Origin: a virus
DNA: 64,000 nucleotides
IMG/VR virus record: IMGVR_UViG_3300018424_005577
Location: 1 to 64,000 of that record
Strand: one strand, 5' to 3'
Positions 1 through 64,000 of the stretch are shown piece by piece. Position 1 is the stretch's first letter; each line of letters opens with the position of its first letter. The translations under genes were made by a program, and so were the position numbers. The notes beneath the pieces were generated by a model. That model was not told the DNA's origin. It saw only the letters and a list, made by a program, of their open reading frames with translations, and ran no database searches.

Positions 1-713
1 ATTCCGTTGTAGAGCTTTTTGAGTTGGTCTTCTGTGTATCCGTCAACCACTCTTGAGGCGGTTGGATCGGACTGAGGCTTGAGAGTGACATTAATACCTC
101 TGGCATGGAAATATAAGGCGTTGTCCCAGTCTCGTTCAAAGTTTTCTGGAACCATGACCATATTGATCGTAACTTGTACATCATGTTCTTGACATAGGAT
201 GAGTTTATTTGCAAACTCTTCCATCCTTTCAGTTGTATTTACATGTTCTGTGTGTAAACTAGCTGTAATAGAGGCTCTATGAAATGGCTTTGCACGTTCT
301 ACATAATCTTCAAACCATTTCATAGAGCGCGAACAGTTTGATGTCATGTGTATACTTGTGTAATTTGTGTTTTCTACATCATCTGCTAAATGCTTTAGTA
401 TATCGAGGTATCCAGGATGGAAAGTAGGTTCTCCTCCTGACAAGGAGAAGTGAAAAGAATTGAAGCCGTTGAGTCTGGCTTGACGTTTAATTTCATCCAC
501 TGTAAGCAAGCAGAGCTCGGTAGGACGATGGTCTTTACGGTCGCTTCTTGCGTAAGGCCAGCAGTAGGAGCATCTGTAATTGCAGAATCTACCAAGTAGC
601 CATGATACTGTAAATATATCACGATAAAGCAAAGTACGTTGACCAACACCGACAATATCGTTAAATGGGATCTTAGTGAAATCATAATTACTCCATTTTA
701 AATCTTCAGTCAT
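1..713 (-). CDS. Radical SAM protein, 3' end beyond window
   Basis: The reading frame starts at ATG 713-711 and stays open to the left window edge (237 codons visible). The cluster motif CNYRCSYC lies at residues 44-51 and the SAM-binding GGEP at 93-96, so this is a radical SAM enzyme that binds a [4Fe-4S] cluster and cleaves S-adenosylmethionine. Its CNYxCSYC motif and the preceding Trp-x-x-Gly-Arg are shared with the 3593-4780 protein; it lacks the N-terminal Cys domain of the other island members. Any C-terminal auxiliary cluster lies outside the window. It is separated from the upstream gene by 34 bases holding its own sigma-70 promoter. The predicted transcript starts almost at the ATG, so the message may be leaderless. 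Substrate unknown. Confidence 0.88.
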   Translation of the reverse strand, partial: MTEDLKWSNYDFTKIPFNDIVGVGQRTLLYRDIFTVSWLLGRFCNYRCSYCWPYARSDRKDHRPTELCLLTVDEIKRQARLNGFNSFHFSLSGGEPTFHPGYLDILKHLADDVENTNYTSIHMTSNCSRSMKWFEDYVERAKPFHRASITASLHTEHVNTTERMEEFANKLILCQEHDVQVTINMVMVPENFERDWDNALYFHARGINVTLKPQSDPTASRVVDGYTEDQLKKLYNG

Positions 714-718
714 AATTT

Positions 719-747
719 AGTATACTACCTTTAATTAAATATGTCAA
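719..747 (-). promoter_or_regulatory. Sigma-70 promoter for the last island gene
   Basis: On the minus strand TTGACA (747-742), a 17-base spacer and TATACT (724-719). The -35 box begins directly after the stop codon of the 748-1965 gene. The -10 box ends only 6 bases before the ATG at 713. Confidence 0.72.
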
Positions 748-1965
748 CTAACTTTGCAACCAATCTACTATGTTGCTATGTAAATAATCTTTGTAATTTT
801 GTTGCCTTGATTTATCAAACAATCCTACTTCTAATAACGCTTTAGCCTTATCGCATTTATTACGTAATACGGCATCATCTATTAAGTTAACTAACTTTTC
901 TGTGTCTTGATTCAATTTAAGTATATCTGTAAGAGCATCTTCTAAAATATCTACAGGCAAATGCTTTAATGCAACACCTCTATCAAAAGGATAAACTTCA
1001 GCCCAATGTACAATAGCTTCACAAGGTAAACTATGACACCATTCTATAAAATCAGGAATATTGTAAATATTGTATAGCATAGGAATAAAACTTATATGTA
1101 TATGTCTAGGCTTACAAGCGTCTATATATTTGCGTAAACTGCTATCAAGTTGCTTCCATGACATAGGATGTCTTATATATTCGTATACTTTTCCATGTCC
1201 GTCTATGCTAAAATTTAAATTAGTTTTAAACTCTTTCAGCATAGAACAAATTTCGTCGTCAAACAGTGTCCCGTTTGTATGAAATTCTAATTGTATATTT
1301 TTACTGTTACCTTCATCAATTGCTTTTTGTAAAAATTTAATTACATGAGGATTGTAAAAAGGCTCACCGCCTGCAAGTTTTAGGATGCTAAATTTGTCAG
1401 TGTTATTATGAATCCAATGCCATTGCTTTACATTGTCCATTTTCCAACTATGCGGAGACACTGCCCATCTACCATCTACTGCCTTGTCTATAGACGGAAT
1501 AAGTCCTTCTTTTTTAAAAAAATTTGTATCTTTTTTTAGTTGACTAGATGCAGACGGATCGCACATTCTACATCTAAGGTTACACGAATTATTTACATGT
1601 GTATCAATAATTTCTAGTTTAGGATTGTCAGCAAGTTTTTGTGCTTCGTCGTCATCTACTTGGGCGTCTTGACGGAAACTCTTTACACCTCTATCTTCCA
1701 TCTCCCAACATACTTTACATGCACTATCTCTTATACCATTTTTTAAATTTTGTCTTAGTTTTTCCATTCTAGGATGGTTAAACATTTCTAATGGCGTTAA
1801 CTGGCTTACATCTCCTTCAATTTGTAGCACATTACTATCTTGATGTACATCGTTACCCATCATACAACAAGGCCAAAAAGTTCTCAATGAACCGTCGGCT
1901 TCAAAAGTTTTAGGCGCAACTTGAGAAAATGGATGAACGCAAAAAGTAGACTTATCAATTGACAT
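748..1965 (-). CDS. N-terminal-twitch radical SAM protein (405 aa)
   Basis: Radical SAM core with CNLRCRMC at residues 128-135 and GGEP at 199-202. The region before the core carries Cys9, a Cys33-Cys34 pair after a DGSLR stretch, and Cys83-x-x-Cys86, which resembles a half-SPASM ('twitch') auxiliary Fe-S site placed N-terminal to the core. This matches the phage/marine family I recall as N-terminal twitch radical SAM. Known relatives with auxiliary clusters modify peptides or carbohydrates; the substrate here cannot be read. The start ATG at 1965 has a GAGGA ribosome-binding site and overlaps the upstream gene by 11 bases. Four similar paralogues lie in the same operon (1955-3055, 4770-6089, 6899-8248, 8241-9641). 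Confidence 0.88.
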   Translation of the reverse strand: MSIDKSTFCVHPFSQVAPKTFEADGSLRTFWPCCMMGNDVHQDSNVLQIEGDVSQLTPLEMFNHPRMEKLRQNLKNGIRDSACKVCWEMEDRGVKSFRQDAQVDDDEAQKLADNPKLEIIDTHVNNSCNLRCRMCDPSASSQLKKDTNFFKKEGLIPSIDKAVDGRWAVSPHSWKMDNVKQWHWIHNNTDKFSILKLAGGEPFYNPHVIKFLQKAIDEGNSKNIQLEFHTNGTLFDDEICSMLKEFKTNLNFSIDGHGKVYEYIRHPMSWKQLDSSLRKYIDACKPRHIHISFIPMLYNIYNIPDFIEWCHSLPCEAIVHWAEVYPFDRGVALKHLPVDILEDALTDILKLNQDTEKLVNLIDDAVLRNKCDKAKALLEVGLFDKSRQQNYKDYLHSNIVDWLQS

Positions 1966-3055
1966 GTATATCTTCCTCTATCAAGTGATATAATTCTTTA
2001 TTCAGTGTTGACCAGTGTTCATTTCTTAGTTGATTTAATTTCGTATCCATGTGTAAAAACTTTTTAAAATCACCAGATTGTTTAAGTTCGTCTACAATAA
2101 GTTTGTATATAGGTTGATCCTTAAACTTGTATTTTTCAATGTAAATGTTTTTTACATGATCAGGTAGATGTCTTGGCATCATCCAATCAGGTCCGTCTGC
2201 CATTACATATTTTTGATTTATATCTAAAGATTTACAAAAGTCCATTAGTTCATGCACTTTATTAATGTTGTATATACTAGCAACGCTATGTACACTAGGA
2301 TTAGCACCTTGCTCTTTAAACCAAAGTATATTAGATTTTACTTCGTCCCATTTACTGCCTTTACGCAAAAAATCATTTAATGGACCATAGCTATCAACAC
2401 TTAATTTTACACTTAGTTTACCTACTTCTTTAAGTAGTTCTAATAGCTCGCCTTGCGGCCTGATTGTAGTATTAGTAATTAATAGTAATGTTAGATTAGG
2501 TCTATCGCATTTTTTAAGTAAATCAATAAGTTTTTGCTCTTCCATTAAAGGTTCGCCACCTAGTAATTTTATAAATCTTAATTCGCTAAGATCATATTCG
2601 TCAAGAATTGTGTTTTCTGCAATTATACCACTGTGTTTTATACCTAATTTCTTAGCATCACTATACCAACTAGTACTAAGTTCAGGGCCGCACATTCTAC
2701 ACTTGTTATTACAAACATTACTAAATGTTAGATCTATGTTTGTTAGTTTAGGCACCTTGCCTCGGCCTTCTTCAGGAAATCCAAAATTTTGTACTTTGTT
2801 CATATCTAGCCGCATACTATGGCCGCTAGTTTTTTCATCTGCATAGCATCTGCTACAACCTTCTATGTATTCATCATTAAGCATTTTTTGCCTAATTTCT
2901 TTAAGAAAAGGATGATTAAAAGGATCTTTATGCTTTACAGTCAAATCATCAGGTGTTTCTTCCCATCTAAAATAACAGCAAGGAAATACTCTACCATCTG
3001 GTCTAGTTGCAATATGATGGAATGGAAGATCGCAACTATGTTTGCGTTTAGTCAT
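1955..3055 (-). CDS. N-terminal-twitch radical SAM protein (366 aa)
   Basis: CNNKCRMC at residues 115-122 and GGEP at 166-169 define the radical SAM core. An N-terminal cysteine region has Cys8, Cys26-Cys27 (after RPDGRVFP) and Cys67-x-x-Cys70 followed by a Ser-x-Arg box, the same layout as its operon paralogues. It is the shortest of the five twitch-type members and has a compact C-terminus with no extra cysteine cluster. The start ATG at 3055 overlaps the preceding 2OG-oxygenase-like gene by 8 bases, which suggests translational coupling. Reaction and substrate are unknown. Confidence 0.88.
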   Translation of the reverse strand: MTKRKHSCDLPFHHIATRPDGRVFPCCYFRWEETPDDLTVKHKDPFNHPFLKEIRQKMLNDEYIEGCSRCYADEKTSGHSMRLDMNKVQNFGFPEEGRGKVPKLTNIDLTFSNVCNNKCRMCGPELSTSWYSDAKKLGIKHSGIIAENTILDEYDLSELRFIKLLGGEPLMEEQKLIDLLKKCDRPNLTLLLITNTTIRPQGELLELLKEVGKLSVKLSVDSYGPLNDFLRKGSKWDEVKSNILWFKEQGANPSVHSVASIYNINKVHELMDFCKSLDINQKYVMADGPDWMMPRHLPDHVKNIYIEKYKFKDQPIYKLIVDELKQSGDFKKFLHMDTKLNQLRNEHWSTLNKELYHLIEEDIHVN

Positions 3056-3590
3056 TCAAAAATCCCGATACTTGCATAGTATACTTAGGTGAAAGTCCTG
3101 CATTAGCACTTAAATGCAAATGATCGCTATCCCAAATAAAACCATCTCCTGCCTTCCAATGAGTGCTTGTCTGCCATTCCTTATTATGATCTTCATAATT
3201 AATAAAATGTCCAGGCTTCCAATCCTCTAAGTATATATTTGCACGTACTTTTTTTCTTGTATCGTTAGGATACTTTTTGTTTATTTGGAAAAAAGTATCT
3301 CTATGCAATGTAATTACATTTCCAGGAGGTTGTAAAATTGTGCTAAGAGTAACTACTTCTATGCCAAGTTGTTCTCCTATTAATTTGTAATCAACATCGC
3401 CGTCGTCCCACCATAGTTGTTGTATTCTAGTATTATCTTCGTGATAGCTTTCTGGAAACCCTTTGCCATATTTTTCGTGAAGATCTTCTTGTTCACGTTT
3501 TTGATAACTTATACAACTGCCATAATGCTGAGAATAATCAGCACTTAAAAATTTATCCAAGTTATAATTAAAATTTATATGTTCTATCAT
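3048..3590 (-). CDS. Probable 2OG-Fe(II)/cupin-fold oxygenase (180 aa)
   Basis: The sequence has an HRD iron-binding motif at residues 96-98 (context ITLHRDTFF) and a distal histidine in WDSDHLHLSANAG (His157 or His159). This gives the HxD...H facial triad expected of non-haem iron oxygenases with a double-stranded beta-helix fold. The downstream strand reads YTMQVSGF, with no clear 2-oxoglutarate-binding arginine, so an aspartyl-hydroxylase-like or cupin variant is possible. Start ATG at 3590 with AGGAAT upstream. It lies two bases from one radical SAM gene and overlaps the next by 8 bases, so it is probably part of the same pathway, perhaps hydroxylating an intermediate (inference). Confidence 0.6.
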   Translation of the reverse strand: MIEHINFNYNLDKFLSADYSQHYGSCISYQKREQEDLHEKYGKGFPESYHEDNTRIQQLWWDDGDVDYKLIGEQLGIEVVTLSTILQPPGNVITLHRDTFFQINKKYPNDTRKKVRANIYLEDWKPGHFINYEDHNKEWQTSTHWKAGDGFIWDSDHLHLSANAGLSPKYTMQVSGFLND

Positions 3591-3592
3591 GG

Positions 3593-4780
3593 TTATTCCT
3601 TTACTAACGGTGCAAGTACTTCGGTCCTAAAATGTCCTTTAGCAACGTCTATATAATTTTCTTTATATTTACTTTTAGGCGCACACAACCCGCAACCGCA
3701 GGTATGTTTAGGACACGTAATTGTCGGCATAGTACCACTTTTTAATTTTTCTTTTAATTCAGCAATAATTTTTTTGCCTTCACTTATTTTTCCTATTGCA
3801 CCTCTTGTTCCGTCAAATCGTGCTTGACAAGTTTGATGATGGAACACACTATCAGTTTGCTGTTCTAAATGTAGGAAAAACCAATTAACACTACAACTCC
3901 AACCTTTAAATTCTCTAAGATCTACAAATGTGCTTTTGCGACTTTCACCATTGTTACTAAGACACATTGTCCTACTACCGCAACAAGGTCTTCCTATTGT
4001 CATTCCTAGTTTTTTCTTTTCTGTAGTTTTTTCGCCAGCGGCACTTAACACTGCTGTTTCTTCTTGATCTTTTTGTTTTTTGTTTAATCTAGCATTTCTA
4101 TATTCCCAATAATTTTTCATATAGTCTAACTGCTCTTCAGTGTATGTATGAGCAAAGTTACTTCTGCTATCTGGCTCTTCTCCAATTATACGAGGTACAT
4201 ATTTTACTTCATGTTCGTCTAAAAACTCACACAAATCTTTGCACTCGTCAAAGTATGCCGCATGGAACATTACATTAACACTGACAGTAAAATTATTTGC
4301 AGGACCTTCAGTATGAAATTGTAGTATTCTATCTCTGACCTGTTGTTTTAGTTTGTTGTCACTTTCTGCATGATAGCTCACTGTAGCATGGCCAAAATTT
4401 TGCATAACTGCATCTGCCATTTTTTTACTCATTGCGCCATTAGTAGTGAGGGCAAACCCGCACTGCCATTTGTCTGCATATTTTTCGTCATACTGACTTT
4501 TCAAATATTGAGCAAACGGAATAAAATTGGGATTAACTGTAGGTTCTCCGCCGGTAAATCCTATATTTGCCTCTTTAAAAAGTCTATGTTGCATATAAGT
4601 GTCTATATATTCAAACAAGAAATCGGTATTATTTTTAAGTTCTTCTAAACTAGCATGTTTACTAAAATTATCATGCCTATGTGCTGGACAGTAACTACAG
4701 TCATAATTACAACGTCTGCCTGTATCCCATGTAACTTGAAAAACTTTGCCTGTTAGTAAGTCTATTGTATCAAAACTCAT
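3593..4780 (-). CDS. Radical SAM protein with C-terminal cysteine clusters (395 aa)
   Basis: CNYDCSYC lies at residues 24-31, close to the N-terminus, and GGEP at 77-80. There is no N-terminal twitch region. The C-terminal half is cysteine-rich: a CCGSRTMC segment, further single cysteines, and a final CPKHTCGCGLC group near residue 360, enough ligands for one or two auxiliary Fe-S clusters or a zinc site. The motif spacing and WDTGRRC context resemble the partial gene at 1-713, so the two form a separate subfamily within the operon. It overlaps the upstream gene by 11 bases. The substrate is not recognisable. Confidence 0.87.
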   Translation of the reverse strand: MSFDTIDLLTGKVFQVTWDTGRRCNYDCSYCPAHRHDNFSKHASLEELKNNTDFLFEYIDTYMQHRLFKEANIGFTGGEPTVNPNFIPFAQYLKSQYDEKYADKWQCGFALTTNGAMSKKMADAVMQNFGHATVSYHAESDNKLKQQVRDRILQFHTEGPANNFTVSVNVMFHAAYFDECKDLCEFLDEHEVKYVPRIIGEEPDSRSNFAHTYTEEQLDYMKNYWEYRNARLNKKQKDQEETAVLSAAGEKTTEKKKLGMTIGRPCCGSRTMCLSNNGESRKSTFVDLREFKGWSCSVNWFFLHLEQQTDSVFHHQTCQARFDGTRGAIGKISEGKKIIAELKEKLKSGTMPTITCPKHTCGCGLCAPKSKYKENYIDVAKGHFRTEVLAPLVKE

Positions 4781-6089
4781 TTAAATATTCCTTGAATGCA
4801 GGTTCTACTTCTGTTAAATTTTCGCCGCGTATAGCGTCTAAACGCTTCGTGTAGCGTTGGAATTCTTCCCAATGGGTGTTGTAGTAACTGTCACTATTCA
4901 TATACGTACACACACCGTTTGCAATGTCTTGTGCCTGCTTAACTACATGCTCATTAAAATTTTTATCCTTGGTCCATTGCACAAATTCTTCAAATCTTTT
5001 GGTTAATTTTTCTTTTGCTTCATCTGGCAACACTCTAATATTTAAGTGTTGAGGATGATGAGCAACATGATGTGTGACTATCGGACGCCTGGTTGTGCTA
5101 TTAATTTTATTAAAGTTGCTCTCTGTAAGTTTCCATTTCATAAAGTCAATCATATGATTAACATTATATGCTGTAACTGTAAATGCTAACCAACCAATTA
5201 TATTGCTGGGCATGTTATCTAGTGTAAGTAAGTTTTTATACAACTTGTCCCATTTAGCAGGATGTCTCTGATATTCTATAACTTTGCCGTATCCGTCTAT
5301 ACTTGCTCCTACTCTAACCTGTTTAAAATTTTCCCATAGTTTTGCAACTCTAGGAGGTAGTGTACTCATATTAGTATTATATTCAATAATAATGTCTTTT
5401 GCAGAATCTTGATCAATACAACGTTGCAAAAAATCATAGTGTCGATCAATCAACATAGGCTCTCCGCCTGCAAAATATATGTGTCTAATATTGTTAATAT
5501 GTTTTTCTAAATATTCCCAAAAAGGTTCGTGATTAGGCCAATCATATTCACTAGCACAAAGTTTACCGTTTATTTGTTTTATTTCAATATCGCCACTTGT
5601 TTCTTTAAAAAAATTAGAACCAGTAAGTTTTATCCAATCATCATACCAAGCATTTGAATCAGTAGGTCCACACATACGACATTTTAAATTACAAAAATTG
5701 CCAAATCTAAGATCATAATATTTTACAGGAGTAGACGTTACATCTATAGTACCATCATCTTCTGTATCTTTTATTGCATCTTCTAATGTGTAATTCCATT
5801 GCTCTTGTTCATATTGCCGTCTACTGTTTAAGCCTGAAGTTTCTTCAGCTAAACAACGACCGCATTCTTTGTTCCATTTACCTTGAAGCATATTCAAACG
5901 CATTTCTTTCATTAGATCTGCATTACGAGCTTCGTCTAAGTCGTCGGATCCTGCATTGTATGCTGTGCCGTCTGCTTTGCGTATTACACCTCTATTTTTT
6001 GTTACGTTGGCTTGACAGCAAACACGTAGATCTCCGTTTGCTCTAGCGGCTTGAAATATCCAAGGTATAGGACAAAATGTATTAGCCAC
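4770..6089 (-). CDS. N-terminal-twitch radical SAM protein (439 aa, GTG start)
   Basis: The frame stays open upstream to 6209, but I place the start at GTG 6089-6087. It overlaps the upstream stop by 8 bases and puts the family's FCPIPW motif at residues 5-10, as in the paralogues. Numbered from there, Cys6, Cys24-Cys25 and Cys76-x-x-Cys79 form the N-terminal auxiliary site, CNLKCRMC is at 133-140 and GGEP at 208-211. It is close to the 8241-9641 paralogue in length and in shared boxes (IYFAGGE, an HHPxHLNxRVLP-type region). Presumed cytoplasmic enzyme; substrate unknown. Confidence 0.85.
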   Translation of the reverse strand: MANTFCPIPWIFQAARANGDLRVCCQANVTKNRGVIRKADGTAYNAGSDDLDEARNADLMKEMRLNMLQGKWNKECGRCLAEETSGLNSRRQYEQEQWNYTLEDAIKDTEDDGTIDVTSTPVKYYDLRFGNFCNLKCRMCGPTDSNAWYDDWIKLTGSNFFKETSGDIEIKQINGKLCASEYDWPNHEPFWEYLEKHINNIRHIYFAGGEPMLIDRHYDFLQRCIDQDSAKDIIIEYNTNMSTLPPRVAKLWENFKQVRVGASIDGYGKVIEYQRHPAKWDKLYKNLLTLDNMPSNIIGWLAFTVTAYNVNHMIDFMKWKLTESNFNKINSTTRRPIVTHHVAHHPQHLNIRVLPDEAKEKLTKRFEEFVQWTKDKNFNEHVVKQAQDIANGVCTYMNSDSYYNTHWEEFQRYTKRLDAIRGENLTEVEPAFKEYLNEF

Positions 6090-6906
6090 GATCAATTTCC
6101 CTAATAGTTTCTTGCAGTCTATCTTCGGCCCATTGCCTTTCTTCACACCACCAACACTGTTTGCACAAAGGAATGTCCATTCCATCTTTATAATCTTTGA
6201 AATGGCCACATGCTCTTTTTATAATTTCGTGTTGCTCTATATCGCCTTCACAACTACGAGTAATGTAGTACAACTCGTCTATACCGTAGATAAAATATTG
6301 TGCTACTATCCAATCTTTTTTAACAAATCGAAAAGGATGGGCAAGATATGCATCTTCTTTTTTACCGTATCTCCATACATCTTCAAGTACTCCGTCCTCT
6401 GCGTCTTTATCTCTATTTGTCATTCTATCAGCACGGGTTGCATCTGGATTTTTACTAGTAGCATTATAAACTGCATTTAAATTATTTTGCCAGGCAGCGA
6501 ATCTATTAAAACTTCCTACAATAATCTGATCTCCGCTTCTGCCATTTACAATAGGTCCTATAGCACCGTGTTCTAATTCAGGCGGAATATAATTTGTAAT
6601 TCTGTCAGTTATAATTTTAGGAAATCTGCTTTTTAACCAATTGTATACTTGTATGCTTACATAACCTTGCCAAGGTCTTGTTTCCCAACACCGTTGATAT
6701 GTTATTGCAGTCACAGTACAATCTGATTTATGTTTTTCAATAATAGAACAAATAAAGAAAGTTAACAACGCACTATCGGCACCTCCACTTAAATTAACAC
6801 CAACTTTTTTCCATGAAGGATCAAAAACAATTTTTAAATTACTAAAAGTTTCTACTATTTTATCTTGTGTAATTGTTTCATATAATTTGTTATTAATTTC
6901 AAACAT
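6082..6906 (-). CDS. QueC-like PP-loop ATP pyrophosphatase (274 aa)
   Basis: The PP-loop SGGADS lies at residues 40-45, after a strand GVNL, as in N-type ATP pyrophosphatases that adenylate a carboxylate or amide (QueC, asparagine synthetase, GuaA). The C-terminus has Cys219, Cys233 and CKQCWWC (Cys248, 251, 254), resembling the zinc-binding cysteines of QueC, which converts 7-carboxy-7-deazaguanine to preQ0. No QueD, FolE, QueE-sized or DpdA-like gene is in view, so assignment to deazaguanine synthesis is not supported; amidation or nitrile formation on another substrate is equally possible. It overlaps radical SAM genes on both sides by 8 bases. Confidence 0.7.
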   Translation of the reverse strand: MFEINNKLYETITQDKIVETFSNLKIVFDPSWKKVGVNLSGGADSALLTFFICSIIEKHKSDCTVTAITYQRCWETRPWQGYVSIQVYNWLKSRFPKIITDRITNYIPPELEHGAIGPIVNGRSGDQIIVGSFNRFAAWQNNLNAVYNATSKNPDATRADRMTNRDKDAEDGVLEDVWRYGKKEDAYLAHPFRFVKKDWIVAQYFIYGIDELYYITRSCEGDIEQHEIIKRACGHFKDYKDGMDIPLCKQCWWCEERQWAEDRLQETIREIDRG

Positions 6907-8248
6907 TGAGATTCCTTATAATATTATTGCCGGTAAATTTATAATTAACCATATGATCGTTAAAATTTTGTTTCCAAATTTCATCAGTTTTTCTAATGTA
7001 TACCATAAATGCTTCCCATTCACTTTCAGAAACATTATTGTTTAACACATAATGTTCTAAAAAGTCTAAACCTTTTAATGCAGTTTCTATATCAGAAAAA
7101 CTTGCTCCTTGTGTATTAGGTCTATAAGATGCTCTATTCTTATAGTTGTCTAAATTATCTAAACGTTTTTGCCTTTCATTAAGAATTGCTTCTCTTGTTT
7201 CTGCAAAGTCTTCTATTACATAATGTTTAAATTTTAAATTCATTAACGCCGGATTCATATATTTAGGTGTATACACAATAGAACTATCTATAAAGTTTAC
7301 ATCTAATTCCATAAACGATTCGAAAACATTTTTAATATCCATTATCTGGTATGCACTTGTAGTACAAACAATATTAAGTTCTGTTTCTTTATCTATACGT
7401 CTAAATATGTCGATATTTCTTTTTAATGTTTGCCAGTTGCCTGTTCTAAAATATCCATAAATATTTTTTCCTGCATCAACACTAACATGTATAATTGTCC
7501 TATTAAATGGTTTAAGTAATTTACTAAGTAATACAGGATCAAATCTAGCATTAAAATTTGAATGGAAGGAAATTTTTATATTGGCCGCATTAGGATGAGC
7601 CGCTAATAATTTTAAACAAGGAAAAAATTGCTTTTGATATAAAACTTCACCTCCGGAAAAATCTACCTTCATTATATTAGGAAAATTATTTTGCAGATCA
7701 TTAATAATTTCTTCCATTTGTGAAATATCAATAGATATAGATAGATCTACATCTTGATCTGTTTTATGAAATTCTCTAGTTAGTTGTATAAGTTTATGTT
7801 TTCTATCTTCTTCATCTGAAGTATATCTTTTTAATTTGCTCATCCATCCTGACGAATAGACGTCTGAACAATGTAGGCAAGACATATTACAACTATTACT
7901 GAACCTAAGTTCTATATGTTTTACAGATGCAAAATCTATTTCACCAGTTTGTTCATTATAAAGATCTAAATCAACCACTTCATCAAGCATATAATCAAAG
8001 TCTTGCCGCATACTATGGCTACCAATTGCTTCGGCATCTTTACACAAATGACACCCTGGACTCCAAGTACCAGACATCATTTCCTTACGATGCTTACGAA
8101 ACCCTTCACTATTAATTACATCAGAAGGCTTTAAAGTAGTATTTGTAATATCACATAACCTGTCAGATTGCTGAGGACAACTAGTTACAAAACCATTTTT
8201 GTAATTTATTCCTCCTAATGTATAGGGACAAATAATTTTTTCAGCCAT
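6899..8248 (-). CDS. N-terminal-twitch radical SAM protein, divergent (449 aa)
   Basis: CNMSCLHC is at residues 120-127. The SAM-binding motif is GGEV (199-202) rather than GGEP. The N-terminal cysteine region is reduced: Cys7, Cys24 (single, where paralogues have a CC pair), Cys32 and Cys66-x-x-Cys69, followed by the SHSMR box shared with the 1955-3055 protein. It keeps the general layout of the family but is one of its most diverged members here. ATG at 8248 overlaps the upstream stop by 8 bases. Substrate unknown; the altered GGE motif still keeps the glutamate that contacts the methionine amino group. Confidence 0.83.
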   Translation of the reverse strand: MAEKIICPYTLGGINYKNGFVTSCPQQSDRLCDITNTTLKPSDVINSEGFRKHRKEMMSGTWSPGCHLCKDAEAIGSHSMRQDFDYMLDEVVDLDLYNEQTGEIDFASVKHIELRFSNSCNMSCLHCSDVYSSGWMSKLKRYTSDEEDRKHKLIQLTREFHKTDQDVDLSISIDISQMEEIINDLQNNFPNIMKVDFSGGEVLYQKQFFPCLKLLAAHPNAANIKISFHSNFNARFDPVLLSKLLKPFNRTIIHVSVDAGKNIYGYFRTGNWQTLKRNIDIFRRIDKETELNIVCTTSAYQIMDIKNVFESFMELDVNFIDSSIVYTPKYMNPALMNLKFKHYVIEDFAETREAILNERQKRLDNLDNYKNRASYRPNTQGASFSDIETALKGLDFLEHYVLNNNVSESEWEAFMVYIRKTDEIWKQNFNDHMVNYKFTGNNIIRNLNV

Positions 8249-9641
8249 TAAAGATATCCTTCATTTCAGGAAAAGTTTCAGCAAAACTATTGCTTCTTTG
8301 AGTGTCACATCGTTTCAAAAATTCTTGCATCTCTGGTAAACGTACACTCCAATCTTCGCTTTCCATAAATTTTAGCATGCCTTCTAATCTTTTTATACCA
8401 TAACCAGCGTCCATAAATTTTTCTTTTGTAACTTTTCCTTTATGCCAACTAGGAATTCCTAATTCCCAATTTTCTTCCCACCAAGGATAAAACTCTTCGT
8501 ACTTGCGACGGCATTCTTCTTTAAACCATTTAGGTAATACTTTAACATTTAAATGAGGAGGATGATAAACAAAATGATAGTTAATTCCTCCTGCTCCAAA
8601 TGGCCACATATTAATTTTTCTAAATCCTTGTTGCAATTTCCATTTAATAAAATCTGGTATGTAATAAATGTTTAGTGCTTGTACAGCACACGCAACTGTG
8701 ACTTCTGTATTATCAGGAGTTTCTTTATCAAGTATATGAAACACTTCTTCTGTACGTTCCCATTTACTAGGGTAACGAATATAACTATTCATTTCGTGTA
8801 TGCTGTCTACACTATAATGGAAACGTACTAATTTAAATTCTTTCCATAGATCAAACAAATCTTCACGCCATTCGACTCCATTACTATTATAACGCAGTTC
8901 TAGATCTTTTGCAATACCCTGACGTATTGCTTCTTCAAGTATTTCGTAGTGTTCTTCAATAATAAGACTTTCGCCGCCTGCAAAATATATTTGTTGCATG
9001 TTAGGCATTTGTTCATAAAACTGTTTCCAAAACGTAGGATTTTGTTTGTGCCAATTGTAACTACTACCGTTATAGCTTCCTTTGTCTTTCCATTGCATGG
9101 TTTCTTTTAGACTAGCATTTTCAACAGCAGGAAATATTGCTTTCCAATCTTTGATCCAACCTGAACTATCATGCGGGCTACACATTACACACGCAAGTTG
9201 GCACTTGGTACCAAAACGCAAATCAATATATGCAAGTTGCGGAGGAACGCTGCCATCTTCAGCTGTGCTTGCAATTAGGTTATCTACATCAACACGCTCG
9301 CTCCAATAAGCGGTCTCCCACATACGCTTACTATTATGTCCTGCCGCTTCTTCTTTGTAACATTTCATGCAACTGGGAGGCATTTCTCCATTGAGCATTT
9401 GTAGTCTTACATTTTTCATGTAAGTACTATTCCAGGCTGTTTCAAAATCGCTTACATTAAGATTATTAGGTTTGCCGTCATCAGTTTTTAATATTCCTAC
9501 TTGTCCGCCATGTTTTTTATCATTAGTAGGTCCTACACTGCTTGCATTAGCAGTGCAACAAACACGCATACTTCCGTCTGGTCTAGTTGATAGATGAACC
9601 CAAGGTAAAATACACCAAGTGTCGGATACTTTTTTAGTCAT
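8241..9641 (-). CDS. N-terminal-twitch radical SAM protein (466 aa)
   Basis: CQLACVMC at residues 147-154 is the radical SAM cluster motif; the GGEP position reads GGES (222-225). Cys10 (in WCILPW), Cys28-Cys29 (after RPDGSMRV) and Cys91-x-x-Cys94 form the N-terminal auxiliary site. It is the longest of the five twitch-type paralogues and most similar to 4770-6089. The 12-base gap on its 5' side is one of the few places in the operon where genes do not overlap. Reaction unknown. Confidence 0.85.
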   Translation of the reverse strand: MTKKVSDTWCILPWVHLSTRPDGSMRVCCTANASSVGPTNDKKHGGQVGILKTDDGKPNNLNVSDFETAWNSTYMKNVRLQMLNGEMPPSCMKCYKEEAAGHNSKRMWETAYWSERVDVDNLIASTAEDGSVPPQLAYIDLRFGTKCQLACVMCSPHDSSGWIKDWKAIFPAVENASLKETMQWKDKGSYNGSSYNWHKQNPTFWKQFYEQMPNMQQIYFAGGESLIIEEHYEILEEAIRQGIAKDLELRYNSNGVEWREDLFDLWKEFKLVRFHYSVDSIHEMNSYIRYPSKWERTEEVFHILDKETPDNTEVTVACAVQALNIYYIPDFIKWKLQQGFRKINMWPFGAGGINYHFVYHPPHLNVKVLPKWFKEECRRKYEEFYPWWEENWELGIPSWHKGKVTKEKFMDAGYGIKRLEGMLKFMESEDWSVRLPEMQEFLKRCDTQRSNSFAETFPEMKDIFNG

Positions 9642-9653
9642 ACTTATACTTAC

Positions 9654-10718
9654 CTAATTAACTACGTAGTTTATTTCGTTATGATATGCTTTGTTTTTTG
9701 CACAAGTTTTTATGCATCTAGGCAAATGCATACCGTGATATGGATGCCAACTTGCTTTTAGTAATTTTTGATACCACGGATGCTTCATAACTTCTTGTAT
9801 AGAATGAACTTTCAAACTATTCCAGTTAGGATCGAAGTTAGAAAGTTTGTCTAATATACCTTCTTTATTTTTAAAAGCACTATCCCAGAGAAAACAACAA
9901 GGCCACATAGTTAAATCGCTGGCAATAAATATTTCTCCTTCGTGAATGTACTTACAAACAATACTATCAGTAATTTCTTTTATCTTAGATTCATCTACTT
10001 TAGTGTTTTGATATTCTTCAATAAACTTGTCTAATTCTTTTACTGTTTTTACTTTGCTGTGTTCTTTTTCGCCGGTTGTTGTAATAGTTTTCTTTTCTTC
10101 TACAATTTTTTTATTTTGTTTTCTTTTTAATGTAGCTACCCAATCGTCATAACTATTACGCATACCTGTTCTAGTAGCAAATTTAAAACCTAATTCTTTG
10201 GCATGCTGTTTTGCAATTTCTAATTCGTGTTCATTATGATCAAAAACAATGTATATCCAAGACGCATTTTCTTTTGGTGCAACAGACGAAAATGCTTGCA
10301 TGTTTCTTTCAATAACATCAAATTTAGTGTTAACTCTGTAAATATGATTAGTTTCTTTATGTCCGTCTACACAAAAATGTATATGCAATCTGCCAGGATA
10401 ATCATTTGCTATTGCACCTAAACTTTTCCACCATTGTGCAGTTTGATAGCCACCGTTTGTACTAAGTTCGCAATACGCTCCGTTGGTCACTAGATAATCC
10501 ACCATCTTGACGCATTCTACATTAAGAGCCGGATCACCTAAAACTCCGCAAAATTTAAATTCTTTGCCACGTATGTCTGCTTCAGTAGGAAACAATCTTA
10601 CAATATCATGAAAGTTAAAACTATTAATTTTTAACCTATCACTATTAAGTGTTCTAGCACATCCTGGACACGCCGCATTGCAGTTACTTGTAATTTCTAA
10701 TTCAATTTTGTTTATCAT
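9654..10718 (-). CDS. Radical SAM protein with C-terminal SPASM-like cysteines (354 aa)
   Basis: CNAACPGC lies at residues 13-20, at the very N-terminus after a TSN strand. The GGEP position reads LGDP (60-63). A C-terminal SPASM-like set is visible: Cys255, then a strand ending in Cys274-Cys275 (MWPCC), then Cys335 and Cys339. A lysine-rich, low-complexity linker (about residues 196-240) separates core and tail. It is a clear paralogue of the next gene upstream (10715-11800), with which it overlaps by 4 bases. SPASM-type enzymes often modify peptides or proteins (established for the family); the substrate here is unknown. Confidence 0.86.
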   Translation of the reverse strand: MINKIELEITSNCNAACPGCARTLNSDRLKINSFNFHDIVRLFPTEADIRGKEFKFCGVLGDPALNVECVKMVDYLVTNGAYCELSTNGGYQTAQWWKSLGAIANDYPGRLHIHFCVDGHKETNHIYRVNTKFDVIERNMQAFSSVAPKENASWIYIVFDHNEHELEIAKQHAKELGFKFATRTGMRNSYDDWVATLKRKQNKKIVEEKKTITTTGEKEHSKVKTVKELDKFIEEYQNTKVDESKIKEITDSIVCKYIHEGEIFIASDLTMWPCCFLWDSAFKNKEGILDKLSNFDPNWNSLKVHSIQEVMKHPWYQKLLKASWHPYHGMHLPRCIKTCAKNKAYHNEINYVVN

Positions 10719-11800
10719 TTAAATTGTTCCGCATATGGATCAAACTCAGTTCCGCACTTCATTGCACAGACACCTAACTTTCCATTTTGTATTCCTTGTA
10801 TAGACCAACTGTCTTGTATTCCTTTCAGTAAAGTTCCTTGCATTACTTGTTCAAGATCATTGTTTATAATATCTATACCTTCCTTTCCGCCTGCTGAGTC
10901 AATATGATCCCAAATCTGTTCTACCCTTGGATCAGGATGCCACCATTTATACATACGTCCGGCAGTCCAACAACAAGGCATTAACAAGCCTTCGGCTGTT
11001 ACAAATATACTACCTTGTTCAGCAACTTTACATTTTACAGAACAGGTATCATAGTACTTTTGCATACTGCCGTATGTGTTAGTTATTTCTTCTTCTTTAA
11101 GCAAAGCTAAATTAATATTTTTTGTATCTTTAGGTTTTGCTAAATTTTGTGTTTGTTCTCCCTTTCTGTTCACTGCTTGGTGCGTTTCTTTTCCAGAAAG
11201 TTGCGAAGTGCTGTAAAATCTGCCTGTCTTTTTTCTTACAAATTTTTCAAAACCCATACTGTTCGCTATTTCTTCTGCACGATCAACTTGATGTTCGTTA
11301 TGTTCAAAAACTATAAAATCCCAGCGAGCTCTACCGCCGGCGGCAATAAATGCCTTAGCACTTCGTTCTACATTATCCCAAACAACATTCTGCCTGTATA
11401 GGTGATTAGTATCCCTAAGGCCATCCACGCTAAAAATAACAGCACCCATTCTACCAAAAACTTGGGCAAGTTCAGTCCACCATGCTTCATCTTTTGCTCC
11501 TGCATTTGTATTCATACTCAACCACATTTTAGGGTTATGTTCTCTAAAATATTTGAAAACTTCTAGTGTATCTTTAGCAACAATAGGATCGCCTAAGTTG
11601 CCACACATATACATTGTGTTAAGTTGTTTAATAAAGTCTGGTTTAAAAATACGTTTACAATCTTCAAGACTTAACTCTGCATTTGTTATGTGAGGATTAT
11701 CTGTGCCGCCATTACAATTTCTATCACACATAGGGCAGGCCGCTTGACAACGTTGTGTAATTTCTAAATGTACTTCTTTAATGTTTTCGTATCTATACAT
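10715..11800 (-). CDS. Radical SAM protein with C-terminal SPASM-like cysteines (361 aa)
   Basis: CQAACPMC lies at residues 18-25, followed by a further Cys29. The GGEP position reads LGDP, within MCGNLGDP. The C-terminal half contains CxVKCKV, a strand ending in LLMPCC, and CAMKC near residue 350, the same spacing as in the 9654-10718 protein. Both share an IVFxHNEH box and a variable charged linker near residues 200-240. The pair probably arose by tandem duplication. It overlaps the 74-aa gene upstream by 8 bases. The function may be peptide or small-molecule modification (inference). Confidence 0.86.
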   Translation of the reverse strand: MYRYENIKEVHLEITQRCQAACPMCDRNCNGGTDNPHITNAELSLEDCKRIFKPDFIKQLNTMYMCGNLGDPIVAKDTLEVFKYFREHNPKMWLSMNTNAGAKDEAWWTELAQVFGRMGAVIFSVDGLRDTNHLYRQNVVWDNVERSAKAFIAAGGRARWDFIVFEHNEHQVDRAEEIANSMGFEKFVRKKTGRFYSTSQLSGKETHQAVNRKGEQTQNLAKPKDTKNINLALLKEEEITNTYGSMQKYYDTCSVKCKVAEQGSIFVTAEGLLMPCCWTAGRMYKWWHPDPRVEQIWDHIDSAGGKEGIDIINNDLEQVMQGTLLKGIQDSWSIQGIQNGKLGVCAMKCGTEFDPYAEQFK

Positions 11801-12017
11801 CGTGTACTAACTTTACATCTTTTCCTGGGCCAACTTTACTAGGCAAATCACCATATTGAGCAACATACCAGAGAATTACTGCTTTGTACCAGTTATGACT
11901 ATTATGATGTGCTTCTTTGTTAAATTGTGTAATATTATTACTTGTTGCTTGCATGGTGCTTAATGCCCTTGCACTTTCTAATTGAAGTTCTCTGACTGTA
12001 AATTTATCTAATTCCAA
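11793..12017 (-). CDS. Small unknown protein (74 aa, TTG start)
   Basis: I do not recognise this protein. The only initiator available is TTG 12017-12015, because a stop lies two codons further upstream in this frame. It overlaps the methyltransferase-like gene by 14 bases and the following radical SAM gene by 8, which supports it as real. The sequence is mixed helical with a His/Asn-rich middle (HHNSHNWY) and a WYVAQYGDLPSK segment. It has no cysteines and no leader/core split, so it does not look like a typical RiPP precursor, though a substrate or adaptor role for neighbouring enzymes cannot be excluded. Confidence 0.6.
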   Translation of the reverse strand: MELDKFTVRELQLESARALSTMQATSNNITQFNKEAHHNSHNWYKAVILWYVAQYGDLPSKVGPGKDVKLVHDV

Positions 12018-13047
12018 TTTTCATAAACCTCTTATATTTTTCTAAGTCTAACACACCTTCAAACAAAACTTGCTTCATCGGTGTTTCATCCGAAAACTCT
12101 TTAAGACTAGATTTACAATTAATATGTTCTTCGATATCAAAGTAATTATTTGTCTGCAATACAACTAAGGTGCCACTTTGTAATTTTTCATACCAATCAC
12201 TAAAATTAGGTATATGTTCACAACTTGTGTTAATAACTGTAGTAGGACTATCAGACATATTAGATAGTTGTCCTTCTTTGTTTATTGTTTGATAGTTATA
12301 ATTTTTATAATCTATATCAAATATATTTTTTGTTGTTGCTTTAAATTTCCAATCTTGTACTAACCAACTTTTATTAAAGACTTCTGCTATGTCGGCACAA
12401 CTAGGATCTATGTCAAAACTTCTAATTTTTGATATATGTAAATTACTTTCAAACAACATAGTTGCTAGTGTACCGTACCAACCAGCACATAAAAATACTG
12501 TGCCTAGTGATCTATTAATTTTTTGAAGTTCGTCTACTAACCATATTTTACTTTTAAGTTGTCCTCTACTAAAACAATCATTATCTATCTCTATACTATC
12601 TGCTAAAATTCTTTTAAAGGCTTGAGTAAAGTCAGTTTGAACAAATCTGTCAAATATATCAAACAGTTTCCAAATGTTATCTTCAAGTACAAGTTTACGA
12701 ACATCTTCGTCGTATATAAATCTAAATATGCTGTAAAGATTTTCGCCTATTACAGCCTTTCTTAATTCTACATTATCAACAAGTCTAAAAATACTGTGTA
12801 AATTATTTTCTAATATTGCTTTACGTAAATCATCAGCTTCGCCTTTTACTGTAACATCTCCAATAACACGAAACAAACTGTGTAGATTTTTTTCTACAAC
12901 TGCTTTACGTAGTTCTTCATTTGCATTAGTGACACGAAATATACTATTAAGGTCTTTATCTATATAGGCACGCCTTAGATTTGATATATTTGTGTCGTTT
13001 GGATACAGCAACTCATATCTATCTAGCAGTTCATGAATTTCTAGCAT
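12004..13047 (-). CDS. Methyltransferase-like protein with N-terminal ~25-aa repeats (347 aa)
   Basis: Residues about 20-145 hold about five imperfect repeats of the form LRKAVxExNLxSIFRxxxD. The C-terminal part looks like a Rossmann-fold class I methyltransferase: VFLCAGWYGTLA (a glycine-containing motif I), IRSFDIDPSCADIA (acidic motif II), NIFDIDY, and TTVINTSCEHIPNFSDWY followed by a LVVLQTNNYF strand. Such proteins recur in marine T4-like phages; the methyl acceptor is unknown and a non-methylating SAM-binding role is possible. The repeats may be a helical scaffold for partner binding (inference). ATG at 13047; overlaps of 17 and 14 bases with its neighbours place it firmly in the island operon. 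Confidence 0.7.
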   Translation of the reverse strand: MLEIHELLDRYELLYPNDTNISNLRRAYIDKDLNSIFRVTNANEELRKAVVEKNLHSLFRVIGDVTVKGEADDLRKAILENNLHSIFRLVDNVELRKAVIGENLYSIFRFIYDEDVRKLVLEDNIWKLFDIFDRFVQTDFTQAFKRILADSIEIDNDCFSRGQLKSKIWLVDELQKINRSLGTVFLCAGWYGTLATMLFESNLHISKIRSFDIDPSCADIAEVFNKSWLVQDWKFKATTKNIFDIDYKNYNYQTINKEGQLSNMSDSPTTVINTSCEHIPNFSDWYEKLQSGTLVVLQTNNYFDIEEHINCKSSLKEFSDETPMKQVLFEGVLDLEKYKRFMKIGIR

Positions 13048-14638
13048 TAAATTGTTCCTTCAACCAATCAAAGTTGTTAATTTTTTTGAGAGCTTCAATA
13101 TCACCTCTGTTACTTTCACCGTATTTTCTGCCGGCTCTTGCACCGTCAGTTACATAATTACCAAATGGCTCGTCCTTGCCTTTATCACTACACCATATAT
13201 TTAGACGTAATTCCGTTTCGACATCCTTTTGTCTATCTATAACTTTGCTTGATAATTTGCAACATTCTCTAAAGCCACTTTTCCAAGCACTAAACGGGTC
13301 TGTATTAAACTCGGTACTATTAGAAACTTCTTTTACCGCTTTAAAATGTCTACTTATACTTGTAGTCATATCCGGTTTAGATGTATCCATTTCTATTGTT
13401 GCTATCCTTGGAAATAATTTTACTCCGCCGTAGCCATATTCTAAACCTTTTACTTTGTTTTCACATCGCCAAACATGAACGTGATCTTTTTCCTTAGCTG
13501 GCACCACATAATCAAAATTAAAATCATCATTTATAACTGCGTCTCCATCTACAATCCATATCATATCTGTACTACACTGTTTTGCCGCTTCAATATGTGC
13601 TTGATGGATTCCTTTTATCCCATGAACACGTTTTGCACGAGGAAATCTTTTAATTAAATTTTCATAGTTTTTGTCTGCGTTAACTTCATTGTAACTGATA
13701 AACACAATATCGTATTCTTCATTAGAAATACTTGAACTATTAGATATATTTTTGTAGCTAGATCGCTCTTGATTAATGTAAACAGTTTTAAAGAACTTGC
13801 TTTGATCTTCATCTAATGGTTCAACAGCTATAGGCAAATCTAATTCTTCTTTTAATTGAAATCCAAGATCTTCTATTGGACTATCTACGAATGAAAAGTC
13901 CTTATTATTCCAATATTCATTCAGCCATTTAAAATCACGCACATTTACAAAGTTCCAATCTGTACACATAGTTTTGTACAAACCTTCTCTTGCACCATAT
14001 ATTGCCCATTTACCGTTTTCTACGTCTGCACCTACCATTAACCATACATAAAGTCTGTGCAAGTTTTTCCAATGTAAACCTTTTAGTCTTTCTTTAGAAA
14101 CTTTTTGTCCTTCATTTAGTGCCATTTTAACACCTTCGCGGAATCCTGCTCTCCAGGCTTGTTGAGGTGTAGCATTATTCATAATAGTACTATATGTTCC
14201 AGGCAAATGATAATAATTTATATCCCAACAAAAGTCTACCTGTGCTTGTAGGTTATCAGGGGCGGCGTTTTCATGTGTTTTCATGTTTAGTATTATACTT
14301 TTAGGCCAACACTTTATTCCGCCGTTGCCATAAACTAATCCGTTGATGTTATTTTTTGCAGTAAAACTTATAACGGTTTTGTAAGGATTAAAATCATTGC
14401 CTAATACAAATTCTTGATTAATAAAATCTTGATTTACTATATTGTCGCCGTCTACAATAATTAATCTATCAGTTTCACTAATATTTGCACATGCTTTATG
14501 CGCCGCATCACTACCTTCAACACCATGAACACGTTTTGCCCAAGGAATTTTTTTGCATAAATCTGCATAATTCTTTTCTGCGTTTGGCTCGTCATACGAC
14601 AAGTATATTACATCACAGTCTGGTACTCTAAGTTTCAT
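13031..14638 (-). CDS. Tandem-duplicated glycosyltransferase-like protein (535 aa)
   Basis: Two homologous halves. Each begins with a strand of the type D-V/I-x-x-SYxExNAxKNY, continues with RVHGxxGxxxAH, and reaches a VDGD acidic motif (about residues 62-65 and 363-366), then GGxKxxP and an AWxxGFRE box. The DGD after a hydrophobic strand resembles the DxD metal and nucleotide-sugar site of GT-A glycosyltransferases. Catalysis has not been shown for this family as far as I know, so 'glycosyltransferase-like' is an inference from fold motifs. The halves are diverged enough to have been separate for a long time. It overlaps neighbours by 11 and 17 bases. Confidence 0.68.
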   Translation of the reverse strand: MKLRVPDCDVIYLSYDEPNAEKNYADLCKKIPWAKRVHGVEGSDAAHKACANISETDRLIIVDGDNIVNQDFINQEFVLGNDFNPYKTVISFTAKNNINGLVYGNGGIKCWPKSIILNMKTHENAAPDNLQAQVDFCWDINYYHLPGTYSTIMNNATPQQAWRAGFREGVKMALNEGQKVSKERLKGLHWKNLHRLYVWLMVGADVENGKWAIYGAREGLYKTMCTDWNFVNVRDFKWLNEYWNNKDFSFVDSPIEDLGFQLKEELDLPIAVEPLDEDQSKFFKTVYINQERSSYKNISNSSSISNEEYDIVFISYNEVNADKNYENLIKRFPRAKRVHGIKGIHQAHIEAAKQCSTDMIWIVDGDAVINDDFNFDYVVPAKEKDHVHVWRCENKVKGLEYGYGGVKLFPRIATIEMDTSKPDMTTSISRHFKAVKEVSNSTEFNTDPFSAWKSGFRECCKLSSKVIDRQKDVETELRLNIWCSDKGKDEPFGNYVTDGARAGRKYGESNRGDIEALKKINNFDWLKEQFNARNS

Positions 14639-15197
14639 TTTTTACTCTAAATCCGTAGTCTTTAAAACGCTTAGGCGTATAGATACTTAACTTTGTAAGA
14701 TTGCACTCGTCGTCAGTTGTGAACGGAATCTCAATTACACCAGTTTCACATAGTTCTTCTATGTCTACACGTAGTAATCTATACAATATGTTTAGATCAC
14801 CATGTTTAGTAACACTAAAATTTAATGTTTCACCTACAAACATGCCTTTCATGTTAGTACACAATTCATCTGAAAGAATAATTCGCCAAACTTTAGTTGT
14901 ATTATCCTTTTCTATAGTGCAATCTTTGTTACTATACGAATAAGGAATGCTATGATGGAAATCATTAATATCAAATGTAGTTTTATTAATAGAATCTGTT
15001 TCTTTTAACTCAAATTTTTTCGTTTCAGGATTATAAATTACCCTAAAATTGTTTTTTGATACTTTACCTTCAAGGATAGGTCCGGCTATTTCATATGGAA
15101 CTTGTATTTGCGAAGGAGCATCAATAGGAGGTGCGCCGATTTGCTTGATTTTACCAGTTTTTTTATCGAACCCTAGTGCAATATTACCCTTGTACAT
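14628..15197 (-). CDS. Unknown beta-rich protein (189 aa)
   Basis: I do not recognise this protein. It starts at ATG 15197 and overlaps the upstream glycosyltransferase-like gene by 14 bases and the downstream one by 11. It opens with a GFDKKTGKIKQIG hairpin-like repeat, then a proline-rich IGAPPIDAPSQIQVP stretch, then alternating short hydrophobic and charged segments suggesting beta structure. No signal peptide, membrane segment or cysteine cluster is visible. Its place between sugar-transferase genes suggests a role in the same process, but nothing in the sequence defines it. Confidence 0.7.
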   Translation of the reverse strand: MYKGNIALGFDKKTGKIKQIGAPPIDAPSQIQVPYEIAGPILEGKVSKNNFRVIYNPETKKFELKETDSINKTTFDINDFHHSIPYSYSNKDCTIEKDNTTKVWRIILSDELCTNMKGMFVGETLNFSVTKHGDLNILYRLLRVDIEELCETGVIEIPFTTDDECNLTKLSIYTPKRFKDYGFRVKNET

Positions 15198-15993
15198 CTT
15201 CGAACTTCCTAATTATATCCTCATTAACAAAACTATTATCTGTATAATGAAAAACAGTGTGTTGAGCATGATTTCCTATTTTTAAATTTGCATCATCATC
15301 TACAAAAACGCTTACTCTTGTTGACCAATTATCACTATACTTTTCCCAATTTTGTATTGCAGGTTTCATATGTACTAAATTAGGCATAATGTTATTTTTT
15401 TGTCTAATATCTAATACAATATGGGTAATTGCTGTAATGATATCCATGCTAGGTTCTTTAGGCATGTTCTTAGGGCAGAATATCCTGTAGTATTCTTGCC
15501 AATTATCAGCTATATGTTTTTGCGTAGTATAAAACTGTTTTGAATATTTGCTTTTTTTAAAGTAGAAAAATGCGTTATAAACGTTAGGTAAATTATTACT
15601 AATAAATGCTTTCCTGTAAAACGTATCTTTTATTTTCTCGCCCCTATATGTAAAGACAGTATCACAATAATAAACATCAGTATTCATTGCTTGCCAGAAA
15701 TAATCTAAATTATGCAATACTAATACATCACTATCCATTGAAATTGTTTCTTCGTAAGGAGACAGTTCATAGATAAACTGTCTAGCATAGGTTTTAAATC
15801 TACTATTATCGCCATTGTATGTAGGTACAGGAATTATTTTATCAAAAATATACTTGTAATTTGCTACATCAGTATTAGTAATTAGGCTTACTGGAATATG
15901 TTGATTAAATTTTTTTATACTTAATGCACACAGATATGCTTGTTGTATATATTGCTCACCTTCGGCATACAATACAAATCCTTTATTACTCAT
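15184..15993 (-). CDS. GT8/GT-A-like glycosyltransferase (269 aa)
   Basis: An N-terminal strand KGFVLYAEG is followed by a helix with LCALSIKKFN, PVSLITNTD, and the acidic motif MDSDVLV with DSD at residues 87-89. This is the GT-A layout of GT8-type transferases that move a sugar from a nucleotide donor using a divalent metal. The upstream paralogue (15986-16816) has the same layout with DTD. Length fits a single catalytic domain without membrane anchor. It may modify host or virion glycans or a product of the radical SAM genes (inference). It overlaps both neighbours (8 and 14 bases). Confidence 0.68.
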   Translation of the reverse strand: MSNKGFVLYAEGEQYIQQAYLCALSIKKFNQHIPVSLITNTDVANYKYIFDKIIPVPTYNGDNSRFKTYARQFIYELSPYEETISMDSDVLVLHNLDYFWQAMNTDVYYCDTVFTYRGEKIKDTFYRKAFISNNLPNVYNAFFYFKKSKYSKQFYTTQKHIADNWQEYYRIFCPKNMPKEPSMDIITAITHIVLDIRQKNNIMPNLVHMKPAIQNWEKYSDNWSTRVSVFVDDDANLKIGNHAQHTVFHYTDNSFVNEDIIRKFEDVQG

Positions 15994-16816
15994 CTATACA
16001 CCTCTGTAGACTAAATTTATTCATTACATGCACATTAGCGTTTTTTATCGATAATGGAGTATATTGATTTTTATAGGTTGGCTTTTCTAATAAAAACTTT
16101 AAGTTATTTTCTTGCACTTTATACAAAATGCTTTTGTCTGTGATATAATATAAAGTTCCGGGCATTTCTTTTGCAAAATCGCCTGCTTGAAATCCATTCA
16201 TAATATGAATAGCAATACTAAATGCATAGTCATTACGGAATTTTAATGATTCGATAAAATATGTAATTCTATAATGTTGATAATTTTCTTGTATATGTTT
16301 TAATAAATCAAAGAAAATTTTGTTAGAATAAACTTTTCTAAAAAACACACATGTAGCCCAGTAAAAATCTATACTTATATCTGATATTCTTTCGAACTCG
16401 ATACCTGTTGTCATGTCTACTAGATTATGACATTGTTTGTATATTAAAAAATTATTGGATTGATTAAAACATTGTAAAAAATTATTGTTGCAAATTACAA
16501 CGTCAGTGTCTAACATTAAAGTTTCGTCGTAAGGAGTAAGCTCATATGCAAGGCTACGAGAATTATTCTTCCATAAAGACTTTACTGAATTACCTGAACC
16601 GTCATAGTGTGTTTTAAAATTGTTATCTACAGTATTTTCTAAGATAATAACTTTATCAAATGCAGATAAATCTGCATCTTCACAACTTTCTTTGTCTGTT
16701 ACCAAAGATACTGGTAAATCTAAATGCTGTTTTGCACGTTTAGCAAGGTCTTTTGCTTGTGAAATATAATTTAATGTATTGCTATTTCTGGCAAACACTA
16801 AGATGCCTTTACTCAT
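15986..16816 (-). CDS. GT8/GT-A-like glycosyltransferase (276 aa)
   Basis: Paralogue of the next gene: KGILVFARN strand at the N-terminus, LPVSLVTDKES, then an ELTPYDETLMLDTDVV box with DTD at residues 103-105. The remainder (FYWATCVFFRK, NDYAFSIAIHIMNG) parallels regions of the 269-aa protein and fits the acceptor side of a GT-A fold. No signal peptide or transmembrane segment. Start ATG 16816 overlaps the small operon-leading gene by 8 bases. Donor and acceptor sugars cannot be deduced. Confidence 0.68.
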   Translation of the reverse strand: MSKGILVFARNSNTLNYISQAKDLAKRAKQHLDLPVSLVTDKESCEDADLSAFDKVIILENTVDNNFKTHYDGSGNSVKSLWKNNSRSLAYELTPYDETLMLDTDVVICNNNFLQCFNQSNNFLIYKQCHNLVDMTTGIEFERISDISIDFYWATCVFFRKVYSNKIFFDLLKHIQENYQHYRITYFIESLKFRNDYAFSIAIHIMNGFQAGDFAKEMPGTLYYITDKSILYKVQENNLKFLLEKPTYKNQYTPLSIKNANVHVMNKFSLQRCIDE

Positions 16817-17156
16817 CGTCTACTAGTTTCTCTACACTTCTGCTATTTTTTATGTTTTGATATTCTTGATAATATATACGTAGATTCTCGTCATATTTTT
16901 TTGCAATTTCTGCAAGAAAACCTGTAACATCTTCGACTAGAATTGGAATACTGTTATCATCTAGTAAGATTGCATTATTAGTTACATTAGATAATGCAGA
17001 CAAATGACTCATTAATGACGTTTCAATTGTAAATTGCCCGCCCCCATAATAGTATTTTGTGTTTTCTTTAAATTGTTCTAACAATATACGCCTTTGATTA
17101 TTAAGCGTTACCATATAATTTGAAAAATCTAAAGCATTTTTTAACTTTTCATCCAT
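16809..17156 (-). CDS. Unknown small helical protein, first gene of the island operon (115 aa)
   Basis: I do not recognise a function. The N-terminal LKNALDFSNYMVTLNNQRRILLEQF and the C-terminal third (LAEIAKKYDENLRIYYQEYQ) are predicted helical by eye; a YYYGGGQF turn lies between them. A similar N-terminus occurs in small proteins of marine T4-like phages as I recall, without known role. It has a strong AGGAG ribosome-binding site (17163-17167) and is the first gene after a consensus sigma-70 promoter, with a leader of only about 16 bases. Being first, it is likely expressed early and well. Confidence 0.72.
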   Translation of the reverse strand: MDEKLKNALDFSNYMVTLNNQRRILLEQFKENTKYYYGGGQFTIETSLMSHLSALSNVTNNAILLDDNSIPILVEDVTGFLAEIAKKYDENLRIYYQEYQNIKNSRSVEKLVDDE

Positions 17157-17172
17157 AAGATACTCCTGTATT

Positions 17173-17187
17173 GTGTATATTATACAC
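17173..17187. promoter_or_regulatory. Perfect palindrome over the -10 box (candidate operator)
   Basis: GTGTATA and TATACAC form a perfect 7-base inverted repeat around a single central base. The dyad covers the -10 hexamer (17179-17184) and the predicted transcription start of the island operon. A DNA-binding dimer here would block the promoter; it could also just be a chance AT-rich dyad. Confidence 0.4.
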
Positions 17188-17207
17188 GAATATCAGTACT
17201 ATGTCAA
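17179..17207 (-). promoter_or_regulatory. Consensus sigma-70 promoter of the 17-gene island operon
   Basis: On the minus strand TTGACA (17207-17202), exactly 17 bases, TATAAT (17184-17179). Both hexamers are perfect. The -35 box lies four bases past the stop codon of the structural gene ending at 17212. The start of transcription is expected near 17172 and an AGGAG site follows before the ATG at 17156. Confidence 0.85.
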
Positions 17208-17211
17208 GTAA

Positions 17212-18315
17212 TTATTCGAAAGTATTTGGATTTGCGAATGTAGGATACGGCAAAGTAAAGCGTCTTGTAGTGCCGTCTGTTTCAAAATCTAATGATCTAG
17301 GACGTCTTGCACCATAATCAAACAAAATATTTGCTGTCACTGGCTCAGTTACACCAGGTTCGATACTTCCTTTTGCACCAGCATCAAGGTTACTTTCTGG
17401 ACCGTCATCTACTAGTGTTAGTTTAAATCTTAAACGTCTTGTAAGTGATGATTCTATTCTAGCTTCTATTGTCCAATAACTATCACCATAGGTGCTTGCA
17501 CTTGCATCTCTTCTAAAAATAGTCTGGAAAGTTGTTGTTAATTGCCTTTGGCCTATTGCGCCATCTGGATAAGTAACTCCAGTGCTTTGGCCATCAATTG
17601 TTGTATAGTTATAACCAAATGCTATTGTACCGGGATTTTCAACCATTGACTGCCAACCTTGATTTCTTAGTACAGCCTTATTATTTGTTGCTGTAGTATC
17701 GCTTACGTTTTCAACTGTTCCTTCAATTAATATCTGTCCACCGGCATTAAAAAAATGACGTAGTGCATCATCACTAGAAAAAGTCACAGTAAATTCTGAA
17801 TCAATAGTACCATTAAAACTAGTTGTTCTTGCATCACCTCCGGGAACAATAGCACCATCTGACACTGTTTCTGCAACTGCGACTGTATCCTTGCCTGCTT
17901 CTAAGGCAGTCATAATTGTTAAGTAATCATTAAAACCCTGAGTATTATCTATGTTACTTAATGAGTAATCAATATTTCCGTCATTGTCTGCATCTTCATC
18001 ACTAAATGCTGGCAGATCGGATGTAGAAACATCGGCTCCTATCAAATCTCCGGTAGCTAATTGTGTTAGTCCTAAATTTGAGCCGTTTTGATGCTTGTAA
18101 GCACGGTCCATGTCGTCCCATAGCTCTTGCATTCTTTCGTGATCAACAATATCTCCGTCGCTACTAGGACCAGGTCCTGCGACTTGTCCGCTAGTGACTG
18201 TTTGTCCATAACCAGTGTTTTCGATTGCACTACCTGTACCTAAAATTTGTTCAATACGGTTTTGTAGTGTATTGTAATCTGACGCTGTTATGATTGCCTG
18301 CGGTAATACTGCCAT
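17212..18315 (-). CDS. Virion structural protein, fibre/appendage type (367 aa)
   Basis: The N-terminus LPQAIITASDYNTLQNRIEQILG, then a short helical segment (HERMQELWDDMDRAYKHQ), a DADNDGNIDYS acidic loop and a long beta-rich C-terminal half ending in an SLDFETDGTTRRFTLP strand. This matches virion structural proteins next to fibre genes in marine T4-like phages; I do not know a defined role. It is the last gene of the structural module and has its own late-type promoter 28 bases upstream of ATG 18315. No enzymatic motif is seen. Confidence 0.62.
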   Translation of the reverse strand: MAVLPQAIITASDYNTLQNRIEQILGTGSAIENTGYGQTVTSGQVAGPGPSSDGDIVDHERMQELWDDMDRAYKHQNGSNLGLTQLATGDLIGADVSTSDLPAFSDEDADNDGNIDYSLSNIDNTQGFNDYLTIMTALEAGKDTVAVAETVSDGAIVPGGDARTTSFNGTIDSEFTVTFSSDDALRHFFNAGGQILIEGTVENVSDTTATNNKAVLRNQGWQSMVENPGTIAFGYNYTTIDGQSTGVTYPDGAIGQRQLTTTFQTIFRRDASASTYGDSYWTIEARIESSLTRRLRFKLTLVDDGPESNLDAGAKGSIEPGVTEPVTANILFDYGARRPRSLDFETDGTTRRFTLPYPTFANPNTFE

Positions 18316-18343
18316 ATCTTATGTTCCTTATTAAGTACGTAGT

Positions 18344-18351
18344 TATTTATA
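18344..18351 (-). promoter_or_regulatory. T4-type late promoter (TATAAATA)
   Basis: TATAAATA on the minus strand, 28 bases before the ATG at 18315, identical to the T4 late -10 consensus. It overlaps the stop codon of the upstream gene (18347-18349). Confidence 0.65.
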
Positions 18352-19861
18352 CCTTTAAAACGCACTCTATTAATTTTTCTGATTCCTCATTACTAGATTC
18401 TAGAGCAATACCAACTAATCCTGTTGACGCAATAGTTGTGCATACACCGTCTTGCCAGGCATATACTGGTTGTCCTTTAGATACTGGTCCACTAACACGC
18501 ACCGGAACACGACCTTTTAGTCCTAAAATTTGACCTTCGGCTTCTGCATTCATCAAATAAGCAGGCTTATCTGAAATAACTCCTATGCACATACAACTAG
18601 TACCAGCCGCTGTAGCTTCTTGTTTGCCGCCAACACACATTGCTGTGCCTACGGGGTATTCTTGATCTGTTAAATATTTTTCTGCTAAGTCAGCATAACG
18701 AGCAGTTAGTGCTGTACCAATAAATAGGTTTGCTTTTAAGTCACCCGAATTATCTCTTACAGCAATAGTATTCGCATTTGCTTCTATATCGCCTTGTCTA
18801 TTATTACCATTTACAACTAATGCTGTAGATTTTTCTGCAAGTCCAGTAAAATTATTTGCAAATATTTCATTAAATGGGAAGTTTGCACTACCAATAGCAA
18901 CTGTTTCGCTTACATATGCGTTTTCGTCTGTTTCTTCTATGTTTGTAACACCTGGAAGAAGTGCATCTGGTGTAATTCTTACAGTATTTTTAAGTGTTCC
19001 TGCGGCTGGCTTAGCTGATAAAAATATTGAATTACCAATTGTGTTTGCTATTGCTATTTTGTTGTCAGTTCCTGTAGGTACAAAAACTTGTAAGTCGTTA
19101 GAATCACCTACAGTAAAACCATCGTCTTTAAACTGAACTACATTTTCAAAGATAGTAGCCTGTCCTACAATAGATGTTACATATTGACTTGCATCTATGC
19201 CATTTAATTTTAACGCATTTGATGATGTACCCCAAAAGATATGTTCTGAGGTTGTTGTTCCGCCAGTCGATGCTTGAGTATTAACTAAAGTAATACCTCT
19301 TTTTACAATGTCAAAACCTGGAATTACATTTTCAGCATCTGTATTATCAATAGTAAATGCATCATTAGATATAATATGTACTACTGTATCATTAACTACA
19401 GAAGTAATAATACTGTGCGAAACTCCTAAGTTGTCACGTATTGAACGTGATTGCATCTGTGTAACGCCTTCGCCAGCATCCTGAGGTCCAATTAAAACCC
19501 AATCTGTTCCATTATAAGCATATAGCTGTTCGTTAGTTGTATCCCACCAAAAATCGCCTTCTGTTAGACCAGCAGGAGCAGTACCTGTAGTTTCTGCGCC
19601 ACCTGTTGTTCGCCATTTTGAACCATCAAAAAACTTTAATTTAGCTAGGGAAGAATCGAACCAAATTTGTCCACTTATTGCTCTAGGAGGAGGATTTGCT
19701 CCTGCAAAGTTTTCTAGTAGGAATAAAAAGTTTTCATTGTGTATTTCACCATACCCTGCGTAGTTTTTACCGACAAAATTCAAATCGGTAGTTTGATCGA
19801 TAGTACCGTCTTCAACTACAGTGAGTAATGTTTTATTATATCTATCTATTTGGTAAGCCAT
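18347..19861 (-). CDS. Fibre-like protein with peptidase-G2-like C-terminus (504 aa)
   Basis: First of four paralogues with a shared N-terminal domain of about 130 residues: (V/I)EDGTID, (V/I)GKNYAGYGE, NENFLFLLENFA, GQIWFDSS, DGSKWRT, GDFWWDT, YNGTDWVLIGP. The middle is beta-rich. From about residue 387 the sequence ARYADLAEKYL-x-x-QEYPVGTAM and the following beta strands resemble the C-terminal peptidase-G2/chaperone-like domains found at ends of phage fibres, which in some families self-cleave after trimer folding. Cleavage here is not shown. A late-type promoter lies 25 bases upstream. Likely a tail-fibre or whisker component. Confidence 0.72.
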   Translation of the reverse strand: MAYQIDRYNKTLLTVVEDGTIDQTTDLNFVGKNYAGYGEIHNENFLFLLENFAGANPPPRAISGQIWFDSSLAKLKFFDGSKWRTTGGAETTGTAPAGLTEGDFWWDTTNEQLYAYNGTDWVLIGPQDAGEGVTQMQSRSIRDNLGVSHSIITSVVNDTVVHIISNDAFTIDNTDAENVIPGFDIVKRGITLVNTQASTGGTTTSEHIFWGTSSNALKLNGIDASQYVTSIVGQATIFENVVQFKDDGFTVGDSNDLQVFVPTGTDNKIAIANTIGNSIFLSAKPAAGTLKNTVRITPDALLPGVTNIEETDENAYVSETVAIGSANFPFNEIFANNFTGLAEKSTALVVNGNNRQGDIEANANTIAVRDNSGDLKANLFIGTALTARYADLAEKYLTDQEYPVGTAMCVGGKQEATAAGTSCMCIGVISDKPAYLMNAEAEGQILGLKGRVPVRVSGPVSKGQPVYAWQDGVCTTIASTGLVGIALESSNEESEKLIECVLKV

Positions 19862-19886
19862 GTTGTTCGATTCCTATTAACTACTG

Positions 19887-19894
19887 TATTTATT
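19887..19894 (-). promoter_or_regulatory. T4-type late promoter (AATAAATA)
   Basis: AATAAATA followed by CAG on the minus strand, 25 bases before the ATG at 19861. Confidence 0.55.
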
Positions 19895-19906
19895 CCTATT
19901 TTCAAT

Positions 19907-20365
19907 TTATTGTAATTGCATCAAACAAGCCCAGCTTCTTGTACTACTTGCTATGTCAACTTTGTGTATTTGTTTTAGACTAAATTTTATACCTTCGCCT
20001 TTTTGCAAAGTTACTGTTTGTCCTGCAACTGTAATTGAATTGTTGTTTACTAAAGAATATGCTACAACAGTTCCCGAGTCTGGCTTATCTACCCAATAGT
20101 CCATTTCATCTAAAAATCCTGTATTTCCTGGAAATTCTAAAAACCAACCAACTATTGCAGTAGACATATGATCATTTAACAAAGTTTTAAAATTATTCCT
20201 TTGTTCTAATGACCAGTCATGCCATTTTGATGTACTGTATACACTTAACTTGTCTAAGCCGTTAGTGCCTATTCTTACATTGTTAGAAGAAAATGCAACA
20301 TCAGCTTTAATATTAATTAAAGAATCTACAGTAGCATTATCTAATTGTTCTAGTGTTTCATGCAT
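19907..20365 (-). CDS. Unknown protein with cupin-like C-terminal beta region (152 aa)
   Basis: I do not recognise this protein. The N-terminal half is helical with a KWHDWSLEQRNNF segment. The C-terminal half has short strands, GTVVAYSLVNNNSI, GQTVTLQKGEGIKF and IHKVDIASS, suggesting a beta-sandwich or cupin-like fold, but no complete metal triad is visible. It follows a 2OG-dioxygenase gene by 7 bases within the fibre cluster, so it may be an accessory factor of virion decoration or simply a small virion protein. Confidence 0.62.
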   Translation of the reverse strand: MHETLEQLDNATVDSLINIKADVAFSSNNVRIGTNGLDKLSVYSTSKWHDWSLEQRNNFKTLLNDHMSTAIVGWFLEFPGNTGFLDEMDYWVDKPDSGTVVAYSLVNNNSITVAGQTVTLQKGEGIKFSLKQIHKVDIASSTRSWACLMQLQ

Positions 20366-20372
20366 ATTTTTC

Positions 20373-20852
20373 TCACTCGTACAAATAAACTAAAGAGTAT
20401 CTTAATTTTTTAGCAGGAGGAACAGAATGTATAGGTCCTATCCCTTCAATAAGCACTCCTTGTCCTATTTTGTCTTCTACAAATTTATCTTCCTCGTCAA
20501 TATATAGACCATCTCCGCTTTCTTGTAAACTTATAACTAAGTTTCTTCTAAAATCGTGTTTGTCTTTGTGCTGGCCTATATAATCTCCTATTTTATATCT
20601 GTTAACTGCTAAATCAGCTAACTTAAAATCTTCGTATACAGGAGCAATTTCTTTTAATTGTTCCTTCATTTCTTTTTTCATTTGCATATGGTTACAATAA
20701 TCGTAAGCACATGTAGAATTATTAATAGCTCTACCCGGCTGTAATTTAGTTCTTCTAATCCACCTAGGCTCTTCGATAGATTCAATGAGTTTATAGACAG
20801 ATTCTACTGTGTCTTTATCAAAAACCTCATAAATCACTAAATTGTCCTTCAT
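20373..20852 (-). CDS. 2OG-Fe(II) dioxygenase, prolyl-hydroxylase-like (159 aa)
   Basis: Complete P4H-type active site: NRYKIGDYIGQHKD with the HxD pair at residues 95-97, the distal histidine in GPIHSV (142) and the 2-oxoglutarate-binding arginine in KLRYSLVY (151). Such enzymes hydroxylate protein side chains or small molecules using iron, O2 and 2-oxoglutarate, and are frequent in marine T4-like phages. I chose ATG 20852, which gives the usual short N-terminus (MKDNLVIYEVF) and a 26-base overlap with the upstream gene; ATG 20873 or TTG 20885 would add 7 or 11 residues. Its position among fibre genes makes fibre hydroxylation plausible (inference). Confidence 0.82.
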   Translation of the reverse strand: MKDNLVIYEVFDKDTVESVYKLIESIEEPRWIRRTKLQPGRAINNSTCAYDYCNHMQMKKEMKEQLKEIAPVYEDFKLADLAVNRYKIGDYIGQHKDKHDFRRNLVISLQESGDGLYIDEEDKFVEDKIGQGVLIEGIGPIHSVPPAKKLRYSLVYLYE

Positions 20853-21345
20853 AAGCCTGTATACTACCTTCATATTTTGTAGCAATCATTTCATCTAATT
20901 CTTCAGTACTCTTATAATTGTATTCTGTACTGTTAGCATAGAATTGTTTGCGTATTGCATTGGCTCTTTTTATTTCGTTGATATAATCATTCATAATTTT
21001 TATATCAGTTGAATCAACGCCTGCCGCATCGGCTAAACGCTCTATTGTATTGCCAATTATTGTTAATTGCTTTTCTATTGGATATTCTTTTACAATTTTA
21101 TTCCTAGCAAGTTCATTGAGCATATCTTCGTTTATTTCTAAAGGTTGCTCGTGTATATTTACTATAGAAAAATTATCGTATGTTCCTACAACTGTTTCGT
21201 TGTCAATATCAATTTCTATTTCTTTGTAAAGGTAATAGTCATGATTTAACAAGGACATGTCTGGGACAGTTCCTAACACCATTGTAAACATATTGTTTAA
21301 CTTATTAAATTGGGCTAACGCTGTAATTCTTGTTATTTCTGTCAT
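20827..21345 (-). CDS. Unknown protein in fibre cluster (172 aa)
   Basis: I do not recognise this protein. ATG 21345 is preceded by an ideal GGAGG site that overlaps the end of the fibre gene upstream. The central part reads as an acidic strand pair (YYLYKEIEIDIDNETVVGTYDNFSI) and the C-terminal half as helices (IEKQLTIIGNTIERLADAAG, IMNDYINEIKRANAIRKQF). It could be a fibre-assembly chaperone, as small helical proteins next to fibre genes often are, but there is no direct evidence. Confidence 0.65.
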   Translation of the reverse strand: MTEITRITALAQFNKLNNMFTMVLGTVPDMSLLNHDYYLYKEIEIDIDNETVVGTYDNFSIVNIHEQPLEINEDMLNELARNKIVKEYPIEKQLTIIGNTIERLADAAGVDSTDIKIMNDYINEIKRANAIRKQFYANSTEYNYKSTEELDEMIATKYEGSIQAYEGQFSDL

Positions 21346-21347
21346 AA

Positions 21348-23159
21348 TTAACCTCCGATGTTAGTCCAAGTATTTGCACCAGTCTTTTTGACTGTACGTC
21401 TATATCTATCACTTATACTTACACTACCACCATTAGAGTTTGCAGGTCTTGTGTAGTTTCTTTCTTCCCAAAATGAAACTCTAGTACCATTAGGATAGTT
21501 TGCATAAGTTGCTTTTACATTACTGAATGTTGTAGCGCCTGCCCAAAGCGGATCACTTTGTGCAACTAAATCGTCTACATATTGTTTTGTAGCGGCATGC
21601 ATGTCACTTGTAGGATCAGCATGTAAAGTAATGTAGCCGCTAACTGCGCCACCAGTTTTTCTATAAAACTGAGTTTGTGCAACGCCGCCGACTGTATTTG
21701 AATCTCTAGCTAACGCGGCTTCGTCTGCAAAGTCTGCCGCTACTGCTTTACCGTCTACTTCTAAAAAATCTACTGCTTGTAATCCATCCAGTGTATCTGC
21801 GTTTAAACCTGAACCAGGGCCGTCATTACCGGCATGCCATATTTCATTGCCCTTCCATTCAAACTTAGCTGTGTCGATATACAATAATTCTGTAAGAGCA
21901 TCACCCGGACTAACACTATCAGCTGTAATAAACAATGCTCCGTCAGTTGCAGGATTGCCATCTCTAAGGTTTATGATTCTACTGTCATTGTTTACAGTTC
22001 CGCTCAGTGACGTTCTTGCACCGCCGTTCTTAAATTCAAAACCTTCGCCTGCATTAATATACAATTCATTTACTGTTAATTTTCCATTAAGGACATCATC
22101 TTCGTCGCTTCTTAAGAACTGTGTAGAATCTATACCATCTAATAGTTCTGCATCTACTGCCTTTGCACTTACTTTAAGAAAATCAGTATGATTGTAACCA
22201 TCTAAAGTATCTGCATCTAATCCAGATCCAGATCCGTGATTACCGCTGTGCCAAATAGTATTTCCAAGATAAGTTAATCCTAATGTATTAGCACTTGGAT
22301 TAATTTTTAAAGTTTCTGTGTTACCTGCTAAAAATATTGTATTATCTGTACTTCTGTTTTGTAAAACTAATTTTTGTTCAGCATCATAACCTTTAATGTA
22401 TATGTCACCTGCTACCCAATTTATTCCAGTGCCAGAAGTAGATAATGTAAATTCTCCGGTTAGAGCAGTGTTTTGATCACTTCTTAAAAATTGTGTGTTA
22501 TTTAATCCGTCTAACAATTCAGCATTTGTTGCTGTTCCCCAAAACCAAGTTTCAGCAGGATCAGTTATTCCATCTGCAGATTGTGAATCAGCAAGTGTTA
22601 TACCTTTTCTAATAATTGTGTAACCAGTAATAGGATTAGAAGCATTTAACGTGAATTCATCATCGCTTATAACAAACATTACTACATCGTCAACTACTGC
22701 TTTTATAATTGCATGTTCTGTGCCTATTGTATCTAATACTAAAGCACTTACCATACGTGTAGTGTTTGGTCCTGCCTTTTCTGGTCCTATTAGCTCTAAC
22801 GCTGTACCGTTATAAGCATACCATTGCTTTTTATCCGAATCCCACCATGCATCACCTTCTTGCAAATTAGTTGGTGCAGTGTCAGATACTTGGGTAACAC
22901 CCAATGTTCTCCATATACTATTATCGTAAACTTTAATTTTTTTAGAACCGCTATCGTACCAAAGCTGACCGCTTAAAGGTTTGCTAGGAGGATTGCCTCC
23001 TGCAAAATTTTCTAGCAAGTATAAGAAATTTTCGTTTTGTATTTCGCCATAACCGGCAAAGTTTTTACCAATGAACTGTAGTTCAGTAGTTCTATCTATT
23101 GTACCATCTTCTATAACTGCTAGAAGTGTTCTATCAAATCTATTAATTGAATACGACAT
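21348..23159 (-). CDS. Fibre-like protein with LDADTLDG repeats (603 aa)
   Basis: Second paralogue of the fibre-like set, with the same N-terminal domain (FIGKNFAGYGE, NENFLYLLENFAGG, GQLWYDS, WRTLG, GDAWWDS). The shaft contains repeated phage tail-fibre units: HSGNHGSGSGLDADTLDG and HAGNDGPGSGLNADTLDG, plus several AxLLDGIxxTQFLRSD units. The C-terminus ends in a small basic beta domain with SISDRYRRTVKKTG. A late-type promoter sits 21 bases upstream. Probably a trimeric adhesive fibre or its tip; receptor unknown. The stop codon lies inside the ribosome-binding site of the next gene. Confidence 0.75.
   Translation of the reverse strand: MSYSINRFDRTLLAVIEDGTIDRTTELQFIGKNFAGYGEIQNENFLYLLENFAGGNPPSKPLSGQLWYDSGSKKIKVYDNSIWRTLGVTQVSDTAPTNLQEGDAWWDSDKKQWYAYNGTALELIGPEKAGPNTTRMVSALVLDTIGTEHAIIKAVVDDVVMFVISDDEFTLNASNPITGYTIIRKGITLADSQSADGITDPAETWFWGTATNAELLDGLNNTQFLRSDQNTALTGEFTLSTSGTGINWVAGDIYIKGYDAEQKLVLQNRSTDNTIFLAGNTETLKINPSANTLGLTYLGNTIWHSGNHGSGSGLDADTLDGYNHTDFLKVSAKAVDAELLDGIDSTQFLRSDEDDVLNGKLTVNELYINAGEGFEFKNGGARTSLSGTVNNDSRIINLRDGNPATDGALFITADSVSPGDALTELLYIDTAKFEWKGNEIWHAGNDGPGSGLNADTLDGLQAVDFLEVDGKAVAADFADEAALARDSNTVGGVAQTQFYRKTGGAVSGYITLHADPTSDMHAATKQYVDDLVAQSDPLWAGATTFSNVKATYANYPNGTRVSFWEERNYTRPANSNGGSVSISDRYRRTVKKTGANTWTNIGG
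21352..21356 (-). promoter_or_regulatory. Strong ribosome-binding site GGAGG embedded in the previous gene's end
   Basis: GGAGG encodes the last Gly-Gly codons before the fibre gene's TAA and sits 6 bases before ATG 21345. This fixes that start and links translation of the two genes. Confidence 0.6.
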
Positions 23160-23180
23160 GCCTAACCCTATCTATATTGG

Positions 23181-23188
23181 TATTTATC
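23181..23188 (-). promoter_or_regulatory. T4-type late promoter (GATAAATA)
   Basis: GATAAATA followed by CC on the minus strand, 21 bases before ATG 23159. Confidence 0.55.
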
Positions 23189-23192
23189 GGAT

Positions 23193-25049
23193 CTACGTAG
23201 TGCTTACCCAAACCCATGTACCTCCGCTTGTTCTAAATAACATATTACTTCTGTCAGGCACAAAAGATGCAGATCCTGCAACAGGATCAAAGTTAACATC
23301 TTCAACTACCGATACAGCAGAACTGTCATCTGCCATGACACTAATGTAACTCTTGTTCATTGCCCCTTGAACGTCAATACCAGTAACGTTAACATTAGAA
23401 TAAGAAGTACAATGTATTCTTGCTTCGACGCCATCTTCGAAATTAGCTGCCGTTGCAATGTCTTCTAAAATATCTCTTACATCTGTATAAGGATTAGCTA
23501 CTGACGGTACAGTCAATCCAGTAATATCAATTGATAGTGCAAAATTTTGACTTCTTAATTGAGTGTCAACATATGTTTTTGTTGTAGCGTCTTGTGCATT
23601 TGTAGGATTTGCTAGATTTGTAATTTTACTATTTGTTACAGAAATATCGCCCGAAGCATTTATGTTTAACGGTGTGCTTACTGTAATTGTGCTTCCATCA
23701 ATATTAACGTTGTCTACGTCAAGCTCTACAAGTGTGCCTATACTAGTTAATCCATTAGCAGTAGTAACTGTAGACCCCAGTGTAGTTCTACTTAAAACTA
23801 ATTGATCCTCAATCCTATAATCTTTTCCTAGCGGTATGTTTATAGTTTCTGTTAGATCAAAACTTTGAGTAGCATTATCAAAAGTAATTGATTTATCACC
23901 ATCAGTAGATTTCATAATAACGCCGGCACCGTCGATTTGAGCATCAGTGCCCGGTGTACCGCCTTCTACTACTCCTAGTTCTATGTTGATGTCTGCAATT
24001 TGTAAATTATCAATGTTAATATACGTTGTGTTACCGTTTACAGTTAAATTTCCATCAATTATTGCATCGCCAGTTGATCTAAATGTTCCGTCAACATCTA
24101 AAGTATACTCGGGATCATCTCTATAGATACCTACCCTACTAGTTGCACCATCTGCATAAAATGCATTTTCGAATCTGTTTGATGTTCTAGTTCTAATTGT
24201 TATAGCAGTTTCTTTTTGTTGCGTTTCTAAAGAAGTTGTAGTTCCTATAACTTTAAGAGTTGCATATTCTTCTTCCTCAAGTGCAATACCTAAACCTGCT
24301 GGATTTCTAATAATAATACTACCGGTTGTTTCACCATTTTCTGTAGTTGGTAAAAAGTCTGCACTAGTAAATGCATTACCCTGAACATCAACAAGTGAAC
24401 GTGATTTTGCCGCAGTTCCTTGATAAAAGAACGTAGAGTCTACTAAATTAAATCCTTTTAAAAATAACTGTCTTGCAGGAAAAACAACATCGTCAGGATC
24501 ATCGGGGTATCCAGGCATTTTGTTTGTACCGCTTAATCTAAATTCTTCTTTGGTTATAACACCAAATAATGTTCCGCCTATCCAAATTTTAAGAACAACA
24601 CGCTCTCTGGCAGAAATATCAATGACAGAAACAACTTCAAATCCTGTTTGCCCTTGGCCTGAATCATAATCTGGTCCTACTAGAACAAGATCAGTTCCGT
24701 CAAAGAAATACATTTTGTTATTTGCGTTGTCTATCCATATATCGCCTGCAACCATGTCTGGTCTAGTAGCAGATACAATCGGTCCTCCCGAAGTTCTAAA
24801 ACTAGTACCATCATATAGTCTAAGTCTTTGCGAACTTGTATCATACCAAAGCTGTCCTACTAATGGATTGCTAGGCGCACCGGTTGATGCAAAATTTTCT
24901 AGAATTTTAATAAAGTTTTCGTTTACTGCTTCACCGAACCCTTTAAAATTTCTACCAATAAGAGTTACATCAGTTGTAGTAGTATCTATCTGTCCGTCTG
25001 CTAGTTCTACTAGTAATTCGCCATCAGTTTTATTTAATTTGTAACTCAT
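23193..25049 (-). CDS. Fibre-like protein (618 aa)
   Basis: Third paralogue: LIGRNFKGFGEAVNENFIKILENFA, GQLWYDTS, GDIWIDN and LVLVGPD repeat the shared N-terminal domain (about residues 1-130). The shaft contains GNLTVNGNTTYI and IADINIELG, the strand pattern of phage neck-appendage and long-fibre proteins, and an ATTKTYVDTQL unit typical of fibre repeats. The C-terminus is a beta-rich domain ending at a Trp-Val-Trp-Val strand. ATG 25049 overlaps the upstream stop by one base (TAATG), so it is translationally coupled and probably stoichiometric with its upstream partner. Confidence 0.72.
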   Translation of the reverse strand: MSYKLNKTDGELLVELADGQIDTTTTDVTLIGRNFKGFGEAVNENFIKILENFASTGAPSNPLVGQLWYDTSSQRLRLYDGTSFRTSGGPIVSATRPDMVAGDIWIDNANNKMYFFDGTDLVLVGPDYDSGQGQTGFEVVSVIDISARERVVLKIWIGGTLFGVITKEEFRLSGTNKMPGYPDDPDDVVFPARQLFLKGFNLVDSTFFYQGTAAKSRSLVDVQGNAFTSADFLPTTENGETTGSIIIRNPAGLGIALEEEEYATLKVIGTTTSLETQQKETAITIRTRTSNRFENAFYADGATSRVGIYRDDPEYTLDVDGTFRSTGDAIIDGNLTVNGNTTYINIDNLQIADINIELGVVEGGTPGTDAQIDGAGVIMKSTDGDKSITFDNATQSFDLTETINIPLGKDYRIEDQLVLSRTTLGSTVTTANGLTSIGTLVELDVDNVNIDGSTITVSTPLNINASGDISVTNSKITNLANPTNAQDATTKTYVDTQLRSQNFALSIDITGLTVPSVANPYTDVRDILEDIATAANFEDGVEARIHCTSYSNVNVTGIDVQGAMNKSYISVMADDSSAVSVVEDVNFDPVAGSASFVPDRSNMLFRTSGGTWVWVSTT

Positions 25050-27112
25050 TAGGTTAACGCCCTCCCTGTGTAAATGATGTAGTTGATCGTCATTGTAGGA
25101 GGCATAACATTAAACGGAATTTGATCTTCTGGATAACTTTGAATTCCTCCGCTGTTTGGAAGTGCCTGTCCTGATCCTGATCCTGTTGGTGAATCATATG
25201 GTGTTGCATCTGAATCACTCGGTGTGCCGCTAATATCTCTAATTGCGTAATACTGAGCACCTTCTGAACCATCACCTTTTAAATCGTGTTTGTGATCAGG
25301 TAAGTTTCCAGTAATAAGCAACTTATCTTCTGCTCCGCCAACTTGTCCTAAACCATCTGCATAATCTGCTTGTACATTGTTAGCACTTGTGCCGCCCATG
25401 TTGTCTGCACCTAGGGGTAATCTGCCTCGTAAATCTGGTACTCTAAATAATCCTGCTTCTGCTAGTGTGTTTCCAGGACTTGTTACAGACTCTAGTGTTC
25501 TTGCTCCATATAAAAATTTAATTACATCATACAATTCACCAGGGTTGTTATAGTCAGAAATTCTGTGTTCTCCTCCGTCACACAATAACCATGCACTGTT
25601 AGGAGGTGTAACGCCTGCATATGGTAAAATCATTCCTGCAAAGAAGCTAGGTACGGCAGCTAAAAAGTCGTCACGTTGTATTTTAAACAATCCTGTACTT
25701 TTATTGATCAAAATTTCATCTGTTCTTTCTGTTACAGATGTTTCATCCTGATCACCAATAAAATCATTTCGTAGTTTTGTATCAAATATCTTTAACGATC
25801 CGCCAGTTTGTCCATCAAATGTAACATCATCTGCTGTAATATCACCAATAAGTCTAAATGTACTTGCAGATGTTAGTTTATTTGCTGTACCTGCTGTACC
25901 AGATACTGTACCGTTAACATTACCTGTTACGTTTCCTACGAAAGTTGTAGCATAAACATTTTGCCATTTAGAAGTTGCTGAACCTAAATTCCTTGTGTTG
26001 TTACCATCAGGTATAGTATTACCTAACGTAGTAAGATTACTTACTTTTAAATCTCCTCCAACATTAACATTTTTTGCTATTCCAGCGCCGCCTTTGGTAA
26101 TAAAACTACCTGTGCTAATAGTTTGACTTTCTGTTGTTCCGTTAATGAATACGCCTGAATCTGTCTGTATATTTCCTACAACATCTAGTGCTTCGTCAGG
26201 AGCTTCGTTGTTTATACCTAATCTTAATGCACTATCAACACGCAATACTGTTTTTGTAGATCCTTGATTTCTAACACGAACGTCAATATTAGATCCTTCA
26301 ATTTGGTGTTGTATTATACCTGCCTGTCCTTCAACTGCAAAGTTTAGGGCGGCATCTGTACCGACTGTTAATCCTGTATTGTTTTGTACATTCAAAGGAA
26401 ATAGTGTTGTACTAGTTGTGTCGCCTCTTAAGAAGTTACCAGCTAAAACTGTATTGTTGTTAACAATCAAAGATTCTGCTTTTTCAGAAGTACCAATGAA
26501 TTTTGGAGTTCCTGTACCTGATATATCTCTAGTTGATAAATTTATACCAGGTTTAAGAGTAGTAAATCCTGGAATAACTGTTTTAGGTGTGAATCCGTCT
26601 TTAGTTATAATTGCAACAGGTTGTGCCGCAACTTCAACTTGTATAACTGTATATGTTACATTATCAGTGCCAACAAGATTAGTAGGCGTTGCACCTGTAA
26701 CTAAACCATCACTAAAATTAGGTCCTACTAATACCCAGCCAGAACCTGAATTCAAATAAAGCTGTTGGTTATCAGTATCTACCCAAAGATCACCAGTTTG
26801 CGACAATGCAACATCAGGTTCAGATGGTGATTTATTCAATCCGCCTGCTGGTACCCAACTTGTGCCATCATAAATTTTTAGTTGTTCAGATCCTACTGTA
26901 CTGTTATACCATAACTGTCCTTCTGAAGGTCTTGCTGGCTCAGTTGCACTTGCAAAATTCTCTAACAAATGTAGGAAATTTTCTGCAATAGTTACACCGT
27001 AACTACTAGTATTTCTTCCTGGTAACTTTATAGTTGTTTCATTGTTAATAGTGTTATCTTCAACAATTAAAACACCTTTAGTTTGATCTGTATAGGGTAT
27101 TTGATAAGCCAT
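25049..27112 (-). CDS. Tail-collar-domain fibre protein (687 aa)
   Basis: Fourth paralogue: KLPGRNTSSYGVTIAENFLHLLENFAS, GQLWYNS, GDLWVDT and WVLVGPNF form the shared N-terminal domain. The C-terminal 200 residues carry a phage tail collar domain: GMILPYAG near residue 490, WLLCDGGEH, and PDLRGRLPLGADN near 560, followed by a Gly/Ser-rich loop region (GAQYYAIRDISG, PTGSGSGQ) like the variable tip loops of T4 gp12 and other collar adhesins. It is a good candidate for receptor-contacting fibre. Five bases from the upstream gene; read through from the promoter at 27749-27756. Confidence 0.8.
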   Translation of the reverse strand: MAYQIPYTDQTKGVLIVEDNTINNETTIKLPGRNTSSYGVTIAENFLHLLENFASATEPARPSEGQLWYNSTVGSEQLKIYDGTSWVPAGGLNKSPSEPDVALSQTGDLWVDTDNQQLYLNSGSGWVLVGPNFSDGLVTGATPTNLVGTDNVTYTVIQVEVAAQPVAIITKDGFTPKTVIPGFTTLKPGINLSTRDISGTGTPKFIGTSEKAESLIVNNNTVLAGNFLRGDTTSTTLFPLNVQNNTGLTVGTDAALNFAVEGQAGIIQHQIEGSNIDVRVRNQGSTKTVLRVDSALRLGINNEAPDEALDVVGNIQTDSGVFINGTTESQTISTGSFITKGGAGIAKNVNVGGDLKVSNLTTLGNTIPDGNNTRNLGSATSKWQNVYATTFVGNVTGNVNGTVSGTAGTANKLTSASTFRLIGDITADDVTFDGQTGGSLKIFDTKLRNDFIGDQDETSVTERTDEILINKSTGLFKIQRDDFLAAVPSFFAGMILPYAGVTPPNSAWLLCDGGEHRISDYNNPGELYDVIKFLYGARTLESVTSPGNTLAEAGLFRVPDLRGRLPLGADNMGGTSANNVQADYADGLGQVGGAEDKLLITGNLPDHKHDLKGDGSEGAQYYAIRDISGTPSDSDATPYDSPTGSGSGQALPNSGGIQSYPEDQIPFNVMPPTMTINYIIYTGRALT

Positions 27113-27116
27113 TTAA

Positions 27117-27731
27117 TTACCCCTCGTTAAAACCGCTTAATGATTGTACACGAACTGTATAATCAATTTGTATTAATCTGTTAAGTGACTTCTGTACTGG
27201 ATGGAAAATTACATGTGTTAGCAATCTACCTGTACCATCTGCAGAATAGCTTCTTAAACCTAGCTCATCAAAAATATACGAACTATTTTCATCTGTGGCA
27301 GTATCAAATGCATCTTGTCCGCTTGGTTCGCTATAGTCTAATAAACATGTCACTAAAATATCTGTATAGTTTGTACCGCTGACATGACGTGTTTCAATTT
27401 TATTCCTTATAGGATCAATATTGTTTACGCTTCTGTCATCAATAACTTTTGAATAAGTTTGATTGTACAAACTTGCATTAGTTCCTGTGCTATTTGGTGT
27501 GAGGTATGTAATTATTCCAGTAGGATCTACTGAAGTGCCTCCATTACCAAAACTCATTTCGTATATCCAACCGTCGCCCTTGTTTCCTATAGACTCTGCA
27601 AGAGATATACTCATATTCTCATAGTGTATGGCATTACGTTTATCTATTAAAACTTCGCCCGATTTAGGGTCATGAATTTTAATATGTCCTTGTAGCAATA
27701 CACCGCTTTGATCTTTAAAATTGTCTGCCAT
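27117..27731 (-). CDS. Virion structural protein in fibre module (204 aa)
   Basis: The sequence begins SGVLLQGHIKIHDPKSGEVL and continues with a KRNAIHYENM segment and beta strands to the end, where VQKSLNRLIQIDYTVRVQS closes the domain. Proteins like this sit between the giant protein and the fibre genes in marine T4-like phages and are regarded as virion proteins; a defined function is not known to me. A late-type promoter 17 bases upstream makes it the first gene of the transcript that continues into the 687- and 618-aa fibre genes. Confidence 0.65.
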   Translation of the reverse strand: MADNFKDQSGVLLQGHIKIHDPKSGEVLIDKRNAIHYENMSISLAESIGNKGDGWIYEMSFGNGGTSVDPTGIITYLTPNSTGTNASLYNQTYSKVIDDRSVNNIDPIRNKIETRHVSGTNYTDILVTCLLDYSEPSGQDAFDTATDENSSYIFDELGLRSYSADGTGRLLTHVIFHPVQKSLNRLIQIDYTVRVQSLSGFNEG

Positions 27732-27748
27732 TTTATTTTCCTATACAG

Positions 27749-27756
27749 TATTTATC
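27749..27756 (-). promoter_or_regulatory. T4-type late promoter (GATAAATA)
   Basis: GATAAATA followed by CTG on the minus strand, 17 bases before ATG 27731. It overlaps the stop codon of the giant gene (27752-27754). Confidence 0.55.
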
Positions 27757-30700
27757 GTGGTACGTCAGTTGTGCTTGATAGTAAGAAATTAGCTACGTCA
27801 CTATTTGCATCAACTAACCTATGTCCTGGGTTTGACCATACAGTACCTATTTTTCTTACTATAGTCACATTTGTTCCGTTTTCAGGTGGATATGTAAGTC
27901 TTACATATGCACCAATCGCTTTATTTACAGCAAATTCTGCTTCTACATTTTTATCACCTTCTGGCGAATCCTGCGCTGTATAATCATAAACAGCAATAGG
28001 TGTTTTACGAAGTCTACGACCTCCTGCAAATACTTCTATATCTTGTGCTTCCCAATATTCATATGGTATGCTTGCAAAATCAAGTAATCTACCTGTACCT
28101 GTTAAAAGTGTTGTATCTACATCTCTTGGTATGATAAATTCTGTTCCAGATAAATTATTAGGTGCTCCAATTTGTGTAAAATCAGTAGTTCCTTTAGAAT
28201 CAATTATATAACCTCGTCCCGGAATACCTTGACTTACTGGTATAGACACAAGTTCTTTATACCAACCTGTTTGTTCTAATTCGCTCCATTGATCTTCTGA
28301 TGCTGGATTAGGTGTAGGTGCAAACGGTAATAATATTTGCAAATAAGGTATTGCTTTAGGAACAACTACACTAGTCTGCGCTCTATCAATAGGAACATTA
28401 GTTGCAGGATTTACAATTACTAAATCATATGCTCCTACAGGTAATGCCGGAGTTTTAAAATACAATTCTGTGTCATTTACGTATGTAGTTTCGCACTCGG
28501 TTTCTCCTACAATAGCTTTTACATTAGTTTCAAAACCTGTACCATACACAACACAGCTTTGCCCAGGATATCCTATACTAGGTATTGGATCGCCTCCTAA
28601 TGGAAATGCGCTATTGTTGTTGCTTGTAAAATAAAATCTTTCTACGGTTACACCCGGTGAATCTTCGTAAATGGTGCTTGCTATGTCATAGCCGCCGGCT
28701 TCTACTGTCACAACTTCTGTCTCGTCTTTGTATGGTAGATTAGTATCTGCACCTTGTTCAATAATTTTTGTTCCAGCTAGGTATAGATCCTTGACACCTG
28801 TACCTAATGTACCTCTACGTATTTGCAATAATTCATTTCCGTCGACTTGGAAATATTCTATACGCTCTCCTTCAATAAATATCACACCCGGATATTCCGA
28901 ATTAAACACAGGTACCGGAATATTTGTAGCATCTTTAAGTTTTATAGTTTTATCTGTCCATGCTAAATCTTCAGCCAATTCATATGACGTTTCTAACCTC
29001 TTATAATGAGTTCTGTTAAGCATGTCTTTAAATTGACGCCATCCAAATCTTTCTGTAATTTTAGCATTAGCAAAATGTTGTACAACAATTACATCATTTT
29101 CTTGAGGTATTTGCTGTAACTTAATGTATCTATTATCTAATGTTACACTATAATCTATACTTGGTGTTAATAGATTTCCGTTTACAGAAACCCATACATA
29201 TTGAGCATCTTCTGCTGGTGTTGTAAGTTCTATAATACCTCTACTTAGTCTTCTATATTCATAGTAAGCAGTAGTGCCTTCTGTTAATTTAGTTTTTTCT
29301 GAAACTACAAATTTTTGTGTTTCTATGCCCTGACTGTCATGATTACTAAATTGATATACAGTTATTATATCGTCTTCGTTGAACGGTTCATTAAAATGAA
29401 TTGTTCCGGGAGTTTTTATAAAATCGTTATCACTTTCATAATAACCTAATTTAAACTCAGCATCAGTAATTATATAAGCCTGTAGTTTATCTCCAGGATC
29501 GCCTACACCTCTTTCTAGTGTTATTGTGCTACCTGCTTGTTCATCTTCAGGTTTTGTATCGTCAAATGCTCCAGCGCCTTGATAAGTCCATTCTTGTAAG
29601 TATTCTAATTGTCTACCATTAAGATATAATTCAATCTCGTATGCATTAACAGCACCTACCGGAACTTGTGTTAAATCAAAGGTATAGTTTCTGTTTGATG
29701 TAACTTCAAACTGTTCTGTATATCCTGGATTTAAAAATCTATCATTTACTTTAACTAGCATAAATGCTCTGGACGGATTTTGCGTAAATGGTGCTTTACC
29801 TAAATCGTATTGCAGTGTACTTCCGTCGGCAACAATAGTGTCTATGGTTACCTGACTATATTCAACATTAATTAAGCCTTTAGAAGCTATAAGCAATTTA
29901 ATAACTGCTGTATCAAAAGGTGCTTCTGCAAATTTAATCACATAGTTTCCTGGAAGTTCATATGTATCATCACTTTTAAACAGTTGTACATTAACAACCT
30001 TTCCATTGATAGTAACAAATGCTTCAGAATTTTCTTCAAACCTACTATTTGTTAAAAACTCTACAGTTTCTCCATCGCCTACAAAATCGTCTATATCGAT
30101 AATAGATATAGATGACAAACCTATAGAAGCAACAAATATAGTAGCATTATCTGCGGGTGCAGTATTAAACACAATATCTTTTGTGTTAAAATCAATATAA
30201 TAAGTATTCTTTTCTTGAATTATATTATCAATTTTTACAAAAAGATTATCTCTTGTAACTGGCGAATCGCCTATGTTAAATCTAACAGTCTGGCCGTCTC
30301 CCCTATAGTTTCTAGAAACTATTTGACTTGCTCCTCCTGTTGATTTTTCAAATACGGTAATATCTAAAGTATCAACAACTTGCCCTGGAACAACTTCCTC
30401 AGGGCCTTGTGATGTTGTTACAGTAACAAAACCGTCTCCGTCTATGTTAATATCTGCAGAATTCAAGCCAGTAGCACTTTGATATGAAAGATCGCCGCCT
30501 TGTATTAAAGCATCATAAGAATCATTATCAGGTTTAAATGCACCATCTGAAGTTATTTTTCTTACGTAGAATACATCGCTTTGTCCAAATGTTATATTGA
30601 TATTATCTAAGTTAATTCTTGTAGTAACTCCGTCGCCTACTATTGACGCCATAACAACATCAGGTTTATTTAATAAAGGAGCTCCTTCATAATCAGGATC

Positions 30701-33700
30701 ATCAAGTCTAACTGCAATATCAGAGCCTGTAGCTTTGAAATATATGTTATATGTTACTCCGTCTTCTAAAGGCTTTGCTAATTCTAAATAGTTAACAATG
30801 CTACTAGGTATAGCATTTGCGTTTATACCTGTATCTATGTTTATGTTTGTATCAGTTGAATTTACAATTTGTGTACTTAATAATGTACTGTCATCGTATC
30901 TTATTTCGCTTTGGGTATCAAATTCTTGATCGAACTGAGCCGAAACATTAAGAACATTTGCAGAACCTGTAACAGAAGCACTACCTTGTGCATTAGTATT
31001 ATCTTGAGTAATTCTTGCACTTCTTAGGTTAATATCTTCAGGGAATGTAATTTCTACTAATTTTCTATAAATTATTTCATCTTCAAAAGTAGTGTCATAA
31101 AGATCCCAGCCTCTACTCATCCAGGGCGCAGAATCCCATCCGCTTATTCCTCCAAAGTCAAATGATTTAACTTCTACACCTCCATAGTCAACACCTGTCA
31201 TTAATTGACCTAATGTTTTACCAAACTGATCAACTGTAGGCTCATATGCTATGTTAATTCTATCCTGAGCATTTAACAAAGAAATATCTTTATGATATTC
31301 TATTTTTATTTGCGCCTCGTCAGCTGGAGGATCTATAAATTCAATTTGACCATAATATCTATCATAACCTTTAGAAGTATCTAAAATATTTTTGTATGCA
31401 TAATTTCCTGCTAACACTTCTGTGTTATCAATAGATACTGTAACTTTAGTTGTACGTAAATCCATTGGCCATAGTAAATTGAAGAATACTTTACTACCTG
31501 TTGCTACAAAATTTTCTGTTGTAGATAGGTTAATAAATTCAAACTCTCCTGATACCCTGTCAAATTTTACTACAGTATTCATCGACCTTACTGGACTTCC
31601 GCCTAGAATTGCTACAGCCTTTGCACTACGACCTCCGTCTGCTATAGTTCCGTCTATAGATACTGTTGGCATGCTAAGATAACCTGATCCTTCTGTAACT
31701 ATCTGTATAGAAGTAATCGTGCCTCCTCTACCAAGCGAGGCTTTTGCTATTGCTCCGGTGCCGCCGCCGCCGGTGACAGTTACAACAGGTGTAGTAACAT
31801 AACCAGACCCAGGATCAGCAACTGCTATTTCTTTAATACTATAACCTGCATTATCCGCCCAATGCTTATCAGGATATGTTGTAATTGGTCCTTCTTGTGA
31901 AACTAAATTATCATCAATTACTTTTACAGTTCTTGTAATAATATTGTCAGTACCTTCTATATATAAAGGAGGCAAGTCAAAATCTGTAGTCATTGACTGA
32001 GAATTATCTATTTTTTCGTAACTACTTAAATATTCTCTAATTTTAGTCTTATACGGTTTTACTTCTTTAATATATTTTTCGTAACTAGGCAAATTATCGT
32101 TTTGGAAATTAATTTTTTGATCTAATTCTCCTACGTTATGCTGTGCTTTTATAAATGATGTTTTAAATGCCCAATCTACATAATTTTGCTCTGCAAAAAC
32201 ATAACGTAAACTTGAGAAAAACAATTTATTATATTCAAGTGCTAAATCATCAACAAAAATATCATCTCTAATTGCTTCTAGAACAATTCTTAATTCTACG
32301 CTTGGCTGACCGTCAAATGTTAATGTATCAAATGTAGTTGTATCATAGCCTACTAAATTTTTTGACACATCATATAAAGTATCTGACAACTGGATTGTAC
32401 CATTTTGTCTGCCAACTGTTTGATAATTTATAGTGTAGTCGACACCGGTTTGGTTATCAATTTTTTCTAGAAGTAACCATCCGCCTGTGCCTACAGATTG
32501 AATTTTTACAATATCACCTATTTCATTGTCTAAGCCTTGTAGTTCGTAAGCAAAGTCTATAGATTGATTTATTTCTGTAAATTGACTATAACCATCTTCG
32601 TACCAATCTACATATTGCCAGTATTGATTAACATCATAACTTTGACTTGCTACTCTAATCCATTCATCAGTAGTAGTATCTCTTTCATACAATGCCCATC
32701 TACCGTTTACAGTTGAATCTGATTTGACTAAGACTGTAAATCTTCTTACTGAAATAGATGTATTTGAACTATTGTAATTTTCTCCAGCATTAATAATATT
32801 TGTGTCTGTTATTTTTCCGTTACTATCTATAACGGTTTCTATAACAGCATTTTGTCCTGTGCCAAATACTTCTACTGTTGGTGCTTGTAAATAGCCTCTA
32901 CCTGGTTGATTTATTTCTACTCTTACAATTTCGCCATTTTCTACAACAGGAGTTAGCGATGCTTGGTTAGCTTTAGACACACCTACAAACTGTAATTCAG
33001 TTACGGTGTCTACTGTTGTGTCAAAGAGTCTACTTGCAACACTGGGCTCTGCTTCTTTCTCAGTTAGCCTGTTAAGATTTTTATCATCGACTATTAAGTT
33101 ATCTAAAAGAACACTGTTTATTCTGTTTACTACTTCTTTTAGAGCTTCTACTCTATTGACAAACCAAGTTTGTCTAGGTCTATTTAAAATACCATAACGC
33201 TCTTTTATACTTAATTCCGGAGCAGGTACAGGCCTATCTGCAAGATCCCAACCTATTAAACTGTCAAACCATTTTTGTTCAATATCTCTGTTAGGTTTGC
33301 TTGTTTCTAATCCATCAGATATAATTTGATACTGATTATGTATATTAATATCTTGATCTTCTATTGTCCAATATTGTACACTTATAGCAACTTCGTTGCC
33401 TCTAATTAACGATTCACAATTAAAAAGAGCAAACTGTGTAGGACTAATAAAGCTAACAAATCTATATCCTTGTCCAGCAGGATCTTCTATTAGTTGTGCA
33501 ATACTATTAGCACTTAAAGTTCTATCCTCTATATTAGGTACTGTTGTCTTTTGTCCTACCCAGAAATAATAATATGTTGTAAATGTTTTACTTGCTTTAT
33601 CATAAACTTGCTTAGTAACATAAGCATTATTTCCGTATTTGCTTTTTCCGCTTATACCTTTAGATGCTCCGCGTTCAGTTCCTGCTTGCTTATCCCATTC

Positions 33701-36700
33701 TTCAGGTAGTACTGTTGATTTTACCCATTCGTAAACATTAATGGAATTAGTATTTGAATACTTTTTGTTCCAATTGTTTGCACTAAAGATTACATCAGAC
33801 TGATAAGGATTAATAAATTTAGCAGTTGTTAAATCCCACCATAATTTACCTACTTGGATCTCGCCCCAACTATTTGTAGTATCTACATTTACACCTGTTC
33901 CAACTGTATAAGTTGCTGGATCATAATACGTTTTATAAGATAGTTCTTGTTCTGCAGGTCCTGGAATTTTACCTTGTAATACATCGACATAATCTAAATA
34001 TTGTATTATTTCGTTGTCCGAAGTATTATATAACATAACACGTTTTATTTTGTTTACATCGACAGTAGGTTTACTTTGTCTTAATACTGACCAAATATCT
34101 TTCTGTTTATAAAAATCAACAACTGTACCTGCCGTGTTTGCAGAATATTCAACTAATGGCATACCTGCATAAATGTGATTGTTTGAAACTTTAATATTAG
34201 AACCAAATAATATTGTAGAGCTATCATCAAAATCTATCATCTGTCCGTAAATTAAAGAATCGTCAATTCTTTCATATACCCTAATTACTCCAGAATTATT
34301 ATCGTAAGACCTAATTTTAGTTAAGTCATTGTCAAAAGTTGTTGTATTACTATCAAATGTATCTTGTACAAAAGAGTCGCCATTTCTACAACCAACAACA
34401 AGATTGTTCCCATCAAAATCAACTTTATAACCAAATAATTCTGCTTTGTCTTCTGCTGGACTATAGAGTTCTTGAGATAATTCAAATATTCCGTTTACTT
34501 GTTTGTATATGTAAACTTTTCCAAAATCAACACCTTTATCGTCGTTGAATGGCGCACCAACTGCTATGATTCTGCCATCAGCACTAATAGAAATAGTAGA
34601 TCCGTATTCGGTAGTTTTACTCGGAGCCGGTATTTTTTGATATCTTACAAAAGATCCGCCGTCGTTTCTATAAACAACTAAACTATTATCTTTACTATCT
34701 TCATACTTTACTGAAACAACTAAAACTTCACCATTCTCGCTTACATCAAAACTTTCTGCAAATTCTGCTAATAGATCTTGATCAAGCACTGTGCTGATGT
34801 CATCTCCGATTAAAAGTCCTGTATCATTAGGTATATAACCAAGGTAATCTTTGTTTGTTTCTAATAAAGTCCAATTTGAAATATCAAATAATCCGGGAGC
34901 CATATTAGTAACAGATTCATACAAATTACCATCATAATATACAATATCATTTTCAAAATATGTTCTGGTGTTTTGATACTGTCCTCTGTATTGCTTATCT
35001 CTACTAAATTCCCAACCAAAAGAATAATCATCATTTACACCATTATTAATGATGTAAATCCTACCTTTGCTATCATCATAGACTAAATTGTTAGGTTTAT
35101 CATTTTGCGGATAACTTCCTAAACTTTTAACAAACAACTTATACAAGTCGCCTGATTTAGACATTTTAAGTTGGTGACCAAGTTTATTATAATTACTTCT
35201 ATCTGGTATTGCAAATGCACCTAATTTGTTGTATAGGCCTGTACCTCGTCTTTCAAAGACAGTATACATTCCTTCTTTTTCAAGTCCGCTACTTGTTCCG
35301 CCTGCAACTACTGGTAAATTAAATACCTCAGTCCAATCATTATTATTTTCTGCAGGAGCATTAGCTGTTCTAGGTATACCAAATACATCGCCTTCTCTGC
35401 TAAACCAATATTCCGGACCTTGAGCACCGTCTGATACATTTTGCCCAGTAACATTTACTAATACTTGTTGTTCTGTTACAGGTAAAGGGAATCCTGCATC
35501 GATTGCAATTAACTTTCCTATACCAGCTTGAGGTAATGAAAAACTTCTCGTTCTAATTTGTCCGAATTCTGCTGAGCCTGGTGACCCGTCATTTTTTGGA
35601 GGAAGATCATATTCTGTTCCTGCGTCGGCTGGGTCTGTAGAGCTTAGATATTCAACCGATCTATTATCTCCATATTTTTGTCCTGCCGCCCAAGTACCAG
35701 ATACGTTTTTCAAATATAATCTAGTATCCTGACCGTTAAATTTCTGATAAAATGCTATTTCAGCTGTGCCGCCATTTACAGTATCTCTAATAGTAAGACC
35801 TACCTTTGGCTCTTTAAATAAATTTTGATCTAAGGGATTTGGTATTGTAAGTTCTACATCAATAAATCCGTCATAAATGTCATAGACTTTATGTGTTTTA
35901 TTCAATGTTTCTATAGCAAGACCGATATCGCTAGGGTCTTTAAATATTAATCCGTCTAACGGTTCATAAAACAAGCTATTAAATTGGTCATTATTGTCTA
36001 AAAACTCTTCTGGACTTGTGTGAGCAGTTTTAACTCTCCAGTATATTGTATCATATGCACTAGTTGCATATTTTAAAACTGTACCAGAAACATAATTTGT
36101 TAATGGTTGCCATACTCCGTCTTCAAATTGCGGAAGAGAATTGTAAAATAAATCAATAGTATCGTTATCGTCGTCACCAGGAGCAACTACATTCAAATTA
36201 TTAGTTAATTCATCTGGCGCTTTTACAACAAATATATTACTTGCAAAATCATCTGTTACATTTAACGGTCCTGGTGCTCCGTAATATGAAAGATTAGCAA
36301 TTCTAGTATAAATGTCGTCGTCTGAATAAAAAGGATTATTTGCTAAAACTTCGTCAGCTCTATAGTCTAAAATGTTATAATAGAATCTATTTGGATCAGC
36401 TTCTCCGTTTGGTACAATATCAAAATAAACTAAACCTCTACCAGTATCTGAATTAATTTGATCTACATTTACATTTGCAGGAAGATTAATTTTCCAATAT
36501 CCTCCCCAATATTCATCATACCCAATTACTTCATCAATAGGTGCTACAGTTTCATATTCACCAACAAATTCACCAATAGTAGTAGTTAAAGATCCAGCTG
36601 TTCCAAAACTACCATTAACATCTTTCAAATAAATTGTAGTATTTGCAGTAGCATCTTGTTCAGTAGAAGGATTAAATGTGTAACTTACAGTACCAAATCC

Positions 36701-39700
36701 GCCAGCCACTTCTACAACTTGACCTATTAAAGGAATAACGTTTGCTTCTGGTACAAATAGTATCACATCTATTTTTTCTTGAATAGTATGATCGCCTGAA
36801 ATAAAAGAGCTATCTAATCCAGGAATATCTCCCTGGAACGGCTCTACTGCTTCTAATTCATCTTGTATCTGATCCTGATATGCATAACTTAAAGTATTCC
36901 ATTTTAGTTTTAATGTATCTCCGATACCTGAACCTTGATACATATCTAACGGAGCTCTTACAATTATATGATCAACTTCTGTGCCAGTAAATGGATAGTT
37001 ACCTGTCATTAACGTAGGTGTATTTTCGCTGTCTGAAGCAGTAAGGTTTAGTTCTGTTCTAATACGTGCAATAGATTCAAAACTTCCAAATACAATATTG
37101 TCAACTGCACCTAAAATGTCTGTAGTAGCTTGCCATAAACTGTCTTGGTACCTTACAATGTCTCTATCTGAGTAATTAGAAGACTCAACAAAATTATCTT
37201 TAAACAATGTTGTTACATTAGACGCATCAGGGGAACCAATTACTAAGTATCTGCCGTCTGTAGATACCGCAAGTGCGGCACCAAATCGTTGGCCATTATC
37301 TGCTACACTATTATCAGCATCTAAAATCTGTGATACTTTCCAAGTACCTACAGAACCTGCTCTAGTATAAACAAATACTTTACCGTTGTTTGAATCAGGT
37401 GCTCCGATTACAAGTACAGTGTTAGCTTTATTGACTGCTAGTGCTACTCCAAAGTTGGCGTCTTCACCTGCTGTTTCATTTACTAATATTTGTTTTTCTT
37501 GGAATGCATCTGTTCTATCTAAAACCAGCCATTCTTCTTTAGCATCTTTATCTATCCAAAGTCTATTAATTGTTTCTTTATTTTGTTGTAATAATTTATT
37601 TGCTGTATCTATATCGTCTACCCTAGAATCAACAAATTTAATAATTCTACCATTAAGATTTTCAGTTTCTGTTGCTGATGCAAGACCTGTATCATCAAGT
37701 ACTTCAATAGCTGTTCCCGATACAGAGCTAACTTTGTAAAAACTTGCAATTCCGTCTATGTTATAAACGCCTATAATATCATCTTTGGATATATCATCTA
37801 TTCTTGTAGTATCTAGTATTAGTTTGCCACTCGATCCCAATTGTTCTATACTAGTAATATTATAATCTGTACGTAGAGCAGTATAAACATTCCAGATTAA
37901 ATTATCATTGCCTATCCAGAATTTGTCACCTTCTCTAATATTTGCAAATGTTAAAGATAACAAACTATTATACTGATTTAGAACAAATTCTACATCTTCT
38001 GAATTTACATAACCAGAATTTTTTGTGTATGTTTTAGTAACATACTTTTCAGGAAATGGTGCATGATTATAATTTTGCGGACGCAAATATGTTTCAAATG
38101 GCTGTATTCTGTAAACTAAATCAGTTTCTAATCCAGTGATTCTATCTACTAGTTCAAAACTTTGCGGACTTAGGCGCATTTTACTTTCGTCTAATTTATA
38201 CTCAACTTCTTCAAATCCGTCGGCTGCGCCATACTGGCCGCATTTGATTGCCCATTCTTCATAAAATTCTAAACTATCTTTGTCTGCACTGCTTAATACA
38301 TTAAACAATTTATCTAAGGCATTCTGTGTGCCTTTATCTTGTATCATTCCCTGATAAAACTTATACTGACTTACATCATCATTAATAATATTTGCTAGGT
38401 AGTCTCTATTTTGATATCCTATCAAATGCTGTGCAAATTTTTGCTGTTCTATATCAAAATTATCTGTGTCTAAATCATAAAAATCTGCAAATTGATTAAC
38501 CTTGTATTCAAAGTTTGGAATAAGTTTCATCTCTGGGTCTTCTGACAGACGTACCCATTGATTAGCATCAAATACATTATTACCCGGAACCTTATTTCTT
38601 GCAGTGTAGAAAAACTCTTTATACTTAACAAGGTCACCTATAGCATAATCTTTCCATTGTTCCCATTCGGTAACTCTTGCATTATCAAAAATAAAACCTG
38701 GAACATTTAAACTACCGTCCCAGTCTGTAGTTCTATAACCTAGTACTTTAATTCTTTCTTGTCTATAGCCTGGTTCTTGATCATAAATTATATCTCCAAA
38801 CACTGTTTTGTTGTCTATTAAAACTACATGTTCTTTTTGAACAAGAGATAATCTAATTCCAAATATACCATCAGCAGTAGCCTTAGGCTTAATTACAAAT
38901 TCGTTTGGATTCTCTCTCGTTAGTCTAGCATTCTGCGGTTCTAACTTTTTGCCATCAGCTTTAAATAAACTGTATCCATAAAAAGTATCGTAAATATCAT
39001 CTACTATAGAATACTCTGAATTAAATTTAATTTGAAATGCGCCCGGGCTTAGGGTAATAACACTGCCTGCTCCCCAATTTTGTGTTGTCCAGAACATAAA
39101 TTCTTTGGAGCTAGTTTGCCAGTCTGCAATAAAACCATTTTCTTCGTCAAAATAATCAAAAACAAAGCCCTGACTTTCTAAATATTTTCCGTATCCTAAC
39201 AAAAAGTCAACAACCTGTTGTATAGTTGTGTAAACTGTTCCGTAAGAAACTTTTTCAGGAATTGTTGAGAATGTTCTCCTAAATACTGCTTGACGACCAC
39301 CTACAACTGGTAGTTCTGGAATTTTTGCAAATTTTGTACTATCAAATTCAGTTGTGCTAGTATGTGTTGTTGTTACACGATAATAATTATTTTCAAATTC
39401 TACAATAGATCCTGCACTATATAATTTATTAGAATCCCATAATATAAATGTTTGACTTACGCCGCCCACATTAATAACAGGATCACTTTCTATTTCAAAC
39501 GGTCTATAATATGTAAAATAAGGTTGTTGTACATTGTAGCCTTTTACAACAAAACCGTAACTTTGTTTTTCTATGATTACACCGCTATAGGTTATATTTT
39601 TTATAGGACTACTTGTGTTTAAAAATATTTTGTAATTTTCTTCAGGTACAAAAACATTTCCTTCGTTTAAAGGAGTTCTACTATCTAGCAATAATTTAAA

Positions 39701-42700
39701 TTTGTCTTTAGAAGTATATCCTCCTAATTTAAATCCTATAAAGTTTGAAATATTTTTTAAATTATTTTTATACGAATCATATGTTACAGTAACATCAGAA
39801 GATAGATAATCAAAAACATAATTAACAAATCCACTTGTATAAACTCGTTGTGTATCCTTTATAGTATTTGGAAAAACAATATTAGATAGTTTTAATTGAA
39901 CATTAGGATTATCATAGATAATGTCATCTACTAATCCTCTTTTTTGACGAAGTCTGTCCCATGCTACACTCATTGACCTATTAGGCTGGTTAACAAATAT
40001 AGACGCAACTAAAGCAAATGGATATTCTGAGCTATTTCTCCATGTAGTCTCTACAGGACTATGGTCGCCATATACAAAGTTAAAATCAAGGTCAGTTGTA
40101 ATAAACTCTTTGACATAACCGCTGTATACAGGACTTACCAACTCGCCATTTTCGTCTACAGGCAAATGATCTAATAAATCCGGACGTTTGTATTTTTCAT
40201 TAACTGTATACGAACCTTGTGCGTTTCTAACTATACCGTTTTGAATATCTTCCCATAACAGGAAATTATTACTTGTATAAGGTGCTTCTCCGTACTGTTC
40301 GTCCCACCAAGTAGGTTTGATAGTAAAGCCTTGCATTTCCCAAGGATGAGTATGCGGACGGTCTGTATCATAGGCCCATTTATAAATTCCGCGCCACCAA
40401 CCGCTAATTGCATTACCGCTTGGATCTAACATTCCTTTATGGTTAAATGTAAAAGAGTTTTCCCTAATATAGTTTATATTGTCTGTGTAATCGTTATCTA
40501 CAAGTTGCAACCATTGAACAAAATCACTTAACATTGTGTCATCTAACTGCTTTTTAGTAACACCTGTATTTCTATATTCGCTAGGCACATAGTCGCTAAT
40601 ATCAAACAGATCCTTGTCATATTCAACTTTAAGGTTATTGTAAATTCTTCTTTCGAACTCAAGAATTAACTCATCTCTAAAATCGCCATAAGTTTTTATA
40701 ATACTTCCGTCATGGCCTTGAATTACTTCAGTAGGTTCTAAATATCTATCGTCAATAAATTTAGTAGGAATATACTTAGGATATAACCCTAATTTTGTTG
40801 GAGTAGCAGGACAGAAAGATCCGTTAGTTGATTCATATTCATAAATTTCTATGACATCGCCGATTTGCTTTATAGTTGTAATAATAGCAAAACCTTCGCT
40901 GTTAAAAGTATAATCAACGCCGTGTACTAATTGAATGCCGTTTTGATATATCTGCACAGCTTTATCGCTTGCATTTTCTAAACTAAATGGATAAGTCAAT
41001 GCAAAAAATTGGAGATCGATGTCATTTATTTCAAATACATTACGAGTCGATGCTCCTGTAGGAATCATGTCTGTAAAATAAAACGGCATTGTATTTGTTT
41101 TATCTTTAAGCATTTCACGTAAGATTAAATCTACGTGTGTTTTAACTGGTCCGTCAAAACCTAGTTCTTCGGCTTTTTTTATAAATGTTCTTTTATATTT
41201 TCCGTATTCTCTTCGAGCATATTTTATAGCCTTTACTAAATTAGATTCTTTGTCTAGTAAATGATATAATGCTAAGTTCATTGGTGCAGAATGTTTTACA
41301 ATTCTTTTACCATATTTTGTAATATCTGTAATATCACGTAAATTACTTACTCCGGGAAATAAACCATCAAAATTATCTGCTTCTTCTACGATAGACCTTA
41401 CATGGTCATTAACTTCGCCTAGTGTAAATTCAGTTATGTTTTCGTTTAAAGGATTTCTTTCAAAATTATTTGCTATTTCGTAGTAACCGTTTTCATTTTT
41501 TACAGCAGAACTACGTGTTTTTATTTTAATAACATCGCCATAATTAGGTGCTACTGTAAAATTAATTACAGATTGATTTTCGTTATTTGTTGTAAGAGTA
41601 TAATCTATATTAGGTTGTTGAATTTGATTATTAACAAAAACTCTAATCCATAAATCTTCTAATAATGCACTTTCATCATATACATCAATAGGATATGATA
41701 TTCTTGTATTATCTACATCATACTGTCTAATAACATTTTGACTACTTAAAGTGTCTGCTTTTTTCCAACCGTTTACATACTCAAAGTCAGAAAGCCCGTT
41801 ATACTTTCTTAAATAACCTATACCGGACAACGTTGTACTATAAGATTCATCGACATATGCAATGCCATCTGAAAGTAAGTCAAAGTTAAAAACTAAATCA
41901 CCTACGTTCTGTATGCTTCTATAAGATAAAGGAAATCCTAATTCTGTATCATTTGTGCCGCTGCCAACTTTATATGAAAAAAGTTTTGTTCCGGTAAAGT
42001 CTTGCGATTCGTAATAATTAGTATCTCCTAAACTGTTACCATTTACATCATAAATGTCAAATAAAGGCGACTGGTTAATTGTTGTTTTGTCTTGAGCTAG
42101 TTGCCAACGTGTTCCGTTGTAAAACAACATTTTACCTTTGTAAACTTCTCCATTTTTACAAAGAACAACTTCATTTTCGATTGGAGCAGAATCTTCAACT
42201 TCTAAAAGCGCAATTTGTCTAGAATTTCCAAACAATATAAAACTTACTTCGTAAATTCTACCATTTACCCTTTCATCAGTATCTGCGGTAAACATAACTC
42301 GCATACCGTTGGCTAAATCTACTCCGTCAACATTGTAACCTTCAGATCCTTCTATAGTACTAAAAACATCAATTGTAAAATCATCAACTAAGTCGATGTT
42401 ACTTTTAACTTGTGTTCCAAAATTAAATAATTTTAAATTAGATTCAAACTCTATAATTGGTCTTACTGCTCTTTTTGTTTGATCTATATTAGCAGGTATA
42501 CCATTTATACTTGCAGATTTTTCAATAATGCTTTTATGGAACCATCTATTATATTTTGACCAAAGGTTACCATCTTTACTACCGCGGTTAATTGTAATAT
42601 AATCTTTGTTGACAGGATAACCAATTGCTTCAGAATATGGCAAGTTGTCAAATCCGTCATTGTCAAAACTTACTTCAAGGTCAGTAGTAAAAGAACTAGG

Positions 42701-43858
42701 TACATTTAATTCTACTTCAGAAATAAGAACAATTTTGTCACCTACACCTTCTACATACCAATTTCCTGTATTATATTTTTCAGGTATTACAGTTCCTTGG
42801 AAAGAAAGTTTCATACCATTTGATATTTCTATACCACTATTAGTAGTATATGTCTTCTTTCCTAATATTTCTGTACCTACATCTAATGAAGATGCTTCGT
42901 CAATATCGTAAATTCTTATTAAATTTCCTGCATTTACATCAGTGTCTGCAACATAGTAAATTTCATTAGGAGTGCCGTTGTCGGGAGTAAACTCGATTAC
43001 TCCTTTTTCTACTCCATTATCACTAACTTCCCTAGTTAAATTAAATGTAGTATCTATTTCCCACTTACTTGCATCATCGGTAAACTCTTTAGATGCTCTA
43101 AAGTCTTGTAACGATTTATAAATTGTATTTTGATAAAAAACTCTTTCGCCAATAGAATACAAAGTTTCTGGCACCCAAGCTGGAGCATTTTCTCTTTTTG
43201 ATCTTAGTGAAAACGGCAATCCTGGTGTGTCTATTTCAAATCTATAAGTAACACCTCTGTACAAAGTTAGTTGAGGATTTTGTGTAATACCGTCAGGAGA
43301 TAAAATATATGCAAAATTATCTGTGTTGTCTATAGATCTTACAGTGTATGTGCTTACAACTAGATCGCTTACACCAGATACTGTGATTGCTTGAGGACCG
43401 TCTGGCAGCCAATAATATTCACGAAAGTTTACAAATTTATCCCAATTGATATGAGGATTCCATGCATAGTATTCTTGTCTATTTAAAATGCTATGGTCAT
43501 CTACTGTGCCGTCTAAGTTTTTAATTTGATTAATGTAATCATTATAGTCTCTATAAAAATTAACATTACCTAAATCGTCTTTAATTACTGCCGCTGGCTC
43601 AAGTTGATAATTTTCTCTTTGTTGATTTACATCGCCGATATAAAAATCATCTATAGCATGACCCGGAGAACTTTTTCTTCCGACATAGCCATTTAGTTTT
43701 TCTGCAACACCGGGTTGTATAAGTTGATCAAGTGTGCTAGATAAAAACTTGTTGTTAACTTCAGACCTAAAGTAACGGGGCAGATGCTGAGAACTTTTTC
43801 TGCGTTGTTTTCCATCGCCTGGCAACGGAAGCTCATTTTGATCTTTATTATAAGCCAT
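27752..43858 (-). CDS. Giant baseplate/tail-associated structural protein (5,368 aa)
   Basis: A single uninterrupted frame of 16.1 kb, about 600 kDa. It directly follows gp6 (TAATG overlap), the place of T4 gp7, so it is probably attached to the baseplate wedge. Visible modules: a unique N-terminus (to about 220); W-x-x-x-x-Y-x-x-G-D-x-V-x-Y-x-x-x-x-Y units like chitin-binding type 3 domains near residues 226, 1476, 1733, 2230, 2581 and 2961; FG-GAP-like beta-propeller blades (VLVIGAPDSNNG, IIAVGAPFNDD) near 2130-2190 and 3086-3220; GxGYxxxPxVxxxG repeats near 3655 and 4020; GDGxTxxF beta-sandwich units near 4420-4720; and an IPT/TIG-like domain near 5085-5165. Carbohydrate-contacting and adhesive roles are inferred from these modules. 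No protease or lysin motif is seen. Confidence 0.8.
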   Translation of the reverse strand: MAYNKDQNELPLPGDGKQRRKSSQHLPRYFRSEVNNKFLSSTLDQLIQPGVAEKLNGYVGRKSSPGHAIDDFYIGDVNQQRENYQLEPAAVIKDDLGNVNFYRDYNDYINQIKNLDGTVDDHSILNRQEYYAWNPHINWDKFVNFREYYWLPDGPQAITVSGVSDLVVSTYTVRSIDNTDNFAYILSPDGITQNPQLTLYRGVTYRFEIDTPGLPFSLRSKRENAPAWVPETLYSIGERVFYQNTIYKSLQDFRASKEFTDDASKWEIDTTFNLTREVSDNGVEKGVIEFTPDNGTPNEIYYVADTDVNAGNLIRIYDIDEASSLDVGTEILGKKTYTTNSGIEISNGMKLSFQGTVIPEKYNTGNWYVEGVGDKIVLISEVELNVPSSFTTDLEVSFDNDGFDNLPYSEAIGYPVNKDYITINRGSKDGNLWSKYNRWFHKSIIEKSASINGIPANIDQTKRAVRPIIEFESNLKLFNFGTQVKSNIDLVDDFTIDVFSTIEGSEGYNVDGVDLANGMRVMFTADTDERVNGRIYEVSFILFGNSRQIALLEVEDSAPIENEVVLCKNGEVYKGKMLFYNGTRWQLAQDKTTINQSPLFDIYDVNGNSLGDTNYYESQDFTGTKLFSYKVGSGTNDTELGFPLSYRSIQNVGDLVFNFDLLSDGIAYVDESYSTTLSGIGYLRKYNGLSDFEYVNGWKKADTLSSQNVIRQYDVDNTRISYPIDVYDESALLEDLWIRVFVNNQIQQPNIDYTLTTNNENQSVINFTVAPNYGDVIKIKTRSSAVKNENGYYEIANNFERNPLNENITEFTLGEVNDHVRSIVEEADNFDGLFPGVSNLRDITDITKYGKRIVKHSAPMNLALYHLLDKESNLVKAIKYARREYGKYKRTFIKKAEELGFDGPVKTHVDLILREMLKDKTNTMPFYFTDMIPTGASTRNVFEINDIDLQFFALTYPFSLENASDKAVQIYQNGIQLVHGVDYTFNSEGFAIITTIKQIGDVIEIYEYESTNGSFCPATPTKLGLYPKYIPTKFIDDRYLEPTEVIQGHDGSIIKTYGDFRDELILEFERRIYNNLKVEYDKDLFDISDYVPSEYRNTGVTKKQLDDTMLSDFVQWLQLVDNDYTDNINYIRENSFTFNHKGMLDPSGNAISGWWRGIYKWAYDTDRPHTHPWEMQGFTIKPTWWDEQYGEAPYTSNNFLLWEDIQNGIVRNAQGSYTVNEKYKRPDLLDHLPVDENGELVSPVYSGYVKEFITTDLDFNFVYGDHSPVETTWRNSSEYPFALVASIFVNQPNRSMSVAWDRLRQKRGLVDDIIYDNPNVQLKLSNIVFPNTIKDTQRVYTSGFVNYVFDYLSSDVTVTYDSYKNNLKNISNFIGFKLGGYTSKDKFKLLLDSRTPLNEGNVFVPEENYKIFLNTSSPIKNITYSGVIIEKQSYGFVVKGYNVQQPYFTYYRPFEIESDPVINVGGVSQTFILWDSNKLYSAGSIVEFENNYYRVTTTHTSTTEFDSTKFAKIPELPVVGGRQAVFRRTFSTIPEKVSYGTVYTTIQQVVDFLLGYGKYLESQGFVFDYFDEENGFIADWQTSSKEFMFWTTQNWGAGSVITLSPGAFQIKFNSEYSIVDDIYDTFYGYSLFKADGKKLEPQNARLTRENPNEFVIKPKATADGIFGIRLSLVQKEHVVLIDNKTVFGDIIYDQEPGYRQERIKVLGYRTTDWDGSLNVPGFIFDNARVTEWEQWKDYAIGDLVKYKEFFYTARNKVPGNNVFDANQWVRLSEDPEMKLIPNFEYKVNQFADFYDLDTDNFDIEQQKFAQHLIGYQNRDYLANIINDDVSQYKFYQGMIQDKGTQNALDKLFNVLSSADKDSLEFYEEWAIKCGQYGAADGFEEVEYKLDESKMRLSPQSFELVDRITGLETDLVYRIQPFETYLRPQNYNHAPFPEKYVTKTYTKNSGYVNSEDVEFVLNQYNSLLSLTFANIREGDKFWIGNDNLIWNVYTALRTDYNITSIEQLGSSGKLILDTTRIDDISKDDIIGVYNIDGIASFYKVSSVSGTAIEVLDDTGLASATETENLNGRIIKFVDSRVDDIDTANKLLQQNKETINRLWIDKDAKEEWLVLDRTDAFQEKQILVNETAGEDANFGVALAVNKANTVLVIGAPDSNNGKVFVYTRAGSVGTWKVSQILDADNSVADNGQRFGAALAVSTDGRYLVIGSPDASNVTTLFKDNFVESSNYSDRDIVRYQDSLWQATTDILGAVDNIVFGSFESIARIRTELNLTASDSENTPTLMTGNYPFTGTEVDHIIVRAPLDMYQGSGIGDTLKLKWNTLSYAYQDQIQDELEAVEPFQGDIPGLDSSFISGDHTIQEKIDVILFVPEANVIPLIGQVVEVAGGFGTVSYTFNPSTEQDATANTTIYLKDVNGSFGTAGSLTTTIGEFVGEYETVAPIDEVIGYDEYWGGYWKINLPANVNVDQINSDTGRGLVYFDIVPNGEADPNRFYYNILDYRADEVLANNPFYSDDDIYTRIANLSYYGAPGPLNVTDDFASNIFVVKAPDELTNNLNVVAPGDDDNDTIDLFYNSLPQFEDGVWQPLTNYVSGTVLKYATSAYDTIYWRVKTAHTSPEEFLDNNDQFNSLFYEPLDGLIFKDPSDIGLAIETLNKTHKVYDIYDGFIDVELTIPNPLDQNLFKEPKVGLTIRDTVNGGTAEIAFYQKFNGQDTRLYLKNVSGTWAAGQKYGDNRSVEYLSSTDPADAGTEYDLPPKNDGSPGSAEFGQIRTRSFSLPQAGIGKLIAIDAGFPLPVTEQQVLVNVTGQNVSDGAQGPEYWFSREGDVFGIPRTANAPAENNNDWTEVFNLPVVAGGTSSGLEKEGMYTVFERRGTGLYNKLGAFAIPDRSNYNKLGHQLKMSKSGDLYKLFVKSLGSYPQNDKPNNLVYDDSKGRIYIINNGVNDDYSFGWEFSRDKQYRGQYQNTRTYFENDIVYYDGNLYESVTNMAPGLFDISNWTLLETNKDYLGYIPNDTGLLIGDDISTVLDQDLLAEFAESFDVSENGEVLVVSVKYEDSKDNSLVVYRNDGGSFVRYQKIPAPSKTTEYGSTISISADGRIIAVGAPFNDDKGVDFGKVYIYKQVNGIFELSQELYSPAEDKAELFGYKVDFDGNNLVVGCRNGDSFVQDTFDSNTTTFDNDLTKIRSYDNNSGVIRVYERIDDSLIYGQMIDFDDSSTILFGSNIKVSNNHIYAGMPLVEYSANTAGTVVDFYKQKDIWSVLRQSKPTVDVNKIKRVMLYNTSDNEIIQYLDYVDVLQGKIPGPAEQELSYKTYYDPATYTVGTGVNVDTTNSWGEIQVGKLWWDLTTAKFINPYQSDVIFSANNWNKKYSNTNSINVYEWVKSTVLPEEWDKQAGTERGASKGISGKSKYGNNAYVTKQVYDKASKTFTTYYYFWVGQKTTVPNIEDRTLSANSIAQLIEDPAGQGYRFVSFISPTQFALFNCESLIRGNEVAISVQYWTIEDQDINIHNQYQIISDGLETSKPNRDIEQKWFDSLIGWDLADRPVPAPELSIKERYGILNRPRQTWFVNRVEALKEVVNRINSVLLDNLIVDDKNLNRLTEKEAEPSVASRLFDTTVDTVTELQFVGVSKANQASLTPVVENGEIVRVEINQPGRGYLQAPTVEVFGTGQNAVIETVIDSNGKITDTNIINAGENYNSSNTSISVRRFTVLVKSDSTVNGRWALYERDTTTDEWIRVASQSYDVNQYWQYVDWYEDGYSQFTEINQSIDFAYELQGLDNEIGDIVKIQSVGTGGWLLLEKIDNQTGVDYTINYQTVGRQNGTIQLSDTLYDVSKNLVGYDTTTFDTLTFDGQPSVELRIVLEAIRDDIFVDDLALEYNKLFFSSLRYVFAEQNYVDWAFKTSFIKAQHNVGELDQKINFQNDNLPSYEKYIKEVKPYKTKIREYLSSYEKIDNSQSMTTDFDLPPLYIEGTDNIITRTVKVIDDNLVSQEGPITTYPDKHWADNAGYSIKEIAVADPGSGYVTTPVVTVTGGGGTGAIAKASLGRGGTITSIQIVTEGSGYLSMPTVSIDGTIADGGRSAKAVAILGGSPVRSMNTVVKFDRVSGEFEFINLSTTENFVATGSKVFFNLLWPMDLRTTKVTVSIDNTEVLAGNYAYKNILDTSKGYDRYYGQIEFIDPPADEAQIKIEYHKDISLLNAQDRINIAYEPTVDQFGKTLGQLMTGVDYGGVEVKSFDFGGISGWDSAPWMSRGWDLYDTTFEDEIIYRKLVEITFPEDINLRSARITQDNTNAQGSASVTGSANVLNVSAQFDQEFDTQSEIRYDDSTLLSTQIVNSTDTNINIDTGINANAIPSSIVNYLELAKPLEDGVTYNIYFKATGSDIAVRLDDPDYEGAPLLNKPDVVMASIVGDGVTTRINLDNINITFGQSDVFYVRKITSDGAFKPDNDSYDALIQGGDLSYQSATGLNSADINIDGDGFVTVTTSQGPEEVVPGQVVDTLDITVFEKSTGGASQIVSRNYRGDGQTVRFNIGDSPVTRDNLFVKIDNIIQEKNTYYIDFNTKDIVFNTAPADNATIFVASIGLSSISIIDIDDFVGDGETVEFLTNSRFEENSEAFVTINGKVVNVQLFKSDDTYELPGNYVIKFAEAPFDTAVIKLLIASKGLINVEYSQVTIDTIVADGSTLQYDLGKAPFTQNPSRAFMLVKVNDRFLNPGYTEQFEVTSNRNYTFDLTQVPVGAVNAYEIELYLNGRQLEYLQEWTYQGAGAFDDTKPEDEQAGSTITLERGVGDPGDKLQAYIITDAEFKLGYYESDNDFIKTPGTIHFNEPFNEDDIITVYQFSNHDSQGIETQKFVVSEKTKLTEGTTAYYEYRRLSRGIIELTTPAEDAQYVWVSVNGNLLTPSIDYSVTLDNRYIKLQQIPQENDVIVVQHFANAKITERFGWRQFKDMLNRTHYKRLETSYELAEDLAWTDKTIKLKDATNIPVPVFNSEYPGVIFIEGERIEYFQVDGNELLQIRRGTLGTGVKDLYLAGTKIIEQGADTNLPYKDETEVVTVEAGGYDIASTIYEDSPGVTVERFYFTSNNNSAFPLGGDPIPSIGYPGQSCVVYGTGFETNVKAIVGETECETTYVNDTELYFKTPALPVGAYDLVIVNPATNVPIDRAQTSVVVPKAIPYLQILLPFAPTPNPASEDQWSELEQTGWYKELVSIPVSQGIPGRGYIIDSKGTTDFTQIGAPNNLSGTEFIIPRDVDTTLLTGTGRLLDFASIPYEYWEAQDIEVFAGGRRLRKTPIAVYDYTAQDSPEGDKNVEAEFAVNKAIGAYVRLTYPPENGTNVTIVRKIGTVWSNPGHRLVDANSDVANFLLSSTTDVPR

Positions 43859-46800
43859 TAGTAACTAAGTCCTCCGGTATTTGATGAGCTAAAAGAACCA
43901 CTTTGTATTCCTGTATTTGTTGTTGTTACTTCTGTAACAATATTACCGCTTGCTTTTAATCTATTTGCTGTTATAGCATCTATAATATCTATGTCTGCAA
44001 CTGTTGCCGCGCTAATAAAAATTTCGTCTGCTTCAGATTTTATTTCATACAATGAACCAAATGATTGATCTTCTTGTACTGGAACAATTACAAATGTAAC
44101 TAAATCCGGAGATAATTCATTCATTACATAACTAGAAAGTTCTGAGAAATAAAACTTATCTCCAAAGTCCCAATTTTCAAGTGCAAAAAATCTGTTTACA
44201 GCACGAATTACATTAGACTTTAGTTCATTATCATTTATAACTAAATCAGGATTTTTAACTATTTTGAATCTAGCTTGCAAATCAGCCTCCGCCTTGTCTC
44301 CAAAAAGCACTTTATACTTAACCGGATGATAAATTACTTCATCGCTAAGTGATTTAATTTTGTTAATTTCAGACCCATAACTTATAAACAAATCATCACT
44401 ACTAGGAGGAAGAGGTTTATCATTTATACTGTCATCTAGATATTGCCTAAACAAAGAGTCGTATCCTCTTGTTAAGAGATAAGTGTCTATTATATTACTT
44501 GCACTAGGATCAATTCTCGAATTTTGATCAGCGGCATGTAGGTATTGGAATTTAAAACCTGCACGGCCAATTTGCGCTTTATATTCACTAGTAACTGTAA
44601 GTTCACTATTATTATTCAAAACTTCAAAAATATCTTCTTCTAGATAGTAGAATGTAGTGCCTGCATCATATTGGCTAATGGCGCCAATAGTAGCTTTCGA
44701 TGTAAAGATTTTTAAGTTTATAGAATCTTTATCTACATAAACAAAGTCATTTACTCCGTCAGTAGTTGTAATCTTTTTAAGAATAACTAGTTTATCAATA
44801 GCATTAGTTTCTTCATCTACAATTTCTGCAAATAAATCAGGGTTGTCAACTACACCATCATCGTCGGAATCAAAGAAACTAACTTGTATTTTTTTGCTAT
44901 CTACATATCCTTCAGCATCTCTATATTCTTCAACTATTTCCCAGTCAAAATCATAATTAAAAGGATACAAGCTATCAGGTTTATTGTTTATGTTTAAGAT
45001 ACTAATTTTATCCTTAATAATTTTTCCGGTTTTATTGTTATAAATTTTATCAGTACTATCGTAATAAAATCTAACCTCTTGATCACTTTCAAAAACATAC
45101 CTCATTGCTCTATAGGTAATTGTATATTTTTCACCATCAGTTTGGAATAGTAACAACCAACTACTATCAAGTTGTTGTCCTGTGCTATCGCCTGTTTTAC
45201 CTGTGCTAAATTCACTCGAGATGTCTAAATTATCTTCAGTTACTATTCGCCATTCGCCATTTACTTGATCATATCTTAAACCAAAAGTTTGATATGCAAA
45301 AATCTGTGTAACTGCCTGGGCTTTTACGTCAGCAGTTAATGCTGTTGGTAATGCTGTACGAATTTCTGTTAATCTTGATCCGGTAGGAATAACATCGTTG
45401 AATACAATAGGACCTGTGCCGTCTTCTAATAGCTCAGTACCGTCGTCGCTTACGCTAACAACTTTAGTCCATTTGTATGTTGAACCTCCCCTGTAATCTG
45501 GTTCACCATCTACAAGTTCACCGTTTAAAAAATGTTTGCCGGCAGGCGGTTCAAATTTTAACAAACTGTTTAGTTTTACATATTTCATGTTAGAACCAGT
45601 AAATGTTCCAACTTTAACTTTTACAGAATTAGGATTTGTAAGATAACCTGTAACAGAATTAGTATCAGAAGTAATCTGATTCCAGACCGAACCTAAATCA
45701 TCAACAAACAAACGAGGATATTTGTCATAATAATAATTTCTAACTTTTATACTTCCTAATATTGGCTGAATAGTGTTAACAATAGCGCCTTCAATATCAG
45801 TTAATGTATCAAAACTAAATGTTTGTTTTAAGCTAAGATAATCTTTGTAAATTGAACCATCTTTACCGTACAAGTTTGTAGTAGAATATTTGCCTGTTGC
45901 ATCTACTAAATCAAAATATCTGCTTATACCACTAGAGGTTCTGTTAACTGCTTTTGCCTTTACAATTTCTTGACTTGTTGTAAGCGGTCCGATTTGATAA
46001 TCTTCTGCTGTAATTAATCTATTTTGAGTATAATAAGTTGCAGGAGCATTAGCTTTTATGCTTGCATTTGATTCAGATACTGTTGCGTTATCTACAGTAT
46101 ATTTTAATGATAAAGTTAGAGTAATTGTTTCTGCTTTTCCTGCTTTAGATACATATGGTATTCTTATTGAAATTCCTCGCATATCATCAGGGGTTACTAA
46201 TACTCTTTGATTTTTACTAGTTCTATAGTAAACTCTAAAATTACCTTGAGGTAAATTACCAAATACACCGTCTGAGAAGATTAAACTAATTCTATCTTCA
46301 ATTCTTGTCAAGACACTGTATATGTTTCTTTGGTTTCTAGAAAGACTATTATAAATTATGTTGTTACCTTCGACCGAATCAACTTTTGTCCATAACTCTT
46401 GCTCATTACCTAAACTATCTAATTTATAAAGCCAAACATCACTTTGATTAATATTCGTTGCATCAACTGCAACTACTTGGCTAGTACTAGGATTGGTGAC
46501 ATTAAATGTGCCTGTGTCTAATGTACCTTGTCTAAAGTGTACAAAAAATCCTGTGTTTGAACTAGCAGAACCTTGTCCATCATCTCTATATAAAAATGCA
46601 AAGTTGTTTCCTGGAAACGGTGCTTCTTCAACAATTTCTGCATCAGTAATATCAGTAGAAATTATTTCAAAACTAGTGCTTCTACCATCTACTGTTTTTG
46701 TAAAACTATAGGCTGGAACTTCAGTATTTGTACTATTAAATCTATATTGTTGAGTAGGAATATCATTTATTATTCCGCTTTTAACTGGACGGCCGACTGT

Positions 46801-47304
46801 ACCGTTAACTGGTAATGCGGCATTTAATACTCTAGTATATTGCTCAAACCAATCTGGGTTACTTGGGTCATTCCATAGAATAGTTTGATTCTCTAAATTA
46901 ATGTTATTACTGTCTGTTACTTCTTCAGTTGTAGATACTGAATCTATTTTTAGTAGGCCATTTGCACATCTATTTCTTTTAGGATTATACGATAGTAATC
47001 TTGCTAAACGAAGTACGCTCTCACGACGCTCTGCAAGTTCTAAATAGTTTTCACGAGCATTAAGATCAATACGGAAAGCAATGTTTTGACCGAGGTAGGC
47101 AATAAGGTCAATAAGTGCAAGATATTCACTTGATTCTGTGTAGTCATTAAAGTCTTCTGGATAGTTTTCACGCAAGTATGCGATCATTGTACGACGAAGA
47201 TTATCAAAGTCATACGACTTAAAATCTGCGTTTCTAAAAGTTTGGTATACTCGCTTCCAATCTTCTGCAAGTAGTAGTCTATTTTGTCTATCTGTTGACG
47301 ACAT
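43858..47304 (-). CDS. gp6: Baseplate wedge subunit gp6 (1,148 aa)
   Basis: The N-terminal region (RTMIAYLRENYPEDFNDY, SEYLALIDLIAYLGQNIAFRIDLNARENYLELAERRESVLRLARLLSY) is the hallmark of T4 gp6 and its marine relatives, which form the dimeric iris of the baseplate wedges. The central baseplate-J-like part includes LFSDGVFGNLPQGNFRVYYR. The protein is much longer than T4 gp6 (660 aa), mainly through a beta-rich insertion in the C-terminal half. It sits between gp25 and the giant gene, in T4-like order. A CTAAATA late promoter lies 22 bases before ATG 47304. Confidence 0.92.
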   Translation of the reverse strand: MSSTDRQNRLLLAEDWKRVYQTFRNADFKSYDFDNLRRTMIAYLRENYPEDFNDYTESSEYLALIDLIAYLGQNIAFRIDLNARENYLELAERRESVLRLARLLSYNPKRNRCANGLLKIDSVSTTEEVTDSNNINLENQTILWNDPSNPDWFEQYTRVLNAALPVNGTVGRPVKSGIINDIPTQQYRFNSTNTEVPAYSFTKTVDGRSTSFEIISTDITDAEIVEEAPFPGNNFAFLYRDDGQGSASSNTGFFVHFRQGTLDTGTFNVTNPSTSQVVAVDATNINQSDVWLYKLDSLGNEQELWTKVDSVEGNNIIYNSLSRNQRNIYSVLTRIEDRISLIFSDGVFGNLPQGNFRVYYRTSKNQRVLVTPDDMRGISIRIPYVSKAGKAETITLTLSLKYTVDNATVSESNASIKANAPATYYTQNRLITAEDYQIGPLTTSQEIVKAKAVNRTSSGISRYFDLVDATGKYSTTNLYGKDGSIYKDYLSLKQTFSFDTLTDIEGAIVNTIQPILGSIKVRNYYYDKYPRLFVDDLGSVWNQITSDTNSVTGYLTNPNSVKVKVGTFTGSNMKYVKLNSLLKFEPPAGKHFLNGELVDGEPDYRGGSTYKWTKVVSVSDDGTELLEDGTGPIVFNDVIPTGSRLTEIRTALPTALTADVKAQAVTQIFAYQTFGLRYDQVNGEWRIVTEDNLDISSEFSTGKTGDSTGQQLDSSWLLLFQTDGEKYTITYRAMRYVFESDQEVRFYYDSTDKIYNNKTGKIIKDKISILNINNKPDSLYPFNYDFDWEIVEEYRDAEGYVDSKKIQVSFFDSDDDGVVDNPDLFAEIVDEETNAIDKLVILKKITTTDGVNDFVYVDKDSINLKIFTSKATIGAISQYDAGTTFYYLEEDIFEVLNNNSELTVTSEYKAQIGRAGFKFQYLHAADQNSRIDPSASNIIDTYLLTRGYDSLFRQYLDDSINDKPLPPSSDDLFISYGSEINKIKSLSDEVIYHPVKYKVLFGDKAEADLQARFKIVKNPDLVINDNELKSNVIRAVNRFFALENWDFGDKFYFSELSSYVMNELSPDLVTFVIVPVQEDQSFGSLYEIKSEADEIFISAATVADIDIIDAITANRLKASGNIVTEVTTTNTGIQSGSFSSSNTGGLSY

Positions 47305-47326
47305 CGCCTATTCCTCTAATATAAAC

Positions 47327-47333
47327 TATTTAG
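47327..47333 (-). promoter_or_regulatory. T4-type late promoter (CTAAATA)
   Basis: CTAAATA followed by GTTTA on the minus strand, 22 bases before gp6 ATG 47304. Confidence 0.5.
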
Positions 47334-47360
47334 CGTATTTGATAAAGTGCGTAGTTTATT

Positions 47361-47807
47361 CTATGCAAGAAAGCCAGCGTTTTCATCAAATTTTAGCCTC
47401 ATAGATTCTGATATGTTATAAGGCAAATATGTTAAACTACACTCAATTTGAATTCCACTTTCATAAGTGTCTACTGTAATATTATCAACTGTTACTCTTG
47501 GGTCATAATTTATAATTTTTGACACATTTTTTATGATTGCATCTTTAAGAGGTTCGGTTAATGGTTCGTACAGTAAATCCCAAACAATCGTTCCGAATGA
47601 CGGGTCACTTAACTTTTCGCCTTGTCTTATGTGAAAATGATTAATAATATCTTGTTTTATTAAGGCAATATCGTATAAAGTCCACGAAGTAGCATCAGGG
47701 TTTACTGTGCTTGTACCTACATATGCCCTACTTTCAGGAATTACTTTAGCCTTTTTACCTGAAGGGACAATAATTTGTTTGTATATGCTTTTTTCTAATG
47801 AACTCAT
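47361..47807 (-). CDS. gp25: Baseplate wedge subunit gp25 (148 aa)
   Basis: GPW/gp25 family: IKQDIINHFHIRQGEKLSDPSFGTIVWDLLYEPL followed by KDAIIKNVSKIINYDPRV. The EPLTE...DPRV pattern is the conserved core of gp25, the lysozyme-fold (non-catalytic) wedge protein that joins gp6 and gp53 and nucleates the sheath. T4 gp25 is 132 aa, so the length fits. It follows gp5 by 7 bases and precedes gp6 as in T4-like wedge clusters. Confidence 0.93.
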   Translation of the reverse strand: MSSLEKSIYKQIIVPSGKKAKVIPESRAYVGTSTVNPDATSWTLYDIALIKQDIINHFHIRQGEKLSDPSFGTIVWDLLYEPLTEPLKDAIIKNVSKIINYDPRVTVDNITVDTYESGIQIECSLTYLPYNISESMRLKFDENAGFLA

Positions 47808-47814
47808 AACGTAT

Positions 47815-49320
47815 TTAACCTCTATTTGGTTCTTGTATTACTTCTGTGTTTTGCGCCGGAGACTCTTGAGCAGGAGCCTCGGCTCTCTGTGTATTCTTTG
47901 CAAACGTATCTGGAGTACCAATGCCAGGCTCGGCTCCATTTAAATGTTCATGACCGTCCCATGGCTCGTGTTCTGGCACACGTTGTGACGGTTCTGCGTC
48001 GGCTGCCTCTGATGGTTCAGTTGCAGTAGGACCGTTTTGTTCTATTGGTCCTGTGAATGTATGTTTACCTGCGGTCCAATGTGTATTGGCAGCGCCTAAT
48101 CTAGTGTCGCCGCCAGATTTTACGTCAACTAATCCGCCTGTTGTAAGTTTTCCGTCTGTACCTACTTTTATTTCCCAATTTGCATCAGCAGATTGAAAAA
48201 TATTTGCGCCAGCTTTCATATGTATATCTGCGCCAGCTTCGAAATACATACTTCCATCTGCTTTAAAATTCATATTAGACTCAGTATGTACACTTACATC
48301 ACTAGCGGCATAAATGTCTACTTTACCATTACTGCTTAATTCTATCCATGCAGTGCCTCTGCTATTGCCTATATAGATAAAGTCTTCAGTATTATGCATT
48401 AATATCTGATGGCCAGTTCTAGTTCTTAGTCTAACTAATTCGTTATGAGGTCTAGTTACATCACCATCTGTTTCGCCACCTTCAGCATTTGCGTATTCTG
48501 GAGGTGTTGCATCTGGGCCGCCTGGAGGACCTTTTCTAAGTAACGATGGATCGCCGTCATCAAATACTAGACTAGTTCCGCCTAGTCTATTATGAGCTGT
48601 TGTTGTTTGAGCAAATTTTTCTCCATACCTAGCTTTAGGTGCACCGTCTCTTCTATCTTGCGGTCCAGGTGTGCTTATACCAAAAACAGTACTAGGTACT
48701 TCTCGTCTAGCACTAGAAGAAGTTAAACCTCTAAATTCATCTTCGAGTAATCCTTGTTCTTGCAAAAAATCTTGTGCATCTGTGTTGACTGGTTTAATAA
48801 ATTTCGTTGCGTCTCTTCCGCTAGCTGTTTCTGTTTTTTTATTAAATTCTCCAACAGGCAATTTTTTAGAACTATCTTGATCATTAAACGTTGTTGCAGG
48901 AGCACCTGCCGGTAACATAAAATTAGTATATTCTTCTTGAATGCAACCTATCCAAAAGTACTGTCCGCCTTCTGCACAAATAACTAAAACCTGAGTTCCT
49001 ATATCAGGAGGTACTGCCCAAAATCCGTAACTTTTTTGACTAAACTGATGTCCTCCGTTAGCTGTCAGCCCGTTATAAGGCGTAATACCATAAAACGGAC
49101 TTAGGTAACTGCAAGGTACAGACTTACCCGGAGTATCTGGTGAGTTACCAGAACCTGCTTTAGTTTGTATTAATACTTCTAATCTACCTGCATATGTAGT
49201 ATCTAAATGATTAGTAACAACTCCAATAAACGGGCCAGGATTGTTAGCACCTGAGGTGTCAACAGCAGAGGATACTGTACGTGTTTCTTGTCCGGTATTT
49301 TGATTAACTGGGTCTGTCAT
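47815..49320 (-). CDS. gp5: Baseplate central spike gp5 without lysozyme domain (501 aa)
   Basis: An OB-fold domain (about residues 28-125: GPFIGVVTNHLDTTYAGRLEV, WAVPPDIGTQVLVICAEGG, FWIGCIQ) is followed by a 165-residue linker and, from about 297, a needle-like beta-helix with alternating short repeats (GKVDIYAASDVSVH, ADIHMKAGANIF). T4 gp5 carries a lysozyme domain between OB fold and helix; here I see no lysozyme catalytic pattern in the linker. The Pro/Glu-rich C-terminus holds an EHEPWDGHEH segment (about 448-460), whose histidines might bind metal at the spike tip as HxH motifs do in other phage spikes (inference). Puncturing spike of the tail. Confidence 0.85.
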   Translation of the reverse strand: MTDPVNQNTGQETRTVSSAVDTSGANNPGPFIGVVTNHLDTTYAGRLEVLIQTKAGSGNSPDTPGKSVPCSYLSPFYGITPYNGLTANGGHQFSQKSYGFWAVPPDIGTQVLVICAEGGQYFWIGCIQEEYTNFMLPAGAPATTFNDQDSSKKLPVGEFNKKTETASGRDATKFIKPVNTDAQDFLQEQGLLEDEFRGLTSSSARREVPSTVFGISTPGPQDRRDGAPKARYGEKFAQTTTAHNRLGGTSLVFDDGDPSLLRKGPPGGPDATPPEYANAEGGETDGDVTRPHNELVRLRTRTGHQILMHNTEDFIYIGNSRGTAWIELSSNGKVDIYAASDVSVHTESNMNFKADGSMYFEAGADIHMKAGANIFQSADANWEIKVGTDGKLTTGGLVDVKSGGDTRLGAANTHWTAGKHTFTGPIEQNGPTATEPSEAADAEPSQRVPEHEPWDGHEHLNGAEPGIGTPDTFAKNTQRAEAPAQESPAQNTEVIQEPNRG

Positions 49321-49322
49321 TA

Positions 49323-52016
49323 TTAGAATCCTATATTAGCACCGTTTTCTCTTGCTTGTAAAATATTATTAATTCTTTGTTCTTCATTTCTTCTTGCAAT
49401 TATGCGCTGTGCCGCGGCTTCGTCGCCTGCGCCAGATTCAACATCAGCGCCGCTGTCGTCTGTGTTAGGATTTGCCGAGCCTGAACCGTTAGCATTTGTA
49501 CCTCCAGTTCCTCCTTGACTTCCGCTTTCTGCGTCTGCACCGTTAAAGGTGCCTGCTGGGCTTGAAGGTGTTTCTGCTATAGATGCGCCTCCTGCACCTT
49601 CTACTACTACTTCGTTATTTTGACTTGTTGCATCAGCAGTTACGTCATCTTCTTGGTTTCTGCGTCTAATTGTTTTCATCTCTTGAGTAAATTTTCCGCC
49701 GTTAAATTTGTTTAAAACATAAATTACTTGATATAATCCGCTAAATGCTCCAATTGGTTTTGTACCCAATCCCGGGAAGTCCATAAAGCCATCTGCGCCA
49801 ATATCTAAGGGAGTTCTAAAATTAATTAATACATCTACTTCACCGGATTGATAATCCATTGTACCATCAGTTGTAAGATTCATTGCTTCTGCAATTTCTC
49901 CTGCACTATAATTTCCCATTCCGCTATCTGCAATATAATAAGGGTCTCCCCATATTTCTAAATCTGCACTAATCAAATCAACAGGGGAGTTAACTATTGC
50001 ATCATTGAATGCTCTAGCAACTGCGGTCTCAGGATGATTTTGTACTGTTCCGCCTAAGCCTGTGTTAGATCTAGTACTTTGTCCTGTTGACGATGTTCCT
50101 GAGCTAGATCTGTTAGCATTATTTCCTACATTTCTACGATGCAATGGATGATCAGGAGCTTGTGTTAGAGAACTCGATCCAGCAGTTTGCTGGTCTTGTC
50201 CTAATTGTCCCATATCACTTTGTATTGCTGTAAAGAAGGCGCCATCAACTTGTATGTCAAAGTTTATAATATCGTCGTTGTCTCCAGTATAGATATAATC
50301 ATACTGTTTTAATGCTTGACGTTTTAAATTTGATATACCCGGAGTAGGTGCTGTTGGCGAATTAATTCTTGAAGTATTAATTTTATAAGGAACTACTCTA
50401 TACACATAAACTTTTGGTGTCTTGCCTGTCTGATCAACATTTGCACTATCTGTTACATTGTAAACATCAGTTTCAATTCTAAACCAAGTTTTATTTCCGT
50501 TTTCATCAGATGCTTCTGTAACAAATTGTCTACCATACTCCGAAAGTAAAACTAATTCTTCAATTATATCTTGTATTCTAGTTCCCTTTTTAAAGTTTAT
50601 TCTACGGCCTTCGTCACTAATTTGCATAGGTCCTCTTGTAAATATACCTTCGTTATTTTCATCCCTCACAAATGCAGGCCTGCCAAAATACTGTTGTCCG
50701 CTATCGAGATAACTTTTTACAATAGAAGAAGTTCCTATAGCATTCATGTTTGACCCTTCTTCTGCAAAATCACGAATACTTTCACCTATAGCACTACGTC
50801 TTACCGTAAGTCCAAGAATACTACTTAATTCTGCATCAAAATCATCAGGTATTTCTCCGCCTTGTATTCCAGATATTGTTTCGAAAATTTCTTGTCTTCT
50901 AGCATCGGTAAATTGTCTAAATTCAGTTGCAGTAGTTGCACCGCTGTCCTCTACAATTTGTCCTAGTAATCCTTCAGTTTCAGAACTTCTTTGTGTAGGG
51001 AAAAGAATAACAAACTGGTCAGCAGTAGAAACGCTTCCGGATTCTTCTTGTTCTACTTGTCTACTGTTTAACATTGTTGCTAAACTTTCTGCACCTGTTT
51101 GTAAAAACTGACCTATTGTTTCACCTTTTATGTCTATATCTTCTTTAATAGTTTGAACAGAATCAGATAGAGCTTGTTCATGCCAGGGTATACCGTCAAC
51201 TTGATATATACTTCCTCCGGCACTTGTATTAAATGTTGCAAGAGCTAATTTCATTGGAAACATTCTTTTTGTTTGCGGAATAGAAATAGGATTGCCATTG
51301 TCGTCCCAACCTACAAATTCAACAGTAAGTAGATAAGGTGCTTCTAAATAATTTTTATGACCAGCTTGTAATGCGCTTATTTGTAATGTTTGTAAAAACA
51401 TCCCCATCGAATAAGGTTCCATTACTTCAAAAGATAAACTAGTTGCATTGGTTTGTTTAGTTTGCGGGGTAGGAGCAATTATTGTGTCAATTTGTACATT
51501 GTCAATAAAATATTCTGTAGTAATATTTCTTTCTTTTTCAAAAAGAGTTTTTACTTGATTGTTGCCTGTTCCGCCGCTTTTTAAAATAACAATACTAGGT
51601 CCGTTTTTTCTATAAGTTGCATCAGGATAATTAATTTCAAAATTAGTTAATGGACCAAATGTGAAAATATAGTTATAACTTGCAAATTGTGCTAATTTGT
51701 TTTTTAAAGGTCCGCCTGTATATCCTATACCTTTAGCACCAGGTTGAACTCCATTGATGCCGCCGCTTCCAACTCTATTTCCGCCTGCACTAGTACTGCC
51801 CCTTCCGAAGTTAAGTAAACCTCCAAACGCATCTGAGATAGCACCTTTGAGCTGATTGGCAGCGCCTTCTACTGCACTGTTTATACCGTCAACAAAAATA
51901 TTAGGAGAATTCCTAATACCATTTATATCTGTCTCAATTTGTCTTCCAAAATCTTCTACAGACTGACCTAGCTGTCTAGCTCTTGCTTCTAAGTTTTGGA
52001 TTCTAAAATCTGCCAT
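49323..52016 (-). CDS. Baseplate hub-like structural protein (897 aa)
   Basis: Located between gp5 and gp53. The N-terminus has an amphipathic helical stretch and a Gly-rich linker (GFGRGSTSAGGNR-like). A tube-like beta domain follows (NYIFTFGPLTNFEINYP, ATSLSFEVMEPYSMGMFLQTL, YLLTVEFVGWDDNGNPI), then a domain with GTRIQDIIEELVLLSEYG, KVYVYRVVPYKIN and YIYTGDNDDIINFDIQVDG, the style of hub proteins such as gp27 that carry gp5. The C-terminus is Gly/Ser/Asn-rich and probably disordered. T4 gp27 is only 391 aa and direct homology is not visible by eye, so 'hub-like' rests on position and domain style. Confidence 0.62.
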   Translation of the reverse strand: MADFRIQNLEARARQLGQSVEDFGRQIETDINGIRNSPNIFVDGINSAVEGAANQLKGAISDAFGGLLNFGRGSTSAGGNRVGSGGINGVQPGAKGIGYTGGPLKNKLAQFASYNYIFTFGPLTNFEINYPDATYRKNGPSIVILKSGGTGNNQVKTLFEKERNITTEYFIDNVQIDTIIAPTPQTKQTNATSLSFEVMEPYSMGMFLQTLQISALQAGHKNYLEAPYLLTVEFVGWDDNGNPISIPQTKRMFPMKLALATFNTSAGGSIYQVDGIPWHEQALSDSVQTIKEDIDIKGETIGQFLQTGAESLATMLNSRQVEQEESGSVSTADQFVILFPTQRSSETEGLLGQIVEDSGATTATEFRQFTDARRQEIFETISGIQGGEIPDDFDAELSSILGLTVRRSAIGESIRDFAEEGSNMNAIGTSSIVKSYLDSGQQYFGRPAFVRDENNEGIFTRGPMQISDEGRRINFKKGTRIQDIIEELVLLSEYGRQFVTEASDENGNKTWFRIETDVYNVTDSANVDQTGKTPKVYVYRVVPYKINTSRINSPTAPTPGISNLKRQALKQYDYIYTGDNDDIINFDIQVDGAFFTAIQSDMGQLGQDQQTAGSSSLTQAPDHPLHRRNVGNNANRSSSGTSSTGQSTRSNTGLGGTVQNHPETAVARAFNDAIVNSPVDLISADLEIWGDPYYIADSGMGNYSAGEIAEAMNLTTDGTMDYQSGEVDVLINFRTPLDIGADGFMDFPGLGTKPIGAFSGLYQVIYVLNKFNGGKFTQEMKTIRRRNQEDDVTADATSQNNEVVVEGAGGASIAETPSSPAGTFNGADAESGSQGGTGGTNANGSGSANPNTDDSGADVESGAGDEAAAQRIIARRNEEQRINNILQARENGANIGF

Positions 52017-52017
52017 G

Positions 52018-52320
52018 TTAGATTCCTAAAGTATTTTTTAAGTTACTTTGTTTTGGCAAATAAATTTCTGTACCTGCAACAAAATCATATACAGGATCTT
52101 TTATGATATCCATATTTCGCTGTGCAAAGATCCAATATAATTTATGATCACCGTATAGGTCATAGGCAAGTAGATCTGGTCTATAAGTATACTGCGGTTC
52201 AATAGTATATAATATATCGTCATTCTCAGCCGGTACAGGTCTGATATTCAACGGACCTAAGTATTGTCCGTTGACTACTTTAGTTTTATAATAAGGACTG
52301 CTTTCGTTGTAAATTGCCAT
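52018..52320 (-). CDS. gp53: Baseplate wedge subunit gp53, short form (100 aa)
   Basis: PYYKTKVVNGQYLGPLNIRPVP, QYTYRPDLLAYDLYGDHKLYWIFAQRN and DPVYDFVAGTEIYLP form the conserved gp53 core; the C-terminal part resembles a LysM-like fold. T4 gp53 is 196 aa, so this is a compact version with only the core. gp53 links neighbouring baseplate wedges around the hub. ATG 52320 overlaps the stop of the tube-cap gene by one base. Confidence 0.88.
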   Translation of the reverse strand: MAIYNESSPYYKTKVVNGQYLGPLNIRPVPAENDDILYTIEPQYTYRPDLLAYDLYGDHKLYWIFAQRNMDIIKDPVYDFVAGTEIYLPKQSNLKNTLGI

Positions 52321-53129
52321 TATAAATATCCTGTTCCGCTATTTAAAACATATCCGCCTGACACAAATCTATCTAGGCTAAACTTATTAACAGCATCTCT
52401 ACTGTATGCAGGTACTAGTGTAACTGCAATAGTTGATCTAGCTGGTGCCCAAGAACCATTTGCACCTATGTCGGCTTTGATATAGTCAACTTCGCCGGTA
52501 AGTTCAACGTTAAAACTTTGTACTATTACTGGAACATTATTAAAAACATAATCACCGTATCCGTTGAGTTTCACAACTGGAGGAGGTGTACCTTTATTAG
52601 CACTATCACCGTAAGCCATTTTAGTAATACTTTTTAAATAATGTGTTGCCGCTATCCAATATAATGCTTCTTTAGAATTTTCAACTGTAAATTCACCTGT
52701 AATTGTAAACTGATCAACTTGGGCCGCCTCGAAAGCATAGAAAGGATAATTACTATGAGTAGGTTGTAAAGCATTATAATTAGCAGAATGAGTTATGTAA
52801 ACACTAGGTGTGTATGGAAAAACCATAGCATTGCCAGTTTCAGCTAATGGCGCAAGGAGAACACTATCAGTGAATGGATTAGTAGGAGGCAAACTTAGAC
52901 GTACACGCCAATCGGTACTGTTAGTTGAATTCCAAACAGCATTTGTAAATGAACCATCAGGTTTTTCAGCGCCAGGAAGCAGGTTTACTGCTCTTAGAAC
53001 TTTTCCTAAATTAGTATCGTCGAGATAATCGACAACACCTTGTTTAGCTCTTTCTACTATGCGTGTTCCGAAAGTTTGTTCTTCAGAACCTTGTCTAACA
53101 TCTCTACCTTGTGCGGGATTGTTTGCCAT
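52320..53129 (-). CDS. gp48: Baseplate tail-tube cap protein, gp48/gp54-like (269 aa)
   Basis: A helical N-terminus is followed by a tube-type beta domain: WRVRLSLPP, MVFPYTPSVYITHSANY, AAQVDQFTITGEFTVENSKEALYWIAATHYLKS, FNNVPVIVQSFNVELTGEVDYI. The TGEFTVENxxEA...ATHYL core is typical of T4-like tube-initiation proteins gp48 and gp54, which cap the baseplate and start tube assembly; I cannot separate the two. It leads the baseplate transcript with a CTAAATA late promoter 20 bases upstream and faces gp55 head to head. Confidence 0.72.
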   Translation of the reverse strand: MANNPAQGRDVRQGSEEQTFGTRIVERAKQGVVDYLDDTNLGKVLRAVNLLPGAEKPDGSFTNAVWNSTNSTDWRVRLSLPPTNPFTDSVLLAPLAETGNAMVFPYTPSVYITHSANYNALQPTHSNYPFYAFEAAQVDQFTITGEFTVENSKEALYWIAATHYLKSITKMAYGDSANKGTPPPVVKLNGYGDYVFNNVPVIVQSFNVELTGEVDYIKADIGANGSWAPARSTIAVTLVPAYSRDAVNKFSLDRFVSGGYVLNSGTGYL

Positions 53130-53149
53130 AAGTTGTCTCCTATATACAT

Positions 53150-53156
53150 TATTTAG
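53150..53156 (-). promoter_or_regulatory. T4-type late promoter (CTAAATA)
   Basis: CTAAATA followed by ATGTA on the minus strand, 20 bases before ATG 53129. It directly abuts the -35 box of the opposing gp55 promoter. Confidence 0.5.
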
Positions 53157-53185
53157 TTGACAAAATTAACTGCATATATTATAAT
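53157..53185 (+). promoter_or_regulatory. Consensus sigma-70 promoter for gp55
   Basis: TTGACA (53157-53162), 17 bases, TATAAT (53180-53185), both perfect. A leader of about 18 bases contains AGGAG (53200-53204), 5 bases before the ATG. Confidence 0.85.
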
Positions 53186-53209
53186 AGTAACATAATTTTA
53201 GGAGTTTCG

Positions 53210-54043
53210 ATGAGAAAAGTTAATTATTTAAACAACAAGGACATTTTAGCGGAGATACACAAATCCAAAAGCTCTTTTTGCAGTTTTGTTGACCCTGAAT
53301 ACCATCAATTTGACATAATTTTACCAAGTATAGACAAAATCAATATTAGAACCATTGCAGAAGCAAAACGTAACAAAGCAAAAAGGCTTACTGTTGCAGA
53401 ATTTGATAGAAGAAAACAAGCAGGAGAAAAAGTCAAGCAATCAGAATGCGAACACGACTATAAAAAAATTACAAAAGAAGAACTAATTTTTCGTATTATG
53501 AGTTTTGACCATATTCCAGACGAACCTGGTCGCAAGAAAAATCCTAAAACAGTAGCAGACACAAAAGTAAAACTAAACTTTCCTCCATTTCAGCACTACA
53601 AATTTAATGATGAAGGAGAACTAGTATGTGTTGGTAAAAGTCATTGGGTAGGAGGAATGGAAAATGGAAATTTTGATCTTAGATCAGGAAAAGCAACAGA
53701 AAAATTAGCAAGAATGTGGATGAAGTTGTGTGATAGATATGCGACTAGAGGTAATGTTCGCGGATATACCTACAATGACGAAATGCGAGGACAAGCGATA
53801 CTACAACTTGCACAAATTGGACTACAGTTTGACGAGTCAAAGTCCAACAACCCGTTTGCTTACTACACTGCGGCGGTCACAAACTCATTTGTACGTGTTA
53901 TCAACATTGAAAAACGCAATCAAAACATTAGAGACGACATCCTCGAAATGAATGACCTAAATCCTAGTTATACTAGACAACACGCCGGAGAATGGGAAGC
54001 CGCAGTTGCAAGAGAAAAGGCAAAAAGTACTAATAACGGTTGA
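53210..54043 (+). CDS. gp55: Late-transcription sigma factor gp55, N-terminally extended (277 aa)
   Basis: The C-terminal part (about residues 165-250) has the sigma region-2 core typical of gp55: CDRYATRGNVRGYTYNDEMRGQAI, QIGLQFDESKSNNPFAYYTAAVTNSFVRVINIEKRNQNIRDD. gp55 directs host RNA polymerase to late promoters with a TATAAATA -10 element, and TAAATA motifs stand before the structural genes here. About 160 residues precede this core, including a Lys-rich region and a KLNFPPFQHYKFNDEGELVCVG stretch I cannot assign; T4 gp55 is 185 aa in total. It is transcribed from its own sigma-70 promoter, fitting early or middle expression. Confidence 0.9.
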   Translation: MRKVNYLNNKDILAEIHKSKSSFCSFVDPEYHQFDIILPSIDKINIRTIAEAKRNKAKRLTVAEFDRRKQAGEKVKQSECEHDYKKITKEELIFRIMSFDHIPDEPGRKKNPKTVADTKVKLNFPPFQHYKFNDEGELVCVGKSHWVGGMENGNFDLRSGKATEKLARMWMKLCDRYATRGNVRGYTYNDEMRGQAILQLAQIGLQFDESKSNNPFAYYTAAVTNSFVRVINIEKRNQNIRDDILEMNDLNPSYTRQHAGEWEAAVAREKAKSTNNG

Positions 54044-54068
54044 CATTGCTTTAAAAATAGCGTATTAT
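54040..54068 (+). promoter_or_regulatory. Sigma-70 promoter for gp47/gp46
   Basis: TTGACA (54040-54045), 17 bases, TATTAT (54063-54068). The -35 box overlaps the TGA stop of gp55. Confidence 0.75.
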
Positions 54069-54097
54069 ATACTAGATCAATATGGAGAAATTACGTT

Positions 54098-55108
54098 TTG
54101 TTTAAAAAAGCGGCTGTGTTTACCGATATTCACTTCGGTTTAAAAGGAAATAGCAGAGTACACAACGATGATTGTGAAGAATTTGTAGATTGGTTTATAG
54201 AACAGGCAAAAGCTAACGGTTGTGAAACTGCAATCTTCTGTGGAGATTGGCATCATAACAGAAATAGTCTAAATCTAACTACAATGGATGCAACTATTCG
54301 AAGTTTAGAAAAAATAGGTAAATCTTTTGAGAAGTTTTACATGTTTGTAGGCAATCATGACTTGTATTACAAAGACAAGCGTGATGTAAGTTCAACTATA
54401 TTCGGAAAACATATTGATGGTGTTACATTTGTAGATGAAATCTATGAACAAGACGATGTAGCACTTGTTCCGTGGCTTGTCGGCGACGAATGGAAGAAGA
54501 TTGAAAAAATTAAAGCCAAATATATGTTTGGACATTTTGAACTGCCGAGTTTCTATATGAATGCTATGGTGCAAATGCCTGATCATGGTGATCTACGTGC
54601 TGAGCATTTTAAAAATCAAGACTATGTTTTTAGCGGGCACTTTCATAAACGTCAAGTACAAGGCAAAATACATTACATTGGTAATGCGTTTCCTCACAAC
54701 TATGCAGATGCATGGGATGACGAACGCGGTATGATGATACTTGATAAAGAAAATGGTAAAGAACCTGAGTACATTAACTGGTGGAACTGTCCTAAGTATC
54801 GTACAACTACACTAAGCAAACTGTTGGATCCAAATGCAGACATTATAAAACCTAAAATGTATTTGCGTGTTACTATTGATGTTCCTATTAGTTACGAAGA
54901 AGCACAGTTTATCAAAGAAACATATATTTCTCAATATAATTGTAGAGAAATAACACTAATACCGCAAAAACAAATTGAAGAAATTACAACTGACTTAGAT
55001 ATCTCAGCATTTGAAAGTGTTGACGAAATTGTATCTAAAGAAATAACTGCAATTGATTCAGAAAACTTTAACAAAAAAATGTTACTAGACATTTACAATG
55101 AGTTATAA
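54098..55108 (+). CDS. gp47: Recombination endonuclease subunit gp47, Mre11-like (336 aa, TTG start)
   Basis: Metallophosphoesterase motifs in order: FTDIHFG (Asp10, His12), FCGDWHHNR (Asp50), VGNHDLYY (GNHD at 85-88), and SGHFHKRQ (GHFH at 180-183). This is the Mre11-type nuclease that with gp46 processes DNA ends for recombination-dependent replication. Length matches T4 gp47 (339 aa). The only sensible start is TTG at 54098, 10 bases after a GGAG site; the ATG at 54082 is in another frame and ends after seven codons. It is followed immediately by gp46 (TAA then ATG). Confidence 0.95.
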   Translation: MFKKAAVFTDIHFGLKGNSRVHNDDCEEFVDWFIEQAKANGCETAIFCGDWHHNRNSLNLTTMDATIRSLEKIGKSFEKFYMFVGNHDLYYKDKRDVSSTIFGKHIDGVTFVDEIYEQDDVALVPWLVGDEWKKIEKIKAKYMFGHFELPSFYMNAMVQMPDHGDLRAEHFKNQDYVFSGHFHKRQVQGKIHYIGNAFPHNYADAWDDERGMMILDKENGKEPEYINWWNCPKYRTTTLSKLLDPNADIIKPKMYLRVTIDVPISYEEAQFIKETYISQYNCREITLIPQKQIEEITTDLDISAFESVDEIVSKEITAIDSENFNKKMLLDIYNEL

Positions 55109-56881
55109 ATGATAAAAGTAAAAGATCTTACAGTAAAAAACTTTATGAGTGTGGGTAATCAAACTCAGGCTGTTGATTTCAACAGAGAAAAGTTAACGTT
55201 GGTGCTAGGTGAAAACTTAGATCAGGGAGGTGACGATTCTGGCTCACGAAACGGTACAGGTAAAACTACGATAATCAATGCATTATCCTACGCCTTGTAC
55301 GGCCAAGCACTAACAAACATCAAGCGAAACAACCTTATCAATAAAACTAACAGTAAAGGTATGGTTGTTTCGCTTGACTTTGAAAAGGATGGACAAACAT
55401 ATAGAATCGAAAGAGGCCGTTCACCTACATTCTTAAAGTTTTATGTAAACGATCAAGAGCAAGAAGCTGAAGACGAATCGCAAGGCGACAGTCGTAAAAC
55501 GCAAGAGTACATTAATGACTTGTTAGGTATGAGTCATGACATGTTCAAGCATATTGTTGCACTGAATACATATTCAGAACCATTCCTTGCAATGCGTCAA
55601 AATGATCAACGTGCTATAATTGAACAACTTCTCGGTATTACTATATTATCAGAAAAAGCAGATGCTCTCAAAGAACAAATACGTGTTACTAAAGAAAGTA
55701 TTACTCAGGAAACACTTAAGATAGATGCTATCAATAGTGCAAACGCACACATTGAAGATACTATTAAAAGTCTTAAAACTAAACAAAGTGCATGGAACTC
55801 TAAAAAACAACAAGATCTTGGAAGATTACAACAAGGATTAGATGAATTAGAGCATCTAGACATTGATGCAGAACTAGATGCACACGAAAAACTGTCTAGT
55901 TGGACAGAAATGAACAATGCTATTTTGGCTCTTAATAAAGAAAAAAGCACACTAGATGGTGCGTTACTACAAGCTGATAAACGTGTTAAAAAGATTGAAA
56001 AAGATGTCTTAGATCTTGAAGATGCAGTATGTTATACATGCGGACAATCACTTCATGAAGATAAAAAACAAGAAGTCTTATCACAAAAAGCAACCGAATT
56101 AGAAGAAGCAATAGCTTATCAGACTGATGTTACTAATAAACTAAACGGAGTATTAAAGAATCTCGACGACATTGGTGATATTAACGGTAAACCATCAACG
56201 TTTTACGAAACTGCTAAAGAAGCATACGATCATCGAAACAATGTGGATAATCTAAAACAAGCAGTTCGGACAAAAGAAGATGAAACAGATCCTTATGACA
56301 GTCAAATAAAAGAATTAACACAAGAAGCAATACAAGAAGTTGACTGGACACCTGTAAATGACCTTACAAATCTTAAAGATCATCAAGAATTCTTATTAAA
56401 ATTACTTACAAACAAAGATAGTTTCATTCGTAAAAAGATTATTGAGCAAAATCTAGCATATCTAAACAACCGACTAACATATTATCTTGATAAACTAGGG
56501 TTGCCTCATCAAGTTCTTTTCCAAAACGATCTAAATGTTGAGATTACCCAACTAGGACAGGACTTAGACTTTGATAATTTGTCAAGAGGTGAGCGTAACA
56601 GACTTATTTTAGGTTTAAGTTTTGCATTCCGTGATGTTTGGGAAAGTTTATATCAAAATATTAATTTGTTATTCATTGACGAGTTGATTGATAGCGGTAT
56701 GGACACAGCAGGTGTTGAAGGATCTCTTGCTGTTCTCAAAAAAATTGCACGTGAACGTGATAAAAATATTTTCTTAATCAGTCACAAAGATGAACTAGTC
56801 GGTCGTGTAAACACGATATTAAAAGTTGTAAAAGAAAATGGATTTACAAGTTATGAAAACGATTTGGACGTAGTAGAATGA
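55109..56881 (+). CDS. gp46: Recombination endonuclease subunit gp46, Rad50-like (590 aa)
   Basis: SMC/Rad50-type ATPase: Walker A NGTGKTT at residues 48-54, a long coiled-coil middle interrupted by a zinc hook CYTC (Cys308, Cys311), the ABC signature LSRGERNR near 491 and Walker B LLFIDEL near 520, with a late ISHKDEL. It works with gp47 in DNA-end resection and double-strand break repair. The coiled-coil arms are short, as in T4 gp46 (560 aa). The ATG starts directly after the gp47 stop, so the subunits are co-translated. Confidence 0.95.
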   Translation: MIKVKDLTVKNFMSVGNQTQAVDFNREKLTLVLGENLDQGGDDSGSRNGTGKTTIINALSYALYGQALTNIKRNNLINKTNSKGMVVSLDFEKDGQTYRIERGRSPTFLKFYVNDQEQEAEDESQGDSRKTQEYINDLLGMSHDMFKHIVALNTYSEPFLAMRQNDQRAIIEQLLGITILSEKADALKEQIRVTKESITQETLKIDAINSANAHIEDTIKSLKTKQSAWNSKKQQDLGRLQQGLDELEHLDIDAELDAHEKLSSWTEMNNAILALNKEKSTLDGALLQADKRVKKIEKDVLDLEDAVCYTCGQSLHEDKKQEVLSQKATELEEAIAYQTDVTNKLNGVLKNLDDIGDINGKPSTFYETAKEAYDHRNNVDNLKQAVRTKEDETDPYDSQIKELTQEAIQEVDWTPVNDLTNLKDHQEFLLKLLTNKDSFIRKKIIEQNLAYLNNRLTYYLDKLGLPHQVLFQNDLNVEITQLGQDLDFDNLSRGERNRLILGLSFAFRDVWESLYQNINLLFIDELIDSGMDTAGVEGSLAVLKKIARERDKNIFLISHKDELVGRVNTILKVVKENGFTSYENDLDVVE

Positions 56882-56905
56882 GTTAATGTGTTATATTAGG
56901 TTACC

Positions 56906-57115
56906 ATGAGTGAAATAAAAGACGATATACATGACCAACTAACAAAGGCATACATGGAATATTTTAAGGCAAACGAAAAGTTTGAGTCTAGAAATTCTGT
57001 GAGAACACATCGTGAAGCACGGAAATGGTTGCGAATTATTAGAAGTTTAGCAAAACAACGCATGGAAGAAATACATTCAAAACACACAACCAAAAAAGAA
57101 GGCAACAAAGAATAG
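56906..57115 (+). CDS. Small charged helical protein (69 aa)
   Basis: I know no function. The protein looks helical throughout: KDDIHDQLTKAYMEYFKANEKF, then an Arg/Lys-rich segment (HREARKWLRIIRSLAKQRMEE) and a basic tail. Small proteins of this type follow gp46 in marine T4-like phages as I recall. The basic second helix would fit nucleic-acid or polymerase binding (inference). It starts at ATG 56906, 24 bases after gp46, with a weak AGG upstream. Confidence 0.72.
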   Translation: MSEIKDDIHDQLTKAYMEYFKANEKFESRNSVRTHREARKWLRIIRSLAKQRMEEIHSKHTTKKEGNKE

Positions 57116-57133
57116 GCACAGGTAAGTAAGTTC

Positions 57134-57583
57134 ATGCAGTGGACTTACAAAGGCAAAGTAATAGACAAAATACCAGACGAGTATGAAGGCTTTGTATATC
57201 TCATAACCAATCTTAAAACTGGGCAAAAGTACGTAGGCAAGAAACTAGCAAAGTTCAAAACAACAAAACCTCCGCTAAAAGGCAAAAAGAACAAACGCAG
57301 AGGCTACAAAGAATCAGACTGGCGTGACTATTGGGGAAGTTCTGATAGATTAAACGCAGATGTAGCAAAGCTAGGCGAAAAAAACTTCACTAGAGAAATA
57401 CTATACCTATGTAAAGGCAGGGGCGAAATGTCCTATATTGAGGCAAGAGAGCAATTTGACCGCCGTGTATTAGAGACGGATGAGTATTATAATGGAATTA
57501 TTAATGTTAGAGTTGGCGGTTCCGATAAATTGCGCAAGGCTTTGCTAGAACACACCATCAAGGCAAAACAATCCAACACATAA
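57134..57583 (+). CDS. GIY-YIG-like nuclease (149 aa)
   Basis: GFVYLITNLKTGQKYVGKK at residues 19-37 matches the GIY-YIG pattern (here FVYLI ... YVG), followed by a Lys-rich insertion, a DYWGSSDRL segment and the glutamate-containing helix SYIEAREQF expected to hold the catalytic Glu. GIY-YIG enzymes are homing or phage DNA nucleases. No DNA-recognition module is attached, so it may be a free-standing homing endonuclease or a host-DNA-degrading enzyme. It is immediately followed by the GC-rich non-coding block at 57584-57949. Confidence 0.72.
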   Translation: MQWTYKGKVIDKIPDEYEGFVYLITNLKTGQKYVGKKLAKFKTTKPPLKGKKNKRRGYKESDWRDYWGSSDRLNADVAKLGEKNFTREILYLCKGRGEMSYIEAREQFDRRVLETDEYYNGIINVRVGGSDKLRKALLEHTIKAKQSNT

Positions 57584-57949
57584 GGTTAGCGGGCCAGTTT
57601 AGAAATACCGCTGTGGAAAAAGCACTCGTATAGAGGCACACGTAACACGTTGAGCGGCGTTCGGTAGTAGAGCGTTTGATTGACGTAGATGGAATGTTGG
57701 CTGTCGAAAAACTGCAAAGTACATAAAAACCGTATGCACAGGAACGAAGCAACGGGTAGCGCAAGCGATGTCGACGTAGGTTGGGAAAGGTCAGAGCCCA
57801 TTGTACAGCAGAAAATACCTACTTCCAAGTCTCGGCTGTGACGAACTCACATGAAGCGAATTTTGAGACAGGCTGGAACCGTAACAGGTTCCGTCTGACT
57901 GAAACAATCTACATGAAACTTAGACGCTTTACTTCGTAAAGCGTTTTTT
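57584..57949 (+). ncRNA. Candidate structured non-coding RNA
   Basis: No plausible gene occupies the 493 bases between 57583 and 58077. Positions 57601-57900 are about 48% G+C by hand count, clearly above the flanking genes. Predicted stems include AGCGG/CCGCT (57588-57592 with 57608-57612), GTAGGT/ACCTAC enclosing TGGG/CCCA (57776-57822), and a long hairpin around 57870-57900 (CAGGC-U-GGAACC, loop GTAACA, GGTTCC-GTCTG). The block ends in a perfect intrinsic terminator. It does not look like tRNA, tmRNA, RNase P RNA or a group I intron core to me. No dedicated promoter was identified; it may be processed from the upstream transcript. Confidence 0.5.
57924..57949 (+). terminator. Rho-independent terminator
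   Basis: Perfect 9-bp stem ACGCTTTAC / GTAAAGCGT with loop TTC, followed by six T. It closes the gp55-gp47-gp46-nuclease transcript and the candidate RNA. Confidence 0.88.
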
Positions 57950-58009
57950 CATATATAATCACTTCTATCATACAAAACGAAGTGTATAGTTTGAGCGATA
58001 GCGAAAACA

Positions 58010-58030
58010 AATATCTACGAAGTAGATATT
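58010..58030. repeat. Perfect inverted repeat (9-bp arms)
   Basis: AATATCTAC, loop GAA, GTAGATATT. It lies 12 bases upstream of the late promoter at 58042. It has no T-tract on the plus strand; read on the minus strand it is followed by TTGTTTTC and might be a weak terminator. The rest of 57950-58076 is AT-rich with no gene. Confidence 0.45.
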
Positions 58031-58041
58031 CAAAAAGATAA

Positions 58042-58048
58042 CTAAATA
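58042..58048 (+). promoter_or_regulatory. T4-type late promoter (CTAAATA)
   Basis: CTAAATA followed by CATTATA, 28 bases before ATG 58077. Confidence 0.5.
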
Positions 58049-58076
58049 CATTATAAGTTAGGAAAAGATTAAGCCG

Positions 58077-59219
58077 ATGAAAGTTTACGATATTGTTTCT
58101 CTTAGAGAAGATGAATTGCCAAACGCTAGTATGAGCGATTTGCGTTCTATGCAGTTTGTTGCTGACAAGCAAATATTACCTGATGGAAAAGTAAGAGTTT
58201 TATTACCAGATGGTCAAATCTTAGATTTTGCCGACGAGGCTGAACTAGAAAGAGAAACACGAAAAGCTAAATCTAGACTAGCAACAAAAATAAGAGGGAT
58301 ACCTAGTTTAACTAAACTTGCATCAAGTGCCGCAAGAGTAAACTGGTGGATACAAATTTCGGAAGCAATATATTCAGCTTACACAGAATTTAGCACAAAT
58401 GGAATTAACGGTAATTACGAAGCAGTAAAAATGGAACTGCTTGAAGTAGGTGTTGCCGCTGGTTTAAGAGTAGTAATAGGAACTGTAAGAACACTGGCTA
58501 AAGGAGCAGGAGCTCTTAAATGGATCAAACGTTTAACTACTGCTAAACGTTCAGCACAAATGGCAACAGCGGCGTTAGGCGCGGCAGGTTTTGCAACAGG
58601 AGGTATAACCTGGGTAGGTGCATTGATTACAGGTGCCGGTTGGATTGCTACGGAAGTTGCGCTATACCTAGCTACAGATTATATAGCCGATATGATCATG
58701 GATGAGTTTTTCAATCCTGAAGAAGTTGAAAAAGAATTAGCAGAACAACTGCAAGATGAATTAAGTTTAATTTTAGGTTTGACTAGAAGTGCTAGACACG
58801 TAGACGCTGACGGTGATGGCGAGCCAGACAATATCAATCCAGAAACTGGCAATGTAGTAGATCCAGAAACTGGTCAGGATTACAAATATGATTTAGGTGA
58901 TTTAACTCCTGATGATATAGAAAGATTACGCAATGCTACTCCAGGTCAAATTAATCAACTAGCCGATGATCCAAGATTTTCTGATGTATTGTCAGACTAT
59001 AGAAATAGGATGGACAGCATAGGCGGTCCTAATTCACGTCGTAGAAGTATAACTGATTTCGAAAGAGAATCAGTGCGTGAAGAATCTGACGAAGGAAAAG
59101 TAGCAGGTACTGAAGAACTACAAGGATTTGTAAACTTCTTAAAAGACAAAGGCTACGACAGAGATTTACGCACTAAAGTTGTAAAAGTTGCACAGCATAC
59201 TATGCGTCAATCAGATTAA
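58077..59219 (+). CDS. Unknown protein with Gly/Ala-rich hydrophobic region (380 aa)
   Basis: I do not recognise this protein. The N-terminal part is soluble-looking, with a charged helix (EAELERETRKAKSR). The middle contains several hydrophobic, Gly/Ala-rich stretches: MELLEVGVAAGLRVVIGTV, then ATAALGAAGFATGG and WVGALITGAGWIATEVALYLA, which could form membrane-inserting helices. An acidic calcium-loop-like HVDADGDGEPDNINPETG segment follows, then a hydrophilic tail. With a late promoter and a place beside hub and tape-measure genes, a virion or ejected protein is likely (inference). Its end overlaps the convergent gp51 gene by 9 bases. Confidence 0.7.
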   Translation: MKVYDIVSLREDELPNASMSDLRSMQFVADKQILPDGKVRVLLPDGQILDFADEAELERETRKAKSRLATKIRGIPSLTKLASSAARVNWWIQISEAIYSAYTEFSTNGINGNYEAVKMELLEVGVAAGLRVVIGTVRTLAKGAGALKWIKRLTTAKRSAQMATAALGAAGFATGGITWVGALITGAGWIATEVALYLATDYIADMIMDEFFNPEEVEKELAEQLQDELSLILGLTRSARHVDADGDGEPDNINPETGNVVDPETGQDYKYDLGDLTPDDIERLRNATPGQINQLADDPRFSDVLSDYRNRMDSIGGPNSRRRSITDFERESVREESDEGKVAGTEELQGFVNFLKDKGYDRDLRTKVVKVAQHTMRQSD

Positions 59220-59432
59220 CGGCAATCCTGTTTTATTAGTAGTTTCAATATTATCTTTAATAATCTTAGATAGAACATCTCTATCGTCTACACTTATTTT
59301 ATAGAACAAGTCGTCGTAGCTTAGTGCGCCTCTCATATTCCAACCTATTCTATACAATGTATCTTTGAGTTGTTTTATATCGTTTTCGTATTGTACTGAA
59401 AGCTCTTGTATCGCCGAGACGGATAGATTCAA
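59211..59432 (-). CDS. gp51: Baseplate hub assembly protein gp51-like (73 aa, TTG start)
   Basis: The C-terminal region (IIKDNIETTNKTGLPLI) resembles the conserved end of short gp51-type hub assembly proteins of marine T4-like phages, and the gene directly follows gp26, as gp51 follows gp26 in T4. The frame is open further upstream, inside gp26, but I place the start at TTG 59432, which overlaps the gp26 stop (TTGA). The first 24 codons of the longer frame look like a shadow of gp26. gp51 catalyses hub assembly in T4 (249 aa there; much shorter here). Confidence 0.65.
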   Translation of the reverse strand: MNLSVSAIQELSVQYENDIKQLKDTLYRIGWNMRGALSYDDLFYKISVDDRDVLSKIIKDNIETTNKTGLPLI

Positions 59433-60256
59433 GAGCGTGTTACGAAAAAACTTGAGTAGTCCATGTTTACATTTGTAGTAAACGCATGATCGCATTCTGC
59501 ACAATTTACAGTTTCTAAAGGATTGTTAAATGTTTTTTTAATTTCTTCAACATGTTTTTTTATTTCTCTATAAAACAATGAATCGCTTTGTGCAATGAAA
59601 TCATTTATAGATTTTGGATCAGTTTCTTTTTCGTTTGTAGACTCAATGCTAGAAATATACTCTAACATTATTTCTAATTGAAGTGCTGTAAGCTCTTTCA
59701 TTACTTCAGAAATATGAGCATCTTTTTGTTCTTTGGTCCAGTCTTCGGGCAATCCTACAACCTGTCTTTGGAAAGTATAGTTACGTAAATTATACGCAGT
59801 CATTTGATCATAAGTCATAGGTTCATAATTAAATTTTAGACCCTCTATAACATTAGAATCAGGAAATGTTCTGTTTTGAAATTTTTCGAGATAGGCTTGT
59901 AAATTTAAAGCAAACGAAGATTTAGCCTTACATTCAGGACATGTTACTTCCATATCTAGTGTTTCGCCATATGTAGCTATTCTAATAGCAATTAACGCAA
60001 AGTCTATGTCAATAGTAGGCATTAGTCCTGGTTTTAATATTGTAGGAATACAACTTTGAATAACTTGCTTTGTAGCATCGCCATTAAAAAGTGCATCTGG
60101 TGTTTTAAGTAATATTTCGTCTGCCGCAGTCATTCCGAATACTGGCAGACTTACAGCTTGTCCATCAGCTAAAACCCCGTCGGGATAATAATTAGGAGAC
60201 GGTAGATCAATATATATCTTAGGCTGTCTTTTGTACGATTCAAGAAAACTGCTCAT
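59429..60256 (-). CDS. gp26: Baseplate hub protein gp26-like, with two CxxC pairs (275 aa)
   Basis: T4 gp26-type baseplate protein: the N-terminal LPSPNYYPDG...LPVFGMTAADEILLKTPDALFNGDA and VIQSCIPTILKPG...DIDFALIAIRIATYG are typical of this family in marine T4-like phages. Two CxxC pairs, CPEC and CAEC, followed by similar strands (KAKSSFALN, DHAFTTNVN), look like two halves of a zinc ribbon, 135 residues apart. gp26 takes part in hub assembly in T4 (208 aa). ATG 60256; only a weak TTAAATA late-like motif (60293-60299) is seen upstream. Confidence 0.82.
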   Translation of the reverse strand: MSSFLESYKRQPKIYIDLPSPNYYPDGVLADGQAVSLPVFGMTAADEILLKTPDALFNGDATKQVIQSCIPTILKPGLMPTIDIDFALIAIRIATYGETLDMEVTCPECKAKSSFALNLQAYLEKFQNRTFPDSNVIEGLKFNYEPMTYDQMTAYNLRNYTFQRQVVGLPEDWTKEQKDAHISEVMKELTALQLEIMLEYISSIESTNEKETDPKSINDFIAQSDSLFYREIKKHVEEIKKTFNNPLETVNCAECDHAFTTNVNMDYSSFFVTRS

Positions 60257-60267
60257 ATTATAATTCC

Positions 60268-60275
60268 TATAAATA
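60268..60275 (+). promoter_or_regulatory. T4-type late promoter (TATAAATA)
   Basis: TATAAATA followed by CATTATG, 51 bases before the TTG start at 60327. It leaves a leader of about 45 bases and is the better-placed of the two copies in this gap. Confidence 0.6.
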
Positions 60276-60302
60276 CATTATGTTATATACTTTATTTAAG
60301 TC

Positions 60303-60310
60303 TATAAATA
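60303..60310 (+). promoter_or_regulatory. Second late-promoter motif (TATAAATA)
   Basis: A second TATAAATA followed by ACC. A transcript from here would begin inside or next to the CAGGAG ribosome-binding site (60313-60318), so it is less likely to drive the gene. Confidence 0.35.
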
Positions 60311-60326
60311 ACCAGGAGATTTAGAT

Positions 60327-62654
60327 TTGGCAGTAAGAATACAAGGTGGTGGTGAACTTGACGGTGCAATACTAGCAGGTGTAGCTACCGAAGATGGTCA
60401 AAACGCAATCAGACAGCTTTTAGGCGGTCTACCTGGTGAATTAGGCAGAACTACCGCAGATAATATCAACGCAGCCAACGATTCTGGCGCTAACATGATC
60501 AGTCGCATGGCGCAAGGTACTATGACCGCTGTTACAGAAACGTTAACAGGAACTGCAAGTACGATTGCAGGAATAAGCGGTAACTTAATCCAAGGTAATT
60601 TTGCTCTTACTGATCAAACTAAAGTATTAAAAGATTCTTTTGGAAATTTAAACACAGGCTCTAATTTTCTAAACGGAGCCTTTGCAACTCTAGCAGGCGG
60701 TGCCGACAATGTAGTAAAATACATTCAAGATTCAGCAGATGCATTTAGGGGAATGAGTGATGCTGGCGGAGGTCTTGAAGGAGATTTAATTACTCTTAGA
60801 GTAGCCGCGGCCCAAACTAGAATGCCTCTAGATGAATTTGCAGGAATGGTAACTGAAAATTCTGCAAAACTTTTAGCATTAGGTGGTAGTGTTGATCAAG
60901 GTACAAGAGCATTTGTAGAACAAAGTAAAGCATTTTATGATAGTAGACTAGGTTTAGGTGTTCAAGCTCTAGGTATAGGATTTGAAGAATCAAATCAATA
61001 TCTAATGGACTATATGGATGCCCAGCGTAGAAATGATACCTATCAAAATATGACTACAAGTCAGAGAAATAAAGCCGCTCAAGATTATATCTACGAATTA
61101 GATACACTAGCAAGACTAACAGGTAAAAGTCGTAAAGAACTTCAAGATGAAGCTAGGCAAAGAATGCGAGCAGGTCAAACTCAAGCCGCTCTAAGGCAGA
61201 TAGAAAAACGCACAGGTCAAGATGTTACTGCGGCTTATCAAACAATGGCTAGAGATATCAACGGAACACTCGGTCCTGGTTTTGCAGATATGTTTGATAG
61301 CATGGTTGCACTAAATGGCGCAATTGACCCAACTAATGAAGCAATGAAAGGGTTGTATGCCGCGGCACCAGAGGCTGCTGAATCTATGAGTCAGGCAGCA
61401 AAATTAATGAACCAAGGTGACATTGAAGGTGCTAATCGAATGATGGAGCAAGCACAGGCTCAAGCACTAGCAAGAATGGATTCTGATGAATACCTAAGTG
61501 TAGCAAGACTGGGCGGACTAGCAGGCGCAGTTGGTACAGCAAGTTCGGATTTACTAGAAGTTAATCAAGACTTTTTAGATGCAATTAAAACTCAAATTGA
61601 TGGTAATAACAGAGCTGGTGCAAGTGCAGAAGAATTTGCAAATGCGTTAAACAGGGCAAGAGAAAATATTGCTACAGCACAAAATAACACGCAAAGCTCT
61701 CCAACTATGGGAGGTGTTGTTGCAACTGAAACAATGATTAGAGATACTGCTAGTGCTTTAGTAACAGAAATTGGCACTCAGTTTAGAACACAAATCGAAG
61801 GTGGAATGTTAGCTGTAAGAGATACAGTATTAAACAGCGAAATCGATCAAACAGTTCAAGATGTTATAAGAGGCGCAGGATCGATTATAGATCCTTCTGG
61901 TGTAGATGGAATAATAAACGGATTACAAAATATTATTAATGATCCTGAAGCAAGCGAGCAATCTAAAGCCAATGCTCAACAATTATCAGAAATACTACAA
62001 GAACAAAGAGCAATACTTGTTGATTTAAATTCTTCACAAGCAGAAAAAGAAGCGGCTCTAGCATCTATCCAAGCAATATCACTAGAAGCACAAAATGATG
62101 TTACAAGAGTTCGCGAAGATATGCAACAAAATGATATTAATTTGGTTAACAGTTTAGTTGAAAGTGTAGGCACTGCTATTACTGATGCATTTAATAGTAT
62201 TTTTGGTAACGGAACTACAATACCAGACGCAGAATTTCCTAACGCACAATTTCCAGAAGGGTCACCTCCTACTCAGATGAACAACGGTACAGTTGGCGAA
62301 TTTGGTAGACTATTTGCTGATTTTGGCGAAGGTACATCAGCAACATTACATAACAACGAAATGGTAGCAAACGAAGCTCAAATGCGAGAAGGTGTAAGAG
62401 AACTTACAAGTAGAATACAAAGTAGAGCAATTACTGCTCGTGCGAATCAACCTGCTCCTAACCAAGATTTTTCAGAAGTTATAAATCAACTTAGAACAAT
62501 GCTTCAAGAATCAGGCAGTCAGGGACAAGAAATGTTAAATACTACACTACAAGAATTAGCTGGCGTAGCACATAGACAGCTTGATGTTCAGTCTAAGAAC
62601 TTACGTGCTTCTAGAAATTTAAGTGGAAATGTGTTTAAAGGCTTAGGATTTTAA
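60327..62654 (+). CDS. Probable tail tape-measure protein (775 aa, TTG start)
   Basis: A long, Ala/Gln/Asn-rich, largely helical protein without enzymatic motifs, with weakly hydrophobic Gly-rich stretches near the N-terminus (GTASTIAGISGNLIQG) and coiled-coil-like segments later (SEQSKANAQQLSEILQEQRAIL). This style and its place between hub genes (gp26, gp51) and gp20 fit the tail-length ruler, the gp29 role in T4 (590 aa). Direct homology to gp29 is not visible by eye. TTG at 60327 is 8 bases after CAGGAG; no ATG is available nearby in frame. gp20 follows after 3 bases. Confidence 0.65.
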   Translation: MAVRIQGGGELDGAILAGVATEDGQNAIRQLLGGLPGELGRTTADNINAANDSGANMISRMAQGTMTAVTETLTGTASTIAGISGNLIQGNFALTDQTKVLKDSFGNLNTGSNFLNGAFATLAGGADNVVKYIQDSADAFRGMSDAGGGLEGDLITLRVAAAQTRMPLDEFAGMVTENSAKLLALGGSVDQGTRAFVEQSKAFYDSRLGLGVQALGIGFEESNQYLMDYMDAQRRNDTYQNMTTSQRNKAAQDYIYELDTLARLTGKSRKELQDEARQRMRAGQTQAALRQIEKRTGQDVTAAYQTMARDINGTLGPGFADMFDSMVALNGAIDPTNEAMKGLYAAAPEAAESMSQAAKLMNQGDIEGANRMMEQAQAQALARMDSDEYLSVARLGGLAGAVGTASSDLLEVNQDFLDAIKTQIDGNNRAGASAEEFANALNRARENIATAQNNTQSSPTMGGVVATETMIRDTASALVTEIGTQFRTQIEGGMLAVRDTVLNSEIDQTVQDVIRGAGSIIDPSGVDGIINGLQNIINDPEASEQSKANAQQLSEILQEQRAILVDLNSSQAEKEAALASIQAISLEAQNDVTRVREDMQQNDINLVNSLVESVGTAITDAFNSIFGNGTTIPDAEFPNAQFPEGSPPTQMNNGTVGEFGRLFADFGEGTSATLHNNEMVANEAQMREGVRELTSRIQSRAITARANQPAPNQDFSEVINQLRTMLQESGSQGQEMLNTTLQELAGVAHRQLDVQSKNLRASRNLSGNVFKGLGF

Positions 62655-62657
62655 TAG

Positions 62658-64000
62658 ATGAGTTGGAAAAAATATTTTACTCCTGTTCAAACTGGTGATA
62701 ATACATCAGGAAGCTTCTCTCCTTTTTCTAATACTAGAGGAGGACAGCCAGGACCTGCACGTACAAATTATAGTTCATATTTGCCAGATGTATACGTAGG
62801 ATCGCCCAACCGTGTTGAAAGATACGGACATTATAATACAATGGATTTAGATTCTGAAGTAAATGCGGCATTAGACATTCTTGCAGAATTTTGCACACAA
62901 AAGAATGACCAAAACGGAACAAACTTCAAGTTCGAATTTACCAAAAGTGCAACCAACTCAGAAGTACAAATTTTAAGTCAGTACCTCAAACAATGGTACA
63001 AACTCAATAACTTTGAAACTAGAATGTTCAGAGTATTGCGTAATGTATTCAAGTATGGTGATCAAATCTTTTTAAGAGATCCAGAAACAAAAAAATTATT
63101 TCATATTGATCCAGCTAAAGTTAAAAGAATTATTGTAAATGAATCAGAAGGTAAAACTCCTGAGCAATATATTGTTAGAGATATAAACTTTAACTTTAGA
63201 GATTTAGTAGCTACAACGCCTCATCAAACAAATGGAAACATTACTGGAGGCGGAGAAGGTTATATCACCGGCGGTGTTAGAGGCATGGTAGGACAACCTA
63301 ATCAAGCAACCTCCGGCAGTCGTTTTTCACTAGAAGATGGTGAAATAGCTATTGATGCAAAACATATTATACATCTAAGTTTATCAGAAGGTCTTGATAA
63401 TAACTATCCATTTGGTAATAGCTTGCTTGAAACAGTATTTAAAGTGTACAAGCAAAAAGAATTGCTTGAAGATGCAATTATTATCTACAGAGTGCAACGA
63501 GCACCTGAAAGGAGAGTATTCTACGTTGATGTGGGCAACATGCCATCACACCTTGCTATGCAATTTGTTGAGCGTGTTAAAACGGAAATACACCAAAGAC
63601 GTATCCCATCCGCGACTGGGGGCGGTCAGAATGTCATAGACTCTAGTTACAATCCTCTATCAATCAACGAAGATTACTTTTTCCCTCAAACTGCTGAAGG
63701 CCGTGGCAGTAAAGTTGAAACACTACCAGGAGGAACTAATCTCGGAGAAATTGACGACTTAAGATATTTTACAAATAAACTTGTACGCGGTTTGCGTATA
63801 CCTAGCTCATACTTACCAACAGGTGCAGACGATGGCGCAACATCTTATAATGACGGTCGTGTTGGTACTGCATACATTCAAGAACTTCGTTTTAACACAT
63901 ACTGTGAACGCTTGCAAGGTCTTGTAATAGAAGATTTAAATCAAGAATTTAAACGTTACTTGTTAGAAAAAGGTGTAAACATTGATACTAACATGTTTGA
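62658..64000 (+). CDS. gp20: Portal vertex protein gp20, 3' end beyond window
   Basis: ATG 62658 opens a frame that runs to the right window edge (447 codons). Conserved portal motifs are clear: DSEVNAALDILAEFCTQ, VFKYGDQIFL, YRVQRAPERRVFYVDVGNMP, and NEDYFFPQTAEGRGSKVETLPGG with GEIDDLRYF. gp20 forms the dodecameric portal through which DNA is packaged and to which the tail attaches, and is the standard marker gene for marine T4-like phages. A Gly-rich insertion (GGGEGYITGGVRG) lies near residue 200. It follows the tape-measure-like gene by 3 bases. Confidence 0.96.
   Translation, partial: MSWKKYFTPVQTGDNTSGSFSPFSNTRGGQPGPARTNYSSYLPDVYVGSPNRVERYGHYNTMDLDSEVNAALDILAEFCTQKNDQNGTNFKFEFTKSATNSEVQILSQYLKQWYKLNNFETRMFRVLRNVFKYGDQIFLRDPETKKLFHIDPAKVKRIIVNESEGKTPEQYIVRDINFNFRDLVATTPHQTNGNITGGGEGYITGGVRGMVGQPNQATSGSRFSLEDGEIAIDAKHIIHLSLSEGLDNNYPFGNSLLETVFKVYKQKELLEDAIIIYRVQRAPERRVFYVDVGNMPSHLAMQFVERVKTEIHQRRIPSATGGGQNVIDSSYNPLSINEDYFFPQTAEGRGSKVETLPGGTNLGEIDDLRYFTNKLVRGLRIPSSYLPTGADDGATSYNDGRVGTAYIQELRFNTYCERLQGLVIEDLNQEFKRYLLEKGVNIDTNMF

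Follow-up and report, generated by a model that had tools for sequence, protein, structure and literature searches.

A radical-SAM gene island in a T4-like virus

The window analysed here, i.e. the whole stretch of 64,000 nucleotides, comprises bases 1–64,000 of a linear virus record with a total length of 101,911 bases. The virus is T4-like, with a major capsid protein that shares ~70% identity with its counterparts in large T4-like phages, and its baseplate-hub lysozyme and tail-fibre genes lie inside the window. At the left end, eleven genes on the minus strand occupy 11.8 kb and nine of them encode radical-SAM proteins, which are named R1 to R9 as counted from the left edge (the entire record has 13 matches to the radical-SAM profile PF04055). 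These nine genes and their starts are as described in the initial annotation. Each protein contains one CxxxCxxC motif and, as the HMM search suggested there has now revealed, all nine match radical-SAM HMMs, with PF04055 detecting every one at E<=2.7e-5. Seven of them pass the Pfam gathering score of this profile (29.5 bits); R6 (26.4 bits) and R8 (19.6 bits) fall below it, yet R6 reaches 209.7 bits with NF033640 and R8 matches phrog_21308 with an E value of 2e-16.

By score, R2 (748..1965; 238.7 bits), R3 (1955..3055; 241.8 bits), R5 (4770..6089; 376.5 bits), R6 (6899..8248) and R7 (8241..9641; 419.1 bits) are members of NF033640, the NCBIfam family of N-terminal twitch radical-SAM proteins with a membership cut-off of 170 bits, which R1, R4, R8 and R9 do not reach (29–43 bits). 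R1 (1..713; 58 bits with PF04055), the last gene of the operon, of which the first 237 aa are in the window, and R4 (3593..4780; 39.6 bits with PF04055), which has a Cys-rich C-terminus, show weak mutual similarity. R8 (9654..10718) and R9 (10715..11800; 31.1 bits with PF04055) have C-terminal cysteines that by eye are twitch/SPASM-like. In those comparisons with relatives that were computable, dN/dS is 0.02–0.30 (0.02–0.04 for R7); the radical-SAM genes that could be tested in this way are therefore maintained by purifying selection, and not by chance.

The other two genes of the run, also on the minus strand, had been assigned to an HxD-type oxygenase and a PP-loop ATPase. For the first, Ox (3048..3590), an HRD...H motif is visible by eye, but HMM searches lent no support to an Fe(II) oxygenase, which thus stays putative. 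Similarly, the PP-loop ATPase-like protein (6082..6906) has the SGGxDS motif (as SGGADSA) and, by eye, a QueC-like C-terminal Cys motif, but no significant match in Pfam or PDB (best TilS_N, E 0.0025). Gene overlaps in the run amount to the 4–11 nt noted previously, with small gaps at Ox/R4, R7/R8 and R1/R2. For R5, a longer GTG-started open reading frame begins at 6209; the start at 6089 that had been proposed is the more plausible one and gives an 8-nt overlap with the PP-loop gene.

The island had also been thought to continue past the left edge, where the window starts at the contig end within R1. A near-identical contig of 66 kb (G016), which extends the sequence in this direction, has a complete R1 of 372 aa as the final gene of the operon. 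Beyond it, a tail-fibre-like gene is followed by four more radical-SAM genes, and the same stretch also contains a QueC-like PP-loop protein, oxygenases, a short-chain dehydrogenase and cupin-like proteins. Radical-SAM genes thus do go on past the edge, but the operon itself ends at R1. G016 also has a QueE-like gene, which lies outside the island.

Partner genes and the link to the tail

Immediately upstream of R9 in 57 of 66 scorable loci, and usually overlapping it by 8 nt, lies the gene of a74 (11793..12017, minus strand), a helical protein of 74 aa with 454 relatives in viral contigs and no credible match among 291 Bdellovibrionota genomes. AlphaFold2 predicts a confident, globular three-helix fold (pLDDT 91.5) with no match in a PDB search; the sequence is conserved along its full length and has neither Cys nor a variable core. 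It is followed upstream, on the same strand, by b347 (12004..13047), for which family searches and a PDB sequence search gave no match, with repeats and a Rossmann-like C-terminal domain recognised by eye. Next comes GT535 (13031..14638), a duplicated GT-A glycosyltransferase. Its domain has a predicted GT-A fold (AlphaFold2, pLDDT 92.7) with an invariant DxD, and its Foldseek neighbours are of the GT2 type (WrtF, RmlT and ArnC; probability 1.00, with a TM score of only about 0.4); a sequence search of the PDB returned no match. Searches for isolate homologues found none for a74 and GT535, and about 20% for R7.

Further upstream, still on the minus strand, follow c189 (14628..15197), which is conserved in relatives and has no family match, the glycosyltransferase-like pair GT269 and GT276 (15184..16816), which keeps a conserved gene order (GT269 with a weak Mannosyl_trans3 match, E 0.0027; GT276 with no family match in a profile search), and, at the head of the run, the tail-proximal d115 and e367 (16809..18315), also in conserved order. 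The tail-fibre-type genes (18347..27112, minus strand) lie upstream of the island, the two that were tested belonging to PHROG tail and tail-fibre families. Both tail fibres and a glycosyltransferase, which also occur in the host-recognition cluster of marine T4-like genomes, are present in the window. A T4 late-promoter-like sequence, TATAAATA, precedes e367 (18344..18351, minus strand; a sequence match), and is found 29–36 nt upstream of this gene in the present virus and in four distinct viral loci; exact TATAAATA sites in the window are fewer than chance (4 versus 13.3 expected). This element provides modest support for late expression. The run lies behind the baseplate and tail-fibre genes, shares their strand and has TATAAATA ahead of e367, so that it is plausible from sequence that the island is expressed late and together with the tail.

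With tail-fibre genes directly preceding the island, with the twitch/SPASM architecture of the radical-SAM proteins and with the small protein a74 overlapping R9, modification of a peptide or protein is the main rival to a role in glycan synthesis. The radical-SAM enzymes would then act in turn on a ribosomal substrate, likeliest a tail adhesin (or a74 itself), and leave it with cross-links, epimers or hydroxylations, much as RiPPs are matured; GT535 would glycosylate the product afterwards. The Asp/Asn hydroxylases found in related islands would also fit. We consider this possible though rather doubtful, since a74 is confidently folded into three helices, conserved along its length and devoid of Cys or a variable core. 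No short RiPP-type precursor with a leader and a variable core was found, a74 being the only small conserved gene examined. The candidacy of a74 as such a precursor was rejected on its globular fold, its conservation throughout and its lack of Cys: being folded in the model, conserved along its length and restricted to viruses, it is an unlikely precursor, and it seems more likely to be an adaptor or subunit of R9.

Conserved anchors and exchangeable cassettes

Relatives of R7 number 324 in viral contigs, R1 is 78–89% identical to its counterparts in related viruses, and 32 related contigs have between 4 and 24 PF04055 matches each. R1, R7 and R9 occur in every one of 34 distinct islands, which for R1 and R9 follows from how the islands were selected. 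The six remaining radical-SAM genes are each found in half of the islands or fewer (R8 in 17, R4 in 16, R5 in 13, R6 in 8, R3 and R2 in 7 each); the PP-loop gene is found in 11 of these islands and Ox in one. When loci are chosen on R7 as the sole criterion, R9 lies upstream of it in 67 of 69. Among 72 loci chosen by R1, 39 have R7 no more than 10 kb upstream of it, at distances from 1 to 9 kb, a spread to be expected if a variable insert separates the anchors. The anchors R9, R7 and R1 are usually accompanied by a74, the GT-A glycosyltransferase and b347, with the other genes, including R2 and R3, swapped among relatives. In distant relatives, L074 and L086 among them, the gene order of the window is preserved almost completely.

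The initial annotation had proposed a multistep radical pathway and suggested looking for co-occurrence of the nine genes as a set. Conserved co-occurrence does apply to the core of R1, R7 and R9, but not to the six others, and the set as a whole is not all-or-nothing across related islands; a fixed nine-gene pathway was thus rejected by the variation in gene order and content. One could go further and assume that a recombination-prone site behind the tail fibres merely gathers radical-SAM genes with unrelated roles as opportunistic cargo. The presence of six of the nine genes in no more than half of the islands, and the 90 motif-bearing clusters into which 80 loci resolve at 35% identity, would fit this idea, but an invariant three-gene core with high median identity (84% for R7, 83% for R1), purifying selection and co-inheritance of the core in cells make it quite improbable.

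The accessory pool of the relatives includes carbamoyltransferase, sulfotransferase, nitroreductase, QueC-like, halogenase and oxygenase genes as well as Asp/Asn hydroxylases, TauD and AMP-binding proteins, and most of these fit more than one type of substrate. In a related virus with a 256-kb contig (G021), a GDP-mannose dehydratase (E 1e-117), a UDP-sugar dehydrogenase, an epimerase, two cytidylyltransferases and a DAHP-synthase-family enzyme were found. A glycine amidinotransferase was not recognised in the window, and G021 has a weak match to the ADI/amidinotransferase superfamily (E 1e-4).

A chromosomal counterpart in Bdellovibrionota

In a scan with one genome per species, covering 84,980 bacterial and archaeal species, R7 orthologues with more than 50% identity were confined to MAGs of Bdellovibrionota, one of which bears no label beyond 'bacterium', and to phage or phage-like contigs that had been binned in other MAGs. 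The Bdellovibrionota orthologues are 53–64% identical to R7. R1, for which Bdellovibrionota orthologues are 56–70% identical, is found at 58–69% identity in 17 of 291 Bdellovibrionota genomes, and in 15 of the 15 that bear R7 (hypergeometric p 3e-23 against the background of 17/291). Likewise, b347 is present in 26 of the 291 genomes, including all 17 R1-positive ones, and R9, counted at 41% identity or more (orthologues 41–48%), in 15 of these 17 and two others. Together with a co-occurring glycosyltransferase, R1, R7, R9 and b347 are usually adjacent on these chromosomes, on contigs of up to 1.6 Mb. In one region, R1, R4, R5, R7, R8, R9, b347 and GT535 all have reciprocal best hits; reciprocal best hits to R4 (41–43%) come from two chromosomal clusters, and those to R5 (50–51%) from two Bdellovibrionota clusters. 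Thus, the cellular loci resemble the viral island in having the same core, reciprocal best hits and up to six of the nine radical-SAM genes per region, but they lack a74, their glycosyltransferase usually has a single domain and tail genes are usually absent.

Phage contamination as the source of these clusters was rejected, as the T4 capsid gene is absent from all genomes whose cluster sits on a non-phage contig; the only two genomes in which it was seen, G038 and G039, have their clusters on phage contigs. In G040, the source of locus L211, there is no capsid match, but this locus contains a74 and an R7 that groups with the viruses, and was treated as viral. In R7 trees, the main viral and cellular clades are separated with strong support, and a few divergent R7 proteins from phage contigs, including viral L330, fall outside both. 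In the R1 tree, which is rooted only at the midpoint and gives no direction of transfer, the viruses adjoin one Bdellovibrionota group. That the virus infects a member of the Bdellovibrionota is a reasonable but tentative inference.

The conserved core of the viruses recurs on Bdellovibrionota chromosomes, where it is co-inherited. The island thus represents neither nine fixed steps of one pathway nor genes that were gained independently and lie scattered, the latter being rejected by precisely this core and its co-inheritance. The cellular R1, R7 and R9 are conserved without tail genes (with the exception of G203) and without a74, which weighs further against a peptide or tail protein as the substrate.

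A GT2 gene lies within 10 kb of R1 at at least six of 11 chromosomal loci (at most 9.6% expected; p about 2e-4), with none listed at the other five, and GT2 genes account for 9 of 78 sampled neighbours at the cellular loci. At one locus, an OafA-type acyltransferase with an SGNH domain and an asparagine synthase were observed. Such GT2-rich neighbourhoods, as well as the glycosyltransferase in the core, make it improbable that the island produces a small molecule during infection, i.e. a diffusible antibiotic, signal or cofactor. The presence of the pathway in cells and the mixed biosynthetic enzymes of the relatives (AMP-binding, halogenase and carbamoyltransferase) would be in line with such a product, but the tight link to tail genes and the late-promoter-like element are not, and no NRPS/PKS or exporter was recognised. 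Phages are also known to modify bases by means of radical-SAM, PP-loop and glycosyltransferase enzymes, and together with the QueE-like gene of G016 this would be compatible with hypermodification of the viral DNA; with the core residing near surface-sugar genes on cellular chromosomes without phage genes, and the island in the tail region away from replication genes, this explanation is very improbable.

A predicted pathway for glycan tailoring

The reading that we put at about an even chance is that the island represents a late-expressed, tail-linked and modular pathway for glycan tailoring, with its substrate and product predicted only. Its conserved core, GT535, b347 and R9, R7 and R1, would build and radically modify a sugar or glycan unit, and the interchangeable cassettes between the anchors, i.e. 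twitch-type radical-SAM enzymes, PP-loop/QueC-like ATPases, oxygenases and others, would alter its decoration, with a74 probably serving as a virus-specific adaptor for R9. The glycan would be placed either on the tail adhesins of the virion or on the envelope of the infected cell, and late timing slightly favours the virion.

Where the initial annotation had left a peptide, a glycan or a small molecule as alternatives, the evidence thus favours a glycan over a peptide without proving it. The placement behind the tail genes, the pattern of core and cassettes, the GT-A fold, the cellular counterpart near GT2 genes and the nucleotide-sugar genes of G021 all point to a glycan. Against it, twitch/SPASM radical-SAM enzymes are mostly peptide modifiers, and the peptide maturase SkfB is among the nearest PDB matches to the profile of R2, R3 and R5–R7. 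Moreover, most cassette enzymes (Asp hydroxylase, TauD, nitroreductase and halogenase) would suit peptides or small molecules just as well, the island of the window itself has no recognised nucleotide-sugar gene, the TM score of GT535 is about 0.4 and five of the 11 cellular loci have no GT2 gene listed.

More tentatively, the invariant core of a glycosyltransferase and three radical-SAM enzymes, common to large marine phages and Bdellovibrionota, may combine with virus-specific cassettes to diversify glycans by radical chemistry. If so, the cassette set of each virus would generate its own, chemically unprecedented adhesin or envelope glycan. Should the glycan reading be true, phages would offer a large and so far unused stock of radical chemistry on sugars, and of the variable surface structures by which infection is decided.

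Relation to known systems

The initial annotation overstated novelty in regarding the island as the best candidate for an undescribed system, since phages with 11–12 radical-SAM genes have been published (PMC2853527, PMC5332604). The Campylobacter T4-like phages CP220 and CPt10 have 11–12 such genes, of which five sit together with an amidinotransferase in a cluster that can be exchanged (Timms et al. 2010, PMC2853527), and a T4-like ocean genome has 12 (PMC5332604). In SAR11 myophages (pelagimyophages), radical-SAM cassettes occur in a hypervariable tail-fibre island or host-recognition cluster, in which tail fibres, glycosyltransferases and variable genes lie between VrlC and gp14 (PMC7029224), and for these and similar marine T4-like clusters modification of host LPS has been proposed (PMC7029224; PMC5332604). 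The accessible text of these reports gives no mechanism for multiple radical-SAM genes (PMC2853527, PMC5332604, PMC7029224).

The Campylobacter module (CP220, CPt10 and F379) shares with the present island a T4-like phage background, several radical-SAM genes and an exchangeable cluster. Its swappable cluster of 10–12 genes, which includes an amidinotransferase and nucleotide-sugar genes, lies at no great distance from tail genes. In contrast to the present analysis, its accessible description includes neither a mechanism nor a cellular counterpart (PMC2853527). Its identity to R9 is only about 21%, and it has no match for R7 and neither GT535 nor a74. The pelagimyophage cluster likewise shares tail fibres, glycosyltransferases and radical-SAM cassettes, but the R9–R7–R1 core and a74 do not appear in the accessible descriptions of marine T4-like genomes (PMC7029224, PMC5332604). 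Also, the Fe–S carrier of the 12-radical-SAM genome (PMC5332604) has no equivalent in 31 viral contigs here, from which PF01521, and with it an own Fe–S supply of this type, is absent. NF033640, to which five of the nine proteins belong and R1, R4, R8 and R9 do not, has a family name that implies no substrate.

In the accessible parts of this literature we did not find descriptions of the R9–R7–R1/glycosyltransferase/b347 core, a74, the Bdellovibrionota counterpart or PF04055 counts that, as among the present relatives, reach 24 as compared with the 12 radical-SAM genes of the ocean genome (PMC5332604). Multi-radical-SAM islands of phages have been noted since 2010 without explanation. The core found here, with R1, R7 and R9 retained in hundreds of related viruses and grouped on Bdellovibrionota chromosomes, often close to genes for sugar polymers, suggests a swappable toolkit of radical chemistry for decorating surface sugars, and with this core defined as GT535, b347, R9, R7 and R1 and present on bacterial chromosomes, a puzzle of uncultured viruses becomes testable in cells and with purified enzymes.

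Island genes in a cellular genome and in related viruses

In a chromosomal region of the Bdellovibrionota-group genome G203 (contig C21, 120700–139884), the anchor radical-SAM gene R7, a glycosyltransferase gene and the anchor R1 stand in this order and are followed by homologues of the tail-proximal viral genes e367, d115, GT276, GT269 and GT535. This locus adjoins genes that, called by eye, appear to be rplS, trmD, rimM and pheT; despite its homologues of viral tail-proximal genes, no T4-like capsid gene was found in the G203 genome.

The R7-to-R1 interval region of the related 256-kb viral contig G021 (L298–L299, 164391–189678) carries a different radical-SAM gene set. By eye, a gene pair at 187613–189678 looks transporter-like. 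A second homologue of the conserved partner protein b347 (48%; G021 57000–57692) lies distant from the island among structural-looking genes.

With 21 and 24 matches to PF04055, respectively, the related contigs G017 (source of L083) and G032 are among the most densely loaded with radical-SAM genes in this analysis. In the near-identical virus G016, a gene classed by motif as a QueE-like 7-deazaguanine radical-SAM gene (60779–61744) is located outside the island.

Other features of the window

Scanning the window for the exact T4 late-promoter-type octamer TATAAATA yielded four sites where 13.3 were expected, i.e. fewer than by chance; two of the four immediately precede the gene at 60327. A single, unusually large ORF of 5368 aa (27752–43858), flanked by the block of baseplate genes on one side and the tail-fibre genes on the other, has a 4806-aa homologue (44%) as its counterpart in G021.
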